Assembly (NCBI GenBank): GCA_017549145.1
Contig: JAFYVM010000023.1
Location: 1 to 62,471, forward strand
DNA: 62,471 nucleotides
Direction of reading: 5' to 3'
From: Bacteroidales bacterium
GTDB taxonomy: Bacteria > Bacteroidota > Bacteroidia > Bacteroidales > UBA932
This document shows, one piece after another, positions 1-62,471 of this stretch. The position numbers were made by a program, and so were the translations under genes. The notes below the pieces were generated by a model, which saw only the letters and a program-made list of their open reading frames with translations, made no database searches and was not told the DNA's origin. How positions within the stretch are numbered: position 1 is the first letter of the stretch; the number at the start of each line of letters is the position of its first letter.

Positions 1-1192
1 CAGCGCCGACCATCATAGGAGGACCACACATGAGGTAAAGTGCATCCTCTGGTGCCTCGTGGTTCTTGAGGTAAGTCTCGAACATTACGTTGTGTACGAA
101 ACCAGCTACGTATGGAACGCCAGCTGCATCAGCCTCTGGATCTGGTCTGTCAAGTGCAAGGTTGAACTTGAAGTTAGGGAACTCCTTCTCAATTGCATGG
201 TAGTCATCAAGGTAGAATGCCTCCTTGAGTGCACGTGCACCATAGAAGAAGTTAACCTTGCGGTTAGTCTTCTCAGTGTGGAAGAGATGCATGATGTGGC
301 TACGCATAGGTGCCATACCTGCACCACCACCGACAAAGATAAGCTCCTGATCTGCTGGGAGATCCTTTGGAAGGAAGAACTCACCGTAAGGACCAGACAT
401 TGTAATCTTGTCACCTGGCTTGAGAGAGTAAATGTATGAAGAACAGATACCAGGGTTAACGTCAACCCACTTACCGGCTGCTCTATCGAATGGAGGAGTT
501 GCGATACGTACGTTGAGTTTGATGATATCACCCTCTGCAGGGTAGCAGGCCATTGAGTAAGCACGAACAGTAGGAGTAGGGTTAACCATCTTGAGAGTTC
601 TAAGACCCATTTTCTCCCAATCTGCCTGATACTGCTCGTCAACGTCGATATCCTTGTAATCTACTGTTACAGCAGGTACGTCGATCTGGATGTATCCACC
701 AGACTGGAAGTTGAGGTGCTCACCCTCAGGGAGCTTAACTACGAACTCCTTGATGAATGTAGCTACGTTGTGGTTAGAAATCACCTCGCACTCCCACTTC
801 TTAACGCTAAGAGCAGAAGCTGGAACTTCAATTGCAAGGTCCTCTTTGATCTTCACCTGGCAACCAAGTCTCCAATTGTTAGAGATCTCTTTGCGGTTGA
901 AGAAACCGACCTCAGTAGGAAGGATTTCTCCACCACCTTCGGTCACGCGGCACTTGCACTGTCCACATGCACCCTTACCACCACAAGCTGATGGAAGGAA
1001 AATCTTATGCTCTGCGAGTGTTGAGAGAAGGTTACCGCCAGGTGTTACCTCTACGATCTTGCTTCCCTCGTTGATGTTAATCTTAACTATTCCTGAAGGT
1101 GTCAACTTCGTCTTGATGAAGAGGAGAAGTGCAACCAGGATGAGTGTGACGATCACGAAGACGATCACAGCAAAAAGAATTGTCATCTGCAT
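1..1192 (-). CDS. nqrF: Na+-translocating NADH:quinone reductase subunit F (partial, C-terminus cut by window edge)
   Basis: NADH-oxidising entry subunit of the Na+-NQR respiratory pump; it passes electrons from NADH through FAD to a 2Fe-2S centre. Seen: one N-terminal membrane helix, then a plant-type ferredoxin domain with the cysteine pattern CGGKGACGQC and a distal Cys in RLGCQV, then an FAD/NAD reductase domain with RAYSMA (flavin), GPYGEF, FVGGGAGMAP (nucleotide) and MCGPPMM near the cut edge. The start at 1192 is chosen because an AGGAGG lies 8 nt upstream; a second ATG at 1186 is too far from it. It is the last gene of nqrABCDEF. The final residues lie outside the window. Confidence 0.95.
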   Translation of the reverse strand, partial: MQMTILFAVIVFVIVTLILVALLLFIKTKLTPSGIVKININEGSKIVEVTPGGNLLSTLAEHKIFLPSACGGKGACGQCKCRVTEGGGEILPTEVGFFNRKEISNNWRLGCQVKIKEDLAIEVPASALSVKKWECEVISNHNVATFIKEFVVKLPEGEHLNFQSGGYIQIDVPAVTVDYKDIDVDEQYQADWEKMGLRTLKMVNPTPTVRAYSMACYPAEGDIIKLNVRIATPPFDRAAGKWVDVNPGICSSYIYSLKPGDKITMSGPYGEFFLPKDLPADQELIFVGGGAGMAPMRSHIMHLFHTEKTNRKVNFFYGARALKEAFYLDDYHAIEKEFPNFKFNLALDRPDPEADAAGVPYVAGFVHNVMFETYLKNHEAPEDALYLMCGPPMMVGA

Positions 1193-1209
1193 AGTCTAAT
1201 CCTCCTATA

Positions 1210-1827
1210 TTAAAGCTGAATACCCATAAATGTCATGAACGCGATACCCATAAGACCTACGGTGATGAATGTGATACCGAGACCCTTGAGGGCAGCTGGA
1301 ACGTGTGAGTAAGCCATCTTCTCGCGGATAGCAGCGAGAGCTACGATAGCAAGCCACCAACCGATACCAGAACCAAGTGCGTAAACAACTGGCTCGCCGA
1401 AGCTTACGAAATCTCTCTCCTGCATGAAGAGTGAACCTCCGAGGATCGCACAGTTAACGGCGATAAGCGGAAGGAAGATACCGAGCTGTGAGTAAAGGTT
1501 TGGAAGGAACTTCTCAACGACCATCTCTACGATCTGTACGATAGCTGCGATAACTGCGATGAAGATGATGAAGCTAAGGAAGCTAAGATCAAGTCCCGCA
1601 TATTTCTCGCCAAGCCATGCAAGTGCACCTGGCTTGAGGACGTACTCGTTGAGGAGATAGTTCACTGGAAGAGTGATCAAAAGCACAGCGATTACGGCGA
1701 TACCAAGGCCGTTAGCTGTCTTTACATTCTTAGATACCGCCAGGTATGAACACATACCAAGGAAGTAGGCGAATATCATATTGTCGATAAAGATCGACTT
1801 TACAAATAAGCTAATATAATCTGCCAT
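1210..1827 (-). CDS. nqrE: Na+-NQR membrane subunit E
   Basis: Integral membrane subunit of the sodium-pumping NADH:quinone reductase; 205 aa, the usual family length, with about six hydrophobic helices. NqrE and NqrD are homologous inverted partners that carry a membrane iron centre and form part of the ion path. Seen: N-terminal [18 protein letters not shown] and the central stretch [12 protein letters not shown], where the conserved Cys (about residue 126) is an iron ligand in the family. It sits 19 nt after nqrD and 17 nt before nqrF in the same operon. RnfA is the nearest alternative, but the neighbouring NqrA and NqrF exclude an Rnf complex. Confidence 0.95.
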
Positions 1828-1846
1828 AATTTTCTTGAGTTATGTG

Positions 1847-2464
1847 TTATTTTTCCTGAAGGTCCTTCTGAATTGATCTCTGAATCCAGATGATACATCC
1901 GAGGAGGATGAGTGCCATTGGAGGGAGGATCATAAGACCGTTGTTAGCATATCCGAACTCGTAAACTGCGTCAGGAATTACCTGGAATCCGAAGATTGTA
2001 CCGCTACCGAGAAGCTCACGGAAGAATGCAACAACGATAAGGATAAGTGCATATCCGATACCGTTTCCAAGACCGTCCATAAGAGATGCGAATGGTTTGT
2101 TACCAAGAGCGAAAGCCTCGATACGACCCATTACGATACAGTTGGTAATGATAAGACCGATGTACACAGAGAGAGTTTTGCTGACACTGTATGCATATGC
2201 CTTAAGTACCTGGTCAACGAGGATAACCATGAGGGCTACCACAACGAGCTGTACGATGATACGGATACGGTTTGGAATGGTGTTTCTAAGAAGTGAACAA
2301 ACAAGGCTTGAAAGTCCTGTTACGATCATAACTGAGAGACCCATTACGAATGCACCCTTGAGCTGAACTGTAACTGCAAGTGAAGAACAGATACCAAGTA
2401 CAAGGACTGAAATAGGGTTGCCCTTGAATATTGGATTCAAAAATGTTTCTTTAATGTTTCCCAT
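1847..2464 (-). CDS. nqrD: Na+-NQR membrane subunit D
   Basis: Second of the paired membrane subunits of Na+-NQR, 205 aa and strongly hydrophobic. Seen: N-terminal LNPIFKGNPISVLVLGICSSLAV with a Cys in helix 1, and the matching ITNCIVMGRIEAFA stretch with the second conserved Cys; in this family these cysteines help hold the membrane 2Fe-2S centre between NqrD and NqrE. Only 3 nt separate it from nqrC, so translation is probably coupled. Length and motifs are intact and nothing is unusual. Confidence 0.95.
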   Translation of the reverse strand: MGNIKETFLNPIFKGNPISVLVLGICSSLAVTVQLKGAFVMGLSVMIVTGLSSLVCSLLRNTIPNRIRIIVQLVVVALMVILVDQVLKAYAYSVSKTLSVYIGLIITNCIVMGRIEAFALGNKPFASLMDGLGNGIGYALILIVVAFFRELLGSGTIFGFQVIPDAVYEFGYANNGLMILPPMALILLGCIIWIQRSIQKDLQEK

Positions 2465-2467
2465 GTC

Positions 2468-3229
2468 TTATTCCTCCACTGTGTTAGCTGGTTCAACATC
2501 CAATACTACGTCTTCTACAACTTCCTGCGCAGCATTCTTTGCAAGGTAGTTCTTGTAGAATCCGAACCACTGGTTAAGAGTAAATCCGAGTGCCTGAGAA
2601 GTGATTGTTGCACCAGAAATTGCATCAATGTGGTTGATTGCATCAACCTGAGTGTTAGCTGGCTTACATACCTCGAAAAGAATCTCTCCCTCTCCGATAG
2701 TCTTGCCTGCGAATGACTCAGCGAATGAAGGCTCGTCAGCGATCTTGGCACCAAGACCAGGGGTCTCGCCCTTGTGACCGAAACATACAGCCTTGATAGT
2801 CTTAAGATCCTTCTCGAGACCTACATAGCCCCAGATTGGACCCCAAAGACCAGCACCGTAGCAAGGTACAACAGTATAACCATTCTTGAAGATGTAAACT
2901 GGAAGGCTCTTCTGCTCAGCAGCAATCTGTTTCTTCAGGTCAGATGTGCCATAAACTTCGCAGTCCTCGATGTTAAGGTCTCCGACCTTCTCGCCTTCGA
3001 GGTTAACGAGGATAGCTGATTCGATCTCAGCCTTGTAAGTGTCAAGGATAGCAGCGTCCTCAACTCCTGCGAATGTTGCAGCAGTAAGGATCTGTCCGAT
3101 TGTATCCTTCTTTACATTAGCATCCTGAGTCGGCTTGAGGAACATTGCAGCAAAAGCAAGAACCGCAGCGACCACCACTACAAGGATGATCGAATATATT
3201 ACTGTATATGTATTACTATTTGTATTCAT
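2468..3229 (-). CDS. nqrC: Na+-NQR subunit C, covalent FMN protein
   Basis: FMN-carrying subunit of Na+-NQR, 253 aa. One N-terminal membrane helix (about 8-32) anchors a periplasmic FMN-binding domain. The attachment motif SGAT lies at residues 205-208 within DAISGATITSQ, so Thr208 is the expected phosphoester-linked FMN site (family knowledge). The tail after about residue 230 is acidic and Val/Glu-rich; I know no function for it. The gene lies between nqrB (12 nt gap) and nqrD (3 nt gap). FMN attachment requires the ApbE flavin transferase, which is not in this window. Confidence 0.95.
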   Translation of the reverse strand: MNTNSNTYTVIYSIILVVVVAAVLAFAAMFLKPTQDANVKKDTIGQILTAATFAGVEDAAILDTYKAEIESAILVNLEGEKVGDLNIEDCEVYGTSDLKKQIAAEQKSLPVYIFKNGYTVVPCYGAGLWGPIWGYVGLEKDLKTIKAVCFGHKGETPGLGAKIADEPSFAESFAGKTIGEGEILFEVCKPANTQVDAINHIDAISGATITSQALGFTLNQWFGFYKNYLAKNAAQEVVEDVVLDVEPANTVEE

Positions 3230-3241
3230 ACCTTATATATA

Positions 3242-4414
3242 TTAAGCGATTTTTACCTTTTTTGCTCTTCTCTTGATGGAAGCCTCGATCACGTAGTGGT
3301 CGATAAGCGGAGCAAATGTGTTCATAAGAAGGATGGCAAGCATCATTCCCTCTGGGTAACCTGGGTTCCAAAGACGAACAGTAACTGCAAGAGCACCCAC
3401 GAGGAATCCATAGATCCACTTACCGCACTCAGTCTGAGCTGAAGTTACAGGGTCAGTTGCCATGAATACTGTACCGAAGAGGAATCCACCCATAACGAGC
3501 TGGTAGTAACCTGGAAGATCTGTTGCGCCAAGAGCGTAACCGAGGTATCCGATTGCAAGGCCACCAAGAACTGAAGATGCCATAATCTTCCAGCTTGCTA
3601 CACCTGTCCAGATAAGGAGGATAGCACCAAGGAGGATAGCGATTACAGAAGTCTCACCTACAGAACCAGGGATTGTACCGATTACCATATCAAGGAACTT
3701 AGGCTCAAGATTAGCGAGTGTAGGGTTTGCAAGTGGAGTCGCACCAGAGAAACCATCTACAAGGCCGTTACCGCACTGATATGCAACACCCTCTTCCATG
3801 AAGCGGGCAACGCCACCTGTCCAAACAGTGTCACCAGACATCTTGCTAGGATAAGAGAAGAAAAGGAATGCACGTGTAAGGAGAGCTGGGTTCCAGATGT
3901 TCATACCTGTACCACCGAATACCTCCTTACCGATGATCACTGCAAATGCAACTGCGATAGCAAGCATCCAAAGTGGAACATCTACAGGTACGATAAGTGG
4001 AATGAGCATACCAGATACGAGGTAACCCTCGTTCACTTCGTGCCCCTGAATCTGAGCTGAAACGAACTCGATTGCAAGACCAACGAGGTATGCAACAACA
4101 TAAAGAGGAAGTACCTTGGCGAGACCGTAAAGTACGATGTCAGTAAAGCCCCAGTTGAGGCCGAATGCGAGGTTGTGCTGGTAACCAGTGTTCCAGATAC
4201 CGAAAAGCATTGCAGGAACAAGGGCGAGCACTACCATAATCATGACTCTCTTCAAATCGACGCAGTCCCTTACGTGTGTACCTCTCTTAGTAACAGTGTT
4301 AGGGACAAAGAGGAATGTCTCAAAAGCATCGAATGTCGAATGAAGGAATCCGAGCTTACCACCTTTCTCAAAGGTTGGCTTGATCTTATCTACTAAATTT
4401 CTTAATCCGTTCAT
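3242..4414 (-). CDS. nqrB: Na+-NQR subunit B, covalent FMN and ubiquinone/riboflavin membrane subunit
   Basis: Largest membrane subunit of Na+-NQR, 390 aa, with about ten helices. It carries a covalent FMN and, in the family, riboflavin and the quinone site, and it forms the Na+ channel. Seen: FMN motif SGAT at residues 223-226 (DGFSGATPLANP), so Thr226 is the predicted attachment residue; GKEVFGGTGMNIWNPAL and FMATDPVTSAQ are conserved family stretches. It lies 12 nt downstream of nqrA. The related RnfD is ruled out by the neighbouring nqrA and nqrF. Confidence 0.95.
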   Translation of the reverse strand: MNGLRNLVDKIKPTFEKGGKLGFLHSTFDAFETFLFVPNTVTKRGTHVRDCVDLKRVMIMVVLALVPAMLFGIWNTGYQHNLAFGLNWGFTDIVLYGLAKVLPLYVVAYLVGLAIEFVSAQIQGHEVNEGYLVSGMLIPLIVPVDVPLWMLAIAVAFAVIIGKEVFGGTGMNIWNPALLTRAFLFFSYPSKMSGDTVWTGGVARFMEEGVAYQCGNGLVDGFSGATPLANPTLANLEPKFLDMVIGTIPGSVGETSVIAILLGAILLIWTGVASWKIMASSVLGGLAIGYLGYALGATDLPGYYQLVMGGFLFGTVFMATDPVTSAQTECGKWIYGFLVGALAVTVRLWNPGYPEGMMLAILLMNTFAPLIDHYVIEASIKRRAKKVKIA

Positions 4415-4426
4415 ATTCTTAGCTTT

Positions 4427-5782
4427 TTAGCACATTTCTTTCAACATAAGAGCGATACCATCAGTGATGATCTGCTGGATGTAGATCTTAGATGGGTCAA
4501 CATACTCACAAAGTGCGAGGTCTTCCTCGAGTACCTCATAGATACCGAACTTCTCCATGTTGTCGATATCACCAGCAAGACAAGCCTTGAGGAGGTGTAC
4601 AGGGAAGATGTCCATTGGGAGCACGTCGCTGTAGATGTTATTGAGGACGAATGCACGTGGACCACCGTGAAGGTTAGTGTCCATGTCGTACTTCTTCTTA
4701 GGAGTAAGCCATGAGAAATAAGTGCGTGATGCGCTGAACTGGCTGCATCTTACTGGCTTAGCCCATCCGAGTAGCTCATACTTGTCTCCTTCCTCGAGTA
4801 TTGAAATCTGGTTGTCGAAGAATCCAAGGAATCCTTCTGCACCGATGTTTGTTCCTGAAAGAACGTCACCGCTTACAAAACGGAGATTCTCAGATGCGTT
4901 GTAGAACTCAGCTACATCCTTGACAGCGATACCAGGGTAACCTACTACGTAAGCAGGATCGATAGCCTTAGGACCTGTAACAGCGATCTTTCTTCTGAGG
5001 TCATACTTACCTGTGTTGAAGAGCTTACCGATAGCTGCAAGCATCACGAGTGATACTGTCCACACTGTCTCACCCTTGCGGATTGGAGAAATGTTGCTGA
5101 TCTGAACTCCTACGTTACCAACTGGGTGCTTTCCTGTGAAAGTGTGCTGGATAACGTTAGCAAGCTTGTGGAACGGTGTTCCTGAATAGTTTGCAGAGTT
5201 AAGTGAGAGGTGAACTCCACCGTCTGTTAGTTTACCAAGAGCGTCGATAGCTGTCTGGATGTGCTCGTAATCCTCAGCAAGAGCATATTCTGCATTTGCT
5301 GCGAGTGGAGCAGTGCTGAAAGCTGAAACGAAGATCGCCTTAGGCTTAACCTCTGGATTTGCAATGATTCCATAAGGTCTCTGATTGATTGCAGGCCAAA
5401 GACCAGCAGCAAGAAGGGCCTCCTTGATCTGCTCTGCAGAAAGGTCTGCCACATTCTTAACGCCGAAGTCTACATACTCCTGCTCTGCATCAGCCTTGAT
5501 GCGAACCTCAAGCAACTTTCTTTTTTCGCCTCTTACAACCTCAGCTACTGTTCCGCTTACTGGAGAAGCGAAGAGGATGTTCTGAGACATCTTGTCAGCC
5601 AGGACGGGTGTACCTGCGAGGACTTTGTCACCTTCTCTAACTAGAAGTTTCGGAACGAGACCTCTAAAGTCAGTAGGCTTAACTGCCACTACGTCAGGAA
5701 CAATCACCTTCTTGGTGCTCTGGGCAGCCTCACCACTGATTGGGAGGTCAAGACCCTTTTTCAAATAGATGTTGTTTGACAT
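4427..5782 (-). CDS. nqrA: Na+-NQR subunit A
   Basis: Cytoplasmic peripheral subunit of Na+-NQR and first gene of the operon, 451 aa. Seen: N-terminal KKGLDLPISGEA and biotinyl-lipoyl-like segment (PKLLVREGDKVLAGTPVL), then the central NqrA domain (GKHPVGNVGVQI) and the C-terminal SLBB-like part ending CEYVDPSKIYIQQI. The family is implicated in quinone reduction at the NqrB interface. The start at 5782 is the first ATG after a 5' leader of about 30 nt. It is transcribed divergently from the helicase gene at 5938. Confidence 0.95.
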   Translation of the reverse strand: MSNNIYLKKGLDLPISGEAAQSTKKVIVPDVVAVKPTDFRGLVPKLLVREGDKVLAGTPVLADKMSQNILFASPVSGTVAEVVRGEKRKLLEVRIKADAEQEYVDFGVKNVADLSAEQIKEALLAAGLWPAINQRPYGIIANPEVKPKAIFVSAFSTAPLAANAEYALAEDYEHIQTAIDALGKLTDGGVHLSLNSANYSGTPFHKLANVIQHTFTGKHPVGNVGVQISNISPIRKGETVWTVSLVMLAAIGKLFNTGKYDLRRKIAVTGPKAIDPAYVVGYPGIAVKDVAEFYNASENLRFVSGDVLSGTNIGAEGFLGFFDNQISILEEGDKYELLGWAKPVRCSQFSASRTYFSWLTPKKKYDMDTNLHGGPRAFVLNNIYSDVLPMDIFPVHLLKACLAGDIDNMEKFGIYEVLEEDLALCEYVDPSKIYIQQIITDGIALMLKEMC

Positions 5783-5821
5783 TATAAATTAGTTTTGAGT
5801 AAAAATTGCATTTTGCGCCCG

Positions 5822-5829
5822 CGAAGGTA
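5822..5829 (-). promoter_or_regulatory. Probable promoter -7 element of the nqr operon
   Basis: On the minus strand this reads TACCTTCG, a near match to the Bacteroidetes -7 consensus TAnnTTTG. It lies about 40 nt upstream of the nqrA start, giving a leader of about 30 nt. I do not see a clear -33 TTG at the expected distance. Confidence 0.5.
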
Positions 5830-5896
5830 CGGATTTTTTTCCTATTTACGTAGTAAAATCTTGCTTTTTTGGGTGTTGAAATCTTTTTGAGAAAGG

Positions 5897-5929
5897 TTTG
5901 AAGTTATTGGAATGTTTTGTCTAATTTTG
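5897..5929 (+). promoter_or_regulatory. Promoter of the helicase gene
   Basis: TTTG at 5897-5900, 21 nt spacer, TAATTTTG at 5922-5929: a Bacteroidetes-type -33/-7 pair. The predicted transcription start falls only a few bases before the ATG at 5938, so the mRNA would be almost leaderless. This also argues against a TTG start at 5917, which would lie inside the promoter. Confidence 0.6.
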
Positions 5930-5937
5930 CGGCCGTT

Positions 5938-8403
5938 ATGGAAAATGAAAGAAGTACTATATTGGAGGGACTGAACAGCGAGCAGAAGCGCGCTGTCAGC
6001 TGTGTTGACGGACCGGTGCTTATAGTTGCGGGTGCGGGATCTGGAAAGACCAGAGTGTTGACAAGCAGGATTGCATATATCCTTGAAAAGGGATGCGATC
6101 CGGCTCAGGTGTTGGCATTGACATTTACGAAGAAGGCTGCCTCAGAAATGAAGGAGAGAATTGCCTTGATGGTGGGGGAGAAAAGGGCCAGGAGGCTCTG
6201 TATGGGTACATTTCACTCGGTTTTTATCAGGTTCCTCAGGGAGTTTTCTGAGTCTTTAGGCTATCCTTCGACTTTCACGATTTATGATACCAGTGACTCT
6301 GTAAGTGCGATCAAGACTTGTCTGAAGGAGCTTCAGTTGGATGACAAGGTCTATAAGCCAAAGGATGTCCTTAGCCGTATATCTATGGCAAAGAATAACC
6401 TTGTGACAGCGTCGGCTTACAGGAGAAATACAACAGCAATTCAAAATGATGCGGCGGCCAAGAAGCCAAGAATCTGTGACATCTACGAACTTTACTCAGC
6501 TAAGTGCAAGCAGGCTGGTGTAATGGACTTTGACGACATCCTTCTGAATATGAATATCCTGCTCAGGGATAACCCTGTGGCGCTGGAGAGTATTGCGGGT
6601 CGTTTCAAGTACATAATGGTTGATGAGTATCAAGATACAAACTTTGCTCAGTATTTGATTCTCAGGAAGTTGGCACAGTTCCATCAGAACCTTTGTGTCG
6701 TGGGTGACGATTCGCAGTCCATCTACGCTTTCCGTGGTGCCAAGATTGAGAATATCCTGAATTTCAAGAAGGACTATCCGCAGCATAATATCTTCCGTCT
6801 GGAGCAGAATTATCGTTCGACAAAAGTAATTGTTGATGCTGCTAACTCTGTAATTGCAAAGAACTCTGCACGTATTCCGAAAGAGTGTTATTCGATGGGA
6901 GACGAGGGAGAGAAAATTAAATTGATCAAGGCTTATACGGAGCAGGAAGAAGCTGTTTTGATTGCCTCTGCTATTGCAAATAAGATATATTCTGATTCTG
7001 CTCAGTATCAGGATTTTGCAATATTGTATAGAACTAATGCTCAGTCGCGTTCTCTAGAGGAGGCTCTAAGGAAAAGGAATCTTCCATATATGATTTACTC
7101 CGGTAATTCATTCTTTGAGAGAGCGGAGGTAAAGGATATGATGGCTTACTTTAAGTTAGCTGTTAATCTTAATGATGATGAGTCTTTCAAAAGGGTGGTG
7201 AATAAACCTGCGCGAGGTATTGGAGATACTTCGATGGCTGCACTGGCAGCAGCTGCAGTTCAGCATGAGACATCTCTTTTTAAAGCTGCTTTTGCTGATG
7301 ACCTGGAAACTTTCGGCCTCAAGGCCCCTGCAGTTAAGAAGATTCGTGAGTTTTGCGAAATGATGAATCGCCTCTGCCTCAGAGTTCAGAAGGAAGATGC
7401 GTATACTGTGGCAACTGCCTTGGCCATGGAGTCTGGTTTGTTGATGTTCTACAAGAGTGATACAAGCATTGAAGGACAGGCTCGAACTGCCAACGTTGAG
7501 GAACTTCTGAATAGTGTGAAGTCGTACATTGAGGAACGCCACAATGAGATGTTTGAAGAGATGCAGGCTGAGGGTGAAATTGCTGAGGGTGTGGAACTTA
7601 CGGCTGCAGATCTTCCAATAGTGACCCTTGGAGATTATCTCGAAAATGTTTCGCTTTTGAGTGCTGTGGATGTTGAGGATGATGAGGAGGGGTCGAATAA
7701 GATTGCACTCATGACTGTGCATTCATCAAAAGGACTTGAGTTCCCTTATGTATTCGTTGCCGGACTCGAAGAAAATATCTTCCCATCAGGAGGTTGGATG
7801 GCAACGGAATCAGAGGTTGAGGAGGAAAGACGTTTGTTTTATGTTGCAATGACTCGTGCTAAGAAGGTGCTGCAGTTGTCATTTGCACAGACGCGTATGC
7901 GTAACGGAAAACATGAGTCCAATCAGCCAAGCCGATTTGTAAGGGAGGTTGATCCTAAATATATTTTGAATCCGATTACTAAAGAAGAGGCAATGGCTCG
8001 TTCAGAGGAAGACTCTTCATCAAGAAGTTGGAGTAGTGGACAGAGATTCTCGCGTACAGGAACAAATACATATGGTAGATCAGGTGCAGTAGTCACTCAG
8101 AAGAGGGTGCCGGAACCAGTGAGGAGACCAGAATCAATGCGAAGACCTGAGCCAATCAGAAGGACAGAGCCGGTGGTTGTGCGTAGAGTGCAGCCAGTAC
8201 CTGCTAGAGTTTCCGATGCAGACTTTGAGCCTACTCCAATTCTTCAGCTTAAAGCAGGTCAGAGGATAGAGCATAACCGCTTTGGTTATGGACAGATTGT
8301 AGAAATTTCAGGAACTTCAGCTGATTTGAAGGCAAAAATTGCTTTTGATGAGCATGGAGAAAAGATATTGATACTTAAATATGCTAAAATTCGTGTGATT
8401 TAA
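5938..8403 (+). CDS. PcrA/UvrD-type superfamily 1 DNA helicase
   Basis: ATP-driven 3'-5' DNA helicase of the UvrD/PcrA/Rep group, acting in repair and replication restart; 821 aa. Motifs in order: Q-motif LNSEQKRAV (13-20), Walker A AGAGSGKT (31-38, Lys37), Walker B VDEYQDTN, motif III GDDSQSIYAFRGA, motif IV LEQNYRST, motif V TVHSSKGLEFPYVF, motif VI EEERRLFYVAMTRAKK. After the core comes a low-complexity Arg/Pro/Glu linker with repeated RRPE/RRTE units, then a small C-terminal domain (LKAGQRIEHNRFGYGQI), the Tudor-like tail of PcrA that binds RNA polymerase. The ATG at 5938 is preferred over a TTG at 5917. It stands alone, with a promoter directly behind its stop codon. Confidence 0.93.
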   Translation: MENERSTILEGLNSEQKRAVSCVDGPVLIVAGAGSGKTRVLTSRIAYILEKGCDPAQVLALTFTKKAASEMKERIALMVGEKRARRLCMGTFHSVFIRFLREFSESLGYPSTFTIYDTSDSVSAIKTCLKELQLDDKVYKPKDVLSRISMAKNNLVTASAYRRNTTAIQNDAAAKKPRICDIYELYSAKCKQAGVMDFDDILLNMNILLRDNPVALESIAGRFKYIMVDEYQDTNFAQYLILRKLAQFHQNLCVVGDDSQSIYAFRGAKIENILNFKKDYPQHNIFRLEQNYRSTKVIVDAANSVIAKNSARIPKECYSMGDEGEKIKLIKAYTEQEEAVLIASAIANKIYSDSAQYQDFAILYRTNAQSRSLEEALRKRNLPYMIYSGNSFFERAEVKDMMAYFKLAVNLNDDESFKRVVNKPARGIGDTSMAALAAAAVQHETSLFKAAFADDLETFGLKAPAVKKIREFCEMMNRLCLRVQKEDAYTVATALAMESGLLMFYKSDTSIEGQARTANVEELLNSVKSYIEERHNEMFEEMQAEGEIAEGVELTAADLPIVTLGDYLENVSLLSAVDVEDDEEGSNKIALMTVHSSKGLEFPYVFVAGLEENIFPSGGWMATESEVEEERRLFYVAMTRAKKVLQLSFAQTRMRNGKHESNQPSRFVREVDPKYILNPITKEEAMARSEEDSSSRSWSSGQRFSRTGTNTYGRSGAVVTQKRVPEPVRRPESMRRPEPIRRTEPVVVRRVQPVPARVSDADFEPTPILQLKAGQRIEHNRFGYGQIVEISGTSADLKAKIAFDEHGEKILILKYAKIRVI

Positions 8404-8406
8404 TCA

Positions 8407-8436
8407 TTGTTATTTTGGTAGAAATAATTATATTTG
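8407..8436 (+). promoter_or_regulatory. Bacteroidetes-type promoter just after the helicase stop
   Basis: TTG at 8407-8409, 19 nt spacer, TATATTTG at 8429-8436: a good match in both boxes and spacing. A transcript would begin near 8441 and meet the hairpin/T-tract at 8475-8516 within about 75 nt, so it drives either a small RNA or an attenuated leader for the lipoprotein pair downstream. Confidence 0.6.
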
Positions 8437-8440
8437 CGTC

Positions 8441-8516
8441 GAAGTTTTTCATAGTTTAAGTTTAGGTTAAGTAGCGGTGCGGTCGCAGTGAGTGCGATTG
8501 CACCGTGAATTTTTTT
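8441..8516 (+). ncRNA. Candidate small RNA or attenuated leader
   Basis: Bounded by a consensus promoter (8407-8436) and a terminator-like hairpin (8475-8516), with no ATG-started reading frame of useful length between them. Length about 75 nt. I recognise no RNA family in it. It could instead be the premature-termination leader of the 8693 gene, although that gene appears to have its own -7 box at 8640. Confidence 0.35.
8475..8516 (+). terminator. Hairpin with T-tract
   Basis: Two stacked stems, CGGTGC/GCACCG (8475-8480 with 8500-8505) and TCGCA/TGCGA around a GTGAG loop, separated by a GG/TT internal loop, then GTGAA and seven T residues. This fits an intrinsic terminator. It may end the helicase mRNA, the candidate small RNA, or both. 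Confidence 0.6.
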
Positions 8517-8639
8517 ATATGTGTCGCTGATGCTATAATATTTTTCCTGAAACTATGATTCAAAAAGAGAAAAATCGACATTAAAAAACAGAAAAAGTTG
8601 AAATTTCTTTTTTTTACCATGATTTCTTGCCTCTGACTT

Positions 8640-8668
8640 TACATTTGTCCCGTCGCAACGTCGCGACG
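8640..8668 (+). promoter_or_regulatory. -7 box and 5' hairpin upstream of the 8693 lipoprotein gene
   Basis: TACATTTG at 8640-8647 matches the -7 consensus; no TTG lies at the right distance, so the -33 box is weak. Right after it CGTCGC (8651-8656) pairs with GCGACG (8663-8668) around AACGTC, a GC-rich 6-bp stem at the expected 5' end of the mRNA. A strong ribosome binding site, GGAGG at 8682-8686, follows. Confidence 0.4.
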
Positions 8669-8692
8669 CATTTAGATAAGTGGAGGTGAGAT

Positions 8693-9772
8693 ATGAAAAT
8701 TTTTCGAGTCGTTGCAATTCTGCAACTAAGCTTGTTCTTCTCAGCGTGTAGTATGCTTGATGATGGAAGCAGGGGTATGGGACAGCTACGTGTGGCTTTT
8801 AATGATGCTGGTACAGCATTGACGCGAGCATCAGAGACCATACCGGATACAAGTGATTTTCTTTTAACAATTACTGATGCTTCTGGTAAAGTCGTTTATA
8901 ATGGAGCTTTTGGAGCATGCCCGGAGAGTCTGGATGTTTCAGCTGGATCCTATGTTGTAAAAGCCTTGTCTGCTGAGTTCTCAAAACCTGCGTTTTCTTC
9001 GCCTCAGTATGGAGATGAAGTGTGCGTTGTGGTTCCTTCCGGGGGAGTGGCTGATGTTAAACTCACCTGCTCCTTAATGAATGCCGGGGTTCAGCTGAAT
9101 GTCGATAAGAGTTTTCTAAGCGGGTGTCCGGATGGCTCTTTATTTCTTACGTCTGGTCAGGGGAAGTTGCTGTATTCCTATAGTGAGAAGCGTATTGCGT
9201 ATTTTCAACCTGGGCAGGTCAGCTTGATGCTGAGCCAGGGAGGAAAAGACGAGGTACTTCTTACTCGTAATCTTCAGACACGACAAATACTTGTGCTGGG
9301 GGTTAGTGTGGCTCAAAATTCCTCAAGTTCTGCTTTCCAGGGAATAGGTGGAGTTACAGTTGCTGTAGATACTGCAAAGGTCTGGACTGATGATAGTTAT
9401 GTCATTGGGGGTAGTACAGATAAGGGAACTTCCAGTGATGATGCTATGACGGTTTCATCTGCTCTGTCCAATGGCCCTCAAGAGAATGTGTGGGTCAGCG
9501 GATATATTGTTGGAGGAGACCTGACCAGTGCAGCTGCCTCGTTTGAGGGCCCGTTTAAGTCAAGGACCAATATTATTCTCGGCCCCAAGTCAAGTACCAA
9601 GGATAGAAATGCCTGTATAGCAGTGCAATTACCTTCCGGAAGTGTGCGCGACGCATTAAATCTCGTGGATAATCCCAATATGCTTGGACGAAAGGTGTGT
9701 CTGAGGGGTGATATTGTTGAGGCTTATTATGGGCTTGTAGGTCTTAAGTCGGTGGATGATTATTCTATGTAG
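8693..9772 (+). CDS. Surface lipoprotein with DUF4493-like and DUF6359-like domains
   Basis: 359 aa. Signal peptide with lipobox FFSAC (lipid-bearing Cys19). Residues about 28-215 resemble the DUF4493 fold family (GQLRVAF start, DFLLTITDASGKVVYNG) found in Bacteroidetes surface lipoproteins. Residues about 250-359 look like a DUF6359/OB-fold module (MTVSSAL, VWVSGYIVGG, CIAVQLP, GRKVCLRGDI). Function is unknown for both; the pairing suggests a cell-surface adhesin or fimbria-associated protein. GGAGG 6 nt upstream fixes the start. The next lipoprotein gene starts 9 nt after the stop, so the two form an operon. Codon choice is visibly less biased than in the SusC genes. Domain names are from recall, not a search. 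Confidence 0.7.
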   Translation: MKIFRVVAILQLSLFFSACSMLDDGSRGMGQLRVAFNDAGTALTRASETIPDTSDFLLTITDASGKVVYNGAFGACPESLDVSAGSYVVKALSAEFSKPAFSSPQYGDEVCVVVPSGGVADVKLTCSLMNAGVQLNVDKSFLSGCPDGSLFLTSGQGKLLYSYSEKRIAYFQPGQVSLMLSQGGKDEVLLTRNLQTRQILVLGVSVAQNSSSSAFQGIGGVTVAVDTAKVWTDDSYVIGGSTDKGTSSDDAMTVSSALSNGPQENVWVSGYIVGGDLTSAAASFEGPFKSRTNIILGPKSSTKDRNACIAVQLPSGSVRDALNLVDNPNMLGRKVCLRGDIVEAYYGLVGLKSVDDYSM

Positions 9773-9781
9773 AAGATTCGG

Positions 9782-12661
9782 ATGGAAAAGGTGAGGAGAG
9801 TGGTTCTGGGATTGTTGTCCATGCTGTTCTTTATAAGCTGTGTTTCATATATTCCAGAGTTCAGTGAAGAAGGTGTAGAAGATGATGCCTGTCAAGAGGT
9901 TACTGTAAGGTTTGATCTCAAGGGTCGAAGTATGACAAAGAGCAGCATAGCCCCTAGTGAAGACTCTGTCAATGACCTGAACATTTATGCGTTTTGTGAT
10001 GGAAAGTTAATCTCTCAGGGGTATTTTGAACGGGGAAGTCAGCTAGAGTTGAAACTCCTGTATGGGCATAGTTATAATTTATATGCTTTAGCTAATATGG
10101 GGCAGATCGAAGCACCGATAGATGAAGAGGATTTTACCCGAAGCTGCATATATGAGATTGCGGAGCATTGTGATATCGGGCAAGTACTTCCTATGTCGTG
10201 GAGTTGTGATGGCTTTCTTGTTGATTCATGGTCAGATCGTGTGATGATTGATCTGGAGAGGTTAGTTGCTAAAGTTGTTTTTTCTGTTGATAAGGCTGCA
10301 TTAAAAGGTTTGGAAATCAATGCGGTAAGATTATGCCAGAGTGCGGCTGTCGTCTGGCCGTTTAAGTATGTGGATGGCAGTCATGTTGTCGGTTCGGATG
10401 AGGTTTTAGATGGAGATTATGCATCTGCTGAAGATCTGGATATCTTGAATGATGGCGGTCAGGTGTCATTTTATGTCCTTGAGAATTGTCATGGTAATCT
10501 TCTGCCTGGTAACGATGACCCGTGGGCTAAGGTCCCTGATAATATTGCAGAACAAAGTGCCCTATGCACCTATCTTGAGGTTGATTGTACCTTTCGTGAG
10601 GGGTATTTTTATTCCGGTGATGTAACCTATAGAATGTATCTTGGAACTGATGGTCTTTCGAATTTTGATGTTAGAAGGAATTCACTACTTAATGTTTTGT
10701 TATATCTGACGGATGATGCCTTAAGGGAAGTGTCTTGGAGAGTTGATGCTGAGGTTTCGGTGAATAGAGGATATGCCAATGGCTGGCAGTCTGAGGGACT
10801 CCATTCTGTTGATGATCTGTACGTGGGTGAGCGTTTTGTTTATAGTATCGCTCTTAAGGATGAGGTGCTTGATCATGTAAATGGAGATGTTGGGGCTTTG
10901 CGCTTATGTGTATTGGATGGTGAAGGAGAAATGATTGATAATCAGTTGTTTGATTGCGGTGAGCTTGTGTATGTGGATTACGATAATGGGTTGTCATGTT
11001 ATGATGTTGATGTGCTTTGTTGTCGGCCTGGAGAAGGAAATTTAGGACTGCTTGATGGTAATGATGAGGTGCTCGCTCTATTAGATGAAGTTCTTGTACA
11101 GAAGCCGCGACTGCGTGCATCAGACTACCCTCTATATAATTGGGGTGATGTAGTCCAGACGGATGTCGGACTCTTGGTTCTTCCTATAAATGCTGCTGAT
11201 AGAAAGTTCTATGTGTATCTGACAGATAATGATGGTTATAATCTGAATGTTTCAGATGGATGTGGATTTGAACTTTCATTATTTGAACTGTCCTGTACCT
11301 CAAATGGTGTCGATAGTCAAGCGGAGGGCTCTCTTGAGTTCTGGTCTATAAGAGGCGAGAACTCTAATGATGGTCCACTGGCAACAGTGAATGCGCGCAG
11401 CGTTAATGCTGGAGATTCTTCTGAGCTGAATAATGCTTTGATCAGGTGGATCCGGAATGCAGATACTGCTGAATTGATGTTGAAAGAGAATAATTTAGGG
11501 ATTACCGGGGTGTTGGAATTTTGTGTGGAGAATCTACCGATAAAACTGACTTTAGTGGATAATGGCTGGGCTGGATATGCGGATTGTCAGTTGTCTATGC
11601 TTGTTGATAATCAGTCGAGACTTCCGGTTGATGTACAGTGTTGGCAGATAAATACTGGAAATGATGACTATAATGCAATATATAGAAATGAGATTGTGGG
11701 TCTCTATGGTGTTGAGTTTATAAGAAATACCTACGACTATGTATGTGGGTCATATCCTTCGGAATCAGGACCAATATATTGTAGTAAAATGGCTTTTACA
11801 GCAGCGGGAAGCGGGGTTTATCCATTGTGGGGATTGTCCACTATGAATATTCGGAATGCTCTTTTGTATGATTATATGGGGCAGGATGCCTTGTCTCATC
11901 ATGTGGATGTGCAGTTTAGAGGAGGCGGGTATGTGCCTGGGCTCAGTATGAAGGATAACCTGTCTGACGGTTCAATGGAATATGAAATCATTTATGGCAA
12001 TGATCCTGACAATGACGGTTGGAACAATCGAGGTGTATGGCTCTATAGTGCGGGAAGATCGGTGTCAAAATCTGGGACAGAATTTGACTCTTTACAGGGT
12101 GTGACGCCGGGCAGTTTAAGTGCCATCTCAAGTGGAAATGTGGGTTACATCAGTATTACTTATGATGCGAATACTCGGAATATGTGTGCATCTGTAAGTT
12201 CGGCGGATCTGGCAGGCGTAAAATTGAATGCGGAAATAGTGATAAATGCCTCTGGATATGTTCAGACTACGCCAAATGGAACATGGGGTAAGAAGGTGGA
12301 TAATTATTGTACATCTAAAGTTACTAAACAAATGAAAGATATTACTTTAGGTACAAATTCAGTCGTAGTGGACGGCAACGCTGTCAAAGAGGCTATGAAC
12401 GCGATCTATGCACAGTCTTTTTTCGATTCTTATAATTCGATAGGATCGTCAAACAGCTACCAGCATTGTGCTCATCCTACATCTTTGGAAGTATCTCTTC
12501 GCTTTTCGTTATCTGATGATAGTGCAATGAGAATGATACCGATAACAGTCTCATCGCCTGCTATGGTTAATTTTTATCACACACAGGAGGCTGTAACGTA
12601 TTCTGTAACAGTTAATACGTCCAAAAAAATCAATAAGATGGCATTTGTTGCAAGTCTATAA
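9782..12661 (+). CDS. Large fimbrillin-like lipoprotein (DUF4906 type)
   Basis: 959 aa. Lipobox FFISC gives Cys20. The first 300 residues follow the Mfa2/FimB-like pattern of Bacteroidetes fimbrial anchor or tip proteins: VTVRFDLKG, VNDLNIYAFCDGKL, YNLYALANMG, and later DVRRNSLLNVLLYLTDD. The long remainder is rich in Asp, Asn, Gly and Tyr with no motif I can assign, which fits the DUF4906 class of very large surface proteins. No major fimbrillin or FimC/D/E-type genes are adjacent, so if it is a pilus tip protein its shaft is encoded elsewhere. The terminator at 12718-12755 ends the two-gene operon. Domain assignment is by recall. Confidence 0.65.
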   Translation: MEKVRRVVLGLLSMLFFISCVSYIPEFSEEGVEDDACQEVTVRFDLKGRSMTKSSIAPSEDSVNDLNIYAFCDGKLISQGYFERGSQLELKLLYGHSYNLYALANMGQIEAPIDEEDFTRSCIYEIAEHCDIGQVLPMSWSCDGFLVDSWSDRVMIDLERLVAKVVFSVDKAALKGLEINAVRLCQSAAVVWPFKYVDGSHVVGSDEVLDGDYASAEDLDILNDGGQVSFYVLENCHGNLLPGNDDPWAKVPDNIAEQSALCTYLEVDCTFREGYFYSGDVTYRMYLGTDGLSNFDVRRNSLLNVLLYLTDDALREVSWRVDAEVSVNRGYANGWQSEGLHSVDDLYVGERFVYSIALKDEVLDHVNGDVGALRLCVLDGEGEMIDNQLFDCGELVYVDYDNGLSCYDVDVLCCRPGEGNLGLLDGNDEVLALLDEVLVQKPRLRASDYPLYNWGDVVQTDVGLLVLPINAADRKFYVYLTDNDGYNLNVSDGCGFELSLFELSCTSNGVDSQAEGSLEFWSIRGENSNDGPLATVNARSVNAGDSSELNNALIRWIRNADTAELMLKENNLGITGVLEFCVENLPIKLTLVDNGWAGYADCQLSMLVDNQSRLPVDVQCWQINTGNDDYNAIYRNEIVGLYGVEFIRNTYDYVCGSYPSESGPIYCSKMAFTAAGSGVYPLWGLSTMNIRNALLYDYMGQDALSHHVDVQFRGGGYVPGLSMKDNLSDGSMEYEIIYGNDPDNDGWNNRGVWLYSAGRSVSKSGTEFDSLQGVTPGSLSAISSGNVGYISITYDANTRNMCASVSSADLAGVKLNAEIVINASGYVQTTPNGTWGKKVDNYCTSKVTKQMKDITLGTNSVVVDGNAVKEAMNAIYAQSFFDSYNSIGSSNSYQHCAHPTSLEVSLRFSLSDDSAMRMIPITVSSPAMVNFYHTQEAVTYSVTVNTSKKINKMAFVASL

Positions 12662-12717
12662 AAATGATAGAAAAATATTAGATAAATCCAGGTTACGATT
12701 TGTTAAAGTTTTGAGTT

Positions 12718-12757
12718 AAAAAGGCCGAGTTCTATGACTTTAGGCCTTTATTGTTTT
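12718..12757 (+). terminator. Intrinsic terminator after the fimbrillin-like gene
   Basis: AAAGGCC (12720-12726) pairs with GGCCTTT (12743-12749), followed by ATTGTTTT. It separates the 8693-12661 operon from the SusCD locus. Confidence 0.6.
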
Positions 12758-12765
12758 GGGAATCG

Positions 12766-12780
12766 CTTACAAATTGTAAG
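12766..12780. promoter_or_regulatory. Perfect 15-bp palindrome upstream of SusCD locus 1
   Basis: CTTACAA-A-TTGTAAG, two 7-bp arms around one base, about 63 bp upstream of the -33 box of the SusC promoter. The position fits an activator site or operator; no regulator gene is adjacent to suggest which protein would bind. Confidence 0.3.
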
Positions 12781-12842
12781 TAAATGTTCGTCCAGCGTTG
12801 TTTCGAGTTCGTTGAAATGATGCTTTTTAGCTCAAGAAATAT

Positions 12843-12873
12843 TTTGTGTATTAGTCAGTTATTGTTATCTTTG
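12843..12873 (+). promoter_or_regulatory. Promoter of SusCD locus 1
   Basis: TTTG at 12843-12846, 19 nt spacer, TATCTTTG at 12866-12873: an excellent Bacteroidetes promoter. Transcription would begin near 12879, about 30 nt before the SusC start. Confidence 0.75.
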
Positions 12874-12909
12874 CGCCCTTTGTGAAAAATATTATACAAA
12901 ACATAACTG

Positions 12910-15852
12910 ATGAGACATTTGAAGAACATTATCGTAACAATCGCTCTGGCAGTGCTAGGAGCAGGATTTGCGAGCGCTCAGACCAAGGTTGTGGTGAGCG
13001 GAATCGTGACTTCTGCCGAAGATAATCTGCCAATGATCGGTGTGGGAGTAATGGCTGGCCCAGGAGTGGGTGTCATTACCTCAATGGACGGTGAGTATTC
13101 GATCGAGGCAGCTCCAGGAACAACCTTGACTTTCTCAAGCATCGGATACGAGGATCAGACAGTTGTTGTCCCTCAGGCTGCTACTTTCACTCACAATGTT
13201 GTGATGCAGCCAGAGAGCATGAAACTGGATGATGTGGTAGTCATCGCCTATGGTGTCAGAAAGAAGGGAACTGTTGCCGGTTCTGTTTCGACTGTGAAGT
13301 CGGACAAATTGGAGAACACTCCTACTGCAGCATTCGATCAGGCGCTTCAGGGACAGGTAGCAGGTCTTACCGTCCTTTCTAATTCCGGTGAGCCAAGTGC
13401 ATCTGCAACCCTCACAATCCGCGGTACAAACTCGATCAACTCGGGTACAGCTCCGCTTTACATCCTTGATGGTGTGGCTATTTCAGCTAACGACTTCAAT
13501 ACAATCAACCCAGCTGATATCGAGAGCATGTCAGTGCTTAAAGATGCATCATCGACTTCGATCTATGGTGCACGTGCTGCTAACGGTGTAATCGTGATTA
13601 CTACAAAGCGTGGTCGTAACATGGATCAGCCAAACATCAACTATCGTATGCAGATGGGTTGGTCAGCAATTGCAGCTGGAAAGTGGGACTTGATGAATAC
13701 TGCTGAGCGTATCCAGTATGAGAAGGAAATCGGTATGACTACCGGTCAGAACTACGATTATCTTTCCAAGACAGACATCAACTGGATGGACGTGGTGTTC
13801 AACGATAATGCTATGCTCCAGAGTCATGAGGTGTCAGTGTCAGGCGCTACAGACAAGACAAACTACTATCTTTCAGGTGGTTACTATGATCAGCAGGGAA
13901 TTGCTCCTGGTTCGCTTTTCGAGCGTTACTCGATGAGATACAACTTCGAGCAGCAGATGGCTAAGTGGCTCAGAATGGGAACAAACACAATGTTCAACTA
14001 TCAGAACATCCAGCAGGCTGACGAAGGAAGCTATGCTCTTGTTACTCCTATCTCTGCATCGCGTTTCATGCTTCCATACTGGAATCCATATAACGCAGAT
14101 GGTTCACTTGCATCTATCAACAGAGGTGAGTGGAGCGGTCAGGGTCAGAATCCTATGGAGTGGATCGAGAATAATCCTCTCAGCTACAAGAAGTACAAGG
14201 TTATTTCAACTGTATTTGCTGAGTTCACTCTTTACAAGAACCTCGTGTTCAAGTCACAGTTCAGTGTTGACTTCTCACATGTGACAGGTTTCAGCCAGTC
14301 ATTCCCAAGCTATCTCCCTAACCAGGGTGAGGGTTCTGCATCGAGAAACTCAAGTGATGGTCTTAACCTTCAGGTGACTAACACATTGACATATAGATTC
14401 AATGTTGATGACCTTCATGATTTCAACTTCCTCCTCGGACACGAGGGACAGAATTATCATTCTGAGGCATTCGGTGTTGGAACTGTAGGTCAGACAAATG
14501 ATAAGTTGACAGATATTTCAATGGGTACTCGTGCCACTAGCTGGAGCAGTACTGCAACTTCTGACTACTCTCGTATGTCATTCTTCGGTCGCGCAGAGTA
14601 CAACTACACTGACCGTTACTATGCTGACTTCTCTATCCGTACTGACGGTTCGTCACGTTTCGGTAAGAGCAACCGTTGGGGTGCGTTCTGGTCACTCGGT
14701 GCCATGTGGAATCTTCGCAATGAGGCATTCATGTCTCACACAAGAGATTGGCTTACATTTGCTCAGGTATCCCTCAGTACTGGTACATCAGGTAACTCGG
14801 AGATTCCTAATTATGAGCACCTTGCGCTCGTAGCCGGTGGACTTGACTATATTGGTAACTCAGGTATGGCTCCAATGCAGCCAGGTAATGAGAACCTTAC
14901 ATGGGAGAGCACATGGACTACTAACCTCGGTCTCCACTTCGGCTTCTGGAATCGTCTTAATGTTGACTTCGAACTTTACAACAAGAAGACTTCAGATATG
15001 TTGATGCAGGTTCCTCTTTCATACGCCCAGTCTAACGGATATGGTTATCAGTGGGACAATGTGGGTGCTATGGTGAACAGAGGTGCTGAGCTCAACCTTA
15101 CTGGTACAGTAGTACAGTTCAAGGATTTCAGCTGGTCACTCAATGCTAACGTATCATACAACTTCAATAAGATCACTGAACTTTACAATGGTGTTCAGGA
15201 GTATGAGAATGCTAACACAAGTACTAAACTCGTAGTAGGTCATCCTCTTGGAGAGTTCTATATCAACCGTTACGCTGGCGTAAACCCTGCAAACGGAGAT
15301 GCTCTCTGGTATGACAAGGATGGAAACATCACAAACGAGCTTCGTGATGAGGATAAGGTGCTTGTAGGCGAGAGCTACATCGCTCCATGGCAGGGTGGTT
15401 TCGGTACTGCACTTTCATGGAAGGGTCTTAGTCTTACGGCTCAGTTCAGCTGGGTTGCTGACCGTTGGATGCTCAACAACGACCGTTACTTCGATGAGTC
15501 AAACGGACGTTTCGCGACATACAACCAGTCACGCAGACTTCTCAACCGTTGGAAGCAGCCAGGTGATATCACAGATATCCCACGCCATGGTGAGTACACT
15601 GAGTTTGACAGCCGTCTTCTTGAGGATGCTTCATTCCTCCGTCTGAAGAACCTTCAGCTTTCTTACTCATTCCCAGCTCCGCTTCTTAAGAAGTCGAGAA
15701 TCATCAGAGGCCTCAGAGTCTATGGACAGGCTCAGAACCTCTTGACATTCACCAATTTCTCCGGCCTTGATCCGGAAGGAACAACCAACCTTTATGCGGC
15801 ACAGTATCCTATGTCGCGTCAGTTCACCTTCGGTCTTGACCTAATGTTCTAA
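12910..15852 (+). CDS. SusC/RagA-family TonB-linked outer membrane transporter (locus 1)
   Basis: 980 aa. Signal peptide to about residue 24 (FASAQ). Then a carboxypeptidase-D-regulatory-like domain (VVVSGIVTSAEDNLPMIGVGV, SSIGYEDQ), a short TonB-box-like stretch, a plug domain (LQGQVAGLTVL, IRGTNSINSGTAPLYILDG, SVLKDASSTSIYGARAANGVIVITTK) and a 22-strand barrel ending in the typical QFTFGLDLMF with a terminal Phe. It forms the outer-membrane channel closed by its SusD partner, encoded immediately downstream, and imports oligomers using TonB energy. It lacks an obvious N-terminal secretin/STN domain, so direct anti-sigma signalling is not expected. Neighbouring peptidase and LRR lipoproteins suggest a peptide substrate (inference). 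Confidence 0.93.
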   Translation: MRHLKNIIVTIALAVLGAGFASAQTKVVVSGIVTSAEDNLPMIGVGVMAGPGVGVITSMDGEYSIEAAPGTTLTFSSIGYEDQTVVVPQAATFTHNVVMQPESMKLDDVVVIAYGVRKKGTVAGSVSTVKSDKLENTPTAAFDQALQGQVAGLTVLSNSGEPSASATLTIRGTNSINSGTAPLYILDGVAISANDFNTINPADIESMSVLKDASSTSIYGARAANGVIVITTKRGRNMDQPNINYRMQMGWSAIAAGKWDLMNTAERIQYEKEIGMTTGQNYDYLSKTDINWMDVVFNDNAMLQSHEVSVSGATDKTNYYLSGGYYDQQGIAPGSLFERYSMRYNFEQQMAKWLRMGTNTMFNYQNIQQADEGSYALVTPISASRFMLPYWNPYNADGSLASINRGEWSGQGQNPMEWIENNPLSYKKYKVISTVFAEFTLYKNLVFKSQFSVDFSHVTGFSQSFPSYLPNQGEGSASRNSSDGLNLQVTNTLTYRFNVDDLHDFNFLLGHEGQNYHSEAFGVGTVGQTNDKLTDISMGTRATSWSSTATSDYSRMSFFGRAEYNYTDRYYADFSIRTDGSSRFGKSNRWGAFWSLGAMWNLRNEAFMSHTRDWLTFAQVSLSTGTSGNSEIPNYEHLALVAGGLDYIGNSGMAPMQPGNENLTWESTWTTNLGLHFGFWNRLNVDFELYNKKTSDMLMQVPLSYAQSNGYGYQWDNVGAMVNRGAELNLTGTVVQFKDFSWSLNANVSYNFNKITELYNGVQEYENANTSTKLVVGHPLGEFYINRYAGVNPANGDALWYDKDGNITNELRDEDKVLVGESYIAPWQGGFGTALSWKGLSLTAQFSWVADRWMLNNDRYFDESNGRFATYNQSRRLLNRWKQPGDITDIPRHGEYTEFDSRLLEDASFLRLKNLQLSYSFPAPLLKKSRIIRGLRVYGQAQNLLTFTNFSGLDPEGTTNLYAAQYPMSRQFTFGLDLMF

Positions 15853-15859
15853 ACGAGAA

Positions 15860-17386
15860 ATGATGATGAGAAATACATATAATATATTTGCTAAGGCAGT
15901 TGCTGTGATTGCAGCTGTACTTATGATGAACTCATGTCTGGAGAAGATGCCGGGCGACTACATCCCTGAAGAGGAGGCAATGGTCTCTCTCGATGGTGCT
16001 GAGCAGATCGTTACAGGTATCTACACTGCATACATGGGAGGTGGACTCTACAGTGGATATCTTACTATTCTTCCAGATATCCAGGCTGACCTTGTGATGG
16101 CCGTTGAGGGTAACTCAAACACATATGGTGAGATATATCAGTGGACATTCCGCCCTACTAATTCAGAGATTACCAGCGTTTACGCAGGTCTTTACAAGGT
16201 AATCGGACGATGCAACTTCTATCTTGATCAGGTAGAGGAGCTTCGTGCAAAACTTCAGAGCGACGACGCAATTAAGACTCTCGACCAGTATACTGGTGAG
16301 GTTTACTGTGCAAGAGCTCTTGCATACTCTGAGCTTATCAAGTGCTTCTGTGAAGCATATGATCCGGCAACTGCAGAGAACAAGCTTGGTGTAGTTCTAC
16401 GTTCAAGCTACTTCAAGGATGAGCCGGTTAAGCGTGCTAACCTCAAGGATTCATACGAATTCGTAATCAAGGATCTTGACAAGGCAATGGAGCTTCTTGA
16501 GAATGAGGGCAACGGATACGACTCTCCATATTTCACTGAAGCTGCAGCTAGAGCGGTTCGCGCGCGCGTAGCATTATATATGAAGGATTGGAATACTGCC
16601 ATTGAGTACGCTACAGGACTTATCAATGAGACAGATCATTTTGAACTTTCTTCTGCTGCATACACAGTGACATCAGATGGTATGAACGAGATCGACTATC
16701 TATGGCACTATGATTCAGGTTATGAGAACATCTGGAGAATCGGTTATACCCAGACTTCATACGGTGGAGCTCTTGGTCAGGTGTTCCTTAACTTCAATAA
16801 CGACTATACTTATTATTATCCGGACTATGTGCCTGCACAGTCAGCGCTGAACCTTTACACATCAAATGATGCTCGTAACGGTGCGTACTTCGCAGACCTT
16901 TCAACAGGATATTCACACCAGCTTACTTGGCCACTTCTTATCAAGTACTATGGTAATGTAAGCATGTTGTCACTTTACATCTATCATGTGAATATGCCTA
17001 AGCCACTTCGTCTTGCAGAGCAGTATCTTATCCGTGCGGAGGCTTACTGCAACCTCGGAAACTATTCTGCAGGTTCTGCTGACCTTGCTGCATTGCGTAA
17101 CTCACGTACACTCAGCGGTTCTGTGAATGTTAGTGTAAATGAGAGCAACTGGCTTGATGCAATCAGCGATGAGCGTGTTCGTGAGCTTTATATGGAAGGC
17201 CATCGTCTTCATGACCTCAAGCGTTGGGGTAGAGGATTCGAGCGTACTCCACAGGCTTCAGTGCAGTCTGAGGGAAGCAAGCTTAAGATTGAGGCTGACG
17301 ACCCACGTTTCGTATGGCCAATCCCTAAGCATGAGATTGAGGCTCCTGGTTCTGAGATTGAGGGTAATGCAAGTAACAGACTTTAA
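15860..17386 (+). CDS. SusD/RagB-family lipoprotein (locus 1)
   Basis: 508 aa surface lipoprotein that acts as the lid of the SusC channel. Lipobox MMNSC follows the N-terminal hydrophobic stretch. Typical SusD features: YCARALAYSELIKCF in the TPR-like helices, AAARAVRARVALYMKDW, LRLAEQYLIRAEAYCNLG, and ISDERVRELYMEGHRLHDLKRWGRG near the end, with the final VWPIPKHEIE segment. Seven nt separate it from the SusC stop. Three in-frame ATGs (15860, 15863, 15866) cannot be told apart by the ribosome binding site. The substrate is inferred only from context. Confidence 0.93.
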   Translation: MMMRNTYNIFAKAVAVIAAVLMMNSCLEKMPGDYIPEEEAMVSLDGAEQIVTGIYTAYMGGGLYSGYLTILPDIQADLVMAVEGNSNTYGEIYQWTFRPTNSEITSVYAGLYKVIGRCNFYLDQVEELRAKLQSDDAIKTLDQYTGEVYCARALAYSELIKCFCEAYDPATAENKLGVVLRSSYFKDEPVKRANLKDSYEFVIKDLDKAMELLENEGNGYDSPYFTEAAARAVRARVALYMKDWNTAIEYATGLINETDHFELSSAAYTVTSDGMNEIDYLWHYDSGYENIWRIGYTQTSYGGALGQVFLNFNNDYTYYYPDYVPAQSALNLYTSNDARNGAYFADLSTGYSHQLTWPLLIKYYGNVSMLSLYIYHVNMPKPLRLAEQYLIRAEAYCNLGNYSAGSADLAALRNSRTLSGSVNVSVNESNWLDAISDERVRELYMEGHRLHDLKRWGRGFERTPQASVQSEGSKLKIEADDPRFVWPIPKHEIEAPGSEIEGNASNRL

Positions 17387-17401
17387 TCGGAGGATATGAA
17401 T

Positions 17402-18298
17402 ATGAAGAATATAATCAGATATATTGCCCTTTCATTCGTGATGATGGCTGCTCTTAACAGCTGTCATGAGAGATACGTTACATATGACGATGCGGAGTAT
17501 GTGATGTTTGCTGATACGCTTGCGATTTATCCTGTTCAGGAGCATGCACAGACTTTCAATATTCCAGTTGTTTCAACAGTCGTTAAGGATTACGACAGAA
17601 CATTCGGAATCGAAGTTATCGATGCAACCAGCAACGCAATTGAGTCCAAGCATTATAACCTTGAGTCCAACACTGTGACTATCAAGGCAGGTGAGACTAG
17701 AGCTGACGTAGTAGTACGTGGATATTTCGACTCTTTTGAGCCAGAGGATTCACTCGGATTCACACTTTCACTTGTGATGAACGACGCTCTTGAGATGCCT
17801 CTTTACGGAAGACAGACTAAGGCTGTCCTCATGAAGACAGGTCCATTCAACATTGAGAAGTTCTCAGGATACTGCGTATTGTCTTCTATGTTCCTTCAGG
17901 ATTATAGCTCTAATGGCAGCTATAACCGTCTCGTATATACTGAGCCACATCCAACTATGAAGAATACCATCATCTGCCGTGGTTGGCTTAAGGATGGATA
18001 TGATGTGGAGCTTACTTTTGATGATAGCGATCCGCTTATGCCGATCGTTACAATGCCAAAGAATCAGGTCGCATCTGACCAGGGAAGCTTCTTCGGTACT
18101 GTGTACGGCGAGTGGGGTGACAAGCTTCTCGTTACCAGCAGCAACCTTGCTCAGTCAATCTTCTATCCGCTTGGAGGTTACCTCTATTTGTGGGCTGAGA
18201 TTTCTGTTGAGGAGTTCGGTGTTGTAGGACACTTCTACAATGTGATGCAGTGGGTAAGCGATGAGGAAGCAGAGCGCATCAAACGAGAGGGATTCTAA
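17402..18298 (+). CDS. Calx-beta-like surface lipoprotein (DUF4843/DUF4984 type)
   Basis: 298 aa. Lipobox LNSC. The first about 130 residues form a Calx-beta-like pattern common next to SusD genes (YVMFADTLAIYPV, FNIPVVSTVVKDYDRTFGIEV, SKHYNLESNTVTIKAGE), followed by a C-terminal half resembling the DUF4984 region (FNIEKFSGYCVLSSMFLQDY, GSFFGTVYGEWG). Proteins of this sort are accessory surface binding proteins of SusCD complexes. CGGAGG at 17388-17393 lies 8 nt before the ATG at 17402, which is better spaced than the ATG at 17396. Family names are from recall. Confidence 0.7.
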   Translation: MKNIIRYIALSFVMMAALNSCHERYVTYDDAEYVMFADTLAIYPVQEHAQTFNIPVVSTVVKDYDRTFGIEVIDATSNAIESKHYNLESNTVTIKAGETRADVVVRGYFDSFEPEDSLGFTLSLVMNDALEMPLYGRQTKAVLMKTGPFNIEKFSGYCVLSSMFLQDYSSNGSYNRLVYTEPHPTMKNTIICRGWLKDGYDVELTFDDSDPLMPIVTMPKNQVASDQGSFFGTVYGEWGDKLLVTSSNLAQSIFYPLGGYLYLWAEISVEEFGVVGHFYNVMQWVSDEEAERIKREGF

Positions 18299-18366
18299 AA
18301 AGATAAATAAGAGAAATAATAACATATAACTCTATTTATTATAATCTAAATTAAGTGTTTAAAGTT

Positions 18367-20637
18367 ATGAAAACAAACTTTTGGAAATTTGCAGCTGCTT
18401 TTGTAGTGGGGCTAGCTGCAGTGGTAGCCTGCGATAAGCCGGAGCCAGAGCCAGTAGTTGTTGACCCAGTATTCCCTGAGACTGTTCTTGAGGAGAATGT
18501 TGAGGCTGGTGCTACTGTTGAGGTTTCTTTCGAGGCTAACCTTGACTGGGAACTTTCTATCCCAGCTGCCGAGCAGAACAAGTACTGGCTTGACGATGCA
18601 GGTGTTCCTGCAAGCAAGGTGTCAGGAAAGGCTGGTTCTCAGACAGTATCTGTAGTGTTCTCAGAGGATGTGTATTACGACGCAAACGTACTTTGCGAGG
18701 TTACTCTTACAATGGGTGGACAGAGCAAGGTAATTGCTAAGCTTACTCGTCTTGCTATCAACAGAGCTCTCGAGGTTTATGTTGCTGAGAAGAGCGACTG
18801 GGCATTTAAGACTACTTACGGTACAGAGAAAGCAACAGCTCTTGAGCTTACAACTTTCACTGGTGATGTTACTTACACATTGCCTATCCAGGTGGTTGCT
18901 AACTATGATTGGAGTCTTGCATTGCCAGAGTGGTGTGCAGGTTCAATCAAGGATGCTGAGACTCTTTCTGGTAAGGCTGGTCAGGTAGTTGAGATTCTTC
19001 TTACTGGTAATGTTACTGAGAGCGTCAAGGCTGGTGCAACTGGTGCTGCTAAGTTTATCGACGCAACTGATAACAATCAGTCAGAGGAGCTTCCTCTTGC
19101 ATTCCCAGCATTTGCTGACCGTATCGAGTGGTCAGAGCCTTCTTCAATGAACTTCGATCACACAGGTGTTTCTGCAATGCCAGCTATCGGTTATGTACTC
19201 GGTATGCAGGGTTATGTTATCAAGGCTCTTGAGTGGAAGGGTCAGTGGCATGATACAGCATATGCTGATTGGGTGACTGTTACTCCTGGTGAGGCAACAG
19301 AGGGTCTTCTTCAGCAGGCTGCTGTAACTCTCGGTGTTACTGCAAACGAGGGTCATGAGAGATATGCTGACCTGTTCCTTTTCCCAGCTTCTATGGCTAA
19401 TGTAAAGGCTGAAGATATCTGCGAGGCTAACGATGCATGCAGCATCAAGGCTCAGTACGAGAAGTACTACATCGGTCGTCTTACTCAGGCTGGCGTTCCT
19501 ATGCCGTTCATTGTTCCAGTATATCCATCTGACCAGCTTGAGGCAGAGGGTGTATACTTCACAGACCTTGAGCCTAAGGGAGAGGATAACATCATGCAGT
19601 GGGATATTGAGGGTGCTGAGTCATACCACAAGATTACTTATACAAGCCAGTGGTCATATGAGTCTGCTAACTTCTCAATCAACAAGCCATTTGCAACTTG
19701 CAAGTTCTACGAGGATACTCAGTATCCAGAGGGATTCTTCACTAAGGAGGTAACTCCTGACTGGATTGAGTTGTGGACTAATCCTGACAAGTCAATGGGT
19801 AAGTTCAACATGTTGTATACTCCTTCATCTCCAATCCACATCGCAGCAGTATTCTTCGATGAGAATGGTGGTAAGGTTGCTGCAGTATTGGTTGAGTATA
19901 ACCCAGCTGGTGGCGGAGCATCTGCAGCTCTTGAGTTGAGCGTAATGCAGGGTGAGGCACAGATTTCAACATTGGCACCTGAGACAGAGTTGTATCAGAT
20001 TCTTGCTGGTAACCTTGGTGTAACAACTGTATTCGAGGTTCAGGCTGCAGGAGATGCAATCTTCCAGCTCAGCCAGCCATTTGCAATGGCAAGTGTATTT
20101 GATATGACACTTAACACTTCAACTGCTGTTGCATGTGAGTGCTTCGATCAGAATTACGTTATGGTTTCTCCACAGCCTGGTGCAGAGGTAGTTATCATCT
20201 TGAAGAACGAGCAGTGGGTTAACGTTGCTGCTATCCACTATACTTGCTCTAATGGTGGTGGCTCATCAGCTCCAACAGTAAATCCAGAGGAATTCTTTGA
20301 TTTTCTGAATATGTCAGGTAATCCAGTGATTACAGCGATGGACCCATCATCTGAATTATACAAGATGCTGGCAGGGAATGTTGGTTGTACTAATTTGATG
20401 GTAGTTAACGCGAATACGAATATCGTTCTTACTGGTACAGCTGCACATCCATACACAAGTGTGGATATCTACGACATGAATATGTCACCTACTACGACAC
20501 CGAATAAAATGTTTCAACCGGTGAATAATGGTATGGTAATGATCTTTGCGCCTGCTGTTTCCGGAACTGAGTGTCTTCTTGTTTTCAAAAATGGTGAAGA
20601 GATAGTATCTATTTGTCATTATATTTATACTATATAG
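18367..20637 (+). CDS. Multidomain BACON-type surface lipoprotein with a C-terminal duplication
   Basis: 756 aa. Lipobox VVAC, then BACON-like modules (VEAGATVEVSFEANLDWELSIP at about 46-66; a second at about 165-225 with VVANYDWSLALPEW). The middle (250-500) is a mixed beta region without a motif I recognise. The C-terminus holds two copies of a roughly 110-residue unit, at about 522-628 and 645-756, sharing ELYQILAGNLG/ELYKMLAGNVG and VIILKNEQWV/LLVFKNGEEI, split by a GGGSS linker. BACON domains usually serve as spacers or ligand-binding modules on the surface. The start at ATG 18367 is preferred over the upstream GTG at 18355. The stop is followed by a strong hairpin before the next gene. 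Confidence 0.7.
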   Translation: MKTNFWKFAAAFVVGLAAVVACDKPEPEPVVVDPVFPETVLEENVEAGATVEVSFEANLDWELSIPAAEQNKYWLDDAGVPASKVSGKAGSQTVSVVFSEDVYYDANVLCEVTLTMGGQSKVIAKLTRLAINRALEVYVAEKSDWAFKTTYGTEKATALELTTFTGDVTYTLPIQVVANYDWSLALPEWCAGSIKDAETLSGKAGQVVEILLTGNVTESVKAGATGAAKFIDATDNNQSEELPLAFPAFADRIEWSEPSSMNFDHTGVSAMPAIGYVLGMQGYVIKALEWKGQWHDTAYADWVTVTPGEATEGLLQQAAVTLGVTANEGHERYADLFLFPASMANVKAEDICEANDACSIKAQYEKYYIGRLTQAGVPMPFIVPVYPSDQLEAEGVYFTDLEPKGEDNIMQWDIEGAESYHKITYTSQWSYESANFSINKPFATCKFYEDTQYPEGFFTKEVTPDWIELWTNPDKSMGKFNMLYTPSSPIHIAAVFFDENGGKVAAVLVEYNPAGGGASAALELSVMQGEAQISTLAPETELYQILAGNLGVTTVFEVQAAGDAIFQLSQPFAMASVFDMTLNTSTAVACECFDQNYVMVSPQPGAEVVIILKNEQWVNVAAIHYTCSNGGGSSAPTVNPEEFFDFLNMSGNPVITAMDPSSELYKMLAGNVGCTNLMVVNANTNIVLTGTAAHPYTSVDIYDMNMSPTTTPNKMFQPVNNGMVMIFAPAVSGTECLLVFKNGEEIVSICHYIYTI

Positions 20638-20642
20638 TTTTG

Positions 20643-20678
20643 GACTTCCCGGGTGGGAAAGACTTGCCCGGGAAAGTC
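20643..20678 (+). other. Strong intergenic hairpin inside the locus 1 operon
   Basis: GACTT-CCCGGG (20643-20653) pairs with CCCGGG-AAGTC (20667-20678, one bulged A). It has no T-tract on the plus strand, so it is more likely an mRNA-stabilising or partially terminating element between the BACON gene and the DUF4458 gene than a full terminator. Confidence 0.5.
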
Positions 20679-20732
20679 TTATAACAAACAAGATTATAAT
20701 AAAAGAGTTAAAAGATTACAGGACAATTTAAT

Positions 20733-23456
20733 ATGAAATTTTTAAGATTCACCATCTATCTTGCAATTGCAATGATGTCAGCGATGGCCTTCGGAAGCTG
20801 TTCGAAGGTTCAGGAGCCTGACTATCGTGAGCAGGATTATGGTCACGTCCAGTTCAAGCTCTACAAGGAAGCTTCGTATGACCAGACTAAGGCCGTTGTG
20901 TCTCAGCTTAGCTATCTTGCACAGGCTAAGAAGGTTATGGTCATCATGACTTCTGAGGACGGAAACCAGATTCGTCAGACACTTACTCTGACATCTACAA
21001 ATGAGGCTTCTGCTGAGTTTGGACTAAGAAGTGACAAACTGAAACTTGTTAAGGGAACTTATACTATTGATGCCTTCACATTGTACGACATCGTAGATCA
21101 GGAGTTGTATAAGGGTGGTTCAGCAGGCTCGTTCACAGTGGTAAGCGGTGGACTGCAGGTTCATGACCTTCTTGCTAAGGTTACACCTAGAGGACATGTG
21201 CAGTTTACATTGGTAAAGGATATTCAGCCTGAGACCAAGGCTTCTACTGAAGCAGGTAGAGTCTTTACATTTGATGAGATCGAGAGAATCACTGTAACAC
21301 TTCAGGATCAGTCTACACAGCTTAAATATACTTACTCATTGCCAGCTAAATTCTCAACTGGATTCGATGAATCTGGTGAGCATGATAAGGTGACAGGACT
21401 TGATGGCCTTCCACACGGATGGCAGAATTCATTCGCTGTCTGCGATACACTTATCAGCGTACCAGCAGGTGAGTACAAGGCTGTAGCGTATTCAGTTTTC
21501 AATGAGGATGGTGACCTTCTTGGACAGAATGACAAAATTGTCTCTGAGAAAAACAAAGTCTTCAAAGTTGAGGACAATGAGGTTACAAAGGCTGATATCC
21601 CGGTAGTTCTTTCAGAGTCAGCTCCTTATATCAAGGACTACTATGTGCTTAAGTCTATCTGGGAGGCTCTTGATGGTAAGAACTGGTACTATGTTGGAGA
21701 AAACTTCAACACTGGCGTAAACTGGGACTTCAACAAGGATGTAGATCTTTGGGGTGACCAGCCAGGTGTACAGCTTCACTCTAACGGCCGTGTCGCTTTG
21801 ATCGATATCAGTAACTTCGGCTTCTCTGGTGAAATGCCTGAGACCCTCGGTAACCTTACTGAGCTTATCGAGCTCTATCTTGGTACACACGATGATACCA
21901 ACCTATATACATATAATCCAGGTTCTAAGCTTTACAGCAAGGATAATTCTATGACACGTATGGAGCGTGGCAAGAAGTATCTTGAGAGCACTCATCCTGC
22001 AGTTCAGTTCTCTGAGCCAATTGCACGTGCAATGGCTGAGAAGGGTGTAAGCATCCGCGCTACAGAGATGTATAAGACTCTTACTGAGGACCAGATCATC
22101 GATAAGGCTACAGGTCTTATGAAGATTCGTCCTATGGATACAAACCCTGGAACTATTGTAAATGGTTTGACCAAGCTCCCTGAGTCTATGGCAAACCTTA
22201 AGAATCTTGAGAAGATCTGTATCGCAAACAGTGAGCTTGCTGAGCTCCCTGCAGGATTCGCTCAGATGGAATCTTGTACTGATGTTGAGATTTACAATCT
22301 TCCTAACATGAAGGACTTCCCTACAGTACTTGCAGATATGCCTAACCTTATTCAGGCAAACCTTTCTTGCAACCCACAGTGGGGTGAGACCTCTTCTACT
22401 TATGTACGTCATGATGGTAAGGCAGGTAACCAGGCTGACCTCGGTCTCCACCTCCTTGGCGCAAATGACGGTGATGACACTGATGGTAAGTGCCAGACAT
22501 ACAAGACTCTTCAGATGATCTACATGAACCAGTGCGGACTTTCTGAGGTGACACCTAACATCAGCAACATCAAGAGCCTTGGCCTTCTCAGCCTTTCATA
22601 CAACAACATTGATAAGATCTATCCTTTCGGTAGCGATGTAATCATGGTGCAGCTTTACCTTGATCACAACCGTCTTACTGAGATTCCTGTTGATGCAAAG
22701 GGTGAGTTCTGCGGAATGGATGATGTTGAGAACCTTTCTTTCAGCCACAACCTTCTTACAGAACTTCCTGATATCTTCAGCGCCAAGTCTCTTTACACTA
22801 TGGCAACTGTAGACTTCTCATCAAACAAGATCAACAAGGTTCAGAATGGTGAGAACTACAAGGGTATCAATGTTGAGACTTTCACTCTTTCTGACAATGC
22901 TTTCACAACTTATCCTGTAGAGCTTGCGAAATCTAAGTCAAAGATCAACTATGTAAACCTTCGTGGATGTAGAATCAATAACATCCCTAAGGAGGCATTT
23001 GAGGGTGAGACTATCAAGCATCTTGTATCCCTTGATCTTTCATACAACGATTTGACTGACCTTCCAAGTTCATTCAATGCAGTCAATATGCCTTACTTCT
23101 ATGGTCTCGAACTTTCATACAATGAGTTCTCGAAGTTCCCATATGAGCCATTTGACTGTGCCGGACTTACTGTATATGGTATCCGTGGACAGCGTGATAA
23201 GGCAGGAGAAAGATGTCTTTCAGAGTGGCCTACAGGTGTATACCAGCACACTGGTCTAAGAGGTCTTTACATCGGTTCAAACAACCTTGGAAAGATCGAG
23301 GATACTATCTCGCCACTTATCTACTATCTGGAAATCAGTGATAATCCTAATATCATTTTCGATGCATCTGGTATATGCTACGAATACTCGATTGGAGCTT
23401 ATTATCTGATCTTTGATAAGAGCCAGGATATCAGAGGATGTAGTTATATGCGTTAA
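20733..23456 (+). CDS. DUF4458-type leucine-rich-repeat surface lipoprotein
   Basis: 907 aa. Lipobox FGSC (Cys23). Residues about 30-310 form the DUF4458-like region, two beta modules with a repeated GHVQFKLYK / GHVQFTLVK opening. From about 320 to the end there are leucine-rich repeats: an opening YVLKSIWEALDGKNWYY, then units such as LPESMANLKNLEKICIANSELAELP and LGLLSLSYNNIDKIYPF. LRR lipoproteins of this kind present a curved binding face and are thought to capture proteins. It lies downstream of SusCD in the same direction and 12 nt before a second LRR protein, which suggests a surface protein-capture complex (inference). Confidence 0.82.
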   Translation: MKFLRFTIYLAIAMMSAMAFGSCSKVQEPDYREQDYGHVQFKLYKEASYDQTKAVVSQLSYLAQAKKVMVIMTSEDGNQIRQTLTLTSTNEASAEFGLRSDKLKLVKGTYTIDAFTLYDIVDQELYKGGSAGSFTVVSGGLQVHDLLAKVTPRGHVQFTLVKDIQPETKASTEAGRVFTFDEIERITVTLQDQSTQLKYTYSLPAKFSTGFDESGEHDKVTGLDGLPHGWQNSFAVCDTLISVPAGEYKAVAYSVFNEDGDLLGQNDKIVSEKNKVFKVEDNEVTKADIPVVLSESAPYIKDYYVLKSIWEALDGKNWYYVGENFNTGVNWDFNKDVDLWGDQPGVQLHSNGRVALIDISNFGFSGEMPETLGNLTELIELYLGTHDDTNLYTYNPGSKLYSKDNSMTRMERGKKYLESTHPAVQFSEPIARAMAEKGVSIRATEMYKTLTEDQIIDKATGLMKIRPMDTNPGTIVNGLTKLPESMANLKNLEKICIANSELAELPAGFAQMESCTDVEIYNLPNMKDFPTVLADMPNLIQANLSCNPQWGETSSTYVRHDGKAGNQADLGLHLLGANDGDDTDGKCQTYKTLQMIYMNQCGLSEVTPNISNIKSLGLLSLSYNNIDKIYPFGSDVIMVQLYLDHNRLTEIPVDAKGEFCGMDDVENLSFSHNLLTELPDIFSAKSLYTMATVDFSSNKINKVQNGENYKGINVETFTLSDNAFTTYPVELAKSKSKINYVNLRGCRINNIPKEAFEGETIKHLVSLDLSYNDLTDLPSSFNAVNMPYFYGLELSYNEFSKFPYEPFDCAGLTVYGIRGQRDKAGERCLSEWPTGVYQHTGLRGLYIGSNNLGKIEDTISPLIYYLEISDNPNIIFDASGICYEYSIGAYYLIFDKSQDIRGCSYMR

Positions 23457-23468
23457 TGGAGGATGAAT

Positions 23469-25121
23469 ATGATGAAGAATATGATAAATAAGATATTGGT
23501 AATACTTGCAGTTCTTGCAGTATTCTCATCTTGTAAGAATGAGCCTGTTCTTGAACTGGCCATTGATACAGATGCAATCCAGATCGGTCCTGACGGTGGT
23601 GTAAGAACATTCAACGTGGAGTCATCTGGAAAATGGGTGGTTACTTCAAGCGTTCCTTGGATTTCAATCTCTCCAGCAAACGGTATCGGTTCTACTGAGT
23701 GTCAGGTTCGTATTGACTCTGCTCTTCTGGCTTCACGTGAGGCGCTTATCCGTGTCACAGAGGTTGCCACAGCAGGTGGTGAGCAGTCACGCCAGGACTT
23801 CAAGGTAGTTCAGGAGGGTTACAAGTACTCTCTTACTTTGGAGAAACCTGATATGGAGATTCCTAGCTATGAGGAGCTCGCTAAGAGAAACTTCGTGGTG
23901 AAGGTGAAGGCTAACTTCAACTTTGATGTAAAGATGCCTGAGGGTGTTGAGTGGTTGGAGAAGGAGAAATCAGTGATCGAGTTCGATGATAGAGTGGCTC
24001 GTCCACGTGAAGTTACTCTTAAGTTTACTTACGACATCAACTTTGAGGAGCAGCCACGTGAGGCATTGATTCAGTTCATTCCAAGAAAGTCTGACCTTGT
24101 GTGCGACAAGAAGGATGACCTTAATGTCACTCAGAGAGCTGCAGATAAGATTGAGGTTGGTGTAAAGGGTGACTCTTTGGCACTTATCGCAATTGCACGT
24201 TCACTCGGAATGATGTCATCTTGGGATCCAGCTGACAGAATGCGTGACTGGAGTGGAGTTTCAGTTTGGGAAACTAAGGATGAGAGAAATGGTCGTGTAA
24301 GATCAGCTGAGTTCGGAATGTTCTGGACAAAGGAGCCTATTCCGTTCCAGGTTAAGTATTTGACTGAGATTGAGTCTCTCAAGTTCTATGGTAATGCAAA
24401 TACCTTCCTCTTGTATGATCTTGATTGCGGTGCACACATCTGTGAGTTGACACAGCTCAAGAGACTTACAATCGGAGCTTATGGTTTGACAGACCTTCAC
24501 CCGAACTTTACTAATCTTAAGAATCTTGAGTATTTGAACTTGGGATCAAATAACTTCCAGAAGATCCCTGAGGTTATCAATGAGCAGAACTTCCCTAATC
24601 TGAAGGCTTTGGAGCTCAATACAAACAAGCGTTACACTATCGTTGACTTGAGTAATGATACAAGAAAGAACATTGGTGGTTTCGAGGATGAAGAGTCTTT
24701 GCCAATGCGACTCCTTACATGGAACAAACTTGATACTCTCCGCCTCTCAATGAACTATCTCCATGGAACACTTCCTTCGGATGAGCAGATGAGAGAGGTC
24801 GTGACAGGAAGATGGACTGACGCTGAGCTTCGCGACTCACTTGGAGTCAACTTCTTTGATGGAAGAGATATTCCTAAGGTTATGCCGACAATCAAGTTCT
24901 TCGCAATCAACGGAAACAGATTCCATGGTAATCTCCCTGAATGGCTCCTTTACCACCCACACCTTGACTTGTGGTATCCGGATCTCCTCGTCTTCCCACA
25001 GGAGGGTAGAGCAAAGGACGGAACAACAGCGAAGTTCGACAATGCGCCGACTAACTTGAATTACTACTACGACATTTTTGTTAATAAGAAATATAACCCT
25101 AAGAACTATACGGAGGAATAA
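23469..25121 (+). CDS. BACON and leucine-rich-repeat surface lipoprotein
   Basis: About 550 aa. Lipobox FSSC. An N-terminal BACON domain (IGPDGGVRTFNVESSGKWVV, VPWISISPANGIG) is followed by a second beta domain (120-210) and an LRR region (LTQLKRLTIGAYGLTDLHP, LKNLEYLNLGSNNFQKIP, LDTLRLSMNYLHGTLP). A GGAGG at 23458-23462 favours the ATG at 23469 or 23472 over 23463. It is tightly linked to the preceding LRR protein and to the subtilisin gene 3 nt downstream. It probably works with them at the cell surface; no enzymatic motif is visible. Confidence 0.78.
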   Translation: MMKNMINKILVILAVLAVFSSCKNEPVLELAIDTDAIQIGPDGGVRTFNVESSGKWVVTSSVPWISISPANGIGSTECQVRIDSALLASREALIRVTEVATAGGEQSRQDFKVVQEGYKYSLTLEKPDMEIPSYEELAKRNFVVKVKANFNFDVKMPEGVEWLEKEKSVIEFDDRVARPREVTLKFTYDINFEEQPREALIQFIPRKSDLVCDKKDDLNVTQRAADKIEVGVKGDSLALIAIARSLGMMSSWDPADRMRDWSGVSVWETKDERNGRVRSAEFGMFWTKEPIPFQVKYLTEIESLKFYGNANTFLLYDLDCGAHICELTQLKRLTIGAYGLTDLHPNFTNLKNLEYLNLGSNNFQKIPEVINEQNFPNLKALELNTNKRYTIVDLSNDTRKNIGGFEDEESLPMRLLTWNKLDTLRLSMNYLHGTLPSDEQMREVVTGRWTDAELRDSLGVNFFDGRDIPKVMPTIKFFAINGNRFHGNLPEWLLYHPHLDLWYPDLLVFPQEGRAKDGTTAKFDNAPTNLNYYYDIFVNKKYNPKNYTEE

Positions 25122-25124
25122 TAG

Positions 25125-27233
25125 ATGAAGAAGAATTTCAGAATATTTGCTTTGGCTTCAGCCCTTGTTTTCGGGCTGGCAGCTTGCTCCGTGGAAGGAC
25201 CTGGGGTGGCTGTTCTTGAGGATAACAAGACACCTCAGATGTCTGAGGATGTCATCTCAGGTGAGCTTCTCGTGCGTTTCGATGCAAGAGTAAGCACTAT
25301 CCTTGAGAACGCAGGTGTGACTAAGTCCGGCATCGGTGCTCCTGCAACACGTTCTGGCGTGTTGAGCGTAGATGAGGTACTTTCACTTGTAGAAGGATAT
25401 CAGATCGAGAGAGTATTCCCTGTGGATGTACGTACTGAGGATAAGGCTCGTGAGGCTGGACTCCACCTTTGGTATGTAGTGCGTTTCTCTGAGGATGCTT
25501 CAGTTGAGCAGGTGGCTGCAGACCTTTCTAAGCTTGGTGAGGTAAGCCGCGTTTCATTCAACCGTACACTTAAGAGAGCTTCGACTCAGAAGGCTAAGCC
25601 GCTTACAGCTGAGTTGGTTCGTCAGTTGGCAGCAACTAAGGCTGGTTCACAGGATCCTCTTTACGGATTCCAGTGGAACCTTAACAATGACGGTTCACTT
25701 CAGAATGTGCTTTCTGCAGATGCTCCTGCAAAGTTCCTCGCAGGCTCAGATATCAATGCTGAGAATGCATGGAAGAAGTGCGTAGGACGCCCTGAGATTA
25801 TCGTGGCAGTTCTTGATGAGGGAGTTGATGTAAATCACCCGGACCTTGCAGCCAGCATGTGGGTTAACGAGGGTGAGACATTCGGCTCTACAGTAGATGC
25901 TGACGGTAACGGATATGCAGGTGACCTTCATGGATATAACTTCGTTAAGCAGACTGGTCATATCACTGTAAACAGCAGATATGACACAGGACACGGTAGC
26001 CACGTAGCTGGTGCTGTTGCTGCAAGAAATAACAATGGTCTTGGAATCCGTTCAATTGCCGGTGGTGACGGTAGCGCTGACAGCGGTGTAAGAATCATGT
26101 CTTGCCAGATTTTCGCTGGTGAGTATGTTGGTACTCTCCTAGATGAGGTACGTGCTATCAAGTATGCTGCTGATAATGGTGCAGTGGTTCTTCAGTGTAG
26201 CTGGGGTTATACTTCAGGTACTGCAAATCCATATGACTGGGGACAGCAGTTCGCTACTGATGAGGAGTGGGAACTTTATAATCCGCTTGAGAAGGTTGCT
26301 CTTGATTACTTCACTGAAACAGCCGGTTCACCAGAGGGTGTAATCGAGGGTGGTATTGCAGTCTTCGCTGGTGGAAACGAGTCAGCTCCTTCTGCTGGTT
26401 ACCCTGGCGCTTATGGTAAGTTCGTATCTGTTGCAGCTACTGCAGGTGACTTCACTCCAGCTGTATATTCAAACTATGGCCCTGGTACAACAATTTCTGC
26501 CCCAGGTGGAGATCAGGACTATTACTTTGAGTATGCTCCAGTAGATGCAAATGGCAATGTGATCAGAGACTATATGGGTTCAGTAGGATGTATCCTTTCT
26601 ACTATTCCTGAGTGGCATACAGATTCGCAGATCGGTGACCTTGATGGCGACTTCTATGGCTATGGTTATATGGAGGGAACTTCAATGGCTTGTCCACAGG
26701 TATCAGGTGTTGTTGCTCTTGGACTTTCATACGCTCTTGAGCAGAGAAAGCACTTCAAGGCTCAGGATTTCATTGCGCTTCTTCATTCAAGTGCTAAACC
26801 ATTGCCTGAGACAGTATTTGAGGGTGAGAAACTTTGGTATAAGTATGTTATCGATATGGGAACTAACCACGCAAACCTTACTCCTTTGAAGAAGTATAAG
26901 GGTAAGATGGGAGCAGGTATGGTTGATGCTGCAGCCCTTCTTGCTGCAATTGACGGTACTGAGGCTCCAGCGATGACATTCCCTAACGTAACACTTGCTG
27001 AGGGCGCATCTCGTCAGATCAGCCCGGCTATCTACTTTGAGAATGGTTCTAAACTTACTTATACTGTGACAGTTGCTGATCAGTCAGTAGCTACAGCTAA
27101 AGTAGAGAATGGCAAGGTTGTTATTTCAGCAAAGGCTGTTGGTCAGACTACTGCTGTGGTCAAGGGTGGCTCTGTTGAGCAGAAGTTTGTGATTTCTGTA
27201 CGCAAGTCAGATACAGGTAACGGCTGGCTCTAA
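25125..27233 (+). CDS. Surface-exposed S8 (subtilisin-type) serine peptidase lipoprotein
   Basis: 702 aa. Lipobox LAAC (Cys21). Residues 40-150 look like a propeptide with an inhibitor-I9-like pattern. The catalytic domain has Asp231 (VAVLDEGVDVNHPD), His290 (DTGHGSHVAG), oxyanion Asn418 (FAGGNES) and nucleophile Ser520 (EGTSMACPQ), so the triad is complete; Glu replaces the usual Ser/Thr after the catalytic Asp. A C-terminal Ig-like domain (about 615-700) follows. It probably cuts host or dietary proteins at the surface, supplying peptides to the SusCD importer. An SD GGAGG lies 9 nt upstream. The stop overlaps the next start by one base (TAATG). Confidence 0.9.
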   Translation: MKKNFRIFALASALVFGLAACSVEGPGVAVLEDNKTPQMSEDVISGELLVRFDARVSTILENAGVTKSGIGAPATRSGVLSVDEVLSLVEGYQIERVFPVDVRTEDKAREAGLHLWYVVRFSEDASVEQVAADLSKLGEVSRVSFNRTLKRASTQKAKPLTAELVRQLAATKAGSQDPLYGFQWNLNNDGSLQNVLSADAPAKFLAGSDINAENAWKKCVGRPEIIVAVLDEGVDVNHPDLAASMWVNEGETFGSTVDADGNGYAGDLHGYNFVKQTGHITVNSRYDTGHGSHVAGAVAARNNNGLGIRSIAGGDGSADSGVRIMSCQIFAGEYVGTLLDEVRAIKYAADNGAVVLQCSWGYTSGTANPYDWGQQFATDEEWELYNPLEKVALDYFTETAGSPEGVIEGGIAVFAGGNESAPSAGYPGAYGKFVSVAATAGDFTPAVYSNYGPGTTISAPGGDQDYYFEYAPVDANGNVIRDYMGSVGCILSTIPEWHTDSQIGDLDGDFYGYGYMEGTSMACPQVSGVVALGLSYALEQRKHFKAQDFIALLHSSAKPLPETVFEGEKLWYKYVIDMGTNHANLTPLKKYKGKMGAGMVDAAALLAAIDGTEAPAMTFPNVTLAEGASRQISPAIYFENGSKLTYTVTVADQSVATAKVENGKVVISAKAVGQTTAVVKGGSVEQKFVISVRKSDTGNGWL

Positions 27234-27673
27234 TGAGACTACTCAAGCTCATATTCCTTGTTGCAGCTATGGCGTTCAGCCATAGTGCAATGGCACAGAT
27301 TAAGATTCTGCCAAAAGAGAGGATTGATAGCATCGCTAATCCACCTCTCGCTTCAAATGCCGCGCACGTGGTCTTTGAGAAGGATAGAATCAATGCTGAG
27401 TTTGCAGCAGGAGATGAGCAGCCTCGCACGTATGAATACAGGTTTATAAACAAGGGGAAGTCCCCGCTGGTGATTTCCCGACTTGTTTCCACCTGCTCTT
27501 GTGCAAAAGCAGAGTATGATAAAAGGGTTTTGGCTCCGGGAGAGAGGGGAGTAATCCGATTGACATATAGTCCGGAGGGACGTATCGGAACAAACATAAG
27601 ACGAGTTTTTGTCTATACTGGTGAAAACACTCAGCCATCAGCTGTCCTCCGTCTCGAAGTAACCCATCGATAA
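27233..27673 (+). CDS. Exported DUF1573 protein
   Basis: 146 aa. Cleavable signal peptide (SHSAMAQ). The domain is DUF1573-like: YEYRFINKGKSPLVISRLVSTCSCAKAEY, then LAPGERGVIRLTYSPEGRIG. This small Ig-like fold with a conserved CxC is common in Bacteroidetes periplasmic or surface proteins; its role is not known. It overlaps the protease stop codon by one base and so is translationally coupled to it, which suggests a part in the same surface complex. Confidence 0.82.
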   Translation: MRLLKLIFLVAAMAFSHSAMAQIKILPKERIDSIANPPLASNAAHVVFEKDRINAEFAAGDEQPRTYEYRFINKGKSPLVISRLVSTCSCAKAEYDKRVLAPGERGVIRLTYSPEGRIGTNIRRVFVYTGENTQPSAVLRLEVTHR

Positions 27674-27692
27674 CTTAGAAAACAAAATAACA

Positions 27693-28157
27693 ATGAAAAA
27701 TATACTAAACAGAATATTCACAGTACTTGCAGCTGCAGCAATGATTCTTACAGTTTCTTGCTCTAAGGTCAATCCTACAACTCCGGATGAGATCTTGCTC
27801 GAGGTAAATGCAAGTAATCTCGACGGCAATTGGCAGCTTACTGCAATCAATGGCGAAGCGCTTGAGGAAGGTACATCTTTCTACATCAACTTCGACCGTT
27901 CTGGTGATAAGTTCAAGATTTGGGATACAATGACATCTATCCCTTCATCATACAACTATTCAGAAGGTACATTTGCCCTTTATACTGATCCAGAACTTGG
28001 AACTTACATCAGAGGTATCGACTCAGTTAAAGAGGAATGGTCGGATCTGTACGTAATTACTGGCCTGACAAAGAATCAGATGGTATGGACAGGTGTGAAT
28101 AATCCATCTTTCATCCAGGTCTTCAACAGAGTTTCAACTATCCCGTTTGCTGAATAA
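27693..28157 (+). CDS. Small lipocalin-like lipoprotein
   Basis: 154 aa. Lipobox TVSC (Cys23). The core begins NLDGNWQLTAINGEALEEG and continues with alternating short beta strands (YINFDRSGDKFKIWD, YNYSEGTFALYTD), the pattern of Bacteroidetes lipocalin-like domains. It is the last gene of SusCD locus 1, 19 nt after the DUF1573 gene and directly before a strong terminator. Ligand and function are unknown. Confidence 0.65.
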   Translation: MKNILNRIFTVLAAAAMILTVSCSKVNPTTPDEILLEVNASNLDGNWQLTAINGEALEEGTSFYINFDRSGDKFKIWDTMTSIPSSYNYSEGTFALYTDPELGTYIRGIDSVKEEWSDLYVITGLTKNQMVWTGVNNPSFIQVFNRVSTIPFAE

Positions 28158-28186
28158 ATACGTGGCATAGCAGAATATTTACAAGA

Positions 28187-28231
28187 GCGTCCCAGAAAAA
28201 TCCAAGTGATTTTCTGGGACGCCCTTCTTTT
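28187..28231 (+). terminator. Terminator of SusCD locus 1
   Basis: A perfect 13-bp stem, GCGTCCCAGAAAA (28187-28199) with TTTTCTGGGACGC (28210-28222), followed by CCTTCTTTT. The stem reads A-rich to T-rich on both strands and could also stop the convergent SGNH hydrolase transcript. Confidence 0.75.
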
Positions 28232-28239
28232 AAATCCAC

Positions 28240-28322
28240 TTCTCCACGAAAATGCTCATTTGGTGGAGAACTATGTGTTCTGTCATGGGTTTCTCCACGA
28301 AATCACCGTTTTGGTGGAGAAA
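28240..28322. repeat. Two tandem 31-bp palindromic repeats with different cores
   Basis: Units at 28240-28270 and 28291-28321 share identical 12-nt left arms (TTCTCCACGAAA) and right arms (TTTGGTGGAGAA), with 7-nt centres ATGCTCA and TCACCGT, and 20 nt between them. Each arm pair is an inverted repeat with one conserved G-G mismatch. They sit between convergent genes. They are probably a REP-like or other dispersed intergenic repeat; a genome-wide count is needed to tell. Confidence 0.7.
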
Positions 28323-28334
28323 CTAATGTTGGAG

Positions 28335-29105
28335 TCAGAATGTGCAAGGAAGAGCTTGGAGCTGGTAGTAGATGCATAGGGCCATGCGGCGATGTCCTTC
28401 AGCATTTGGATGGAGATTGTCATTGCCTCCCGGGACGTACATTGATTGCTCTGAGAGAGCTGGGAGTAGACCGCTTAATGAGTATAGGTCAATTACTGGG
28501 ACGGACCATATAGATGAAGCTTCCTTAATAGAGTTGACATATGCGTCAATATACTCTCCGCAACCATTGCAATATTCCTCTGATGGCTGCACATTTTTTT
28601 CGCTGAACTGCGCGAAGCCACGATGGATCGGCGTCAGCATCACAATCTGCTTTGTCGGATACATCTTCTTCAGGCTGTCCAGAGCAATGTTGAGGCGTCC
28701 GCGGAATGTCGAATTATCAAATACATAGTCGCGACGCTTGCGCTCCACCATCTTTCCATTTGCGTTTACAACCTCTGTTGTCTCAGTGAACCATTCTCCG
28801 ATAGGTGTGCCGCTGTTATAGTCATTTGTGCCCATGAAAATCATGATTGCATCCACTTCATCTCCGTGCTCAGCCTTGAGCTTATTAGCCTGGTCAAGTA
28901 TATGTTTCCACTGACGTCCGCTGATACCATAGACATAGCTTTCTGTGCCAAGCATATCCTGAAGATAGCCCCAATAATGGGTGTCATCTGGCAGAACCTT
29001 AGCATCTGTAATGGAATCTCCCAGATATGCCACTCTTTTATTCTGCCATGGGTGTGATGCTGTCAGTGCAATTACTGCCAGGATGAGGAATGCAATCTTT
29101 TTCAT
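28335..29105 (-). CDS. Exported SGNH/GDSL-type hydrolase
   Basis: 256 aa. Signal peptide of about 18 residues. SGNH blocks are present: block I YLGDSITDA (nucleophile Ser), block II Gly in GISGRQW, block III GTNDYN, block V DNLHPNAEGH (catalytic Asp and His). The family hydrolyses esters, often acetyl groups on sugars. It stands alone on the minus strand between dnaK and the locus 1 terminator, so context does not reveal its substrate. Confidence 0.88.
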   Translation of the reverse strand: MKKIAFLILAVIALTASHPWQNKRVAYLGDSITDAKVLPDDTHYWGYLQDMLGTESYVYGISGRQWKHILDQANKLKAEHGDEVDAIMIFMGTNDYNSGTPIGEWFTETTEVVNANGKMVERKRRDYVFDNSTFRGRLNIALDSLKKMYPTKQIVMLTPIHRGFAQFSEKNVQPSEEYCNGCGEYIDAYVNSIKEASSIWSVPVIDLYSLSGLLPALSEQSMYVPGGNDNLHPNAEGHRRMALCIYYQLQALPCTF

Positions 29106-29127
29106 ATTATGTGCGTAAATAAAGTTG

Positions 29128-29159
29128 AACCCCGAAAGTTAGCAAAAACTTTCGGGGTT
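29128..29159 (-). terminator. Terminator-like hairpin after dnaK
   Basis: AACCCCGAAAGT (29128-29139) pairs perfectly with ACTTTCGGGGTT (29148-29159) around an 8-nt loop. On the minus strand it follows the dnaK stop by about 30 nt; the downstream run is only moderately T-rich (CAACTTTATTT). It lies directly upstream of the SGNH gene. Confidence 0.55.
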
Positions 29160-29188
29160 CGTATTGGTTTTAATGCTTAATCAGTGTT

Positions 29189-31084
29189 TTACTGCTCGTC
29201 AACGCCCTGGTCATCTGCACCGCCCTGAGGACCTGCCTGACCGTTGAATGGGCCCTGTGCACCTGGCTGAGGACCTGCCTGAGCAGCCTTCGCCATATCC
29301 TCTGAAGCTGCATGCCATGCTGCCTCGAGCTCTGAGTTATACTTGTCGATGTCAGAGATATTCTGAGCCTTGACTGCCTCCTTGAGTGAGTTCATAGCAT
29401 TCTCGATAGCTGACTTCTTGTCTGCTGGAATCTTGTCGCCGTACTCCTTAAGGTTCTTCTCAGTCTGGAATACCATACCATCAGCGTTGTTGATCTTGTC
29501 GATGCGCTCCTTTTCAGCCTGGTCAGCAGCCTCGTTAGCCTTAGCCTCATCACGCATTCTCTTGATCTCCTCCTCAGAAAGTCCTGAAGAAGCCTCGATG
29601 CGGATGTTCTGCTCCTTACCTGTAGCCTTGTCCTTTGCTGAAACGTTAAGGATACCGTTAGCATCGATGTCGAATGTTACCTCGATCTGAGGAACACCTC
29701 TTGGTGCTGGAGCGATACCGTCAAGGATGAACTTGCCGATGAGCTTGTTGTCCTTAGCCATTGGACGCTCTCCCTGAAGAACGTGTACGTCTACTGCAGG
29801 CTGGTTGTCAGCAGCTGTAGAGAATACCTGTGACTTCTTTGTAGGGATAGTTGTGTTAGCCTCGATAAGCTTTGTCATCACACCACCGAGAGTCTCGATA
29901 CCGAGTGAAAGTGGAGTTACGTCAAGAAGAAGCACGTCCTTCACGTCACCTGCAAGCACACCACCCTGGATAGCTGCACCCATAGCTACAACCTCATCTG
30001 GGTTAACGCTCTTGTTAGGAGCCTTTCCGAAGAACTTCTCAACTACAGCCTGGATAGCAGGGATACGAGTTGAACCACCTACGAGGAGAACTTCATTGAT
30101 GTCAGATGCTGAAAGACCTGCATCCTGAAGTGCCTTGCGGCATGGCTCTACTGTTCTCTGGATGAGTGAGTCAGCGAGCTGCTCGAATTTAGCTCTTGTA
30201 AGAGTCTTTACAAGGTGCTTTGGAACACCGTCAACTGGCATGATGTAAGGAAGGTTGATCTCAGTTGAAGTCTGGCTAGAAAGCTCGATCTTAGCCTTCT
30301 CAGCAGCCTCCTTAAGTCTCTGGAGAGCCATAGGATCCTTCTTAAGGTCGATGCCGCCGTTCTCAGAAGCGAACTCAGCAGCAAGCCAATCGATGATAAC
30401 CTGGTCGAAGTCATCACCACCGAGGTGAGTGTCACCGTTAGTTGAAAGTACCTCGAATACACCGTCTCCGAGCTCCATGATAGAGATATCGAATGTACCA
30501 CCACCAAGGTCGTAGACAGCTACCTTCATATCCTTGTGCATCTTGTCAAGACCGTATGCAAGAGCAGCTGCAGTAGGCTCGTTGATGATACGCTTAACCT
30601 CAAGACCAGCGATCTTACCAGCCTCTTTTGTAGCCTGACGCTGTGAGTCAGAGAAGTATGCTGGAACTGTGATGACAGCCTCAGTAACCTCCTGGCCGAG
30701 ATACTCCTCAGCAGTCTTCTTCATCTTCTGAAGAATCATAGCTGAAATCTCCTGTGGAGAGTAGAGACGTCCGTCGATATCTACACGTGGAGTGTCATTG
30801 TCACCCTTGACTACCTTGTAAGGTACGCGTGCGATATCGCCGCTTACCTGGCTATATTTCTCACCCATGAATCTCTTGATAGAGAAGATGGTCTTGTGAG
30901 GGTTTGTGATAGCCTGACGCTTTGCAGGGCTACCGATCTTTCTTTCTCCGCCGTCAGTGAATGCCACAACTGAAGGTGTTGTACGCTGTCCCTCGTTGTT
31001 GATGATTACTGTAGGCTCGTTACCTTCCATTACCGCCACGCATGAGTTGGTGGTTCCAAGGTCAATACCAATAATTTTTCCCAT
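29189..31084 (-). CDS. dnaK: Hsp70 chaperone DnaK
   Basis: 631 aa. ATP-dependent chaperone for unfolded proteins. Seen: [16 protein letters not shown] at the start, [25 protein letters not shown], the interdomain linker ([15 protein letters not shown]) and a substrate-binding domain, ending in a Gly/Pro/Gln-rich tail and DDQGVDEQ. No grpE or dnaJ is beside it. The upstream region (31085-31200) contains repeated TGCCA/TGGCA motifs that may be its heat-stress control. Divergent from the rluA-type gene. Confidence 0.97.
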
Positions 31085-31109
31085 AATATTTATTGTTTTT
31101 AAAATTTAT

Positions 31110-31183
31110 ACTTCGAGTTGTGCCACCATTATATCGAAAGCTGTGCCATTGACATTTCATAAGAAATATATGCCAAAATGGCA
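31110..31183 (-). promoter_or_regulatory. Repeated TGGCA/TGCCA motifs upstream of dnaK
   Basis: On the minus strand two direct repeats of the form TGGCACAnCT..CGA..TATAA start near 31146 and 31125, and an inverted repeat TGCCAAAATGGCA lies at 31171-31183. They cover the dnaK promoter region and may be control sites or alternative promoter boxes. The TGGCAC core resembles a sigma-54 -24 element, but I find no matching -12 element. Confidence 0.4.
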
Positions 31184-31225
31184 GAAAATATCTGACAGTG
31201 TGCACTGAATTATGACAGAAATTCT

Positions 31226-31233
31226 TAAATTTG
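31226..31233 (+). promoter_or_regulatory. Probable -7 element of the pseudouridine synthase gene
   Basis: TAAATTTG matches TAnnTTTG and lies 22 nt upstream of the ATG at 31256. No convincing -33 box is visible. Confidence 0.4.
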
Positions 31234-31255
31234 TATGTTTAGACATATGTGAGTA

Positions 31256-31972
31256 ATGATATACCGTCAACTGACAAGCGAAGAGTTCAATGACCTTGCT
31301 TCGCGTATACTGTATGAGGATAACCACCTGCTTGTAGTGAATAAGAAGGTGGGTGAGATTGTGCAGGGAGATAAAACGTCTGATGAACCTCTTACAGAAA
31401 CATATAAGGCATTTATCGCACAGCGTGATGCCAAACCGGGTCAGGTCTTCATGGGCCTTCCTCATCGTCTGGACCGCCCTGTAAGCGGTATTGTGGTCCT
31501 TGCGAAGACCTCAAAGGCACTCGAACGTCTGAACGCAATGTTCCGTGATTCTGACGTGCATAAATTCTATTGGGCACTTGTCTGTGCCGCTCCAGCTCCT
31601 GCCGAAGGCCACCTCGAGGATATGATGTGGCGCAATGAAAAGCAGAATAAATCATATATCTGCCGTCCTGGAGCAGCTCGTAAGGATGCCAAACTCGCAA
31701 AACTCAACTATAAGCAGATCGGTAAGACTGACAGATATTGGCTGGTGGAGGTTGAACTTCTGACAGGACGTCACCACCAGATACGTTGTCAGCTTTCGAA
31801 TCTAGGCTGCCCGATCAAGGGTGACCTTAAATATGGCGCGCCTCGCTCAAATCCGGATGGTGGAATATCCCTTCATGCGCGCAGAATCACATTTACACAT
31901 CCGGTAAAGAAGGAACCGCTGACTATTGAAGCCCCTGTGCCGGTTACCTGGAAAGGCGTTTCGCAATTATAA
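31256..31972 (+). CDS. RluA-family RNA pseudouridine synthase
   Basis: 238 aa. Converts a uridine in rRNA or tRNA to pseudouridine. Seen: the family signature HRLDRPVSGIVVLAK with catalytic Asp73 in HRLDR, followed by FYWALV and GRHHQIRCQLSNLGCPIKGDLKYG. No S4 domain is present at the N-terminus, so it is a short form. The exact target base cannot be told from sequence. It is divergent from dnaK and 30 nt before the BACON gene. Confidence 0.92.
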   Translation: MIYRQLTSEEFNDLASRILYEDNHLLVVNKKVGEIVQGDKTSDEPLTETYKAFIAQRDAKPGQVFMGLPHRLDRPVSGIVVLAKTSKALERLNAMFRDSDVHKFYWALVCAAPAPAEGHLEDMMWRNEKQNKSYICRPGAARKDAKLAKLNYKQIGKTDRYWLVEVELLTGRHHQIRCQLSNLGCPIKGDLKYGAPRSNPDGGISLHARRITFTHPVKKEPLTIEAPVPVTWKGVSQL

Positions 31973-32002
31973 CGGAAATAATAATCATTAAATAACACAA
32001 CT

Positions 32003-34990
32003 ATGAAACTCAGATCTTTCGTTTACGGAATGCTTGCGATAGCAGCGACCGTAGCTTGTAAGGAGATTGAATTGGAACCTGAACTTAATGTAAGCCGCGC
32101 AGAAATCGAGTATTTGGCAGAAGGTGGATCGGAAACAGTTGAGGTTACAGCAAATGTGAACTGGAGTGCTTCTACAGATGCTCAGTGGGTGGAGGGAATT
32201 TCTCCGTCTCAGGGTGAAGCAGCATCAGAAGCTTCTAAGGTTGTCATTTCTGTTGAGGCATACGAAGGTGCCGAGGATCGTGAGGCTGTGGTTACGTTCA
32301 CAGCAGCTGATAAGACAAAGACTGTGAAAATCATTCAGAAGGCTAAGGAAGAGGAAAAACCTGAGCCTGAGAAAGGTGTAGATACGGATCTTTTCGTTGC
32401 TTGGGCTACATCTCCATTGATGAAGGAAATCAATAGAGATACAAGTAAGCCGAATTGCTTCTATCAGGACAAGAAGACAGACTTTGCCGAGGGATTCTCA
32501 ACAGGTGTACTTGGCGCATCAGTCGGTAATGGCGAGATAAAGTACTGGCAGGTTGACAAGTCTTCTTTCAGCGGTGTCAATGGAATCGAGGTCGGAAGAC
32601 ATATCGGAAATAACGGTGAACCAATGGCTTACGGATGTTGGGAAGGTGACTACTTCCTTTTCGAGGCTAAGGGTGAGCTTCCAGAAAATGCAAATGTCAG
32701 CATTTCATTCGGATTCAGCGGAAAGGCAAGTAGTACCTCAAAGTATTGGTTGCTTGAATATAAGGATGGCAGCTCTTGGAAGCCAGCTATCGAGACCAGC
32801 GCATTGCAGGACATCGTCTATAATGTTGTATGTCCAAAAGATCCTGTTACAATCACAGCAGATGTTGTTCTAAGCAATGCTGCATCTTCCGTGCAGTTCA
32901 GACTTAAGTGTGTCTCTAAGGTTACAATCGGAGGAGACCCTGCAACTGCCCCTGCTCAGTATATCCGTATAGACCCGTCTGTGCCTATCATTATCAAAGG
33001 TAGTGCTATCACTGATGCTGACAGAAATGAGGTACTTAAGCCAGAATTCGCCCTTACAGGATCTGATGATAAGGCTATCACATCAATAGCAGCTGGTGTT
33101 GAGGCCGGAAGTGCAGTTGTCAAGGTGGCTACTAATATGGAATGGAAGGCGGTTTCTGACACAGACTGGGCAAGCGTACTTCCTGTAAGTGGTACTACAT
33201 CGGCAGATGCTACTGTTTCATTCGAGGCAAATCCTACAGAGCAGACTCGTACTGCAACCTTGACATTCACTGCTGAGTATGGTAATGTGAAAGTTTCAAA
33301 GACTGTTACTGTTTCTCAGGAAGGTAAGGAACCTGCTCAGGTAGAAGGAACTGATTCTGATTTGTTCGTGGCATGGGCGTTCTCAGCAGATATGAGTCCG
33401 CTTTATAAGGCTACATTCGCTCAGGAGGCGCAGAGAGATGCTGCGCCAGGTGATGGTGGCAAGTATATGGCTTCGACACTCGGTTCAGGAAAGGTGTCAT
33501 ACGTACAGGTAGATAAGAGCCAGGTGTCAGGAGAATCTATTTACCGATTCATACATACTGCCAACTATCCGATGGTATATGGAGTATGGGAAGGTGATTA
33601 TTTCCTCTTTGAGGCTACACCATCATCGGCTCTTCCAGCAAACAGCAATGTCGCTATATCATTCTATACTTGGGCAAGTAACAATAAGACTCTCAAATAC
33701 TGGATGCTTGAGTACCTTGATGGCGGTGAGTGGAAACCAGCTATAGCTCCTACTACAGCGGACGGTGTTTCTCACAACGTTGCTATCTTGAACAGTGAGG
33801 CGAATACTCAGAACGTCAAGGCTCTTGTAGTGCTTAAGAACAGCACTTCTAAGGTCAGCTTCCGTATGAGATGTGTTTCGAACAAGCAGATTAATGGTGA
33901 TACAGCTACTGCTGCACCAACATCAGCGATCCGTATCGACTCAAAATATCCTATCATCATCAAGGGTAGTGAGATTGATGGCAAGGAAGGCGTGATCGAG
34001 CCTGCTTTGACTCTTGATAAGGCTGAAGCAACAGCAGAGGCAGCCGGTGGCCAGGTGGCGGTTTCTGTGACATCGAATATGCAGTGGGCGGCTTCTTCGG
34101 ATGCCTCTTGGGCTACAGTTTCTCCTGCATCCGGTTCTGCATCTGATGCAGCAGCTTCTGTTGCAGTGACAGTGGCTGAGAATACTTCAACTGAGGCACG
34201 TACAGCAACTGTTACATTTACAGCTACATATGGAAATGTGTCTATTCCAAAGACTCTTACAATTTCTCAGAGCGGTAAGACTGAAGTCGAGCCAGAGCCG
34301 GAACCGGAACCAGAGCCGGAGCCAGAACCAGATCCTGAGCAGCCTAAGCTCACAGCTAAGTGGGAGTGGAATGCAGCAGGAACAGGTGATACTCAGACAG
34401 ATGAGGAAAAAGCTCTTCAGGCTGCCCATGAGGCTTCATTCCTGCAGACTGCAAATGATAAGAATGCCGGAGATGGTGGAAAATATATTGCAGCCACAAC
34501 CGGAACAGGAAAACTTAGCTTTGTACAAGTAGATAAGACCGGATTTGATTTAGCATCTAAGACAGCATATCGTCATGTCGGTAAGAATGGTGAGCCTGTC
34601 ATCTATGGTGTATTCGAAGGCGACTATTTCTTGTTTGAGGTGGATAGTGAGTCTGCTATAGCTGCTGGAGCAAAGTTCAATATCCAGCTCGGACTCTATG
34701 GTAGCGCAGATACGTCTATGAAGTACTGGATGCTTGAATATAAGGACGGCGACACTTGGAAACCGGCTATCGAGACCACTACAACTGACGGCGCGACATA
34801 CAATGTCGTATCAGCAAACTCAGCGGTGACAGTATCAGGCGCCGCTGTTCTCTCACAGTCAACCAACAAGGTAATTGTTCGTCTTAGATGTGCATCGAAT
34901 GTAATGCTTAATGGTAATACTGCTGCAGCACCTCAGAAGAAGTGGACACGCCTTGATCCTAAGACTCACGTTGTAATTTCACAAGAATAA
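32003..34990 (+). CDS. Surface lipoprotein with three BACON plus jelly-roll-like repeat units
   Basis: 995 aa. Lipobox TVAC (Cys19). Three BACON domains (about 28-112, 345-445, 660-750), each with an NMEW/NVNW...W core and a closing TVSQ-like strand, precede three copies of a roughly 200-residue module. Each module repeats GDYFLFEA, KYWLLEYKDG.SWKPAIE, FRLKCVS and RID..PIIIKGS and resembles a carbohydrate-binding jelly roll. The third is reached through a Glu-Pro dipeptide linker encoded at about 34288-34336. It is the first gene of a unit leading into SusCD locus 2 and is probably a multivalent surface binding protein. I cannot name the ligand. Confidence 0.75.
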   Translation: MKLRSFVYGMLAIAATVACKEIELEPELNVSRAEIEYLAEGGSETVEVTANVNWSASTDAQWVEGISPSQGEAASEASKVVISVEAYEGAEDREAVVTFTAADKTKTVKIIQKAKEEEKPEPEKGVDTDLFVAWATSPLMKEINRDTSKPNCFYQDKKTDFAEGFSTGVLGASVGNGEIKYWQVDKSSFSGVNGIEVGRHIGNNGEPMAYGCWEGDYFLFEAKGELPENANVSISFGFSGKASSTSKYWLLEYKDGSSWKPAIETSALQDIVYNVVCPKDPVTITADVVLSNAASSVQFRLKCVSKVTIGGDPATAPAQYIRIDPSVPIIIKGSAITDADRNEVLKPEFALTGSDDKAITSIAAGVEAGSAVVKVATNMEWKAVSDTDWASVLPVSGTTSADATVSFEANPTEQTRTATLTFTAEYGNVKVSKTVTVSQEGKEPAQVEGTDSDLFVAWAFSADMSPLYKATFAQEAQRDAAPGDGGKYMASTLGSGKVSYVQVDKSQVSGESIYRFIHTANYPMVYGVWEGDYFLFEATPSSALPANSNVAISFYTWASNNKTLKYWMLEYLDGGEWKPAIAPTTADGVSHNVAILNSEANTQNVKALVVLKNSTSKVSFRMRCVSNKQINGDTATAAPTSAIRIDSKYPIIIKGSEIDGKEGVIEPALTLDKAEATAEAAGGQVAVSVTSNMQWAASSDASWATVSPASGSASDAAASVAVTVAENTSTEARTATVTFTATYGNVSIPKTLTISQSGKTEVEPEPEPEPEPEPEPDPEQPKLTAKWEWNAAGTGDTQTDEEKALQAAHEASFLQTANDKNAGDGGKYIAATTGTGKLSFVQVDKTGFDLASKTAYRHVGKNGEPVIYGVFEGDYFLFEVDSESAIAAGAKFNIQLGLYGSADTSMKYWMLEYKDGDTWKPAIETTTTDGATYNVVSANSAVTVSGAAVLSQSTNKVIVRLRCASNVMLNGNTAAAPQKKWTRLDPKTHVVISQE
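34288..34336 (+). repeat. In-frame hexanucleotide-like repeat coding a Glu-Pro linker
   Basis: Consecutive GAGCCA/GAACCG-type hexamers encode alternating Glu and Pro. Slippage would change linker length by whole residue pairs without breaking the frame. Confidence 0.6.
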
Positions 34991-34993
34991 ATT

Positions 34994-35344
34994 ATGAAGC
35001 GATACCTGCTTATATTACTATCTGTATTTTCCATCGCATTGAGTTCATGCCAGAAATGGGAAAAGCCTGTAACTCCAAAGGCTATCACTATTCTTTCGGT
35101 ACCTCAGACTGGTGGAGAATCTGCCCTGGAGGGCACCAGAGGTGTTACCATCTCTGCAACCGCTGATTGGACAGCAACATCAGACAAGGGATGGCTATAT
35201 GTGACTCCTTCTTCCGGAAAGAAGGGCATCCAGGAGGTTACAATTCATTTCAAGAAGAACACCACCAAGGAGCAGCGCATGGGAACCATAACCTTTACCT
35301 GCGGCAGTCGTAGCCAGACATATACGCTTACGCAGAACAGCTAA
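34994..35344 (+). CDS. Single-BACON-domain lipoprotein
   Basis: 116 aa. Lipobox LSSC (Cys19), then one BACON domain with the typical TADWTATSDKGWLYVTPSSGKKG and the closing TYTLTQ strand. It begins 3 nt after the large BACON protein and lies 23 nt before SusC, so it belongs to the same transcription unit. It is probably a small surface accessory protein. Confidence 0.8.
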   Translation: MKRYLLILLSVFSIALSSCQKWEKPVTPKAITILSVPQTGGESALEGTRGVTISATADWTATSDKGWLYVTPSSGKKGIQEVTIHFKKNTTKEQRMGTITFTCGSRSQTYTLTQNS

Positions 35345-35352
35345 CAGAATCA

Positions 35353-35360
35353 TATATTTG
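35353..35360 (+). promoter_or_regulatory. Possible -7 element directly before SusC of locus 2
   Basis: TATATTTG lies 8 nt before the ATG at 35368. No -33 box is visible, and the adjacent AAGGA could simply be the ribosome binding site, so an internal near-leaderless promoter is only a possibility. Confidence 0.25.
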
Positions 35361-35367
35361 AAGGACA

Positions 35368-38300
35368 ATGAACTTACGAATACATAAAGTCGTCGGTGTC
35401 ATAGCTGCAGTTTTCTTCGCATTTCTTTTCACATGCCATGATGTGTGTGCTCAAACTAGCAGAACAATCACTGGTAGAGTGTCGGATCAGAACGGAGAGG
35501 CTGTTGTCGGAGCAATGGTTATCCTCTCCGGCACTAATGTAGGTGCAGCCACTGATGAACAGGGTAACTATTCCATCAAGATTAAAAAGAATAATGCTGT
35601 GCTGGAATTTTCCAGCATAGGTTACGAGACCACCAGCATTACATTGAATGATCTTCAGGTAATTGCAGATGTTGTCATGCAGACAGAGGCAATCAATCTT
35701 GAAGAGGCCGTGATGATCGGATACGGTGTGCAGAATAAAAGGGATATCACTACAGCCATATCTTCAATAAAGGCTGAAGAGTTCCAGAATATGGCCACTC
35801 CGGATTTCCGTGATGCGATGGCAGCAAAGATGCCGGGTGTGCAGGTGCTTTCTCTCAGCGGATCACCAGAGGGAGATGTCAGCGTGCGAATCCGAGGAAT
35901 CCAGTCTGCTACTGCTGGTAACGAGCCTCTCTATGTAATTGATGGAATCCCAAGCGATTCAAGAGCTTTTTCAAACCTTGAAAGCTCTGATATTGAGAGC
36001 CTTGAAGTGTTGAAGGATGCTTCTGCTGCAGCTATTTATGGATCGCGAGGTTCTTGCGGAGTAGTTATCGTGACCACCAAGGCCGGTAACTCAGACCGTC
36101 CGGTAGTGACATACAACGGATCTTTCAGCGTATCAAATGTGTCGAAGAAGATCGATCTTCTCAATGCATACGAATGGGCAGAGATGTTTACAGAGGCACG
36201 CAACGGAACCTATCTGGTGGATGTGCCTACTGGAACCATTAATGATCCTTACAATGACAGACCTAATGGTAAGCATCGTGTCAACCCTCTTGTAGTTGCG
36301 TATCTTGAGGATGAAACAGGAACTCTTCCTGATACAGACTGGCAGGATGCGATCTTCCGTACAGCAATAAGTCATAAGCACTCTGTGTCTGTGTCGGCTA
36401 AGACCAAAAATCTTAGTTACTATGTGGGAGCGAACTACCTGTATCGTGAGGGAACAATCATCGGTTCTGATTTCTCAAGATTCGGATTCAGATTCAACCT
36501 CGAGGGAAAAAGAAGAAAATTGACATACGGAATCCGTTTTGCTCCTTCACATTCTAAGACAAACCATGTATCGGCTGACACACAGTATGGTTCAGATGGA
36601 GTAGTAGCATCTGCTTTGATGGCTATTCCTATCTTCCCGGTTTACGATGTTGATGGAGACTATAACTGGGATATGAACGGTTATCTCAATAAGAAACCTT
36701 GGAATACATCAGTTACAGCTGTGCTTAACCCTGTTGCCCTTGCAACAGAAATCGATGACGTAAGGACTAAGTTCAATGTGACTGGAAGTGCATGGGTGGG
36801 TTATAAGATTACAAAGGGCCTGGACTATAAGTTGACAGTCGGCGGTGATTTCTATTCTTATGTGCGTAACTACTATCGTCCTTCATACATTCCGTATAAT
36901 GGTCATGAGTATTGGTCTGAGGAGAACGGCTTCACTCCGTCAACTCCAACTGCCAAGAAGCAGAGCAATGCATTCTACCATTGGAACATTGCCAATCAGC
37001 TGACATATAAAAAGAAGATTAAAGGCCATTCAATCAATGCTTTGGCTGTGTTTGAGGCTGAGAAGGAAACATCTTCTACTACTTCTATCGTAGGTATCGG
37101 TACTCAGGGAGACGACAAGATTCGTTCAACAAAGGGTAAGACCATCATCATGGATGATACCTATGACAATCTTTATTCTTACACCTTTGCATCATGGCTT
37201 GTAAGAGCTCAGTACTCATACAAGGGACGTTATATGGCGTCTGTCTCGGTGCGTGGTGATGGATCATCTCGTTTTGCTCCTTCTACAAGATGGGGATATT
37301 TCCCTGCAGCATCATTCGGATGGCGTATCAGTGACGAGAAGTTCATGAGAAACGCTGACTGGATCAGCAGTCTTAAGCTCCGAGCATCTGTCGGTCAGAC
37401 AGGAAATGCCCAGATCGGAAACAGCGAGTACCTTGCCTTGTACAACACAAGCACAGTGGACCTCGGAAGTGGAGTGCTAAATCAGTTCTATCCAAGTCAG
37501 ATTGCAAACGATAACCTGGGTTGGGAGAAGAACACTCAGTTCAATATCGGTGTGGATTCAGATTTCTGGAATGGTTTGCTGAGCCTTAATGCTGACTTGT
37601 ATTACACCAGAACTACCGACATGTTGTTTGATGTTCCGGTTTCATCTCTTACAGGAGTCACTTCAACTTACATGAATATCGGTTCTATGGAGAACAAGGG
37701 AGTTGAGGTGGTGGCTACCTCTCGTAAGAAGATTGGTGATTTCTATTATCAGGTTTCAGCAAACTGGACAATGAATAAGAACAAGGTTCTCAGCCTTGGA
37801 CATGAGAATGCACCTATCATCAAGGAAGCATCTTACGAGGGAGCGTACTATATTACTAAGGTAGGTCATCCTGTGGGCTGTTACTATCTCCTTGTTCAGG
37901 ATGGTGTTTTCCATGATCAGACAGAAATCGACAATTATCCGCACTTTGAATCAGCTCGTCCAGGTGACTTCAAGTTTGTAGATGCAGACGGAGACGGCGT
38001 GATGGAAAAGGATGAGGATAGAGTGATTGTCGGAAACTATATGCCGGAGTTCTACTATGGTTTCGGATTCGAACTTGGATACAAGGGATGGAGCCTTGAT
38101 GCCAGTTTCCAGGGAGTCTATGGTAATGAGATTCTGAATCTTGAGAAGAGATACCTCAGCAATGTCACAGCATCATCCAATATGATGAGAGAGACTCTTC
38201 AGAGATGGCCACACGGCGAAATCAATAGAGCCAGCCGAAGCACTACAGGAGAGAATGGAGCATGTACATCGACCCATCATCTTGAGGATGGATCGTATCT

Positions 38301-38535
38301 ACGTCTCCAGAACCTCTCATTGAGCTATACCTTCCCTAACAAGTGGCTTAAGAAGGCCAAGATCAGCAACATGAGACTTTATATTCAGGGAAGCAATCTG
38401 TTTACATTTACTAACTATTCCGGTTACAATCCGGAGGTTAATAAGCGTGCTGATGATGCATTGAGACCAGGTGAGGACTATTGTTCATATCCTCTGTCAC
38501 GTACTTTCAGTATAGGCTTGAACTTTAATATGTAA
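35368..38535 (+). CDS. SusC/RagA-family TonB-linked outer membrane transporter (locus 2)
   Basis: 1055 aa. Signal peptide ending HDVCAQ, then a carboxypeptidase-D-regulatory-like domain (ITGRVSDQNGEAVVGAMVILSG), plug (AKMPGVQVLSLSGSPEGDVSVRIRG, PLYVIDGIP, EVLKDASAAAIYGSRGSCGVVIVTTK) and beta barrel ending SRTFSIGLNFNM. It is the import channel for an oligomeric or bulky solute, and its SusD partner starts at its stop codon (TAATG overlap). Downstream phosphatases suggest a phosphorylated ligand (inference). No sensor, FecR or sigma gene is adjacent. Confidence 0.93.
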   Translation: MNLRIHKVVGVIAAVFFAFLFTCHDVCAQTSRTITGRVSDQNGEAVVGAMVILSGTNVGAATDEQGNYSIKIKKNNAVLEFSSIGYETTSITLNDLQVIADVVMQTEAINLEEAVMIGYGVQNKRDITTAISSIKAEEFQNMATPDFRDAMAAKMPGVQVLSLSGSPEGDVSVRIRGIQSATAGNEPLYVIDGIPSDSRAFSNLESSDIESLEVLKDASAAAIYGSRGSCGVVIVTTKAGNSDRPVVTYNGSFSVSNVSKKIDLLNAYEWAEMFTEARNGTYLVDVPTGTINDPYNDRPNGKHRVNPLVVAYLEDETGTLPDTDWQDAIFRTAISHKHSVSVSAKTKNLSYYVGANYLYREGTIIGSDFSRFGFRFNLEGKRRKLTYGIRFAPSHSKTNHVSADTQYGSDGVVASALMAIPIFPVYDVDGDYNWDMNGYLNKKPWNTSVTAVLNPVALATEIDDVRTKFNVTGSAWVGYKITKGLDYKLTVGGDFYSYVRNYYRPSYIPYNGHEYWSEENGFTPSTPTAKKQSNAFYHWNIANQLTYKKKIKGHSINALAVFEAEKETSSTTSIVGIGTQGDDKIRSTKGKTIIMDDTYDNLYSYTFASWLVRAQYSYKGRYMASVSVRGDGSSRFAPSTRWGYFPAASFGWRISDEKFMRNADWISSLKLRASVGQTGNAQIGNSEYLALYNTSTVDLGSGVLNQFYPSQIANDNLGWEKNTQFNIGVDSDFWNGLLSLNADLYYTRTTDMLFDVPVSSLTGVTSTYMNIGSMENKGVEVVATSRKKIGDFYYQVSANWTMNKNKVLSLGHENAPIIKEASYEGAYYITKVGHPVGCYYLLVQDGVFHDQTEIDNYPHFESARPGDFKFVDADGDGVMEKDEDRVIVGNYMPEFYYGFGFELGYKGWSLDASFQGVYGNEILNLEKRYLSNVTASSNMMRETLQRWPHGEINRASRSTTGENGACTSTHHLEDGSYLRLQNLSLSYTFPNKWLKKAKISNMRLYIQGSNLFTFTNYSGYNPEVNKRADDALRPGEDYCSYPLSRTFSIGLNFNM

Positions 38536-39971
38536 TGAGTATGAAGAGATATATCAAAAATATACTGATGCTGTCTTTTGCCGTGCTATGCCTTGCCGGA
38601 TGTGAGAAATTCTTCACTCAGTATCCGACAAACAGCGTGACAAAAAACAATTTCTATCAGACTGATGATGATTTTAATCAGGCTGTAAGAGGCTGCTATG
38701 CAAGGTTGAAGTCCAATATGTCATTCCATCTCACAGCCTTGGCATATAGAGGTGATGAGTGTATCCAGACAGCAATGACCACTTCCAACCAGAACCAGTA
38801 CTATCTTGACCGCTTCGAGGAGAATCCAAGCTGTGCTATCATGAGCGATATCTGGAACAGCTGGTATAGTGGAATCTACAGATGTAATGATGTACTAAAT
38901 CAGATTGAAGGAAAGGAGATAACAAATGCTGCCAAGTATAAGGCTGAGGCTTTGTTCCTGAGATCGTGGTTCTATTTTACTCTTTATAGATGTTTTGGAG
39001 TAGTTCCATTGACTACAGTGGTGGTAACTCCTGAGGAGGCTGTCCTCGTGCCACGTTGTACAAAAGAACAGATGTTGCAGAGACTTGAAGAGGACCTGAA
39101 TTTCTGTATCGAGAACCTTCCAAAGACTAGAAATGAAGAGGTTGCCAGAGTCACAACAATTGCTGCTCAGGCCCTTCTAGGCAAGGTTTATCTTACTTTC
39201 GGAATGTATCCTGAGGCTGAGCAGGTACTTGCTGATGCAATGGAGGATCCGGAGTATGGTCTTATGCCTACTACAGCTGATGTCTTTGACGTCAAGAATA
39301 AGATGAACAAGGAAATCATCTTTGCTCTCTATTACAATAAGACAAACGATCACGGACATTCATTCTGGTGGGATTCGACAAGTGAGTCTACAGACCGTAC
39401 TAATCCGACTCAGAACCTTAGAGACCTTTATGACAAGGATGCTGATAACCGACTCTCGCTCATCCGTGATTGGATACAGTTGGAAAAGTCTGAGGTCTAC
39501 ACTGAGGACAGATATGTCTTGAAGAAGTGGTATGATAACTACGATCAGGTCTATATCGAGCAGGTGGGTAATGATTTTCCTCATCTGCGCTATGCTGATG
39601 TTGTTCTCATGATGGCAGAGGCACTTGCAATGCAGGATAGGATTGCCGAGGCTCATACCTATATGAACATGACCAGACAGAGAGCCGGACTCATCAGCCT
39701 TGACCTTACGAATATATCAGACAAGGATGCATTCATCAAGGAGTTGGCAAATGAGCGCGGTCGTGAGTTCGCCCTCGAGGGACAGAGATGGTTCGACCTG
39801 GTTCGTCTAGGATTGGCTATCAATCATTTCAAGAACTTGGTGGTTGATTATAAGGGAAGAGTAATCAAGTATGACAATATCTCAGAGAAGAACTTGGTTT
39901 TCCCTATTCCAAATGACCAGATCGAGATAGTTAACAATCCACAGATTCTGTGGCAGAATCCTGGATTTTAA
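38535..39971 (+). CDS. SusD/RagB-family lipoprotein (locus 2)
   Basis: 478 aa. Lipobox LAGC (Cys23), followed by the standard SusD opening EKFFTQYPTNSVTKNNFYQTDDDF. Conserved helices: YKAEALFLRSWFYFTLYRCFGVVPL, LRYADVVLMMAEALAMQ and NERGREFALEGQRWFDLVRLG, ending VFPIPNDQIE. It binds the substrate above the SusC pore. Its start overlaps the SusC stop by one base, so the pair is translationally coupled. Confidence 0.93.
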   Translation: MSMKRYIKNILMLSFAVLCLAGCEKFFTQYPTNSVTKNNFYQTDDDFNQAVRGCYARLKSNMSFHLTALAYRGDECIQTAMTTSNQNQYYLDRFEENPSCAIMSDIWNSWYSGIYRCNDVLNQIEGKEITNAAKYKAEALFLRSWFYFTLYRCFGVVPLTTVVVTPEEAVLVPRCTKEQMLQRLEEDLNFCIENLPKTRNEEVARVTTIAAQALLGKVYLTFGMYPEAEQVLADAMEDPEYGLMPTTADVFDVKNKMNKEIIFALYYNKTNDHGHSFWWDSTSESTDRTNPTQNLRDLYDKDADNRLSLIRDWIQLEKSEVYTEDRYVLKKWYDNYDQVYIEQVGNDFPHLRYADVVLMMAEALAMQDRIAEAHTYMNMTRQRAGLISLDLTNISDKDAFIKELANERGREFALEGQRWFDLVRLGLAINHFKNLVVDYKGRVIKYDNISEKNLVFPIPNDQIEIVNNPQILWQNPGF

Positions 39972-39983
39972 TAGACTGATATT

Positions 39984-41606
39984 ATGAAACTTATCAAACA
40001 TATTTTAATAATCTCAGCAGTCGTCTTCTCTATCCTTTCGTGCGAAAAGAATGAGGAGGGAATTGTTGCTTCCAGATTTGAAATCAGATTGGGCGCAGCA
40101 ATCGGAGAGGATGGCACAAGTTCTACACGTGCGTGGGAAGCAGATGATCAGGTTGCCCTGATTCGTGTTGCTGGAGATAAGGTTGAGCATGTGGTGGCTT
40201 CGCCGCTTATGGAAGGCCGTAAGGATGGACTTTTCATGTTCAATTGGGAAGGCTATCAGGCAGGAGCAGAAATTATCGCATATTATCCTGCTGATGCTGC
40301 GGTGACATATCAGGATGGGGTTCTAGATGCTGTCGCACCTAAGACTCAGGATGGAAGTCTTAAGCATCTGTACATCGGAAAAGGTGTCAGCAATGGTTCA
40401 TCATTCCTTGAGGAAGACTTGGTGCTCGAGTCTTATTGGCACACTTTCGCAGTCACAGTTAAAAAAGGAGATTACTCCATATCTAAAGCTGAATTTGTGT
40501 CTGAGCAGCAGACTGTTACAGTGGAGTTTGCAAATCCGATGGACTGTAGGAAAAAGGCAGGGAAGTTTTTCATTTCGCTCCTTCCAGCAACTTATGACAA
40601 AGGTTATACTCTCACATTCACGACTTCTGATGATGAAACATTTGTTGTGAGAGAGGATGATGAGACCCTCCTCGCAGCAGGAGAAATGACGCAGATTAAT
40701 GAGGTGGGATTCCCATCTGAGCTGGTAGTGTGCGGTGACAATATGATTTACATCATCGACGCAGATAAGGCTTATCGTGATGGCTTCAGCGAGGGTATTA
40801 CATGGCAGTGGGATGCTAATGCTGTGGCATCGACTGTGGGACCGTCTGATATGACCAGATTGGATGACTGCAAGGTGGTAGATAATGGAACAAAGATTCT
40901 TGCTACTTCATCATATAGCTGGGCAGTACTTCTTGATATTGCAACCAAGGAACTCCTCTGGTGGTCATATTCATCGAAGAATGCTCACTCTGCAGAACTT
41001 TTGCCTGGCGGTAGAATAGCTGTTGCTTGCTCCGGTTCTGATTATGGTAATGGTGACAGAGTGCAGATCTTTGATATCAACAAGCCAAACCAAGTGCTTT
41101 CGTATGCTGACCTTGCTTCTGCACATGGTGTAGTATGGAATGAGAGTACACAACGCCTATATGCAGTCGGTGGTTCTGTACTGAATATTTACACTCTTAC
41201 AAATTGGGACAGCGCAACTCCTACATTGACCCTTGAGCGCAGTATCGATACCTCAAAATATGTCACAGGTCTTCACGATCTGACATTGGTGAATTCTTCG
41301 ACATTGCTTCTTGCAGGAAGAAAGGCGGCTCTTTATGAACTTACAAACGGAACATTTACCGCATTACCTCATTTTAATGAAAGTAAGGGATTGAAGTCTG
41401 TAAACTATAATCCTGTCAGTGGTGACTGCTGGTACACAGACGCTACATCTGAGGCAAATCAGGTAGATTATGACTGGGCAACAAGAACGATATTCTATAC
41501 ATCGAATATAATTGGAAGTCAGGTTGACCGACAGATTACCATCCCTCAGAACTTCTTGGGATCCAAGGAGTTCCATATGTATAAAGTGAGAGTAAAGAAT
41601 TGGTAG
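39984..41606 (+). CDS. Lipoprotein with fimbrillin-like N-terminus and beta-propeller-like C-terminus
   Basis: 540 aa. Lipobox LSC (Cys20). Residues 30-245 resemble a fimbrillin-like beta module (SRFEIRLGAAIG, WEADDQVALIRV, AEIIAYYPAD). From 245 on, short repeated blades suggest a propeller: SYSWAVLLDIATKELLWWS, AHSAELLPGGRIAVACSG, RVQIFDIN, LYAVGGSVLNIYTL. The C-terminal part recalls the DUF6528 class of Bacteroidetes propellers (recall, not searched). No catalytic motif is clear; it could be a lyase-like or purely binding protein. It overlaps the metallophosphoesterase region and belongs to locus 2. Confidence 0.6.
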   Translation: MKLIKHILIISAVVFSILSCEKNEEGIVASRFEIRLGAAIGEDGTSSTRAWEADDQVALIRVAGDKVEHVVASPLMEGRKDGLFMFNWEGYQAGAEIIAYYPADAAVTYQDGVLDAVAPKTQDGSLKHLYIGKGVSNGSSFLEEDLVLESYWHTFAVTVKKGDYSISKAEFVSEQQTVTVEFANPMDCRKKAGKFFISLLPATYDKGYTLTFTTSDDETFVVREDDETLLAAGEMTQINEVGFPSELVVCGDNMIYIIDADKAYRDGFSEGITWQWDANAVASTVGPSDMTRLDDCKVVDNGTKILATSSYSWAVLLDIATKELLWWSYSSKNAHSAELLPGGRIAVACSGSDYGNGDRVQIFDINKPNQVLSYADLASAHGVVWNESTQRLYAVGGSVLNIYTLTNWDSATPTLTLERSIDTSKYVTGLHDLTLVNSSTLLLAGRKAALYELTNGTFTALPHFNESKGLKSVNYNPVSGDCWYTDATSEANQVDYDWATRTIFYTSNIIGSQVDRQITIPQNFLGSKEFHMYKVRVKNW

Positions 41607-41608
41607 AT

Positions 41609-42640
41609 ATGAAACAGTTTTCTTGGATAATTTTAGTTCTTTTAATGTGTACAATGTGCTCATCTGGAGCTGAGTGGCAGGATGTCATTGACAAATCCCA
41701 CTCAAATCCATCGGCTCCGGCAAATCCAGAGGAACCGACAGATTCAGAGGACCCTTCAACACCTGAAGACCCATCAAATCCTTCTGATCCAGCTGGGGAA
41801 TCAGTAGTGACATTGGGTATCTTCACTGATGCTCACTACTCTGCGACTAAGAGTCCTTCAAATGAACGTTACTATCAGAACTCAAAGAAGAAGGTAGCTG
41901 ATGCTGTTAGCGTCTTTAACGGAGCAGCTGTAGATATGGCAGTTTCACTTGGAGATATCGTCGATAATGAATATGACGATTATCAGGACATAGGTCAGGC
42001 ATTGAAAACGCTAACTATGCCTTTCTATCAGATTCTTGGTAATCACGACTTTATAACTCCATTCTCAGAGGAGCAGCAGGCTGCTGCCCTTCAGGTATTG
42101 GGTATTTCAAACCGCTATTTCTCTATTGTCAAGGATGATTTCAGACTGATTTTCCTTGATGGAAGCGATATCGCAAAATATTCTAATGCTATTGGCTCTG
42201 CTGGTTATCGTGAGGCTGAGGATATCTATGCAACTCTAAGGGACGACCAGGAAGAGAATGCCAAGGCATACAATGGTGCAATCGGAGAGGCACAGATGGA
42301 ATGGCTCGAGGATGAACTGGAGGAGGCGGCAGAGAAGTCGCAGGTCGTCATCTGTTTCTGCCATATTCCGCTTGCTGTGGATGGCGCAGGTAAGTATACG
42401 CTTTGGAACAGGGAGGATATGATTGATATGTTGGAGGAAGCGAAATGCGTAAAGGCTTTCATTGCAGGTCATCACCATGAGGGAGGATATGCCGACAATG
42501 GAGGATTCCACCATATTACCTTGAAGGGTATGGTTGTGGGTGAGAACACCACAAGCTACTCTGTAGTAAAGATTTATAAAGATAGACTTGTAATTGATGG
42601 TTACGGTCGCGAAGAAGATAAAGAGTATAAATTCAGATAA
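41609..42640 (+). CDS. Exported calcineurin-like metallophosphoesterase lipoprotein
   Basis: About 343 aa. Hydrophobic signal with a Cys at 14 or 17 for lipidation, then a Ser/Pro/Asp/Glu-rich linker (30-62) holding the enzyme off the membrane. All metal-binding blocks are present: D74-A-H76 (FTDAHYS), SLGDIVD, ILGNHDF, CFCHIPL and AGHHHEGG. The family hydrolyses phosphomonoesters, diesters or nucleotides. The ATG at 41609 is preferred over the TTG at 41600, which would overlap the previous gene. It is followed 11 nt later by a histidine phosphatase, so two different surface or periplasmic phosphatases are co-expressed. Confidence 0.87.
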   Translation: MKQFSWIILVLLMCTMCSSGAEWQDVIDKSHSNPSAPANPEEPTDSEDPSTPEDPSNPSDPAGESVVTLGIFTDAHYSATKSPSNERYYQNSKKKVADAVSVFNGAAVDMAVSLGDIVDNEYDDYQDIGQALKTLTMPFYQILGNHDFITPFSEEQQAAALQVLGISNRYFSIVKDDFRLIFLDGSDIAKYSNAIGSAGYREAEDIYATLRDDQEENAKAYNGAIGEAQMEWLEDELEEAAEKSQVVICFCHIPLAVDGAGKYTLWNREDMIDMLEEAKCVKAFIAGHHHEGGYADNGGFHHITLKGMVVGENTTSYSVVKIYKDRLVIDGYGREEDKEYKFR

Positions 42641-42651
42641 TCATAAACACT

Positions 42652-43905
42652 ATGAAACGATTAGCATTGATTTTAGTCTGCCTGATGGCAGCAATGGCTG
42701 TACATGCACAGACTACAAAGCAGGAAGTTATCGATAATCCGGTAGTTACCAGAGGCCATTATTCTACATATCCGGTTCCTGCTGAAACGCTTACTCCAGC
42801 ACCGGAAGGATATGTTCCAGTGTACATGAGCCATTATGGAAGACATGGATCACGTTATCACACCAGCCGTTCAAATCATACTAATGCATACAAGATCCTT
42901 AAGGATGCGAAAGAGGCTGATCTTTTGACTTCATTCGGTAAGACTGTCTATAAGAGAGTCAGAACGATGAGAACTGATGCGAAGGGTAAGGATGGCGGCT
43001 TGACTGATGTTGGAGTTCAGGAGCATCGTGGCATTGCTGAGAGAATGTATAATAATTTCCCGGAGCTATTTGTTGGTAATGCAGTGATCGAGTGCCGCTC
43101 GACTGAGGCTCCTCGCTGTATTCTCAGTATGGCTGCAAATAACGAGCGTCTGAAGGAACTGAACCCTGGTCTGAACATTACTAGAACAGCTTATGAGGGT
43201 GATGAGTCATATCTTAGAAGAGAGAAATATCAGCACGATAACAAGAAGGATATGGGCACTGCAAGAAAGCAGTTGCTTGAGGAGTTGGATGCTACAGCTT
43301 TCATCAAGAGAATTTTTGAGAGCGGTATTGCTGATATCTTGGATGAGAAGGAACAGAAGAAGTTCATGAGAGAGATGTTTGCTCTCTATCAGATTGCGGG
43401 CTGTACTGCTTCATGCGGAGTTGAGTTTGATGATCTCTTCAATCCTGAGGAACTCTTCATCCTTTGGAGAGCCAATAATGCCGGTAACTATGCAAAATGT
43501 GGTAACTCAAAGAAGCATGGAAAGGGCGTTCTGAATGATGCAAAGCCTCTTTTGAAGGATATCGTAGAGAGAACAGATGATGCATTGGCTGGCAACGGAA
43601 TCTCAGCTGACCTTCGTTTCGGACATGATATCGCTATAGCTCCTTTGGCAGCGTTGATCAATGTCAATCAGATCGGTGCTAAAGTTGATCCTATTGATGA
43701 TGCATTCACAGTTTGGGCTGACTATAAGGTTATGCCTATGGGAGTGAACATCCAGTTTGTATTCTATCGTAATGCAGCGAATGATGTACTTGTAAAGGTG
43801 CTTTACTGCGAGAAGGAGGCTACGCTTCCTGCACTTAAACCAGTATCAGGACCTTATTATCAGTGGAAAGACGTTCGTACATATCTTCTTAGCCTGGTTA
43901 AATAA
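42652..43905 (+). CDS. Exported histidine acid phosphatase (phytase/MINPP-like)
   Basis: 417 aa. Signal peptide to about residue 20 (VHAQ). The phosphohistidine motif RHGSRYH is at residues 64-70 (His65 nucleophile), and the proton-donor motif HD occurs in RFGHDIAIAPL. The residues and spacing fit the branch-2 histidine phosphatases, which include bacterial multiple inositol polyphosphate phosphatases and phytases. This makes inositol phosphates a reasonable substrate, but glucose phosphates or other monoesters are possible. It lies between the metallophosphoesterase and an isomerase-like gene. Confidence 0.85.
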   Translation: MKRLALILVCLMAAMAVHAQTTKQEVIDNPVVTRGHYSTYPVPAETLTPAPEGYVPVYMSHYGRHGSRYHTSRSNHTNAYKILKDAKEADLLTSFGKTVYKRVRTMRTDAKGKDGGLTDVGVQEHRGIAERMYNNFPELFVGNAVIECRSTEAPRCILSMAANNERLKELNPGLNITRTAYEGDESYLRREKYQHDNKKDMGTARKQLLEELDATAFIKRIFESGIADILDEKEQKKFMREMFALYQIAGCTASCGVEFDDLFNPEELFILWRANNAGNYAKCGNSKKHGKGVLNDAKPLLKDIVERTDDALAGNGISADLRFGHDIAIAPLAALINVNQIGAKVDPIDDAFTVWADYKVMPMGVNIQFVFYRNAANDVLVKVLYCEKEATLPALKPVSGPYYQWKDVRTYLLSLVK

Positions 43906-43907
43906 TC

Positions 43908-44774
43908 ATGAAACGTATTATCCTTGTTATTGCTGCCTTGGTATTAGGTACAGCATTATGGGCACAGAGTTCCAAGGTCGGAACATCTGTTAGTATCATC
44001 GGTGGATTGTTCCCTGAATCTCTTGCAGAGGTGAAGGATGCTGGAATTGATTATATCGAGGTGTCGATAAACGCTTTCTGGCGTAAAAAGCCTGAGAATG
44101 AGGTATATATCAAGGCCTATAATGCCTTGAAGATGATTCAGGATGCAGGCCTTAAAGTGTGGTCGGTTCATCTTCCGTTCAGCAGCGGTAGAGATATCTC
44201 AGTTATAGATCCAAAGAAGAGGGAAGAGACTCTTGAGTTCTTTGAGGAAATCATTCAGTTGTCTTCGATCTTTGAGCCTAAGTATCTTGTTCTTCATCCT
44301 GGAGCAGACACAATCAAGGATGGTGAGTCAAGAGAGGAACGTCTGAAATGTTCGCGTAATTCAATCGGACGCCTGGCAATTGCAGCACGCAATATCGGCG
44401 CTGTTCTCTGCATTGAGAACCTTCCGCGTACCTGTCCTGGAAGAACAGCTCAGGAAATGGATTATTTGACTGCAAACATTCCAAATGTCGCTATTTGCTT
44501 TGACACAAATCACCTTCTCCTAGGTTCTCACCAGGAGTTCATCGAACTTCTTGGAGATAGAATCAAGACACTCCATATTTCTGATTACGATGCTGTGGAT
44601 GAAAAGCATTGGCTTCCATATCATGAGCAGGGAGTCGTAGATTGGAACGCGTTCTACAAAGGGATGAAAAAGGCAGGTTACAAGGGTTTGTTTATGTTTG
44701 AAGTTACCAAGAAACATGGTACTCCGAAGGATCTTGTAAGGGTATTTGAGCAGATGAAGAAAAAAGCTAAATAA
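43908..44774 (+). CDS. Exported sugar-phosphate isomerase/epimerase-like TIM-barrel protein
   Basis: 288 aa. Signal peptide MKRIILVIAALVLGTALWAQ, unusual for a fold that is mostly cytoplasmic but common among Bacteroidetes. AP-endonuclease-2-type TIM barrel: VHLPFSSG, YLVLHPGAD, LCIENLP, CFDTNHLLLG, TLHISDYD and FMFEV supply the His/Glu/Asp metal ligands. Members include hydroxypyruvate and inosose isomerases (IolI) and sugar epimerases. It starts 2 nt after the phosphatase stop and so acts in the same periplasmic pathway, perhaps on the dephosphorylated product (inference). Confidence 0.8.
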   Translation: MKRIILVIAALVLGTALWAQSSKVGTSVSIIGGLFPESLAEVKDAGIDYIEVSINAFWRKKPENEVYIKAYNALKMIQDAGLKVWSVHLPFSSGRDISVIDPKKREETLEFFEEIIQLSSIFEPKYLVLHPGADTIKDGESREERLKCSRNSIGRLAIAARNIGAVLCIENLPRTCPGRTAQEMDYLTANIPNVAICFDTNHLLLGSHQEFIELLGDRIKTLHISDYDAVDEKHWLPYHEQGVVDWNAFYKGMKKAGYKGLFMFEVTKKHGTPKDLVRVFEQMKKKAK

Positions 44775-44788
44775 TGAATTATTATTCA

Positions 44789-44796
44789 TACCTTTG
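44789..44796 (+). promoter_or_regulatory. Probable -7 element of the ABC exporter/glycan operon
   Basis: TACCTTTG matches TAnnTTTG and lies 28 nt before the ATG at 44824. No TTG is visible 19-21 nt upstream. It would start the long operon running through 44824-53779. Confidence 0.5.
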
Positions 44797-44823
44797 TAGA
44801 TTGATGAATAGTATTTACATTTT

Positions 44824-46665
44824 ATGAGAGAATTCTGGAAAATTCTAAAACGTTATTCAGCGCCTTATAAATCGTGCATGGTTTGGGCGGTGGTTCTCAA
44901 TATATTGTCAGCTGTATTCAATATTTTCTCGTTTACACTGATCATCCCTATTTTGAACATGCTTTTCAATGTTGATCCTGATACGCCTAAGTATGTGTTT
45001 TATGCGTGGGAATCAACAGATTATACATTCAAGGAGAAGTTAGTGAACAACGCGTACTATTATGTCCAGGACATGATTGCGTTCTATGGCCCGTCGACGA
45101 CCTTGTTCCTTTTGGGTATCTTCCTTGGAGTGACAACCTTGCTCAAGACATCTTGCTATTTCGGCTCATCAGCAGTGATGATCCCTCTTAGAACGGGTGT
45201 TGTGCGTGACCTGAGAGTTCAGGTCTACAATAAGGTGCTCAGCCTTCCTATGGGCTTTTTCTCACAGCAGAAAAAAGGAGATATCATTGCACGAATGAGT
45301 GGTGACGTAGGTCAGATTGAGTTCTCGATCACAAGCTCATTGGATATGCTTATCAAGAATCCGATTCTTATCGTATTCTACTTCACGACTCTTCTTGTAA
45401 CAAGCTGGCAGTTGACTCTATTCACTATTGCTGTAGTTCCTCTTATGGCATGGGGTATGAGTGCAATCGGAAAGAAACTTAAGAGTGAATCGCATGAGGC
45501 TCAGGTAAAATGGAGTGAGACCATGTCGCAGCTTGACGAGACTCTTGGCGGTCTACGAATCATCAAGGCTTTCATCGCTGAGGATAAGATGAAGGACAGA
45601 TTCTTGAAGACTTGTAATGAGCACAGACAGTCAGTTCGCCGTGTTGCTACAAGACAGGCTTCTGCTCATCCGGTCAGCGAGTTCCTTGGAACTTGTATGA
45701 TCATGGTTGTGCTTTGGTTCGGAGGTACTTTGATTCTAAGCAAGCAGTTTGCTCTTGATGCTCCGTCATTCATTTTCTACATGGTAATCCTTTACAGCGT
45801 TCTTCAGCCTCTTAAGGAGTTCTCAAGAGCCGGTTACAGCATCCCTCAGGGTATGGCATCGGTTGAGCGAGTTGACAAGATCATGAATGCTGTGAACAAT
45901 ATTGCTGATCCAGTCGAGCCTAAGCCACTTGCAGGATTCAATGATGTGATTGAGTTCAAGGGTGTAAGTTTCTGCTATGAAGGTGGCAAGGAGGTCCTCA
46001 AGGATATCAATATGACTATCCCTAAGGGTAAGATGGTCGCACTTGTAGGTCAGTCCGGATCAGGAAAGTCAACATTGGTAGACCTTATCCCACGTTATTA
46101 CGATGTGACTGAAGGTGCTATCTGCATTGATGGTGTGGATATCCGCGACCACCGCGTGAAGGATCTTCGCAGCCTTATAGGAAACGTTAATCAGGAGGCT
46201 ATCCTCTTCAACGATACTATTTTCAACAATATCTCATTTGGAGTTGAGGGTGCAACAATGGAGCAGGTAATCGAGGCTGCCAAGATTGCTAATGCCCACG
46301 ACTTCATCATGGAGAAGGAAAAGGGATATGACACCAACATCGGTGATCGTGGAGCGAAACTCTCAGGAGGTCAGCGTCAGCGAATCAGTATCGCACGTGC
46401 CATCCTTAAGAATCCTCCGATCCTTATCCTTGACGAGGCTACTTCTGCTCTTGATACCGAGTCAGAGAAGATCGTTCAGGAGGCACTTGACAGACTTACA
46501 GGTTCCAGAACAACCATCGCAATTGCACACCGCCTTTCTACAATCAAGAATGCTGACGAAATCTGCGTAATGCACGAAGGTCGCATTGTGGAGCGCGGAC
46601 GTCATGAGGAACTTCTCGAACTTAACGGATATTATAAGAGACTTAACGACATGCAGGCACTATGA
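44824..46665 (+). CDS. MsbA-like ABC exporter, fused permease and ATPase
   Basis: 613 aa. Six membrane helices in residues 15-320 (LGTCMIMVVLWFGG in the last), then the nucleotide-binding domain: Walker A GQSGSGKST, Q-loop VNQEAIL, signature LSGGQRQRIS, Walker B PILILDEATS, H-loop IAHRLSTI. Homodimeric exporter of the lipid/drug type (MsbA, Wzk, PglK relatives). It could flip lipid A, a lipid-linked glycan or a small glycolipid. Its stop overlaps the next gene by 4 nt, tying it to the glycan and amino-acid enzymes downstream. Confidence 0.9.
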   Translation: MREFWKILKRYSAPYKSCMVWAVVLNILSAVFNIFSFTLIIPILNMLFNVDPDTPKYVFYAWESTDYTFKEKLVNNAYYYVQDMIAFYGPSTTLFLLGIFLGVTTLLKTSCYFGSSAVMIPLRTGVVRDLRVQVYNKVLSLPMGFFSQQKKGDIIARMSGDVGQIEFSITSSLDMLIKNPILIVFYFTTLLVTSWQLTLFTIAVVPLMAWGMSAIGKKLKSESHEAQVKWSETMSQLDETLGGLRIIKAFIAEDKMKDRFLKTCNEHRQSVRRVATRQASAHPVSEFLGTCMIMVVLWFGGTLILSKQFALDAPSFIFYMVILYSVLQPLKEFSRAGYSIPQGMASVERVDKIMNAVNNIADPVEPKPLAGFNDVIEFKGVSFCYEGGKEVLKDINMTIPKGKMVALVGQSGSGKSTLVDLIPRYYDVTEGAICIDGVDIRDHRVKDLRSLIGNVNQEAILFNDTIFNNISFGVEGATMEQVIEAAKIANAHDFIMEKEKGYDTNIGDRGAKLSGGQRQRISIARAILKNPPILILDEATSALDTESEKIVQEALDRLTGSRTTIAIAHRLSTIKNADEICVMHEGRIVERGRHEELLELNGYYKRLNDMQAL

Positions 46666-47555
46666 GTAAGCTGTTGACGGTTCTCCATGTCTTCTATCAC
46701 GAGCAGGTAGACTATTTCATTGATAAACTTTCGAATATCAATGGGATAGATTGGGATCTTGTTGTTACTTATTCGACATATTCTTCAGAAACTGAAGCAA
46801 AACTGAGGGATTTCAAGCCAGATGTGAAGATGGTTCAGGTGGGAAATGCAGGTTATGATGTATGGCCATTTATTCAGGTTATACAGAATGTGGATTTCTC
46901 TGAGTATGATTATGTCTTGAAACTCCACACCAAAGGTCAGTCAAAGCAGCGACTCAATGGTGTGAACTTCAAGGAGTGGCTTTGGAGAGACCTTCTTGTC
47001 AATGCGATTCTAAGATCCAGAAAGCGTTTCACCTCATGTATTGATATTCTTGAAAAACAGCAGGATGTCGGCATGATCTGTAGCTATGAATTGTTCAAAG
47101 ATATGGATGGTGTCCTTCCAGAAGAATCTGATATGCTTCAGGAAGAGGCGGAGAGAATATCTATGGAGGTGTCTGACGGATATTTCTGCGCTGGCACAAT
47201 GTTCTTAGCCCGATTGGATGCTTTCAAGAAACTAAAGGATGTTGAATTTACAGATGAGCTTTGGGGTAATCTGAATAAGTCCCATGGTAATGGAACCCTA
47301 GCTCATGTCTATGAAAGGATTCTTTGTCTGATGGTGGCCGATGCTGGCTATAAGATAGAGGTAAAACTAGGCAGCAAGAAAGCCAGCAGCTCAGTCTTTT
47401 TCAAGAAAAAAGTTTCTCCTGTCTTCAAGATCATATTCAACTTAGACAGAGATCCTAAAACATATGATAAGTATTTGACGTTGTTGGGCTTAAAGGTGAA
47501 GATTGAAGAAGGAAACCTTGAATACATGAAGAAGATTTGTAACGAGAATGAATGA
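46662..47555 (+). CDS. RgpF-like (rhamnan synthesis F) glycosyltransferase
   Basis: 297 aa, cytoplasmic. Features of the rhamnan-synthesis-F family: NAGYDVWPFIQVI, DYVLKLHTKGQSKQ, WLWRDLLVNAIL, GYFCAGTMFLARL and HVYERILCLMVADAGYKI. Such enzymes add deoxyhexoses such as rhamnose to polysaccharides, which fits the dTDP-rhamnose genes downstream. It overlaps the exporter by 4 nt and the aminotransferase by 8 nt. Confidence 0.8.
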   Translation: MSKLLTVLHVFYHEQVDYFIDKLSNINGIDWDLVVTYSTYSSETEAKLRDFKPDVKMVQVGNAGYDVWPFIQVIQNVDFSEYDYVLKLHTKGQSKQRLNGVNFKEWLWRDLLVNAILRSRKRFTSCIDILEKQQDVGMICSYELFKDMDGVLPEESDMLQEEAERISMEVSDGYFCAGTMFLARLDAFKKLKDVEFTDELWGNLNKSHGNGTLAHVYERILCLMVADAGYKIEVKLGSKKASSSVFFKKKVSPVFKIIFNLDRDPKTYDKYLTLLGLKVKIEEGNLEYMKKICNENE

Positions 47556-48660
47556 TAAATTATTAATGGTTACATCTCCTTTGCTTCCCAATCTTGAGGA
47601 ATTTAGTTATCTGTTAAAGCAGATTTGGGAAAGTAAGTGGATAACCAATAACGGTCAGTTTCACAAAAGATTGGAAAAGGAACTTTCAGAATACCTGAAA
47701 GTACCTTTTTTGAGTTTGTTTACTAACGGAACTCTTCCTCTTATTACAGCATTACAAGCGCTGGATATCAAGAAAGGAGAGGTGATAACAACCCCATATA
47801 GCTTTGTCGCTACATCTCATTCGATCTGGTGGAATGGTCTGAAACCAGTCTTTGTTGATATTGATCCCTATACATGCAATATTGATCCGACTAAGATAGA
47901 GGCTGCCATTACTCCGGAGACAGTGGCAATTATGCCAGTCCATTGTTATGGAATGCCTTGCGATATAAAAGCCATCAAGCAGATTGCAGATAAGTATGGC
48001 CTCAAGGTGATTTATGATGCAGCACATGCTTTTGCTGTAGATATAAATGGAGAATCTCTTCTGAATGCAGGAGATATGTCGACTTTAAGTTTCCATGCAA
48101 CAAAGGTTTATAATACGATTGAGGGGGGAGCTCTGGTAATTAACGATGAGGAGACAAAGCAAAAGATCGACTATCTGAAGAATTTCGGATTCCGTAATGA
48201 GGTTGAGGTGGTGGCTCCGGGCATTAACAGCAAGATGGACGAGATGCGTTCGGCATACGGCATCCTGGCCTTGCGTCAGGTTGATGATGCAATAGCAATA
48301 AGAAAATCTATAGCGGCTCAATATAGAGATGGGTTGAAGGACGTGCCAGGAGTAAGATTCCAGGACGATATTCCAGGAGTGAAGCACAACTATTCGTATT
48401 TCCCTGTATTCATTGATGCAGAGAAGTATGGAATGACGAGAGATCAGCTTTACTTTAAGATGAAGGAAGAAAATATTCTGGGGCGTCGTTATTTCTATCC
48501 TCTTATCAGTACTTTTGAACCATACGTTAATTTACCAAGTTCAGCTCCTGAGAATCTTCCGGTAGCAACACGTATTGCCAACGAAGTCATATGCCTTCCT
48601 ATGCATCACGAACTAACGTGCGAGGATGTGGATAGGGTGATTGATTTGATAGTCAGATAA
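47548..48660 (+). CDS. VioA-like dTDP-4-keto-6-deoxyglucose aminotransferase (DegT/DnrJ/EryC1 family)
   Basis: 370 aa, PLP-dependent. Lys186 in SFHATKVYNT is the Schiff-base residue; Asp157 in YDAAHAF binds the PLP nitrogen. The opening (FSYLLKQIWESKWITNNG), LSLFTNGTLPL, PYSFVATSHSIWWNGLKPVF and MPVHCYGMPCD closely follow VioA-type enzymes that make dTDP-4-amino-4,6-dideoxyglucose (viosamine) from glutamate and the 4-keto sugar, as I remember them. The keto sugar would come from rfbA and rfbB 6-8 kb downstream. Overlap with the upstream gene is 8 nt; the ATP-grasp gene starts 1 nt after its stop. Confidence 0.85.
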   Translation: MNDKLLMVTSPLLPNLEEFSYLLKQIWESKWITNNGQFHKRLEKELSEYLKVPFLSLFTNGTLPLITALQALDIKKGEVITTPYSFVATSHSIWWNGLKPVFVDIDPYTCNIDPTKIEAAITPETVAIMPVHCYGMPCDIKAIKQIADKYGLKVIYDAAHAFAVDINGESLLNAGDMSTLSFHATKVYNTIEGGALVINDEETKQKIDYLKNFGFRNEVEVVAPGINSKMDEMRSAYGILALRQVDDAIAIRKSIAAQYRDGLKDVPGVRFQDDIPGVKHNYSYFPVFIDAEKYGMTRDQLYFKMKEENILGRRYFYPLISTFEPYVNLPSSAPENLPVATRIANEVICLPMHHELTCEDVDRVIDLIVR

Positions 48661-48661
48661 A

Positions 48662-49870
48662 ATGAAGGTAGTTGTTTTAGCAGGCGGTGCTGATCAGATC
48701 GCTTTAATCAAAGAACTGAAGAAAAGAGGTTGCTATATAATTCTGGTGGATTATTTTCAAAATCCTCCTGCAAAGGAATATGCTGACCTCCACATAGTTG
48801 CAAGTACTTTAGATGATGCCAGAGTCAAGGAGATTGCTCAGGAATATCATGCTGACTTAATTTGTACAGCCTGCACAGATCAGGCTTTACTTACTGTTGC
48901 AAAAGTTTCGGAAGAGTTGAACCTTCCATGTTATATATCCTATCAGACTGCTTTGAATGTCACAAATAAGACATATATGAAGCAGAGAATGTCGCAGTGT
49001 TCTATTCCGACATCCAGGTACATGACCACCCGTGAAGTTGATTTGACTCAGTTTGCAGATTTTGAATTTCCTCTTGTCGTCAAGCCTGTAGACTGCAACT
49101 CGTCCAAGGGAGTGATAAAGGTTCATGACTCAGCTCAACTTCAGGAGAAACTCGCAGAAGCTATATCCTTCAGTCGAACTCAAACAGCAATAGTAGAGGA
49201 ATTCAAAGAGGGAGTCGAGGTCTCTGCTGACTTTTATATTGAAGGCTCCGATGTCAAATATTTATCAGCGACATCTTCTATCAAGATACAGAACAGAGAC
49301 TCTTTTACAATCAAGAGTAGCGTATATCCTGTGATTACACTTGAACAAAGGGCAAAGATCACATCTTTGGCGCAAGATATTGCAGATGCCTTTGAACTGA
49401 CAGACTGTCCGTTGCTTATTCAGATGATTGTCAATGGTGATGAAATCAATGTGATTGAATTCAGTGCCAGAATGGGAGGTGGTTCCAAATATCATCTGAT
49501 TGAAGTTCTGTCCGGAGTTGATATCATGTCAAAGTATGTTGATCTTGTTTTAGGACATAAACCTGATGTTCAGCCTGAAGACCAGGTGAAATATGCCAGG
49601 ATGAATTATGTCTATTGCTACCCTGGAACACTTGATAGGGTTGAGGGATTTGAAGCCTTGAGCGCAGACAAGATAATTGATGAAAGCTTTATATATAAGA
49701 CTCAAGGAATGACAATAACTGCAGCAGCTACCAGTGGAGATAGAGCTGCAGGTTATCTTATTACAGCAGATACTGAGGAGGAGTTGGCAAGGAAGGAGTC
49801 AATAGTGGAGTCCGTGTTGAAGGTCTTTTCTGCTGAAGGTCAAGATATAATGATTCATAATCTGGTATAG
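48662..49870 (+). CDS. ATP-grasp carboxylate-amine ligase-like enzyme
   Basis: 402 aa. N-terminal preATP-grasp domain (VVVLAGGADQIALIKELKKRGC, ILVDYFQNPP), then the ATP-grasp core: FPLVVKPVDCNSSKGV, AIVEEFKEGVEVSADFY and the metal-binding NVIEFSARMGGGSKYHL. The family joins a carboxylate, activated as acyl phosphate, to an amine or thiol; relatives include PurK, biotin carboxylase and amino-acid ligases. In this setting it could form the amide between an amino acid and the amino sugar (inference). It is 1 nt from each neighbour and clearly in the operon. Confidence 0.82.
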   Translation: MKVVVLAGGADQIALIKELKKRGCYIILVDYFQNPPAKEYADLHIVASTLDDARVKEIAQEYHADLICTACTDQALLTVAKVSEELNLPCYISYQTALNVTNKTYMKQRMSQCSIPTSRYMTTREVDLTQFADFEFPLVVKPVDCNSSKGVIKVHDSAQLQEKLAEAISFSRTQTAIVEEFKEGVEVSADFYIEGSDVKYLSATSSIKIQNRDSFTIKSSVYPVITLEQRAKITSLAQDIADAFELTDCPLLIQMIVNGDEINVIEFSARMGGGSKYHLIEVLSGVDIMSKYVDLVLGHKPDVQPEDQVKYARMNYVYCYPGTLDRVEGFEALSADKIIDESFIYKTQGMTITAAATSGDRAAGYLITADTEEELARKESIVESVLKVFSAEGQDIMIHNLV

Positions 49871-49871
49871 T

Positions 49872-50939
49872 ATGAGGATCGCAATCATAGGAGCAGGCAA
49901 CGGTGGGCAGGCTATAGCTGCCTATCTTGCACATAATGGAGCTGAGGTAAGGTTATATGATTATGACAAAAGCAAAGTAGATGAACTTAATCGTAAAGGA
50001 AATGTCATTGAACTTTGCGGTTCTGTTATATTGAAAGCGCGGATTCATCTGATTACCAATACGATTGCAGATGCTGTTCTTAATGCTGATATGATAATGA
50101 TAACGACAGTTGCTGATGCACACCGTATAATTGCGCGTCAGCTGGCTGGTCTGTTAGAAGAAAATCAGATAGTTATATTGAGTCCGGGTAGAACCGGCGG
50201 TGCCTTGGAATTCAAGCAGATAATCATGCGAGAAGGGTGCAAGGTCCGAATATATATAGCTGAAGCTCAGACTCTTGTCTATGCCTGCAGGTTGATAGAA
50301 AATGGAAAGGTAAATATAATTGGAGTTAAGGATAAGGTCCTTTTATCTGCTTTACCGTCGTCGGATACTCAATATGTATTATCGCAGATCAATCCGTATT
50401 ATGAGTGTTTCGTACCTGCAGAAAATGTGTTGAGAACATCCTTGGAAAATATCGGTGCCATATTTCACCCATGCGTCCTTATGCTGAACGCCGCAACCAT
50501 TGAACGTCAAAGCGAGTTCTGGTTTTATAGGGATATGACTCCTCAGACAGCGAATTTCATTGAGCAATTTGATAACGAGAGACTTGCTGTGGGACAGATA
50601 TATGGAATTGAATTGTTGGGGGTAAAAGAGTGGATCTCTTATGCATATCCAGGCACAGAAGGAGATACCTTATGCGAAAAGATGATAAATAATCCCGCAT
50701 ATAGGGATATTAAATCTCCTCCTACAATCTTTACTCGTCAGTTGACAGAAGATATACCTACAGGAGTCCTTCCAATTATGGAATTAGGTATGGCGGCAGG
50801 GCTTAAGATGCCTCTTATGAATTCTGTGTATTCTATATGTAGCGCACTTCTGGGAGTTGATTTTTCGCATGGTAGGACATTGGAGAATCTGGGCCTTAAG
50901 GGAATGTCAAAAGAGGAAATCCTAAAATATTTAGCATAA
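49872..50939 (+). CDS. Octopine/nopaline-dehydrogenase-like NAD(P) enzyme
   Basis: 355 aa. Rossmann motif IIGAGNGGQAIAAYLA at residues 4-19; LSPGRTGGALEF and IYIAEAQTLVYACR follow, and the C-terminal helical domain has IGAIFHPCVLMLNAATIER with the His expected in the opine-dehydrogenase catalytic pair. Such enzymes reductively join an amino acid and a 2-oxo acid to form opines, though distant members have other substrates. A polysaccharide operon is an unusual place for it; N-carboxyethyl amino acids do occur in some O-antigens. Its stop overlaps the mutase start (TAATG). Confidence 0.8.
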   Translation: MRIAIIGAGNGGQAIAAYLAHNGAEVRLYDYDKSKVDELNRKGNVIELCGSVILKARIHLITNTIADAVLNADMIMITTVADAHRIIARQLAGLLEENQIVILSPGRTGGALEFKQIIMREGCKVRIYIAEAQTLVYACRLIENGKVNIIGVKDKVLLSALPSSDTQYVLSQINPYYECFVPAENVLRTSLENIGAIFHPCVLMLNAATIERQSEFWFYRDMTPQTANFIEQFDNERLAVGQIYGIELLGVKEWISYAYPGTEGDTLCEKMINNPAYRDIKSPPTIFTRQLTEDIPTGVLPIMELGMAAGLKMPLMNSVYSICSALLGVDFSHGRTLENLGLKGMSKEEILKYLA

Positions 50940-52789
50940 TGAATAAAATGCATGTATATGGCTTGCTTAAGCCACAGGTGGATGTGCATACGATGGGAAT
51001 GTGTACGATAGCCAATCTGTTGAAGGATTGTGGTTATAAGGTGTATATTGCCGGTGAGGATGTATGTATGGCACTTGAGGATTTGAGGAAGGTGAATAAT
51101 TGGAGTTTGGTGAAGAAGTGGATTGAGGATAATGGAATCACCAGAGTCGGATTCAGTTATAGATTGGATCCTAAAGAGGGAACCGATTTATTCATGTCCT
51201 TATATGTCAGGCTTGTAGAAGAAAAGATGCTATCAGAGAACTGTGGCAATATTGATTTGGTTTCTTTTGCAGGTTTGCCGGATACATGTGAACTGGTCAA
51301 TGGAAAAACTGCCGGTAAGGTGCTGTTATTTCCAGGAAATGAAACACCTGTTGAATCTTTGAAAAAATATGGGGTTCCGGATGAACTTCTGCCGGATTCC
51401 ATAGTGAATGACAGTTCCTATGATACGATGTTGAAGGACTTTGCCAGGAAGTTGATAGAGTCTGGAAGATATATATATCAGGAACCTCTGGATCATTTCG
51501 GATATCATGAGTGTGGTAGACAGGACGATTCGTTTCTTGCAAGGAAATCCTATGCTGAGAGTCGACACTCCTTGCCTATCATCAGAACTCATTCCGGCCC
51601 ATATAATCCTAACCGTTTAGAAGCTTTGAAGGAATATAATTCCTGGTGTCGTGAATTGTCAGCTTCAAGATTGCTAGATGTCTTGTCCATAGGAAGTTCT
51701 CAATTGACTCAATCACGTTTTGGGGAAGAATGGGATGGATTGGCAAACGGAGGAGGTGTTCCTGTAAATTCTGAGATTGAGTATAGGGTCATTAAGGAAA
51801 ATGCCTCTCCTATGTTGGTGAGAACATATTCAGGGACTAAAAATGTACCTGAGCTGGCTAGAATACATGAAAGATCGCTCAATATTTCGTGGCATGCTTT
51901 TTCTTTCTGGTGGTTCAATCAGTTAGATGGCAGAGGAGACAATACTTTGTTGGATAATTTGAAGGAACATTTCGAGGCTATAAGATATGCTGCGTCAACC
52001 GGTAAACCGGTGGAGCCGAATGTGCCACATCACTTTGCGTTCCGCGGTGCAGATGATATTACTTATATCATTTCCGGATATCTTGCGGCAAAAGCATGTA
52101 AGCGCTTGGGAATCAGACATGTCGTGCTGCAGAATATGTTGAATACCCCAAAATATACATGGGGAGTGCAGGATCTCGCAAAAGGTCGGGCGATGCTGAA
52201 GCTTGTAAAGGAACTGGAGGGTGATGGGTTCTCAATAAGTCTTCAGACTAGAGCTGGCTTGGATTATTTTGTGCCAGATTTAGATGAAGCAAAGGTGCAG
52301 CTTGCTGCTGTGACATGTATGATGGATGACCTTGATCCCGGTAATGATAATTCACCGGAGATCATACATGTAGTGAATTATTCTGAGGCTGTCAGATTGG
52401 CTACGCCTCCTGTAATTGTTGAAAGTATCAAGATTACTTTACACGCCTTAGCAGAGTATCGTAGAGCACGCGCGTTGAAGCAAATTCCAGATATGAGATT
52501 TGATCTGGATGTAATCGAGAGGACCGATAAACTCTATGATGAGGCTTCAAGAGCGATAAGACTATTGGAAAATTCTTTTCCCGATCTATATTCCCCTGAA
52601 GGCTTTGCCAGAATATTTGAAGAGGGATTTCTTCCTGTCCCATATTTGATGGACCATGAAAGGAAATATCCAAAGGCAACTCAATACAGTACAGCAATCA
52701 AGGATGGAGGAATCAGAGTTGTTGATGATAAAGGAAATATTGTCGATACTGTTGAAAGGTATCATGAGATTCTGTCAAGCATTTTTTAA
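50939..52789 (+). CDS. Fused coenzyme-B12-dependent mutase, glutamate-mutase type
   Basis: 616 aa. The N-terminus carries the cobalamin signature D15-x-H17-x-x-G20 (QVDVHTMGMCTIANLL), the base-off/His-on motif of AdoCbl mutases, in a flavodoxin-like domain (1-135). Residues about 200-510 resemble the glutamate mutase catalytic subunit: R216 (IIRTHSG), R260 (TQSRFG), R295 (LVRTYSGT), then a TIM barrel with VEPNVP, YIISGYLAAKACKRLG and YSEAVRLATPPVIVESIK. Compared from memory with GlmE, at least two of the three substrate-binding arginines seem kept, while the SNEGGG stretch holding the substrate-contact Glu is not. A different substrate is therefore likely. In the known enzyme the two parts are separate chains; here they are fused. 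A distant B12-binding protein of another reaction is the main alternative. Confidence 0.72.
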   Translation: MNKMHVYGLLKPQVDVHTMGMCTIANLLKDCGYKVYIAGEDVCMALEDLRKVNNWSLVKKWIEDNGITRVGFSYRLDPKEGTDLFMSLYVRLVEEKMLSENCGNIDLVSFAGLPDTCELVNGKTAGKVLLFPGNETPVESLKKYGVPDELLPDSIVNDSSYDTMLKDFARKLIESGRYIYQEPLDHFGYHECGRQDDSFLARKSYAESRHSLPIIRTHSGPYNPNRLEALKEYNSWCRELSASRLLDVLSIGSSQLTQSRFGEEWDGLANGGGVPVNSEIEYRVIKENASPMLVRTYSGTKNVPELARIHERSLNISWHAFSFWWFNQLDGRGDNTLLDNLKEHFEAIRYAASTGKPVEPNVPHHFAFRGADDITYIISGYLAAKACKRLGIRHVVLQNMLNTPKYTWGVQDLAKGRAMLKLVKELEGDGFSISLQTRAGLDYFVPDLDEAKVQLAAVTCMMDDLDPGNDNSPEIIHVVNYSEAVRLATPPVIVESIKITLHALAEYRRARALKQIPDMRFDLDVIERTDKLYDEASRAIRLLENSFPDLYSPEGFARIFEEGFLPVPYLMDHERKYPKATQYSTAIKDGGIRVVDDKGNIVDTVERYHEILSSIF

Positions 52790-52798
52790 TTCTAACCA

Positions 52799-53779
52799 AT
52801 GGACGCATTTTCATACGAGTTAAAAAATAATGTCTTAAATGCTGTTCCTGAACCAATGGTCAGCATTCGTACGTCTGCATATAATCATGCGGGTTATATC
52901 CGTGAGTGTATTGAGGGGATCTTGAATCAAAAGACAGACTTCAAGTTCGAATATATCATTGGTGAAGATTTCAGTACAGACGGTACCAGAGAAATTGTCT
53001 TTGAGTATGCTGAGAAGTATCCAGATATAATCAGGGTAATTACTGCCGACCGTAATCTTGGTATGAAAATGAATGGCCAGAGATGTATTGATGCATGCCG
53101 AGGAAAGTATATAGCTATATGTGAGGGAGATGACTTTTGGATTGATTCATATAAGTTGCAGAAACAAGTTGACTATATGGAGTCTCATCCCGAGTGTGCG
53201 GTATGTGCGACAGAGGGCTATCGTCTTAATCAGGCAACAGGTGAAATGGCAGAACTCCCAACACTCGGACTAGAAACCTATACACCACAGGATTTTCTTG
53301 AAGGTAATCAGATATTTACGTTGACGACTCTTGCGCGCGCAAGCTGGGCTCGAGAGTTTTATACGGAGATTGAACCTATCGCACCTAGATTTATGATGGG
53401 TGACTATACGCTTTGGCTTTACATGCTTACCAGGGGTACAATTCATAAACTGTCGGATAAATGTGCGGTTTATCGTGAGCTTTCCCAGTCTGCATCTCAT
53501 TATAAGGATCCATATAAGCAGTTGAGATTTGCAGCTTCATCTTATGACCTGAGACTGTTTTACAATAGATTGTATAAATTTTCAAGCTCATCCATGCTTT
53601 TCAGGAAGTTTAAGAATATCTATTTGTGGTGCCTGCATCTTGCACACGAGCATAATCTTAAGCGTCGTTCACTTCTATGGGAGGGATTTAAGTTATGTAC
53701 GATTGAAGCAGCTTCACTGCCATCAAGAAAATTGAGATTGGCGTTCAAGCAACTTCAAAACAAAAAAGCCCTCAAATGA
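52799..53779 (+). CDS. Family 2 glycosyltransferase
   Basis: 326 aa. GT-A fold: VSIRTSAYNHAGYIRECIEGIL, EYIIGEDFSTDGTREIV (first Asp pair), GKYIAICEGDDFWID (DxD-like metal site in EGDD). It transfers a sugar from a nucleotide donor; the acceptor is unknown. It lies 9 nt after the mutase gene, within the operon, and is the last gene before the rfb block. Confidence 0.88.
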   Translation: MDAFSYELKNNVLNAVPEPMVSIRTSAYNHAGYIRECIEGILNQKTDFKFEYIIGEDFSTDGTREIVFEYAEKYPDIIRVITADRNLGMKMNGQRCIDACRGKYIAICEGDDFWIDSYKLQKQVDYMESHPECAVCATEGYRLNQATGEMAELPTLGLETYTPQDFLEGNQIFTLTTLARASWAREFYTEIEPIAPRFMMGDYTLWLYMLTRGTIHKLSDKCAVYRELSQSASHYKDPYKQLRFAASSYDLRLFYNRLYKFSSSSMLFRKFKNIYLWCLHLAHEHNLKRRSLLWEGFKLCTIEAASLPSRKLRLAFKQLQNKKALK

Positions 53780-53788
53780 TAATTTTAC

Positions 53789-53796
53789 TATATTTG
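53789..53796 (+). promoter_or_regulatory. Probable -7 element before the rfb block
   Basis: TATATTTG, 26 nt before the rfbC start; no clear -33 TTG. It would give the rhamnose genes their own transcription in addition to read-through from the glycan operon. Confidence 0.45.
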
Positions 53797-53822
53797 TAAG
53801 TCAATCTATTCGGATAAAACCT

Positions 53823-54392
53823 ATGGAAGTAATAAAGACTGATATTGAAGGTGTTGTGATCATTGAACCAAAGGTGTTCGGTGATCATAGAGGCTATTTC
53901 TTTGAATCATTCTCAGAGAGAGATTTTAATGCTCAGGTACGTGAGGTGAAGTTTGTCCAGGATAATGAGAGCAAATCATGCTACGGTGTACTTCGTGGTC
54001 TGCATTTCCAGAAACCTCCTCATTGCCAGAGTAAACTTGTGAGAGTTGTCAAAGGTGCTGTTCTCGATGTTGCAGTTGATATCAGAAAGGGCTCTCCTAC
54101 ATTTGGAAAGCATGTGGCTGTTGAACTTACAGAGGATAATCACCGTCAGTTCTTTGTCCCTCGTGGATTTGCACACGGCTTTGTGGTGCTTACTGATGAG
54201 GTGGTATTCCAATACAAATGTGATAATTTCTATGCTCCGCAGCACGAGGGAGCAATTGCCTGGGATGATCCGGATCTTGGAATAGACTGGAAAGTTCCTG
54301 CAGATAAGATCATTCTATCTGCGAAAGATACATGCCATCCACGTCTGAAGGACGCTGAATGGTTGTTTGATTATAATGAAAACCTATACTAA
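53823..54392 (+). CDS. rfbC: dTDP-4-dehydrorhamnose 3,5-epimerase
   Basis: 189 aa cupin enzyme, third step of dTDP-L-rhamnose synthesis. Seen: [31 protein letters not shown]-type stretch ([14 protein letters not shown] with the catalytic His), [21 protein letters not shown] and [12 protein letters not shown]. First of the compact rfbC-A-D-B set; rfbA starts 11 nt later. Cytoplasmic. Confidence 0.96.
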
Positions 54393-54403
54393 TCCATATA
54401 CTT

Positions 54404-55309
54404 ATGAAAGGTATTGTACTCGCAGGAGGTAGCGGCACCCGCCTTTACCCAATCACAAAGGGAGTCAGCAAGCAGATGCTCCCTGTTTATGACAAGCCTA
54501 TGATCTATTATCCTATTTCGGTTCTTATGCGTGCTGGAATCAGGGATATCCTCATCATTTCCACTCCTTATGACCTTCCTGGATTCAGAAGGCTTCTCGG
54601 TGACGGAAGTGACTATGGCGTAAACTTCTCATATGCAGAGCAGCCTTCTCCAGACGGCCTTGCTCAGGCATTTATTATTGGAGAGGAGTTTATCGGAAAC
54701 GACAGTGCTTGTCTTGTGCTCGGAGATAATATCTTCCATGGCAATGGCTTTACCAGCATGCTCAAGGATGCGGTGAAGGACGCAGAGGAGAATGGTAAGG
54801 CAACTGTGTTCGGCTATTGGGTGAGCGATCCTGAGAGATATGGAGTAGCTGAATTTGATGAGGATGGAAACTGCCTCTCAATTGAGGAAAAGCCTCTTAA
54901 GCCAAAGTCTAATTATGCAGTTGTAGGCCTTTATTTCTATCCGAATAAGGTTGTGGATATCGCAAAGAGCATCAAGCCATCAGCACGTGGTGAGCTTGAG
55001 ATTACTACAGTAAACCAGGAGTTCCTCCAGGATGGTGAACTCAAGGTGAAGACTCTCGGTCGTGGTTTCGCATGGCTTGATACAGGTACACATGATTCGC
55101 TTTCTGAGGCTTCCACTTTCATTGAGGTTATCGAGAAACGACAGGGACTTAAGATAGCTTGTCTTGAGGGAATCGCATTCCGCCAGGGATGGATTACACC
55201 GGATAAGATGCGTGAGCTTGCTCAGCCAATGATCAAGAATCAGTATGGTCAGTATCTTCTGAGAGTGATCGATGAAGTTGCGCAGACAGGTAAACCAAAT
55301 CTCGACTAA
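54404..55309 (+). CDS. rfbA: Glucose-1-phosphate thymidylyltransferase
   Basis: 301 aa. Makes dTDP-glucose from dTTP and glucose-1-phosphate. Seen: the nucleotidyltransferase motif [13 protein letters not shown] with [46 protein letters not shown] and [14 protein letters not shown]. It supplies both rhamnose synthesis and, if the VioA assignment is right, the amino sugar branch. Confidence 0.96.
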
Positions 55310-55312
55310 GGT

Positions 55313-56197
55313 ATGACAGTATTAGTAACAGGTGCAAATGGTCAGCTCGGTAGCGAAATGAGGCTTGTAGCTGCAGAAAGTAAGGATAGATACATCTTTA
55401 CTGATGTGGTTGAGCTTCCTGGTGTTGAGACTGTCAAACTTGATATTACAGATCTGGAGGCAGTTCGTACAATCGTAAAAGAGAACGATGTTAAGGCTAT
55501 TGTAAACTGCGCTGCATATACTAATGTGGATAAGGCTGAGGAGGATCAGGAGTTTTGCGCTCTGCTTAACGCAAAGGCACCTGAGAACCTTGCTGTAGCG
55601 ATGAAGGAAGTTGATGGCCTTCTTGTACATGTGTCCACAGATTATGTTTTTGGTGGTGATCCATACAACACTCCATGCCGTGAGGATCAGAAAGGTACCC
55701 CAACAGGAGTCTATGGACTTACAAAACTTCAGGGCGAGCAGGCTATTGAGGCTTCAGGTTGCCACCATGTGATCATCCGTACAGCATGGCTCTACAGCGA
55801 GTTTGGAAAGAACTTCGTGAAGACAATGCTTATGCTTACTTCTACAAAGCCGCAGCTTAGCGTTGTATTCGATCAGACAGGAACTCCAACTTATGCTTTA
55901 GATCTCGCAGAGGCTATTTACGACATAGTGGAGAATCGTAAATATGAGGGCAATGATGGTGTATATCACTTCTCTAATGAGGGTGTCTGCAGTTGGTTCG
56001 ACTTCACAAAGATGATTGCAGAATATGCAGGTAACACAGAATGTGAAATCAAGCCATGCCACAGTGATGAGTTCCCAAGCAAGGTAAAGCGCCCAGCTTA
56101 CTCTGTACTCGACAAGACTAAGATTAAAAATACATTCGGAATCAGCATTCCTTACTGGACTGACTCCTTGAAAAAATGCATAAAAAACCTACAGTAA
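55313..56197 (+). CDS. rfbD: dTDP-4-dehydrorhamnose reductase
   Basis: 294 aa SDR enzyme, last step to dTDP-L-rhamnose. Seen: VTGANGQLGSEM nucleotide motif, VNCAAYTNVDKAE, STDYVFGG and the catalytic YGLTKLQGE Tyr-Lys pair. It begins 3 nt after rfbA and its stop overlaps the rfbB start by one base. Confidence 0.95.
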   Translation: MTVLVTGANGQLGSEMRLVAAESKDRYIFTDVVELPGVETVKLDITDLEAVRTIVKENDVKAIVNCAAYTNVDKAEEDQEFCALLNAKAPENLAVAMKEVDGLLVHVSTDYVFGGDPYNTPCREDQKGTPTGVYGLTKLQGEQAIEASGCHHVIIRTAWLYSEFGKNFVKTMLMLTSTKPQLSVVFDQTGTPTYALDLAEAIYDIVENRKYEGNDGVYHFSNEGVCSWFDFTKMIAEYAGNTECEIKPCHSDEFPSKVKRPAYSVLDKTKIKNTFGISIPYWTDSLKKCIKNLQ

Positions 56198-57336
56198 TGA
56201 ATTTCAAGAGAAATATCATCGTGACTGGTGGTGCTGGATTTATCGGCAGCCACGTTGTCAGACTTTTTGTAAACAAGTATCCTGAGTACCGTATTATCAA
56301 CGTAGATAAGTTGACTTATGCAGGTAACCTTGCAAATCTTAAGGATATTGAGGATAAGCCTAACTATGTCTTTGTAAAGGCAGATATATGTGATTTCGAC
56401 GCGATGTACGAGCTCATGCAGAAGTATGCAGTGGATGGCATTATCCACCTTGCAGCAGAGTCGCATGTTGACCGTTCAATCAAGGATCCGTTCACTTTTG
56501 CCCGCACAAACGTAATGGGTACGCTCAGCCTTCTTCAGGCTGCTAAGCTTATGTGGGAAGCACAACCTGAGAAATATGAGGGCAAGCGTTTCTACCACAT
56601 CTCGACAGACGAGGTGTATGGTGCACTTCAGATGAATCGTCCAGAGGGTATTGAGCCTCCTTTCAAGACAGTAGCTTCTTCAGAGGGACATAAGGCTTAT
56701 GGTGATGATTTCTTCTATGAGACTACCAAGTATAATCCTCACTCTCCATATTCAGCATCAAAGGCTTCATCTGACCACTTTGTACGCGCATTCCACGACA
56801 CATACGGCATGCCTACAATCGTGACCAACTGTTCTAACAACTACGGACCTTATCAGTTCCCAGAGAAGCTTATTCCGCTCTTCATCAATAATATCCGTAA
56901 CCGTAAGCCGCTTCCAGTATACGGAAAGGGTGAGAACGTTCGCGACTGGCTCTTCGTTGAGGACCATGCCAGAGCAATCGACGTGATCTTCCATGAGGGT
57001 AAGATTGCCGAAACTTATAATATCGGTGGTTTCAATGAGTGGAAGAATATCGACCTTATCAAGGTTATGATCAAGACCGTGGACAAGATTCTCGGCAACC
57101 CTGAGGGACACAGCCTTGAGCTCATCACATATGTGACAGACCGCCTTGGACATGATGCACGTTACGCAATCGATTCGACAAAGCTTCAGAAGGAACTAGG
57201 ATGGGAACCTTCACTCCAGTTTGAGGAGGGAATCGAGAAGACAGTAAGATGGTATCTTGATAATCAGGAGTGGATGGATAATATCACTTCTGGTGAGTAT
57301 GAGAAGTACTATCAGGATATGTACAAAGGTCGCTAA
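56197..57336 (+). CDS. rfbB: dTDP-glucose 4,6-dehydratase
   Basis: About 379 aa. Produces dTDP-4-keto-6-deoxyglucose, the branch point for rhamnose and viosamine-type sugars. Seen: VTGGAGFIGSHVVRLF, HLAAESHVDRSI, HISTDEVYG, catalytic YSASKASSDH, and TNCSNNYGPYQFPEKLIPL. The ATG at 56197 overlaps the rfbD stop and is preferred over 56176, which lies within rfbD. The stop is 1 nt from the stop of the convergent M28-like gene. Confidence 0.96.
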   Translation: MNFKRNIIVTGGAGFIGSHVVRLFVNKYPEYRIINVDKLTYAGNLANLKDIEDKPNYVFVKADICDFDAMYELMQKYAVDGIIHLAAESHVDRSIKDPFTFARTNVMGTLSLLQAAKLMWEAQPEKYEGKRFYHISTDEVYGALQMNRPEGIEPPFKTVASSEGHKAYGDDFFYETTKYNPHSPYSASKASSDHFVRAFHDTYGMPTIVTNCSNNYGPYQFPEKLIPLFINNIRNRKPLPVYGKGENVRDWLFVEDHARAIDVIFHEGKIAETYNIGGFNEWKNIDLIKVMIKTVDKILGNPEGHSLELITYVTDRLGHDARYAIDSTKLQKELGWEPSLQFEEGIEKTVRWYLDNQEWMDNITSGEYEKYYQDMYKGR

Positions 57337-57337
57337 G

Positions 57338-58360
57338 CTAGAGCATCTTCTCCAGCCAGTGATAAATAAGATAGATTCTCTTTTTGAGGATAGGATAGTT
57401 AAGACTCGCGGCTTTGTCGCGGGTCTTATTGTTATTCATGGTAATGCCTGATGTGAACATCACTGCCGGGATACCATGATCAATGAATACTCTCTGGTCA
57501 GAGAGTCTGTAGAACATGTTTGTGAAATTCTCACTTCCGTAATAACTATGCGCAATCTCCAGATTGAGATTATATAGTCTGTTACATGTGCTGATCTTCT
57601 CTTGTCTGCTGGAACTAAGTGAGTGATTGCCAAGCATTATGAGGTAGTCTTCGCGTCCAGATCTGAGAGGGGAGAGTGTGCAGCCGATCTGATCTATGTT
57701 AGCCATGAGAGTGATCATGCTCTTTCTGATTTTACCTCCTGTCACAGGGTCGGTAAGCTGACCTTTCTCAATCATTTTCCAGAATGCCTCTGAGCCTGCA
57801 AGGTCATGTCCGTTACCGTCAAATGCCACGAAAATAATATTGCTCTCCCATACTTTGCCACATGATCTCATGGCAGAGAACATCTCGGCAAGAGACATCA
57901 GTGCTGCAGTACCTGAAGCGTTGGCGTCTGCGCCAGGATAAATGGTGCCGTTAATCTTTCCGAGGTGATCGAAGTGAGCACCGACAATTACATATTTATT
58001 GCGAGAGGTTTTGGAACCGCCGGGAAGAAAACCGATGACATTAGTTCCACATACACCTTTGCTGGTTTTGAAACGATGGTGGTAGCTGCCCTTACTCTTT
58101 AAAAGCTTGATTTTCTCGAAATTTCTTCCGATCCATGTCGCAGCTTCAATAGCTCCTCTTGTACCTGTAGAGCGACCCTCGCACATATCATCGGTGAGAA
58201 ACTCCACCTTATGTCTGATTGTGGATTCGCTGATCTTATTTCTGGCAGGGAGGTGACTGCTGACCCAGATGCTTTGTGCGCTAGAGGAGAATGCCAGTAG
58301 CATGGCGATGATGGTCATCATCGACAGCTTTACTGAACTTTTTGAAAAAAAACACCTCAT
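57338..58360 (-). CDS. Exported M28-peptidase-like protein with degenerate active site
   Basis: 340 aa. Signal peptide ending about SSSAQ. M28 fold signatures: STGTRGAIEAATWIG, VGAHFDHLG (first His kept), PGADANASGTAAL (first Asp kept), MANIDQIG (Asp kept). The usual catalytic and metal-binding GEE is replaced by DGNGHDLAGSEAF, and the terminal His normally within an HTP-like loop is absent where the protein reads TSGITMNNNKTRDK. It is therefore probably a poor or non-peptidase member, or a subfamily with different chemistry. The gene is convergent with rfbB and divergent from the TPR gene. Confidence 0.75.
   Translation of the reverse strand: MRCFFSKSSVKLSMMTIIAMLLAFSSSAQSIWVSSHLPARNKISESTIRHKVEFLTDDMCEGRSTGTRGAIEAATWIGRNFEKIKLLKSKGSYHHRFKTSKGVCGTNVIGFLPGGSKTSRNKYVIVGAHFDHLGKINGTIYPGADANASGTAALMSLAEMFSAMRSCGKVWESNIIFVAFDGNGHDLAGSEAFWKMIEKGQLTDPVTGGKIRKSMITLMANIDQIGCTLSPLRSGREDYLIMLGNHSLSSSRQEKISTCNRLYNLNLEIAHSYYGSENFTNMFYRLSDQRVFIDHGIPAVMFTSGITMNNNKTRDKAASLNYPILKKRIYLIYHWLEKML
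57401..57436 (+). terminator. Terminator-like hairpin for the rfb operon, inside the M28-like gene
   Basis: A 10-bp stem, AAGACTCGCG (57401-57410) with CGCGGGTCTT (57418-57427, one G-T pair), and ATTGTTATT after it on the plus strand. It lies about 65 nt past the rfbB stop, within the antisense strand of the 3' end of the M28-like coding region. Confidence 0.55.
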
Positions 58361-58376
58361 ACGCCTGAGAAATTCG

Positions 58377-58384
58377 TATATTTG
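58377..58384 (+). promoter_or_regulatory. Probable -7 element of the TPR operon
   Basis: TATATTTG, about 78 nt before the TPR protein ATG at 58462, leaving a leader of about 70 nt that contains the inverted repeats at 58397-58426. Confidence 0.5.
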
Positions 58385-58396
58385 TAAGTTGGCTTG

Positions 58397-58426
58397 TTTT
58401 GGCCTGGTGCCAATTGGGCGCCAAAA
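58397..58426. promoter_or_regulatory. Nested inverted repeats between divergent genes
   Basis: TTTTGGC (58397-58403) and GCCAAAA (58420-58426) form the outer arms; inside are TTGGC-N5-GCCAA (58399-58413) and TTGGGCGCCAA (58414-58424). They sit between the two divergent promoters and could be an operator or an RNA hairpin in the TPR leader. Confidence 0.4.
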
Positions 58427-58429
58427 TTA
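58422..58429 (-). promoter_or_regulatory. Probable -7 element of the M28-like gene
   Basis: Reads TAATTTTG on the minus strand, about 62 nt upstream of the start at 58360. It overlaps the inverted repeats at 58397-58426. Confidence 0.4.
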
Positions 58430-58461
58430 GAAAAAAATATAAAGAACAAGAAATAAATCTG

Positions 58462-60489
58462 ATGCGTAACCAGCTTAAGCTCATAATCGTCGTTATAATC
58501 CTCCTTCTTAAGGTGGGATGTGCTGAACTGTGGGCGCAGTATGATAAGGATGTATTTTATGCTCGAGGCAGAATGGCCCTTTCCGAGGGTAAATATGCCA
58601 AGGCAATCGAAAACTTCAATATTCTGGCTCAGCTAGATACCTCTGATTATTGGAATTACTTCTTCCGTGGTATTGCAAAGTATAATCTTGGTGACCTTCG
58701 TGGAGCGAAACGTGATTTTGACCGTTCGGTAAGGGTGAACCCGGTATTTACAAACGGATATCATTACAGAGGTATTACTTCAAGTCGTTTCGGAGACTAT
58801 GATGCGGCGCTTGAAGATATGCAGAAGGCCATTGAGCTCAGACCAGGATATATGGGCCTATACTTCAGCCGTGGAGTTACATACTTCCTTTCTCAGCAGT
58901 TCGCCAAAGCAGTTGCAGATTTTGATAAATATATCAAGAAGGAACCTAAGGACCCGTCGGCATATTTGAATCGTGGTGCATCGTACCTGTTCTTGGGTGA
59001 TACTCTCAAGGCTCTGGCAGACTATGACAAGGCGATCAAACTTGATAGATTCGATCCGGAGGGATATGTCAGAAGAGGACGTCTGTATGCCTCGCAGAAT
59101 CTGTATGATCAGGCTATTGCCGATATGGATAAAGCTATTGATCTTGATACTACAAATACCTTTGCTTACTTCAATAGAGCATTGATGTATTATGAGCAGG
59201 AAAGGTATGTGGAGTGTCTGGATGACCTCAATAAGGTGTTGGAACAGGAGCCGGGTAACGCACTGACCCTTTACAACCGAGGCTTGATCAGGGCTCAGTT
59301 GGGAGCGTATGACGAGGCCTTGGATGACTTGGATAGGGTGATCAATATCAATCCTGATAATGTCCTGGCTCATTTCAATCGTGCATCAATCTTTGTGGAG
59401 CTTGGACTTTACCAGAATGCATTGGAGGATTACGATAAGGCCATCGAACTATATCCTGATTTTGCAAAGGCTTACATGAACAGGTCTGTAGTGAAGTACA
59501 TGCTCAAGCAGTATAAGGCTTCGAAGAAAGACTATGATCTGGCAATGAACAAGGTGAAGGAGTATCGTGCAAAGAATATGTCCGATGATGCCCTCAACTT
59601 TGCGGATACTACTAAGAAATATAGCTCGCTGTTGGCATTGGATGCAGAATTTGCAAAGAAAGACTTTAATGACGAGCTTCTCCAGCATAGAGATATTGAT
59701 GTTCGTCTGCGCCCTATGTATCAGATGGTGTTTACGGGTGAAAAGGATGAAGTGACTTATGCTCTTGAGCATAAGTATGAGAATCCATTGCTGGCTCGCT
59801 TTGAGGATGCTTCACCTGTGGGCCTTGGTGTTCGTAACAGCTCTATTGCACTTTCTGAATCAGTACTCAAGGAAATAGAGGAGGCTGCATGGAAGACAGC
59901 AGAGTCGCCTTCTAGTCAGGAGATATTCCTTCGTGGACTCTATGATAATGAGCAGAACATGTTCAACTCTGCACAGAATTACTATACAGAGGCTATTGCC
60001 AAGGCAGAAGAAACCGCTGGCGTGGAAGGACTTTACAAAGTATTCTATCTGATGAACAGAGGAGTGCTCAGGGCTGAGATGATTGAGTTCATTGCCTCAA
60101 TTGAAAACAGTGTGCAGGTACTCTCAATGGATGACAGTGGAAATACCCGCGCACGAGTAAAAGATCAGGTTACACGTCAGTATGACTATTCTGATGCAAT
60201 ACAGGATATGAAAGATGCTGCAACTGTGGTTACGAATATACCATATATATATTATAATCTAGGCAACCTATATTGCCTCTCGTCTGAGCATATCGCTTCT
60301 CTTGAGAACTACACCAAGGCCATTGAGCTATATCCTTATATGGGTGATGCATACTTCAATAGAGGTCTTGTGCTGATTTATCTTAAGGATAAGGAGAAAG
60401 GTTGTATTGACCTTTCACGTGCTGGAGAGCTTGGTGTGGCAGATGCCTACGGTGTGATTAAGAAGTATTGCGAGCAGTCGCAACAATAA
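58462..60489 (+). CDS. Exported tetratricopeptide-repeat protein
   Basis: About 675 aa. N-terminal hydrophobic signal ending around LWAQ. From about residue 15 to 370 there are roughly ten TPR units of 34 residues, for example YFFRGIAKYNLGDLRGAKRDFDRSV and AYFNRALMYYEQERYVECLDDL. The middle (370-560) has no motif I know, and two to three more TPRs close the protein (YYNLGNLYCLSSEHIASLENY). Probably a periplasmic scaffold. The ATG at 58462 is preferred because it opens directly into a signal peptide; a TTG at 58399 would add a non-secretory stretch inside the leader. The HAD gene follows 6 nt later. Confidence 0.85.
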   Translation: MRNQLKLIIVVIILLLKVGCAELWAQYDKDVFYARGRMALSEGKYAKAIENFNILAQLDTSDYWNYFFRGIAKYNLGDLRGAKRDFDRSVRVNPVFTNGYHYRGITSSRFGDYDAALEDMQKAIELRPGYMGLYFSRGVTYFLSQQFAKAVADFDKYIKKEPKDPSAYLNRGASYLFLGDTLKALADYDKAIKLDRFDPEGYVRRGRLYASQNLYDQAIADMDKAIDLDTTNTFAYFNRALMYYEQERYVECLDDLNKVLEQEPGNALTLYNRGLIRAQLGAYDEALDDLDRVININPDNVLAHFNRASIFVELGLYQNALEDYDKAIELYPDFAKAYMNRSVVKYMLKQYKASKKDYDLAMNKVKEYRAKNMSDDALNFADTTKKYSSLLALDAEFAKKDFNDELLQHRDIDVRLRPMYQMVFTGEKDEVTYALEHKYENPLLARFEDASPVGLGVRNSSIALSESVLKEIEEAAWKTAESPSSQEIFLRGLYDNEQNMFNSAQNYYTEAIAKAEETAGVEGLYKVFYLMNRGVLRAEMIEFIASIENSVQVLSMDDSGNTRARVKDQVTRQYDYSDAIQDMKDAATVVTNIPYIYYNLGNLYCLSSEHIASLENYTKAIELYPYMGDAYFNRGLVLIYLKDKEKGCIDLSRAGELGVADAYGVIKKYCEQSQQ

Positions 60490-60495
60490 AAGATT

Positions 60496-61128
60496 ATGAA
60501 GAAAGCAATAATATTTGACATGGGTGGGGTCCTTGTTGATCTGGATCTTGAGGATTGCAAGAAGGCCTTCATTGAAAACCTTGGTTTTAATGAAATCAAT
60601 GTGATTCTTGATCCTTGCCACCAGAAAGGAATCATCGGAGAATTGGAAGAGGGACTTGTCACTGCAGATGAGTTCCGAGCATACGTGCTTGAACGTTCTA
60701 ATCCAGGTGCGCAGCCACATCTTGTTGATGAGTCTTTGTGGCGTATTCTTGTAAGCATTGAGCCAAAGAAGGTAGACCTCCTCAAGAAGCTCTCTCAGAA
60801 GTATGACCTGTATATGTTGAGCAACAATAATCCTATATGTGTACGTCGCGCGGAGGTTATTTTTGCTGAGGCTGGCTTCCCGATGTACGAGGGCTTTAAG
60901 AAATGCTATATATCTTCAGAGATGAAGGCATTGAAACCATCTGAGAAGTTCTATAAAGCAGTAGTCGAGGATATTGCATTGCCTGCAGAGGAAATGCTCT
61001 TTATCGATGACTCTCAGAGGAATGTAGATGGAGCTATAGCAGCAGGACTTCCAGCTGTGTACTACCAGCCTGGAACTGATTTGGCAAGCGTGCTTGCTGA
61101 GGCTTTGTGTGATTCGTCAATTCTTTAA
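60496..61128 (+). CDS. HAD-family phosphatase (YihX-like)
   Basis: 210 aa, cytoplasmic. HAD motifs: IIFDMGGVLVD (nucleophile Asp8; Gly where many HADs have the second Asp, typical of this branch), YMLSNNN, Lys in EMKALKPSEKFY, and FIDDSQRNVDGA. It likely removes phosphate from a sugar or nucleotide phosphate. It is in one operon with the TPR gene before it and the hydrolase after it. Confidence 0.88.
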   Translation: MKKAIIFDMGGVLVDLDLEDCKKAFIENLGFNEINVILDPCHQKGIIGELEEGLVTADEFRAYVLERSNPGAQPHLVDESLWRILVSIEPKKVDLLKKLSQKYDLYMLSNNNPICVRRAEVIFAEAGFPMYEGFKKCYISSEMKALKPSEKFYKAVVEDIALPAEEMLFIDDSQRNVDGAIAAGLPAVYYQPGTDLASVLAEALCDSSIL

Positions 61129-61142
61129 CAGGAGGTTGCCGA

Positions 61143-61937
61143 ATGATAAAGTTCATGAGTTTTTCCAGTGGAAGTTGCGGTAACTGCTACTATCTTGGCA
61201 ATGAGGAGAAGGGAATCCTTATTGATGCTGGAGTAAGTCTTAGACGCCTTAAAAAGACATTGATGGAGAATGGACTCGACTTGGATTCGTTCTCAGCTAT
61301 CCTTGTTACCCATGATCATCTGGATCATATCCGTCATCTAGGCTCATTCTGCAAGAAGATTGCAAAGCCTGTATATACATCTGCAGATATCCATGCTGCC
61401 CTTGCAAAGCACACCTTTACCGCAGATCATATTGCTTCATGTAGAAAGGTCCTTGCAGAAGGGGAGTGGAATGATGTGGCAGGGATGAAGGTAAGATACT
61501 TTGTCGTACCTCATGACGCAACACAGACTGTTGGCTATGCCATAGAGCTTGAAGGACGCAGATTCGTCATTATGACTGATGTCGGTAGAATGACAGATGA
61601 GGCTGTAGAATATGCTCGTACAGCAGATACCGTTGTTGTCGAGTCAAACTACGATATGGATATGCTAATGAGTGGTCCATATACTTACGAGCTTAAGATG
61701 CGTATCGTTCAGGGATGCGGACACCTAAGCAATGATGAGTGTGCTTCTGCAATCAAGCGTTTTCATCATCCTGGCCTCAAGAATGTATTCCTCTGTCATT
61801 TGAGTGAGAATAACAACACTCGTGACCTTGCATTCAATTGCTCGCTCGCAGCGTTGCAGGAGCTTGGCGTAAAGAAAGGTGAACTTGCCCTTCGATGCCT
61901 CCCACGCCAGTATCCTTCGCCTCTATTCAATCTCTAA
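61143..61937 (+). CDS. YycJ/WalJ-like metallo-beta-lactamase-fold hydrolase
   Basis: 264 aa. Metal motif VTHDHLDHIRHL (HxHxDH), later histidines in VVPHDATQ, the Asp in IMTDVGRM, and CGHLSNDECA plus FLCHLSENNN. It resembles YycJ, a predicted exonuclease-like enzyme linked to cell-wall/DNA-replication coordination in Firmicutes, though the role in Bacteroidetes is unclear. AGGAGG about 7 nt upstream fixes the start. It is the last gene before a strong terminator. Confidence 0.88.
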   Translation: MIKFMSFSSGSCGNCYYLGNEEKGILIDAGVSLRRLKKTLMENGLDLDSFSAILVTHDHLDHIRHLGSFCKKIAKPVYTSADIHAALAKHTFTADHIASCRKVLAEGEWNDVAGMKVRYFVVPHDATQTVGYAIELEGRRFVIMTDVGRMTDEAVEYARTADTVVVESNYDMDMLMSGPYTYELKMRIVQGCGHLSNDECASAIKRFHHPGLKNVFLCHLSENNNTRDLAFNCSLAALQELGVKKGELALRCLPRQYPSPLFNL

Positions 61938-61945
61938 TATAGAAT

Positions 61946-61980
61946 AGCAGAACATCCCGACGGGGTGTTCTGCTGTTTTT
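61946..61980 (+). terminator. Intrinsic terminator after the YycJ-like gene
   Basis: AGCAGAACA-TCCC pairs with GGGG-TGTTCTGCT around a short GAC loop, followed by GTTTTT. Confidence 0.75.
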
Positions 61981-62000
61981 ATGTACGAAAGGTAAACGAA

Positions 62001-62028
62001 AAGGCAGCCACTGAAAAGTGACTGCCTT
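62001..62028 (-). terminator. Terminator-like hairpin after pckA
   Basis: AAGGCAGCCACT (62001-62012) with AGTGACTGCCTT (62017-62028), mismatched at two positions around GAAA. On the minus strand it follows the pckA stop by 25 nt and is followed by TTCGTTT. Confidence 0.6.
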
Positions 62029-62052
62029 ATATTTAATCTGTGATTGTTCAGA

Positions 62053-62471
62053 TTAGAGAGCTGGACCAGCTGCTACGAGAGACTTACCGAGGTCGTTACC
62101 AGTGAACTTAGCGAAGTTCTTGATGAAGCGACCTGCGAGATCCTTAGCCTTCTCCTCCCACTGGCATGCGCATGCGTAAGTGTCGCGTGGGTCGAGGATA
62201 GCTGGGTCAACGCCAGGGAGTTCTGTAGGAACTGTGAAGTTGAAGTAAGGAATCTGCTTAGTAGGAGCCTTGTCGATAGAACCATCGAGAATTGCGTCGA
62301 TAATTCCACGAGTATCCTTGATAGAGATACGCTTACCTGTACCGTTCCATCCTGTGTTTACGAGGTATGCCTTAGCACCAACCTTCTCCATTCTCTTAAC
62401 GAGCTCCTCACCGTACTTAGTTGGGTGGAGTGAAAGGAATGCTGCACCGAAGCAAGCTGAGAAAGTAGGAG
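62053..62471 (-). CDS. pckA: Phosphoenolpyruvate carboxykinase (ATP), C-terminal part
   Basis: The visible 138 or so residues belong to the C-terminal lobe: [21 protein letters not shown], then [20 protein letters not shown] and [13 protein letters not shown], all hallmarks of ATP-type PEPCK. It interconverts oxaloacetate and PEP, in Bacteroidetes often running towards oxaloacetate for succinate formation. The start and active-site lobe lie beyond the right edge. The stop is TAA at 62053-62055. Confidence 0.95.

Follow-up and report, generated by a model that had tools for sequence, protein, structure and literature searches.

A predicted single-chain relative of glutamate mutase paired with an opine dehydrogenase in a Bacteroidales dTDP-sugar operon

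The window analysed here, the whole 62,471-nucleotide stretch of contig JAFYVM010000023.1 from a Bacteroidales bacterium, contains an operon in which an opine dehydrogenase gene (ODH) is joined to a gene for a one-chain B12 mutase relative (MUT) among genes for dTDP sugars. Computation gives the gene families, the tight ODH-MUT pairing, the homology of MUT with glutamate mutase and the co-conservation with C4 aminotransferases. We see an even chance that the operon makes a surface glycan with a 4-amino-4,6-dideoxy sugar N-acylated by an unusual acid, formed by ODH and MUT with MUT acting after ODH. More tentatively, and with the balance somewhat against so broad a claim, the pair may represent a widespread pathway: an adenosylcobalamin radical mutase would rearrange the carbon skeleton of an opine, and the product would be ligated to 4-amino-6-deoxy surface sugars in Bacteroidales and some Firmicutes, the structure being B12-dependent.

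Organization of the operon

The operon is real and has the composition that the sequence-only reading described: a check of the window found every gene it had named, all on the + strand.

44824..46665, +, ABC exporter of the MsbA/lipid-flippase type (Pfam ABC_membrane, ABC_tran)
46662..47555, +, RgpF-type glycosyltransferase (PF05045, E 1.2e-24)
47548..48660, +, DegT aminotransferase of the DesI/VioA type (PF01041, DegT_DnrJ_EryC1, 339 bits)
48662..49870, +, putative ATP-grasp amide ligase (PF13535, ATP-grasp_4, 47.8 bits; LAL_C2)
49872..50939, +, opine dehydrogenase of the CENDH type, ODH (PF02317, Octopine_DH, 129.6 bits, cut-off 30)
50939..52789, +, one-chain B12 mutase relative, MUT (DVHTMG motif; profile match to GlmE/GlmS)
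52799..53779, +, GT2 glycosyltransferase (PF00535, Glycos_transf_2, E 3.3e-24)
53823..54392, +, rfbC, dTDP-4-dehydrorhamnose 3,5-epimerase (dTDP_sugar_isom; TIGR01221 253 bits, cut-off 156)
54404..55309, +, rfbA, glucose-1-phosphate thymidylyltransferase (TIGR01207 488 bits, cut-off 361)
55313..56197, +, rfbD, dTDP-4-dehydrorhamnose reductase (PF04321, RmlD_sub_bind, E 5.8e-96)
56176..57336, +, rfbB, dTDP-glucose 4,6-dehydratase (GDP_Man_Dehyd; TIGR01181 453 bits, cut-off 365)
57400..57428, +, terminator-like hairpin of 13 pairs just 3' of rfbB (consensus match only)

From the ABC exporter to rfbB the intergenic spacings are -4, -8, 1, 1, -1, 9, 43, 11, 3 and -22 nt. Gaps of 1-9 nt or overlaps, as originally claimed, are thus true of the seven genes named, and the step from GT2 to rfbC is 43 nt; the stop codon of ODH overlaps the start of MUT in the sequence TAATG. 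The hairpin has the longest stem among 13 terminator-like sites, where 9.1 are expected, and is a possible transcript end. The gene set is more than a chance assembly because it is conserved (393 genomes of the order, 93 and 90 loci compared).

The dTDP-rhamnose pathway is complete, with RmlA, RmlB and RmlC over their NCBIfam cut-offs and RmlD recognized through PF04321, and we propose that rfbB supplies the 4-keto sugar both for rhamnose and for a 4-amino sugar. The top NCBIfam model for the aminotransferase is DesI, under its curated cut-off (281 vs 650 bits), and its top PDB match is 2po3 (E 2.8e-61), with which it shares an SFHATK motif and which we take to be DesI, the dTDP-4-keto-6-deoxyglucose C4 aminotransferase. 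By this resemblance, the enzyme probably converts dTDP-4-keto-6-deoxyglucose into dTDP-4-amino-4,6-dideoxyglucose. The ATP-grasp protein has an L-amino-acid-ligase-like C-terminus and matches 4dim and 3vot (an L-amino acid ligase) in the PDB, while it lies under the NCBIfam cut-offs in all of the best 25 of 46 models; we propose that it joins the acid to the 4-amino group of the sugar. The label "MsbA-like" fits the exporter only in part, as MsbA structures are among its PDB matches but it falls below the NCBIfam MsbA cut-off (TIGR02203, 503 vs 602 bits). Perhaps it carries out a lipid-linked glycan or lipid A.

The ODH-MUT pair

ODH is homologous to PDB 1bg6 over its full length (E 1.3e-69; profile comparison E 1.7e-108). 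Its His199 and Asp294, the catalytic pair, align with those of 1bg6 and are kept in 76/76 aligned rows, that of the window included. By homology, the enzyme would make an N-(1-carboxyalkyl) amino acid (opine) by reductive condensation.

Of the 393 genomes of the order, ten contain ODH and the same ten contain MUT (chance ~5e-20), with at most five first-look candidates scored per genome and an ODH threshold chosen after seeing the gap between E 5.6e-140 and 8.8e-79. Among 93 loci, three of them repeats and all collected via MUT or ODH, the two genes adjoin in 73 and ODH lies somewhere in the locus in 79; the pairing also holds in 9/9 short-type MUT loci, among 11 examined. Moreover, MUT and ODH distances are correlated (r 0.79, n 70). 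Outside Bacteroidales, sugar genes are lacking near many of the pairs. The pair extends well beyond the glycan loci, and sugar decoration is only one of its uses, because pairs also stand alone or beside Asn-synthase-like or Ddl-like genes.

In 2009, Zhang et al. (PMC2667541) predicted a B12-dependent family, of function unknown at the time, which in 11 bacteria from four groups was "always adjacent" to octopine dehydrogenase; in several genomes, genes for D-Ala:D-Ala ligase and asparagine synthase also lay close by. Matched by this description rather than against the published alignment (figure 4), MUT is almost certainly that family. Polysaccharide is unmentioned in the main text of PMC2667541, and its passages on the family name neither a kinship with glutamate mutase nor sugar loci. 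The assertion that no operon with this combination had been described is therefore narrowed: the ODH-B12 pair was already predicted, whereas the glutamate-mutase kinship and the glycan use are absent from those passages.

Co-conservation of the four genes for aminotransferase, ATP-grasp, ODH and MUT, chosen in advance as a refutation test of the sequence-only reading, was found in 13 of 90 loci, and the reading was not refuted by it. Twelve of these are from Bacteroidota and one from a Firmicute (Ruminococcaceae, L088), where rfbA and rfbB are present and the gene order is different. Loci were typed by a window-type aminotransferase, an initiating sugar transferase or neither, and on a quick MUT tree the type switches at least 14 times. 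In the initiating-sugar-transferase loci, 4/4 aminotransferases scanned match the LegC family best, below curated cut-offs. Considering these switches and LegC-type aminotransferases, we propose an acid module shifting between different 4-amino sugars.

Relationship of MUT to glutamate mutase

The window MUT alone had no match in Pfam at E 0.001, in NCBIfam at 0.01 or in the PDB at 1, its sole domain match being B12-binding (E 0.022), so its nature becomes visible via its relatives. An N-terminal B12 domain (residues ~1-145, with DVHTMG at 15-20) precedes a GlmE-like barrel (~213-605). In the DxHxxG motif, His and Gly are kept in 53/53 MUT rows and Asp (Glu in two rows) in the 42 long ones, while Cys replaces the Asp in the 11 short-type rows. 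In hhalign comparisons the barrel matches GlmE with E 9.3e-10 over 355 columns, against E 0.07 to 0.64 for control profiles (reversed, shuffled, ODH and methylmalonyl-CoA-mutase-like); a GlmE profile built from two sequences gave no signal against MUT. The N-terminal domain matches GlmS with E 6.6e-8 for the short type and 3.8e-4 for all 53 rows, and weakly for the 42 long-type N-termini alone (E 0.0019, 35 columns). Pfam Met_asp_mut_E left the window MUT unmatched and matched 2/11 relatives (best E 1.6e-4); its cut-off of 26.6 bits is passed by 5/9 short-type proteins (26.9 to 32.1 bits). The original call of a B12-dependent mutase-like gene is thus borne out via relatives, and MUT is, judged by these profiles, a single-chain relative of glutamate mutase.

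The sites of the glutamate-binding arginine claw of glutamate mutase, R66, R100 and R149, are H, Q and Y in 53/53 MUT rows, and those of E171 and Y177 are H in 42/53 and W in 53/53, as read from a sequence alignment in which the register may be off by two residues. Since the claw residues differ in every row, MUT is probably not a true glutamate mutase. Two invariant arginines, R216 and R295, lie two residues before the aligned claw positions, and the altered claw together with this pair could suit a larger substrate. Canonical GlmE is also present in 2/10 genomes searched (those of loci L100 and L074).

Proposed pathway and alternatives

Adenosylcobalamin carbon-skeleton mutases are few in number. 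To our knowledge, the rearrangement of an opine by such an enzyme is a reaction type without known precedent. In the pathway that we propose, RfbA and RfbB would provide dTDP-4-keto-6-deoxyglucose, and the DesI-type aminotransferase would place an amino group on C4. ODH would form an opine by reductive coupling of an amino acid to a 2-oxo acid, and MUT, with its build like a GlmS-GlmE fusion, would then rearrange the carbon skeleton of this opine as an adenosylcobalamin radical enzyme; were the amino acid glutamate, an N-carboxyalkyl-3-methylaspartate would result. The ATP-grasp ligase would form the amide with the 4-amino group, the glycosyltransferases would assemble the glycan and the ABC protein would export it. 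Here we infer the acid, the order of ODH before MUT, the amide bond and the export role.

The order could be reversed, with MUT first turning an amino acid such as glutamate into a branched one of the 3-methylaspartate type, ODH adding the 2-oxo acid and the ATP-grasp enzyme attaching the result to the amino sugar. The homology with GlmS and GlmE favours this, the same gene set accounts for it, and tight ODH-MUT pairing is predicted by either order. Nevertheless, we consider it rather unlikely: the three claw positions and those of E171 and Y177, whose roles are described in passages of PMC10947579, differ from glutamate mutase, and MUT without ODH should then be common, yet for the 14 loci lacking ODH, eight of nine genomes searched have it elsewhere (in one of the eight in two pieces). 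A distinctly improbable reading is that the pair makes a separate metabolite (e.g. an osmolyte, metallophore or catabolic intermediate) and merely shares the operon with an ATP-grasp enzyme that adds a common amino acid. In five loci (L073, L097, L100, L106 and L107) the pair indeed has no gene on its strand closer than 120 nt, Asn-synthase-like and Ddl-like partners occur here and in PMC2667541, and Qui4N (4-amino-4,6-dideoxyglucose) is known to carry plain amino-acid groups, for example N-acetyl-aspartyl in P. stuartii O33 (reference list of PMC10609480). Against this, 28 loci have an ATP-grasp gene, which in 26 of them lies immediately 5' of ODH, across two kinds of sugar locus, and ATP-grasp and MUT distances correlate (r 0.68, n 28).

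Finally, the window MUT might lack adenosylcobalamin-dependent activity, or its host might be unable to make the cofactor, which would leave the cluster inert. Neither a PF02572 nor a PF01923 adenosyltransferase was found in the window genome (83% complete), and PF01923 is absent also from two genomes of the same genus rated 100% complete. This we think very unlikely, as the window protein retains DVHTMG and the residues invariant across 53 rows, PF01923 is present in 22 of 28 carriers tested, and a BtuR adenosyltransferase gene lies directly 3' of the pair in two of the remaining six (L089 and L091); the incomplete genome may also belong to an organism that imports finished cofactor. Another B12-domain protein is encoded there in a 1338-aa frame, by its size perhaps MetH.

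The proposed opine-derived amide is in part supported: the suggestion of an atypical acid on a 4-amino sugar gains from the glycan precedent below, the DesI-like aminotransferase and the four-gene co-conservation. A divergent mutase branch in many phyla with a fixed ODH partner points to a metabolite behind the pair predicted in 2009 (PMC2667541); its glutamate-mutase kinship narrows the chemistry of MUT, and the sugar loci are one setting in which the product may be sought. If the reading is true, vitamin B12 supply would in Bacteroidales be linked to surface glycan chemistry.

Comparison with known systems

The sugar half of the operon resembles the VioA/DesI pathway to dTDP-4-amino-4,6-dideoxyglucose in RfbA, RfbB and the DesI-like aminotransferase; unlike in that pathway, the ATP-grasp ligase and ODH-MUT come next, and a Pfam scan of the operon genes found no acetyl- or formyltransferase. 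The ATP-grasp domain and LAL_C2 end are common to L-amino-acid ligases and ATP-grasp amide ligases (BL00235, PDB 3vot; the PylC and DdaF families). ODH shares full-length homology and the His/Asp pair with CENDH, N-(1-D-carboxylethyl)-L-norvaline dehydrogenase (1bg6), but its clade is tied to MUT. With glutamate mutase (methylaspartate mutase, GlmS + GlmE, EC 5.4.99.1) MUT has in common a homologous His-motif B12 domain and barrel, whereas it is fused in one chain, paired with ODH and changed at the five positions compared (R66, R100, R149, E171, Y177). Like MUT, the family of Zhang et al., as described in PMC2667541, has a B12-binding N-terminus and lies beside pfam02317. The closest glycan precedent is the O-antigen of Providencia alcalifaciens O35, for which the cited passages of PMC10609480 mention no B12 mutase. 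It carries a natural alanopine amide on Qui4N, an opine amide on the same sugar as proposed for the window glycan, and an opine-like acid on the 4-amino sugar is likely there.

Organization of the operon

Eleven genes on one strand make up the operon: an ABC exporter, an RgpF-type glycosyltransferase, an aminotransferase, an ATP-grasp enzyme, an opine dehydrogenase (ODH), a B12 mutase-like protein (MUT), a GT2, rfbC, rfbA, rfbD and rfbB. They overlap or are separated by very short gaps, the largest of which (43 nt) lies 5' of rfbC.

44824-57336, + strand: the eleven-gene operon
49872-50939, + strand: ODH
50939-52789, + strand: MUT
57400-57428: terminator-like hairpin, 3' of rfbB

The gene families are those named in the sequence-only reading, with the reservation that the exporter's best match, MsbA, and the aminotransferase's, DesI/VioA, both fall below the curated cut-offs. 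The mutase label of that reading could not be upheld from the window's MUT sequence alone, which has no significant database match (B12-binding at E 0.022); single-sequence searches of Pfam, NCBIfam and PDB gave no match at the cut-offs used. Neither the window nor 12 relatives had an Rfam match at gathering scores, and thus no cobalamin riboswitch was found there.

On the same strand 5' of the operon, a group at 32003-44774 encodes a BACON-domain protein, a Plug-domain receptor with the look of SusC, SusD, a DUF6528 protein, a metallophosphoesterase, a 417-aa protein and a xylose-isomerase-like barrel. The 417-aa protein has no Pfam match at 1e-8 and carries an RHGSR motif, which gives it the look of a histidine phosphatase; the group is perhaps a phosphate-ester uptake locus.

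MUT as a relative of glutamate mutase

MUT relatives were present in 5 of the 395 whole genomes of the phylum sample and 10 of the 393 of the order sample, and none was found in plasmid and phage sequences at E 1e-3. Among GTDB contigs, at least 548 MUT matches were confirmed from at least 590 pattern matches. The best 80 of these 548, kept as loci, cover ten named phyla, with 41 loci from Bacteroidota, 19 from Bacillota and 9 unassigned; as they are the loci most similar to the window, Bacteroidales are over-represented. Three collected loci (L015, L016 and L017) repeat L042, L054 and L064, on contigs of equal length; they were excluded from the 90-locus counts, the distance correlations and the tree, and included in the 93-locus adjacency count. 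L020 and L021 belong to one genome. Weak PF06368 matches in 12 of 198 Bacteroidota genomes were rejected as further relatives, since no called frame there fits the MUT profile; on reading, these loci look like methylmalonyl-CoA mutase or chance.

There are two length types of MUT, short (11 sequences, 523-567 aa) and long (42 sequences, 614-645 aa), which together form a 53-row profile. Judged from its profile matches to GlmE and GlmS, the two chains of glutamate mutase, MUT is a one-chain GlmS-GlmE-like protein. In hhalign comparisons the 53-row profile matched a 43-row GlmE profile at E 9.3e-10 over 355 columns, whereas E lay between 0.07 and 0.64 for the controls, namely reversed GlmE, five GlmE column shuffles, an eight-row methylmalonyl-CoA-mutase-like profile and a profile of ODH; as a positive control, GlmE matched the methylmalonyl-CoA-mutase-like profile at E 6.3e-24. 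Each type also matched GlmE separately (short, E 1.4e-8; long, E 6.3e-7 over 199 columns), and no signal was obtained against a two-sequence GlmE profile. The N-terminal domain matched GlmS at E 3.8e-4 over 123 columns with all 53 rows and at E 6.6e-8 over 124 columns with the short type, against E 0.06 to 0.55 for six shuffles, while the 42 long-type rows by themselves reached no better than E 0.0019 over 35 columns; the B12 domain is thus better supported in the short type than in the long. Eleven diverse members run against Pfam at E 0.1 matched B12-binding in 8 cases (best 2e-10) and the methylaspartate mutase E chain in 2 (best 1.6e-4), and five of the nine short-type proteins found in Firmicutes exceeded the Met_asp_mut_E cut-off. 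Against PDB, an 11-row profile gave a weak corrinoid-protein match (E 0.27) and a single short-type sequence the GlmS chain 1be1 (E 0.069).

The axial-type His and Gly are invariant (53/53), as is a Glu aligned with GlmE E330, a residue with a ribose-related role. In two Firmicutes a CobA/BtuR corrinoid adenosyltransferase gene lies directly 3' of ODH-MUT (L089, 3293-5688; L091, 1194-3604). The invariant His and Gly, the E330-aligned Glu and this neighbor all point to adenosylcobalamin as the cofactor. A PF01923 adenosyltransferase is present in 22 of 28 carrier genomes, and two of the other six, those of L089 and L091, have BtuR. None was found in the remaining carriers, the window's own genome and G427, G1109 and G1112, searched with PF01923 in all four and with BtuR in the window's genome only. 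PF01923 is likewise absent from two genomes of the same genus rated 100% complete (G402 and G757), and is present in three genomes of the family.

Might MUT then simply be a glutamate mutase? According to the available text of PMC10947579, GlmE holds glutamate by R66, R149, R100, E171 and Y177, the first three forming its "arginine claw". The MUT residues aligned with R66, R149 and R100 are His218, Tyr297 and Gln258 (each 53/53), while E171 is matched by His in 42/53 and Y177 by Trp325 in 53/53. A plain glutamate mutase was set aside on these differences, and MUT is, by its aligned residues, probably not one. Arg216 and Arg295, two residues before claw-aligned positions, are invariant; a shift of two in the alignment register, which is possible, would bring two claw arginines back into line. 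A canonical GlmE accompanies MUT in 2 of 10 genomes searched (those of L074 and L100).

The ODH-MUT pair

MUT and a strong ODH (best E 1.3e-167 to 5.6e-140) are found in the same 10 genomes of the order sample; in seven more, the ODH matches are all weaker (8.8e-79 to 4.7e-21) and MUT is absent. The probability of this coincidence by chance is about 5e-20, with the threshold placed in the observed gap and at most five candidates per genome scored. Among the 93 collected loci (three of them repeats), with ODH counted on six frames, 73 have a same-strand ODH within 150 nt of MUT and 79 have one anywhere in the locus. In four of the 14 loci without it (L020, L063, L070 and L085) the contig ends no more than 240 nt upstream. 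The genomes behind nine of the 14 were searched, and eight have ODH elsewhere (as two pieces in the L087 genome), the one miss being G1093 (L078). Of 11 loci reached through PF06368, nine have a short-type MUT, in each case adjoined by ODH. The MUT and ODH distances are correlated (r 0.79, n 70, permutation 0.001). The Aminicenantes MUT loci have no adjacent ODH.

Several variants were observed. In L101 (213-6099), from Aminicenantes, two PmbA/TldD genes separate ODH and MUT. A tandem ODH pair lies 5' of MUT in L032 and L043 (7820-9974), and in L021 a second ODH adjoins the ATP-grasp gene. The ODH of L065 (8313-9980) has an N-terminal PTS_EIIA_2 domain, making a regulatory link to the nitrogen PTS possible; in L071 the ODH frame has a similar length. 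In the GC-rich genomes of L067, L068 and L083, long antisense frames cover ODH, which can thus be masked in longest-frame gene calling.

Outside sugar loci, the pair stands without close same-strand neighbors or beside other genes, among them Asn-synthase-like (seven loci by clustering; L026, L065 and L105 by scanning) and Ddl-like ligase genes (L019, L074 and L104). A role in glycans only was therefore rejected for the pair.

Amino-sugar loci

The sequence-only reading proposed that aminotransferase, ATP-grasp ligase, ODH and MUT form a set, and their co-conservation is borne out: all four occur together in 13 of the 90 loci, 12 from Bacteroidota (including Polaribacter marinus) and one from a Ruminococcaceae (L088), which has ATP-grasp, ODH, MUT, a DesI-type aminotransferase, rfbA and rfbB in an order different from the window's. 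Window-type ATP-grasp (at least 35% identity) is found in 28/90 and window-type aminotransferase (at least 40%) in 18/90; the ATP-grasp gene is directly 5' of ODH in 26 of its 28 loci, the exceptions being L059 and L103.

Seventeen loci, counting both L015 and its repeat L042, carry a homologous initiating sugar transferase (PF02397 was shown for L015 and L077), often just 5' of ATP-grasp, ODH and MUT, and in L045 and L046 far downstream of a DesI-type set. The aminotransferases of L042, L031, L055 and L077 all have the LegC family as best match, below cut-off; the L077 ATP-grasp is diverged (22% identity). On a quickly built MUT tree, which has 21 open forks and one very long row (L022), locus type (window-type aminotransferase, initiating sugar transferase or neither) switches at least 14 times, cut-short loci being scored as neither. 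It thus seems that the acid module can move between two kinds of 4-amino sugar, in support of an N-acyl role at C4.

In L038, L044, L050 and L052, a window-type aminotransferase is accompanied by a 314-369-aa protein and two or three ATP-grasp genes of diverged sequence 5' of ODH-MUT (L030 is partly similar), perhaps for an acyl chain built on the sugar in two steps.

Proposed pathway and comparison with known systems

The pair itself has been predicted before. In the available text of PMC2667541, Zhang et al. (2009) put forward, as a prediction, a new family of B12-dependent proteins found in 11 bacteria. Its members have an N-terminal B12-binding homolog, always adjoin an octopine/nopaline dehydrogenase and, in several organisms, lie near D-Ala:D-Ala ligase and asparagine synthase; the family's function was left open, and the word "polysaccharide" is absent from the main text. 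The neighbors are the ones that MUT has here outside sugar loci, so the two families are almost certainly one and the same. Besides that paper, searches of the open PMC literature, which mostly leaves out subscription journals, yielded no mention of the pair or the operon; as far as searched, the glutamate-mutase kinship, the genome-scale co-occurrence and the amino-sugar loci are new.

ODH matches the CENDH structure 1bg6 (E 1.3e-69) and keeps its His/Asp pair in 76/76, and is therefore expected to join an amino acid to a 2-oxo acid by condensation. By analogy with glutamate mutase, MUT would move a glycyl-type group, perhaps converting an N-carboxyalkyl glutamate into an N-carboxyalkyl-3-methylaspartate via a substituted glycyl radical. 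Next, dTDP-Qui4N would be acylated by the ATP-grasp enzyme, one end of which is of the L-amino-acid-ligase type. The available text of PMC10609480 describes a close precedent for the proposed group: in the Providencia alcalifaciens O35 glycan, D-Qui4N is acylated with alanopine.
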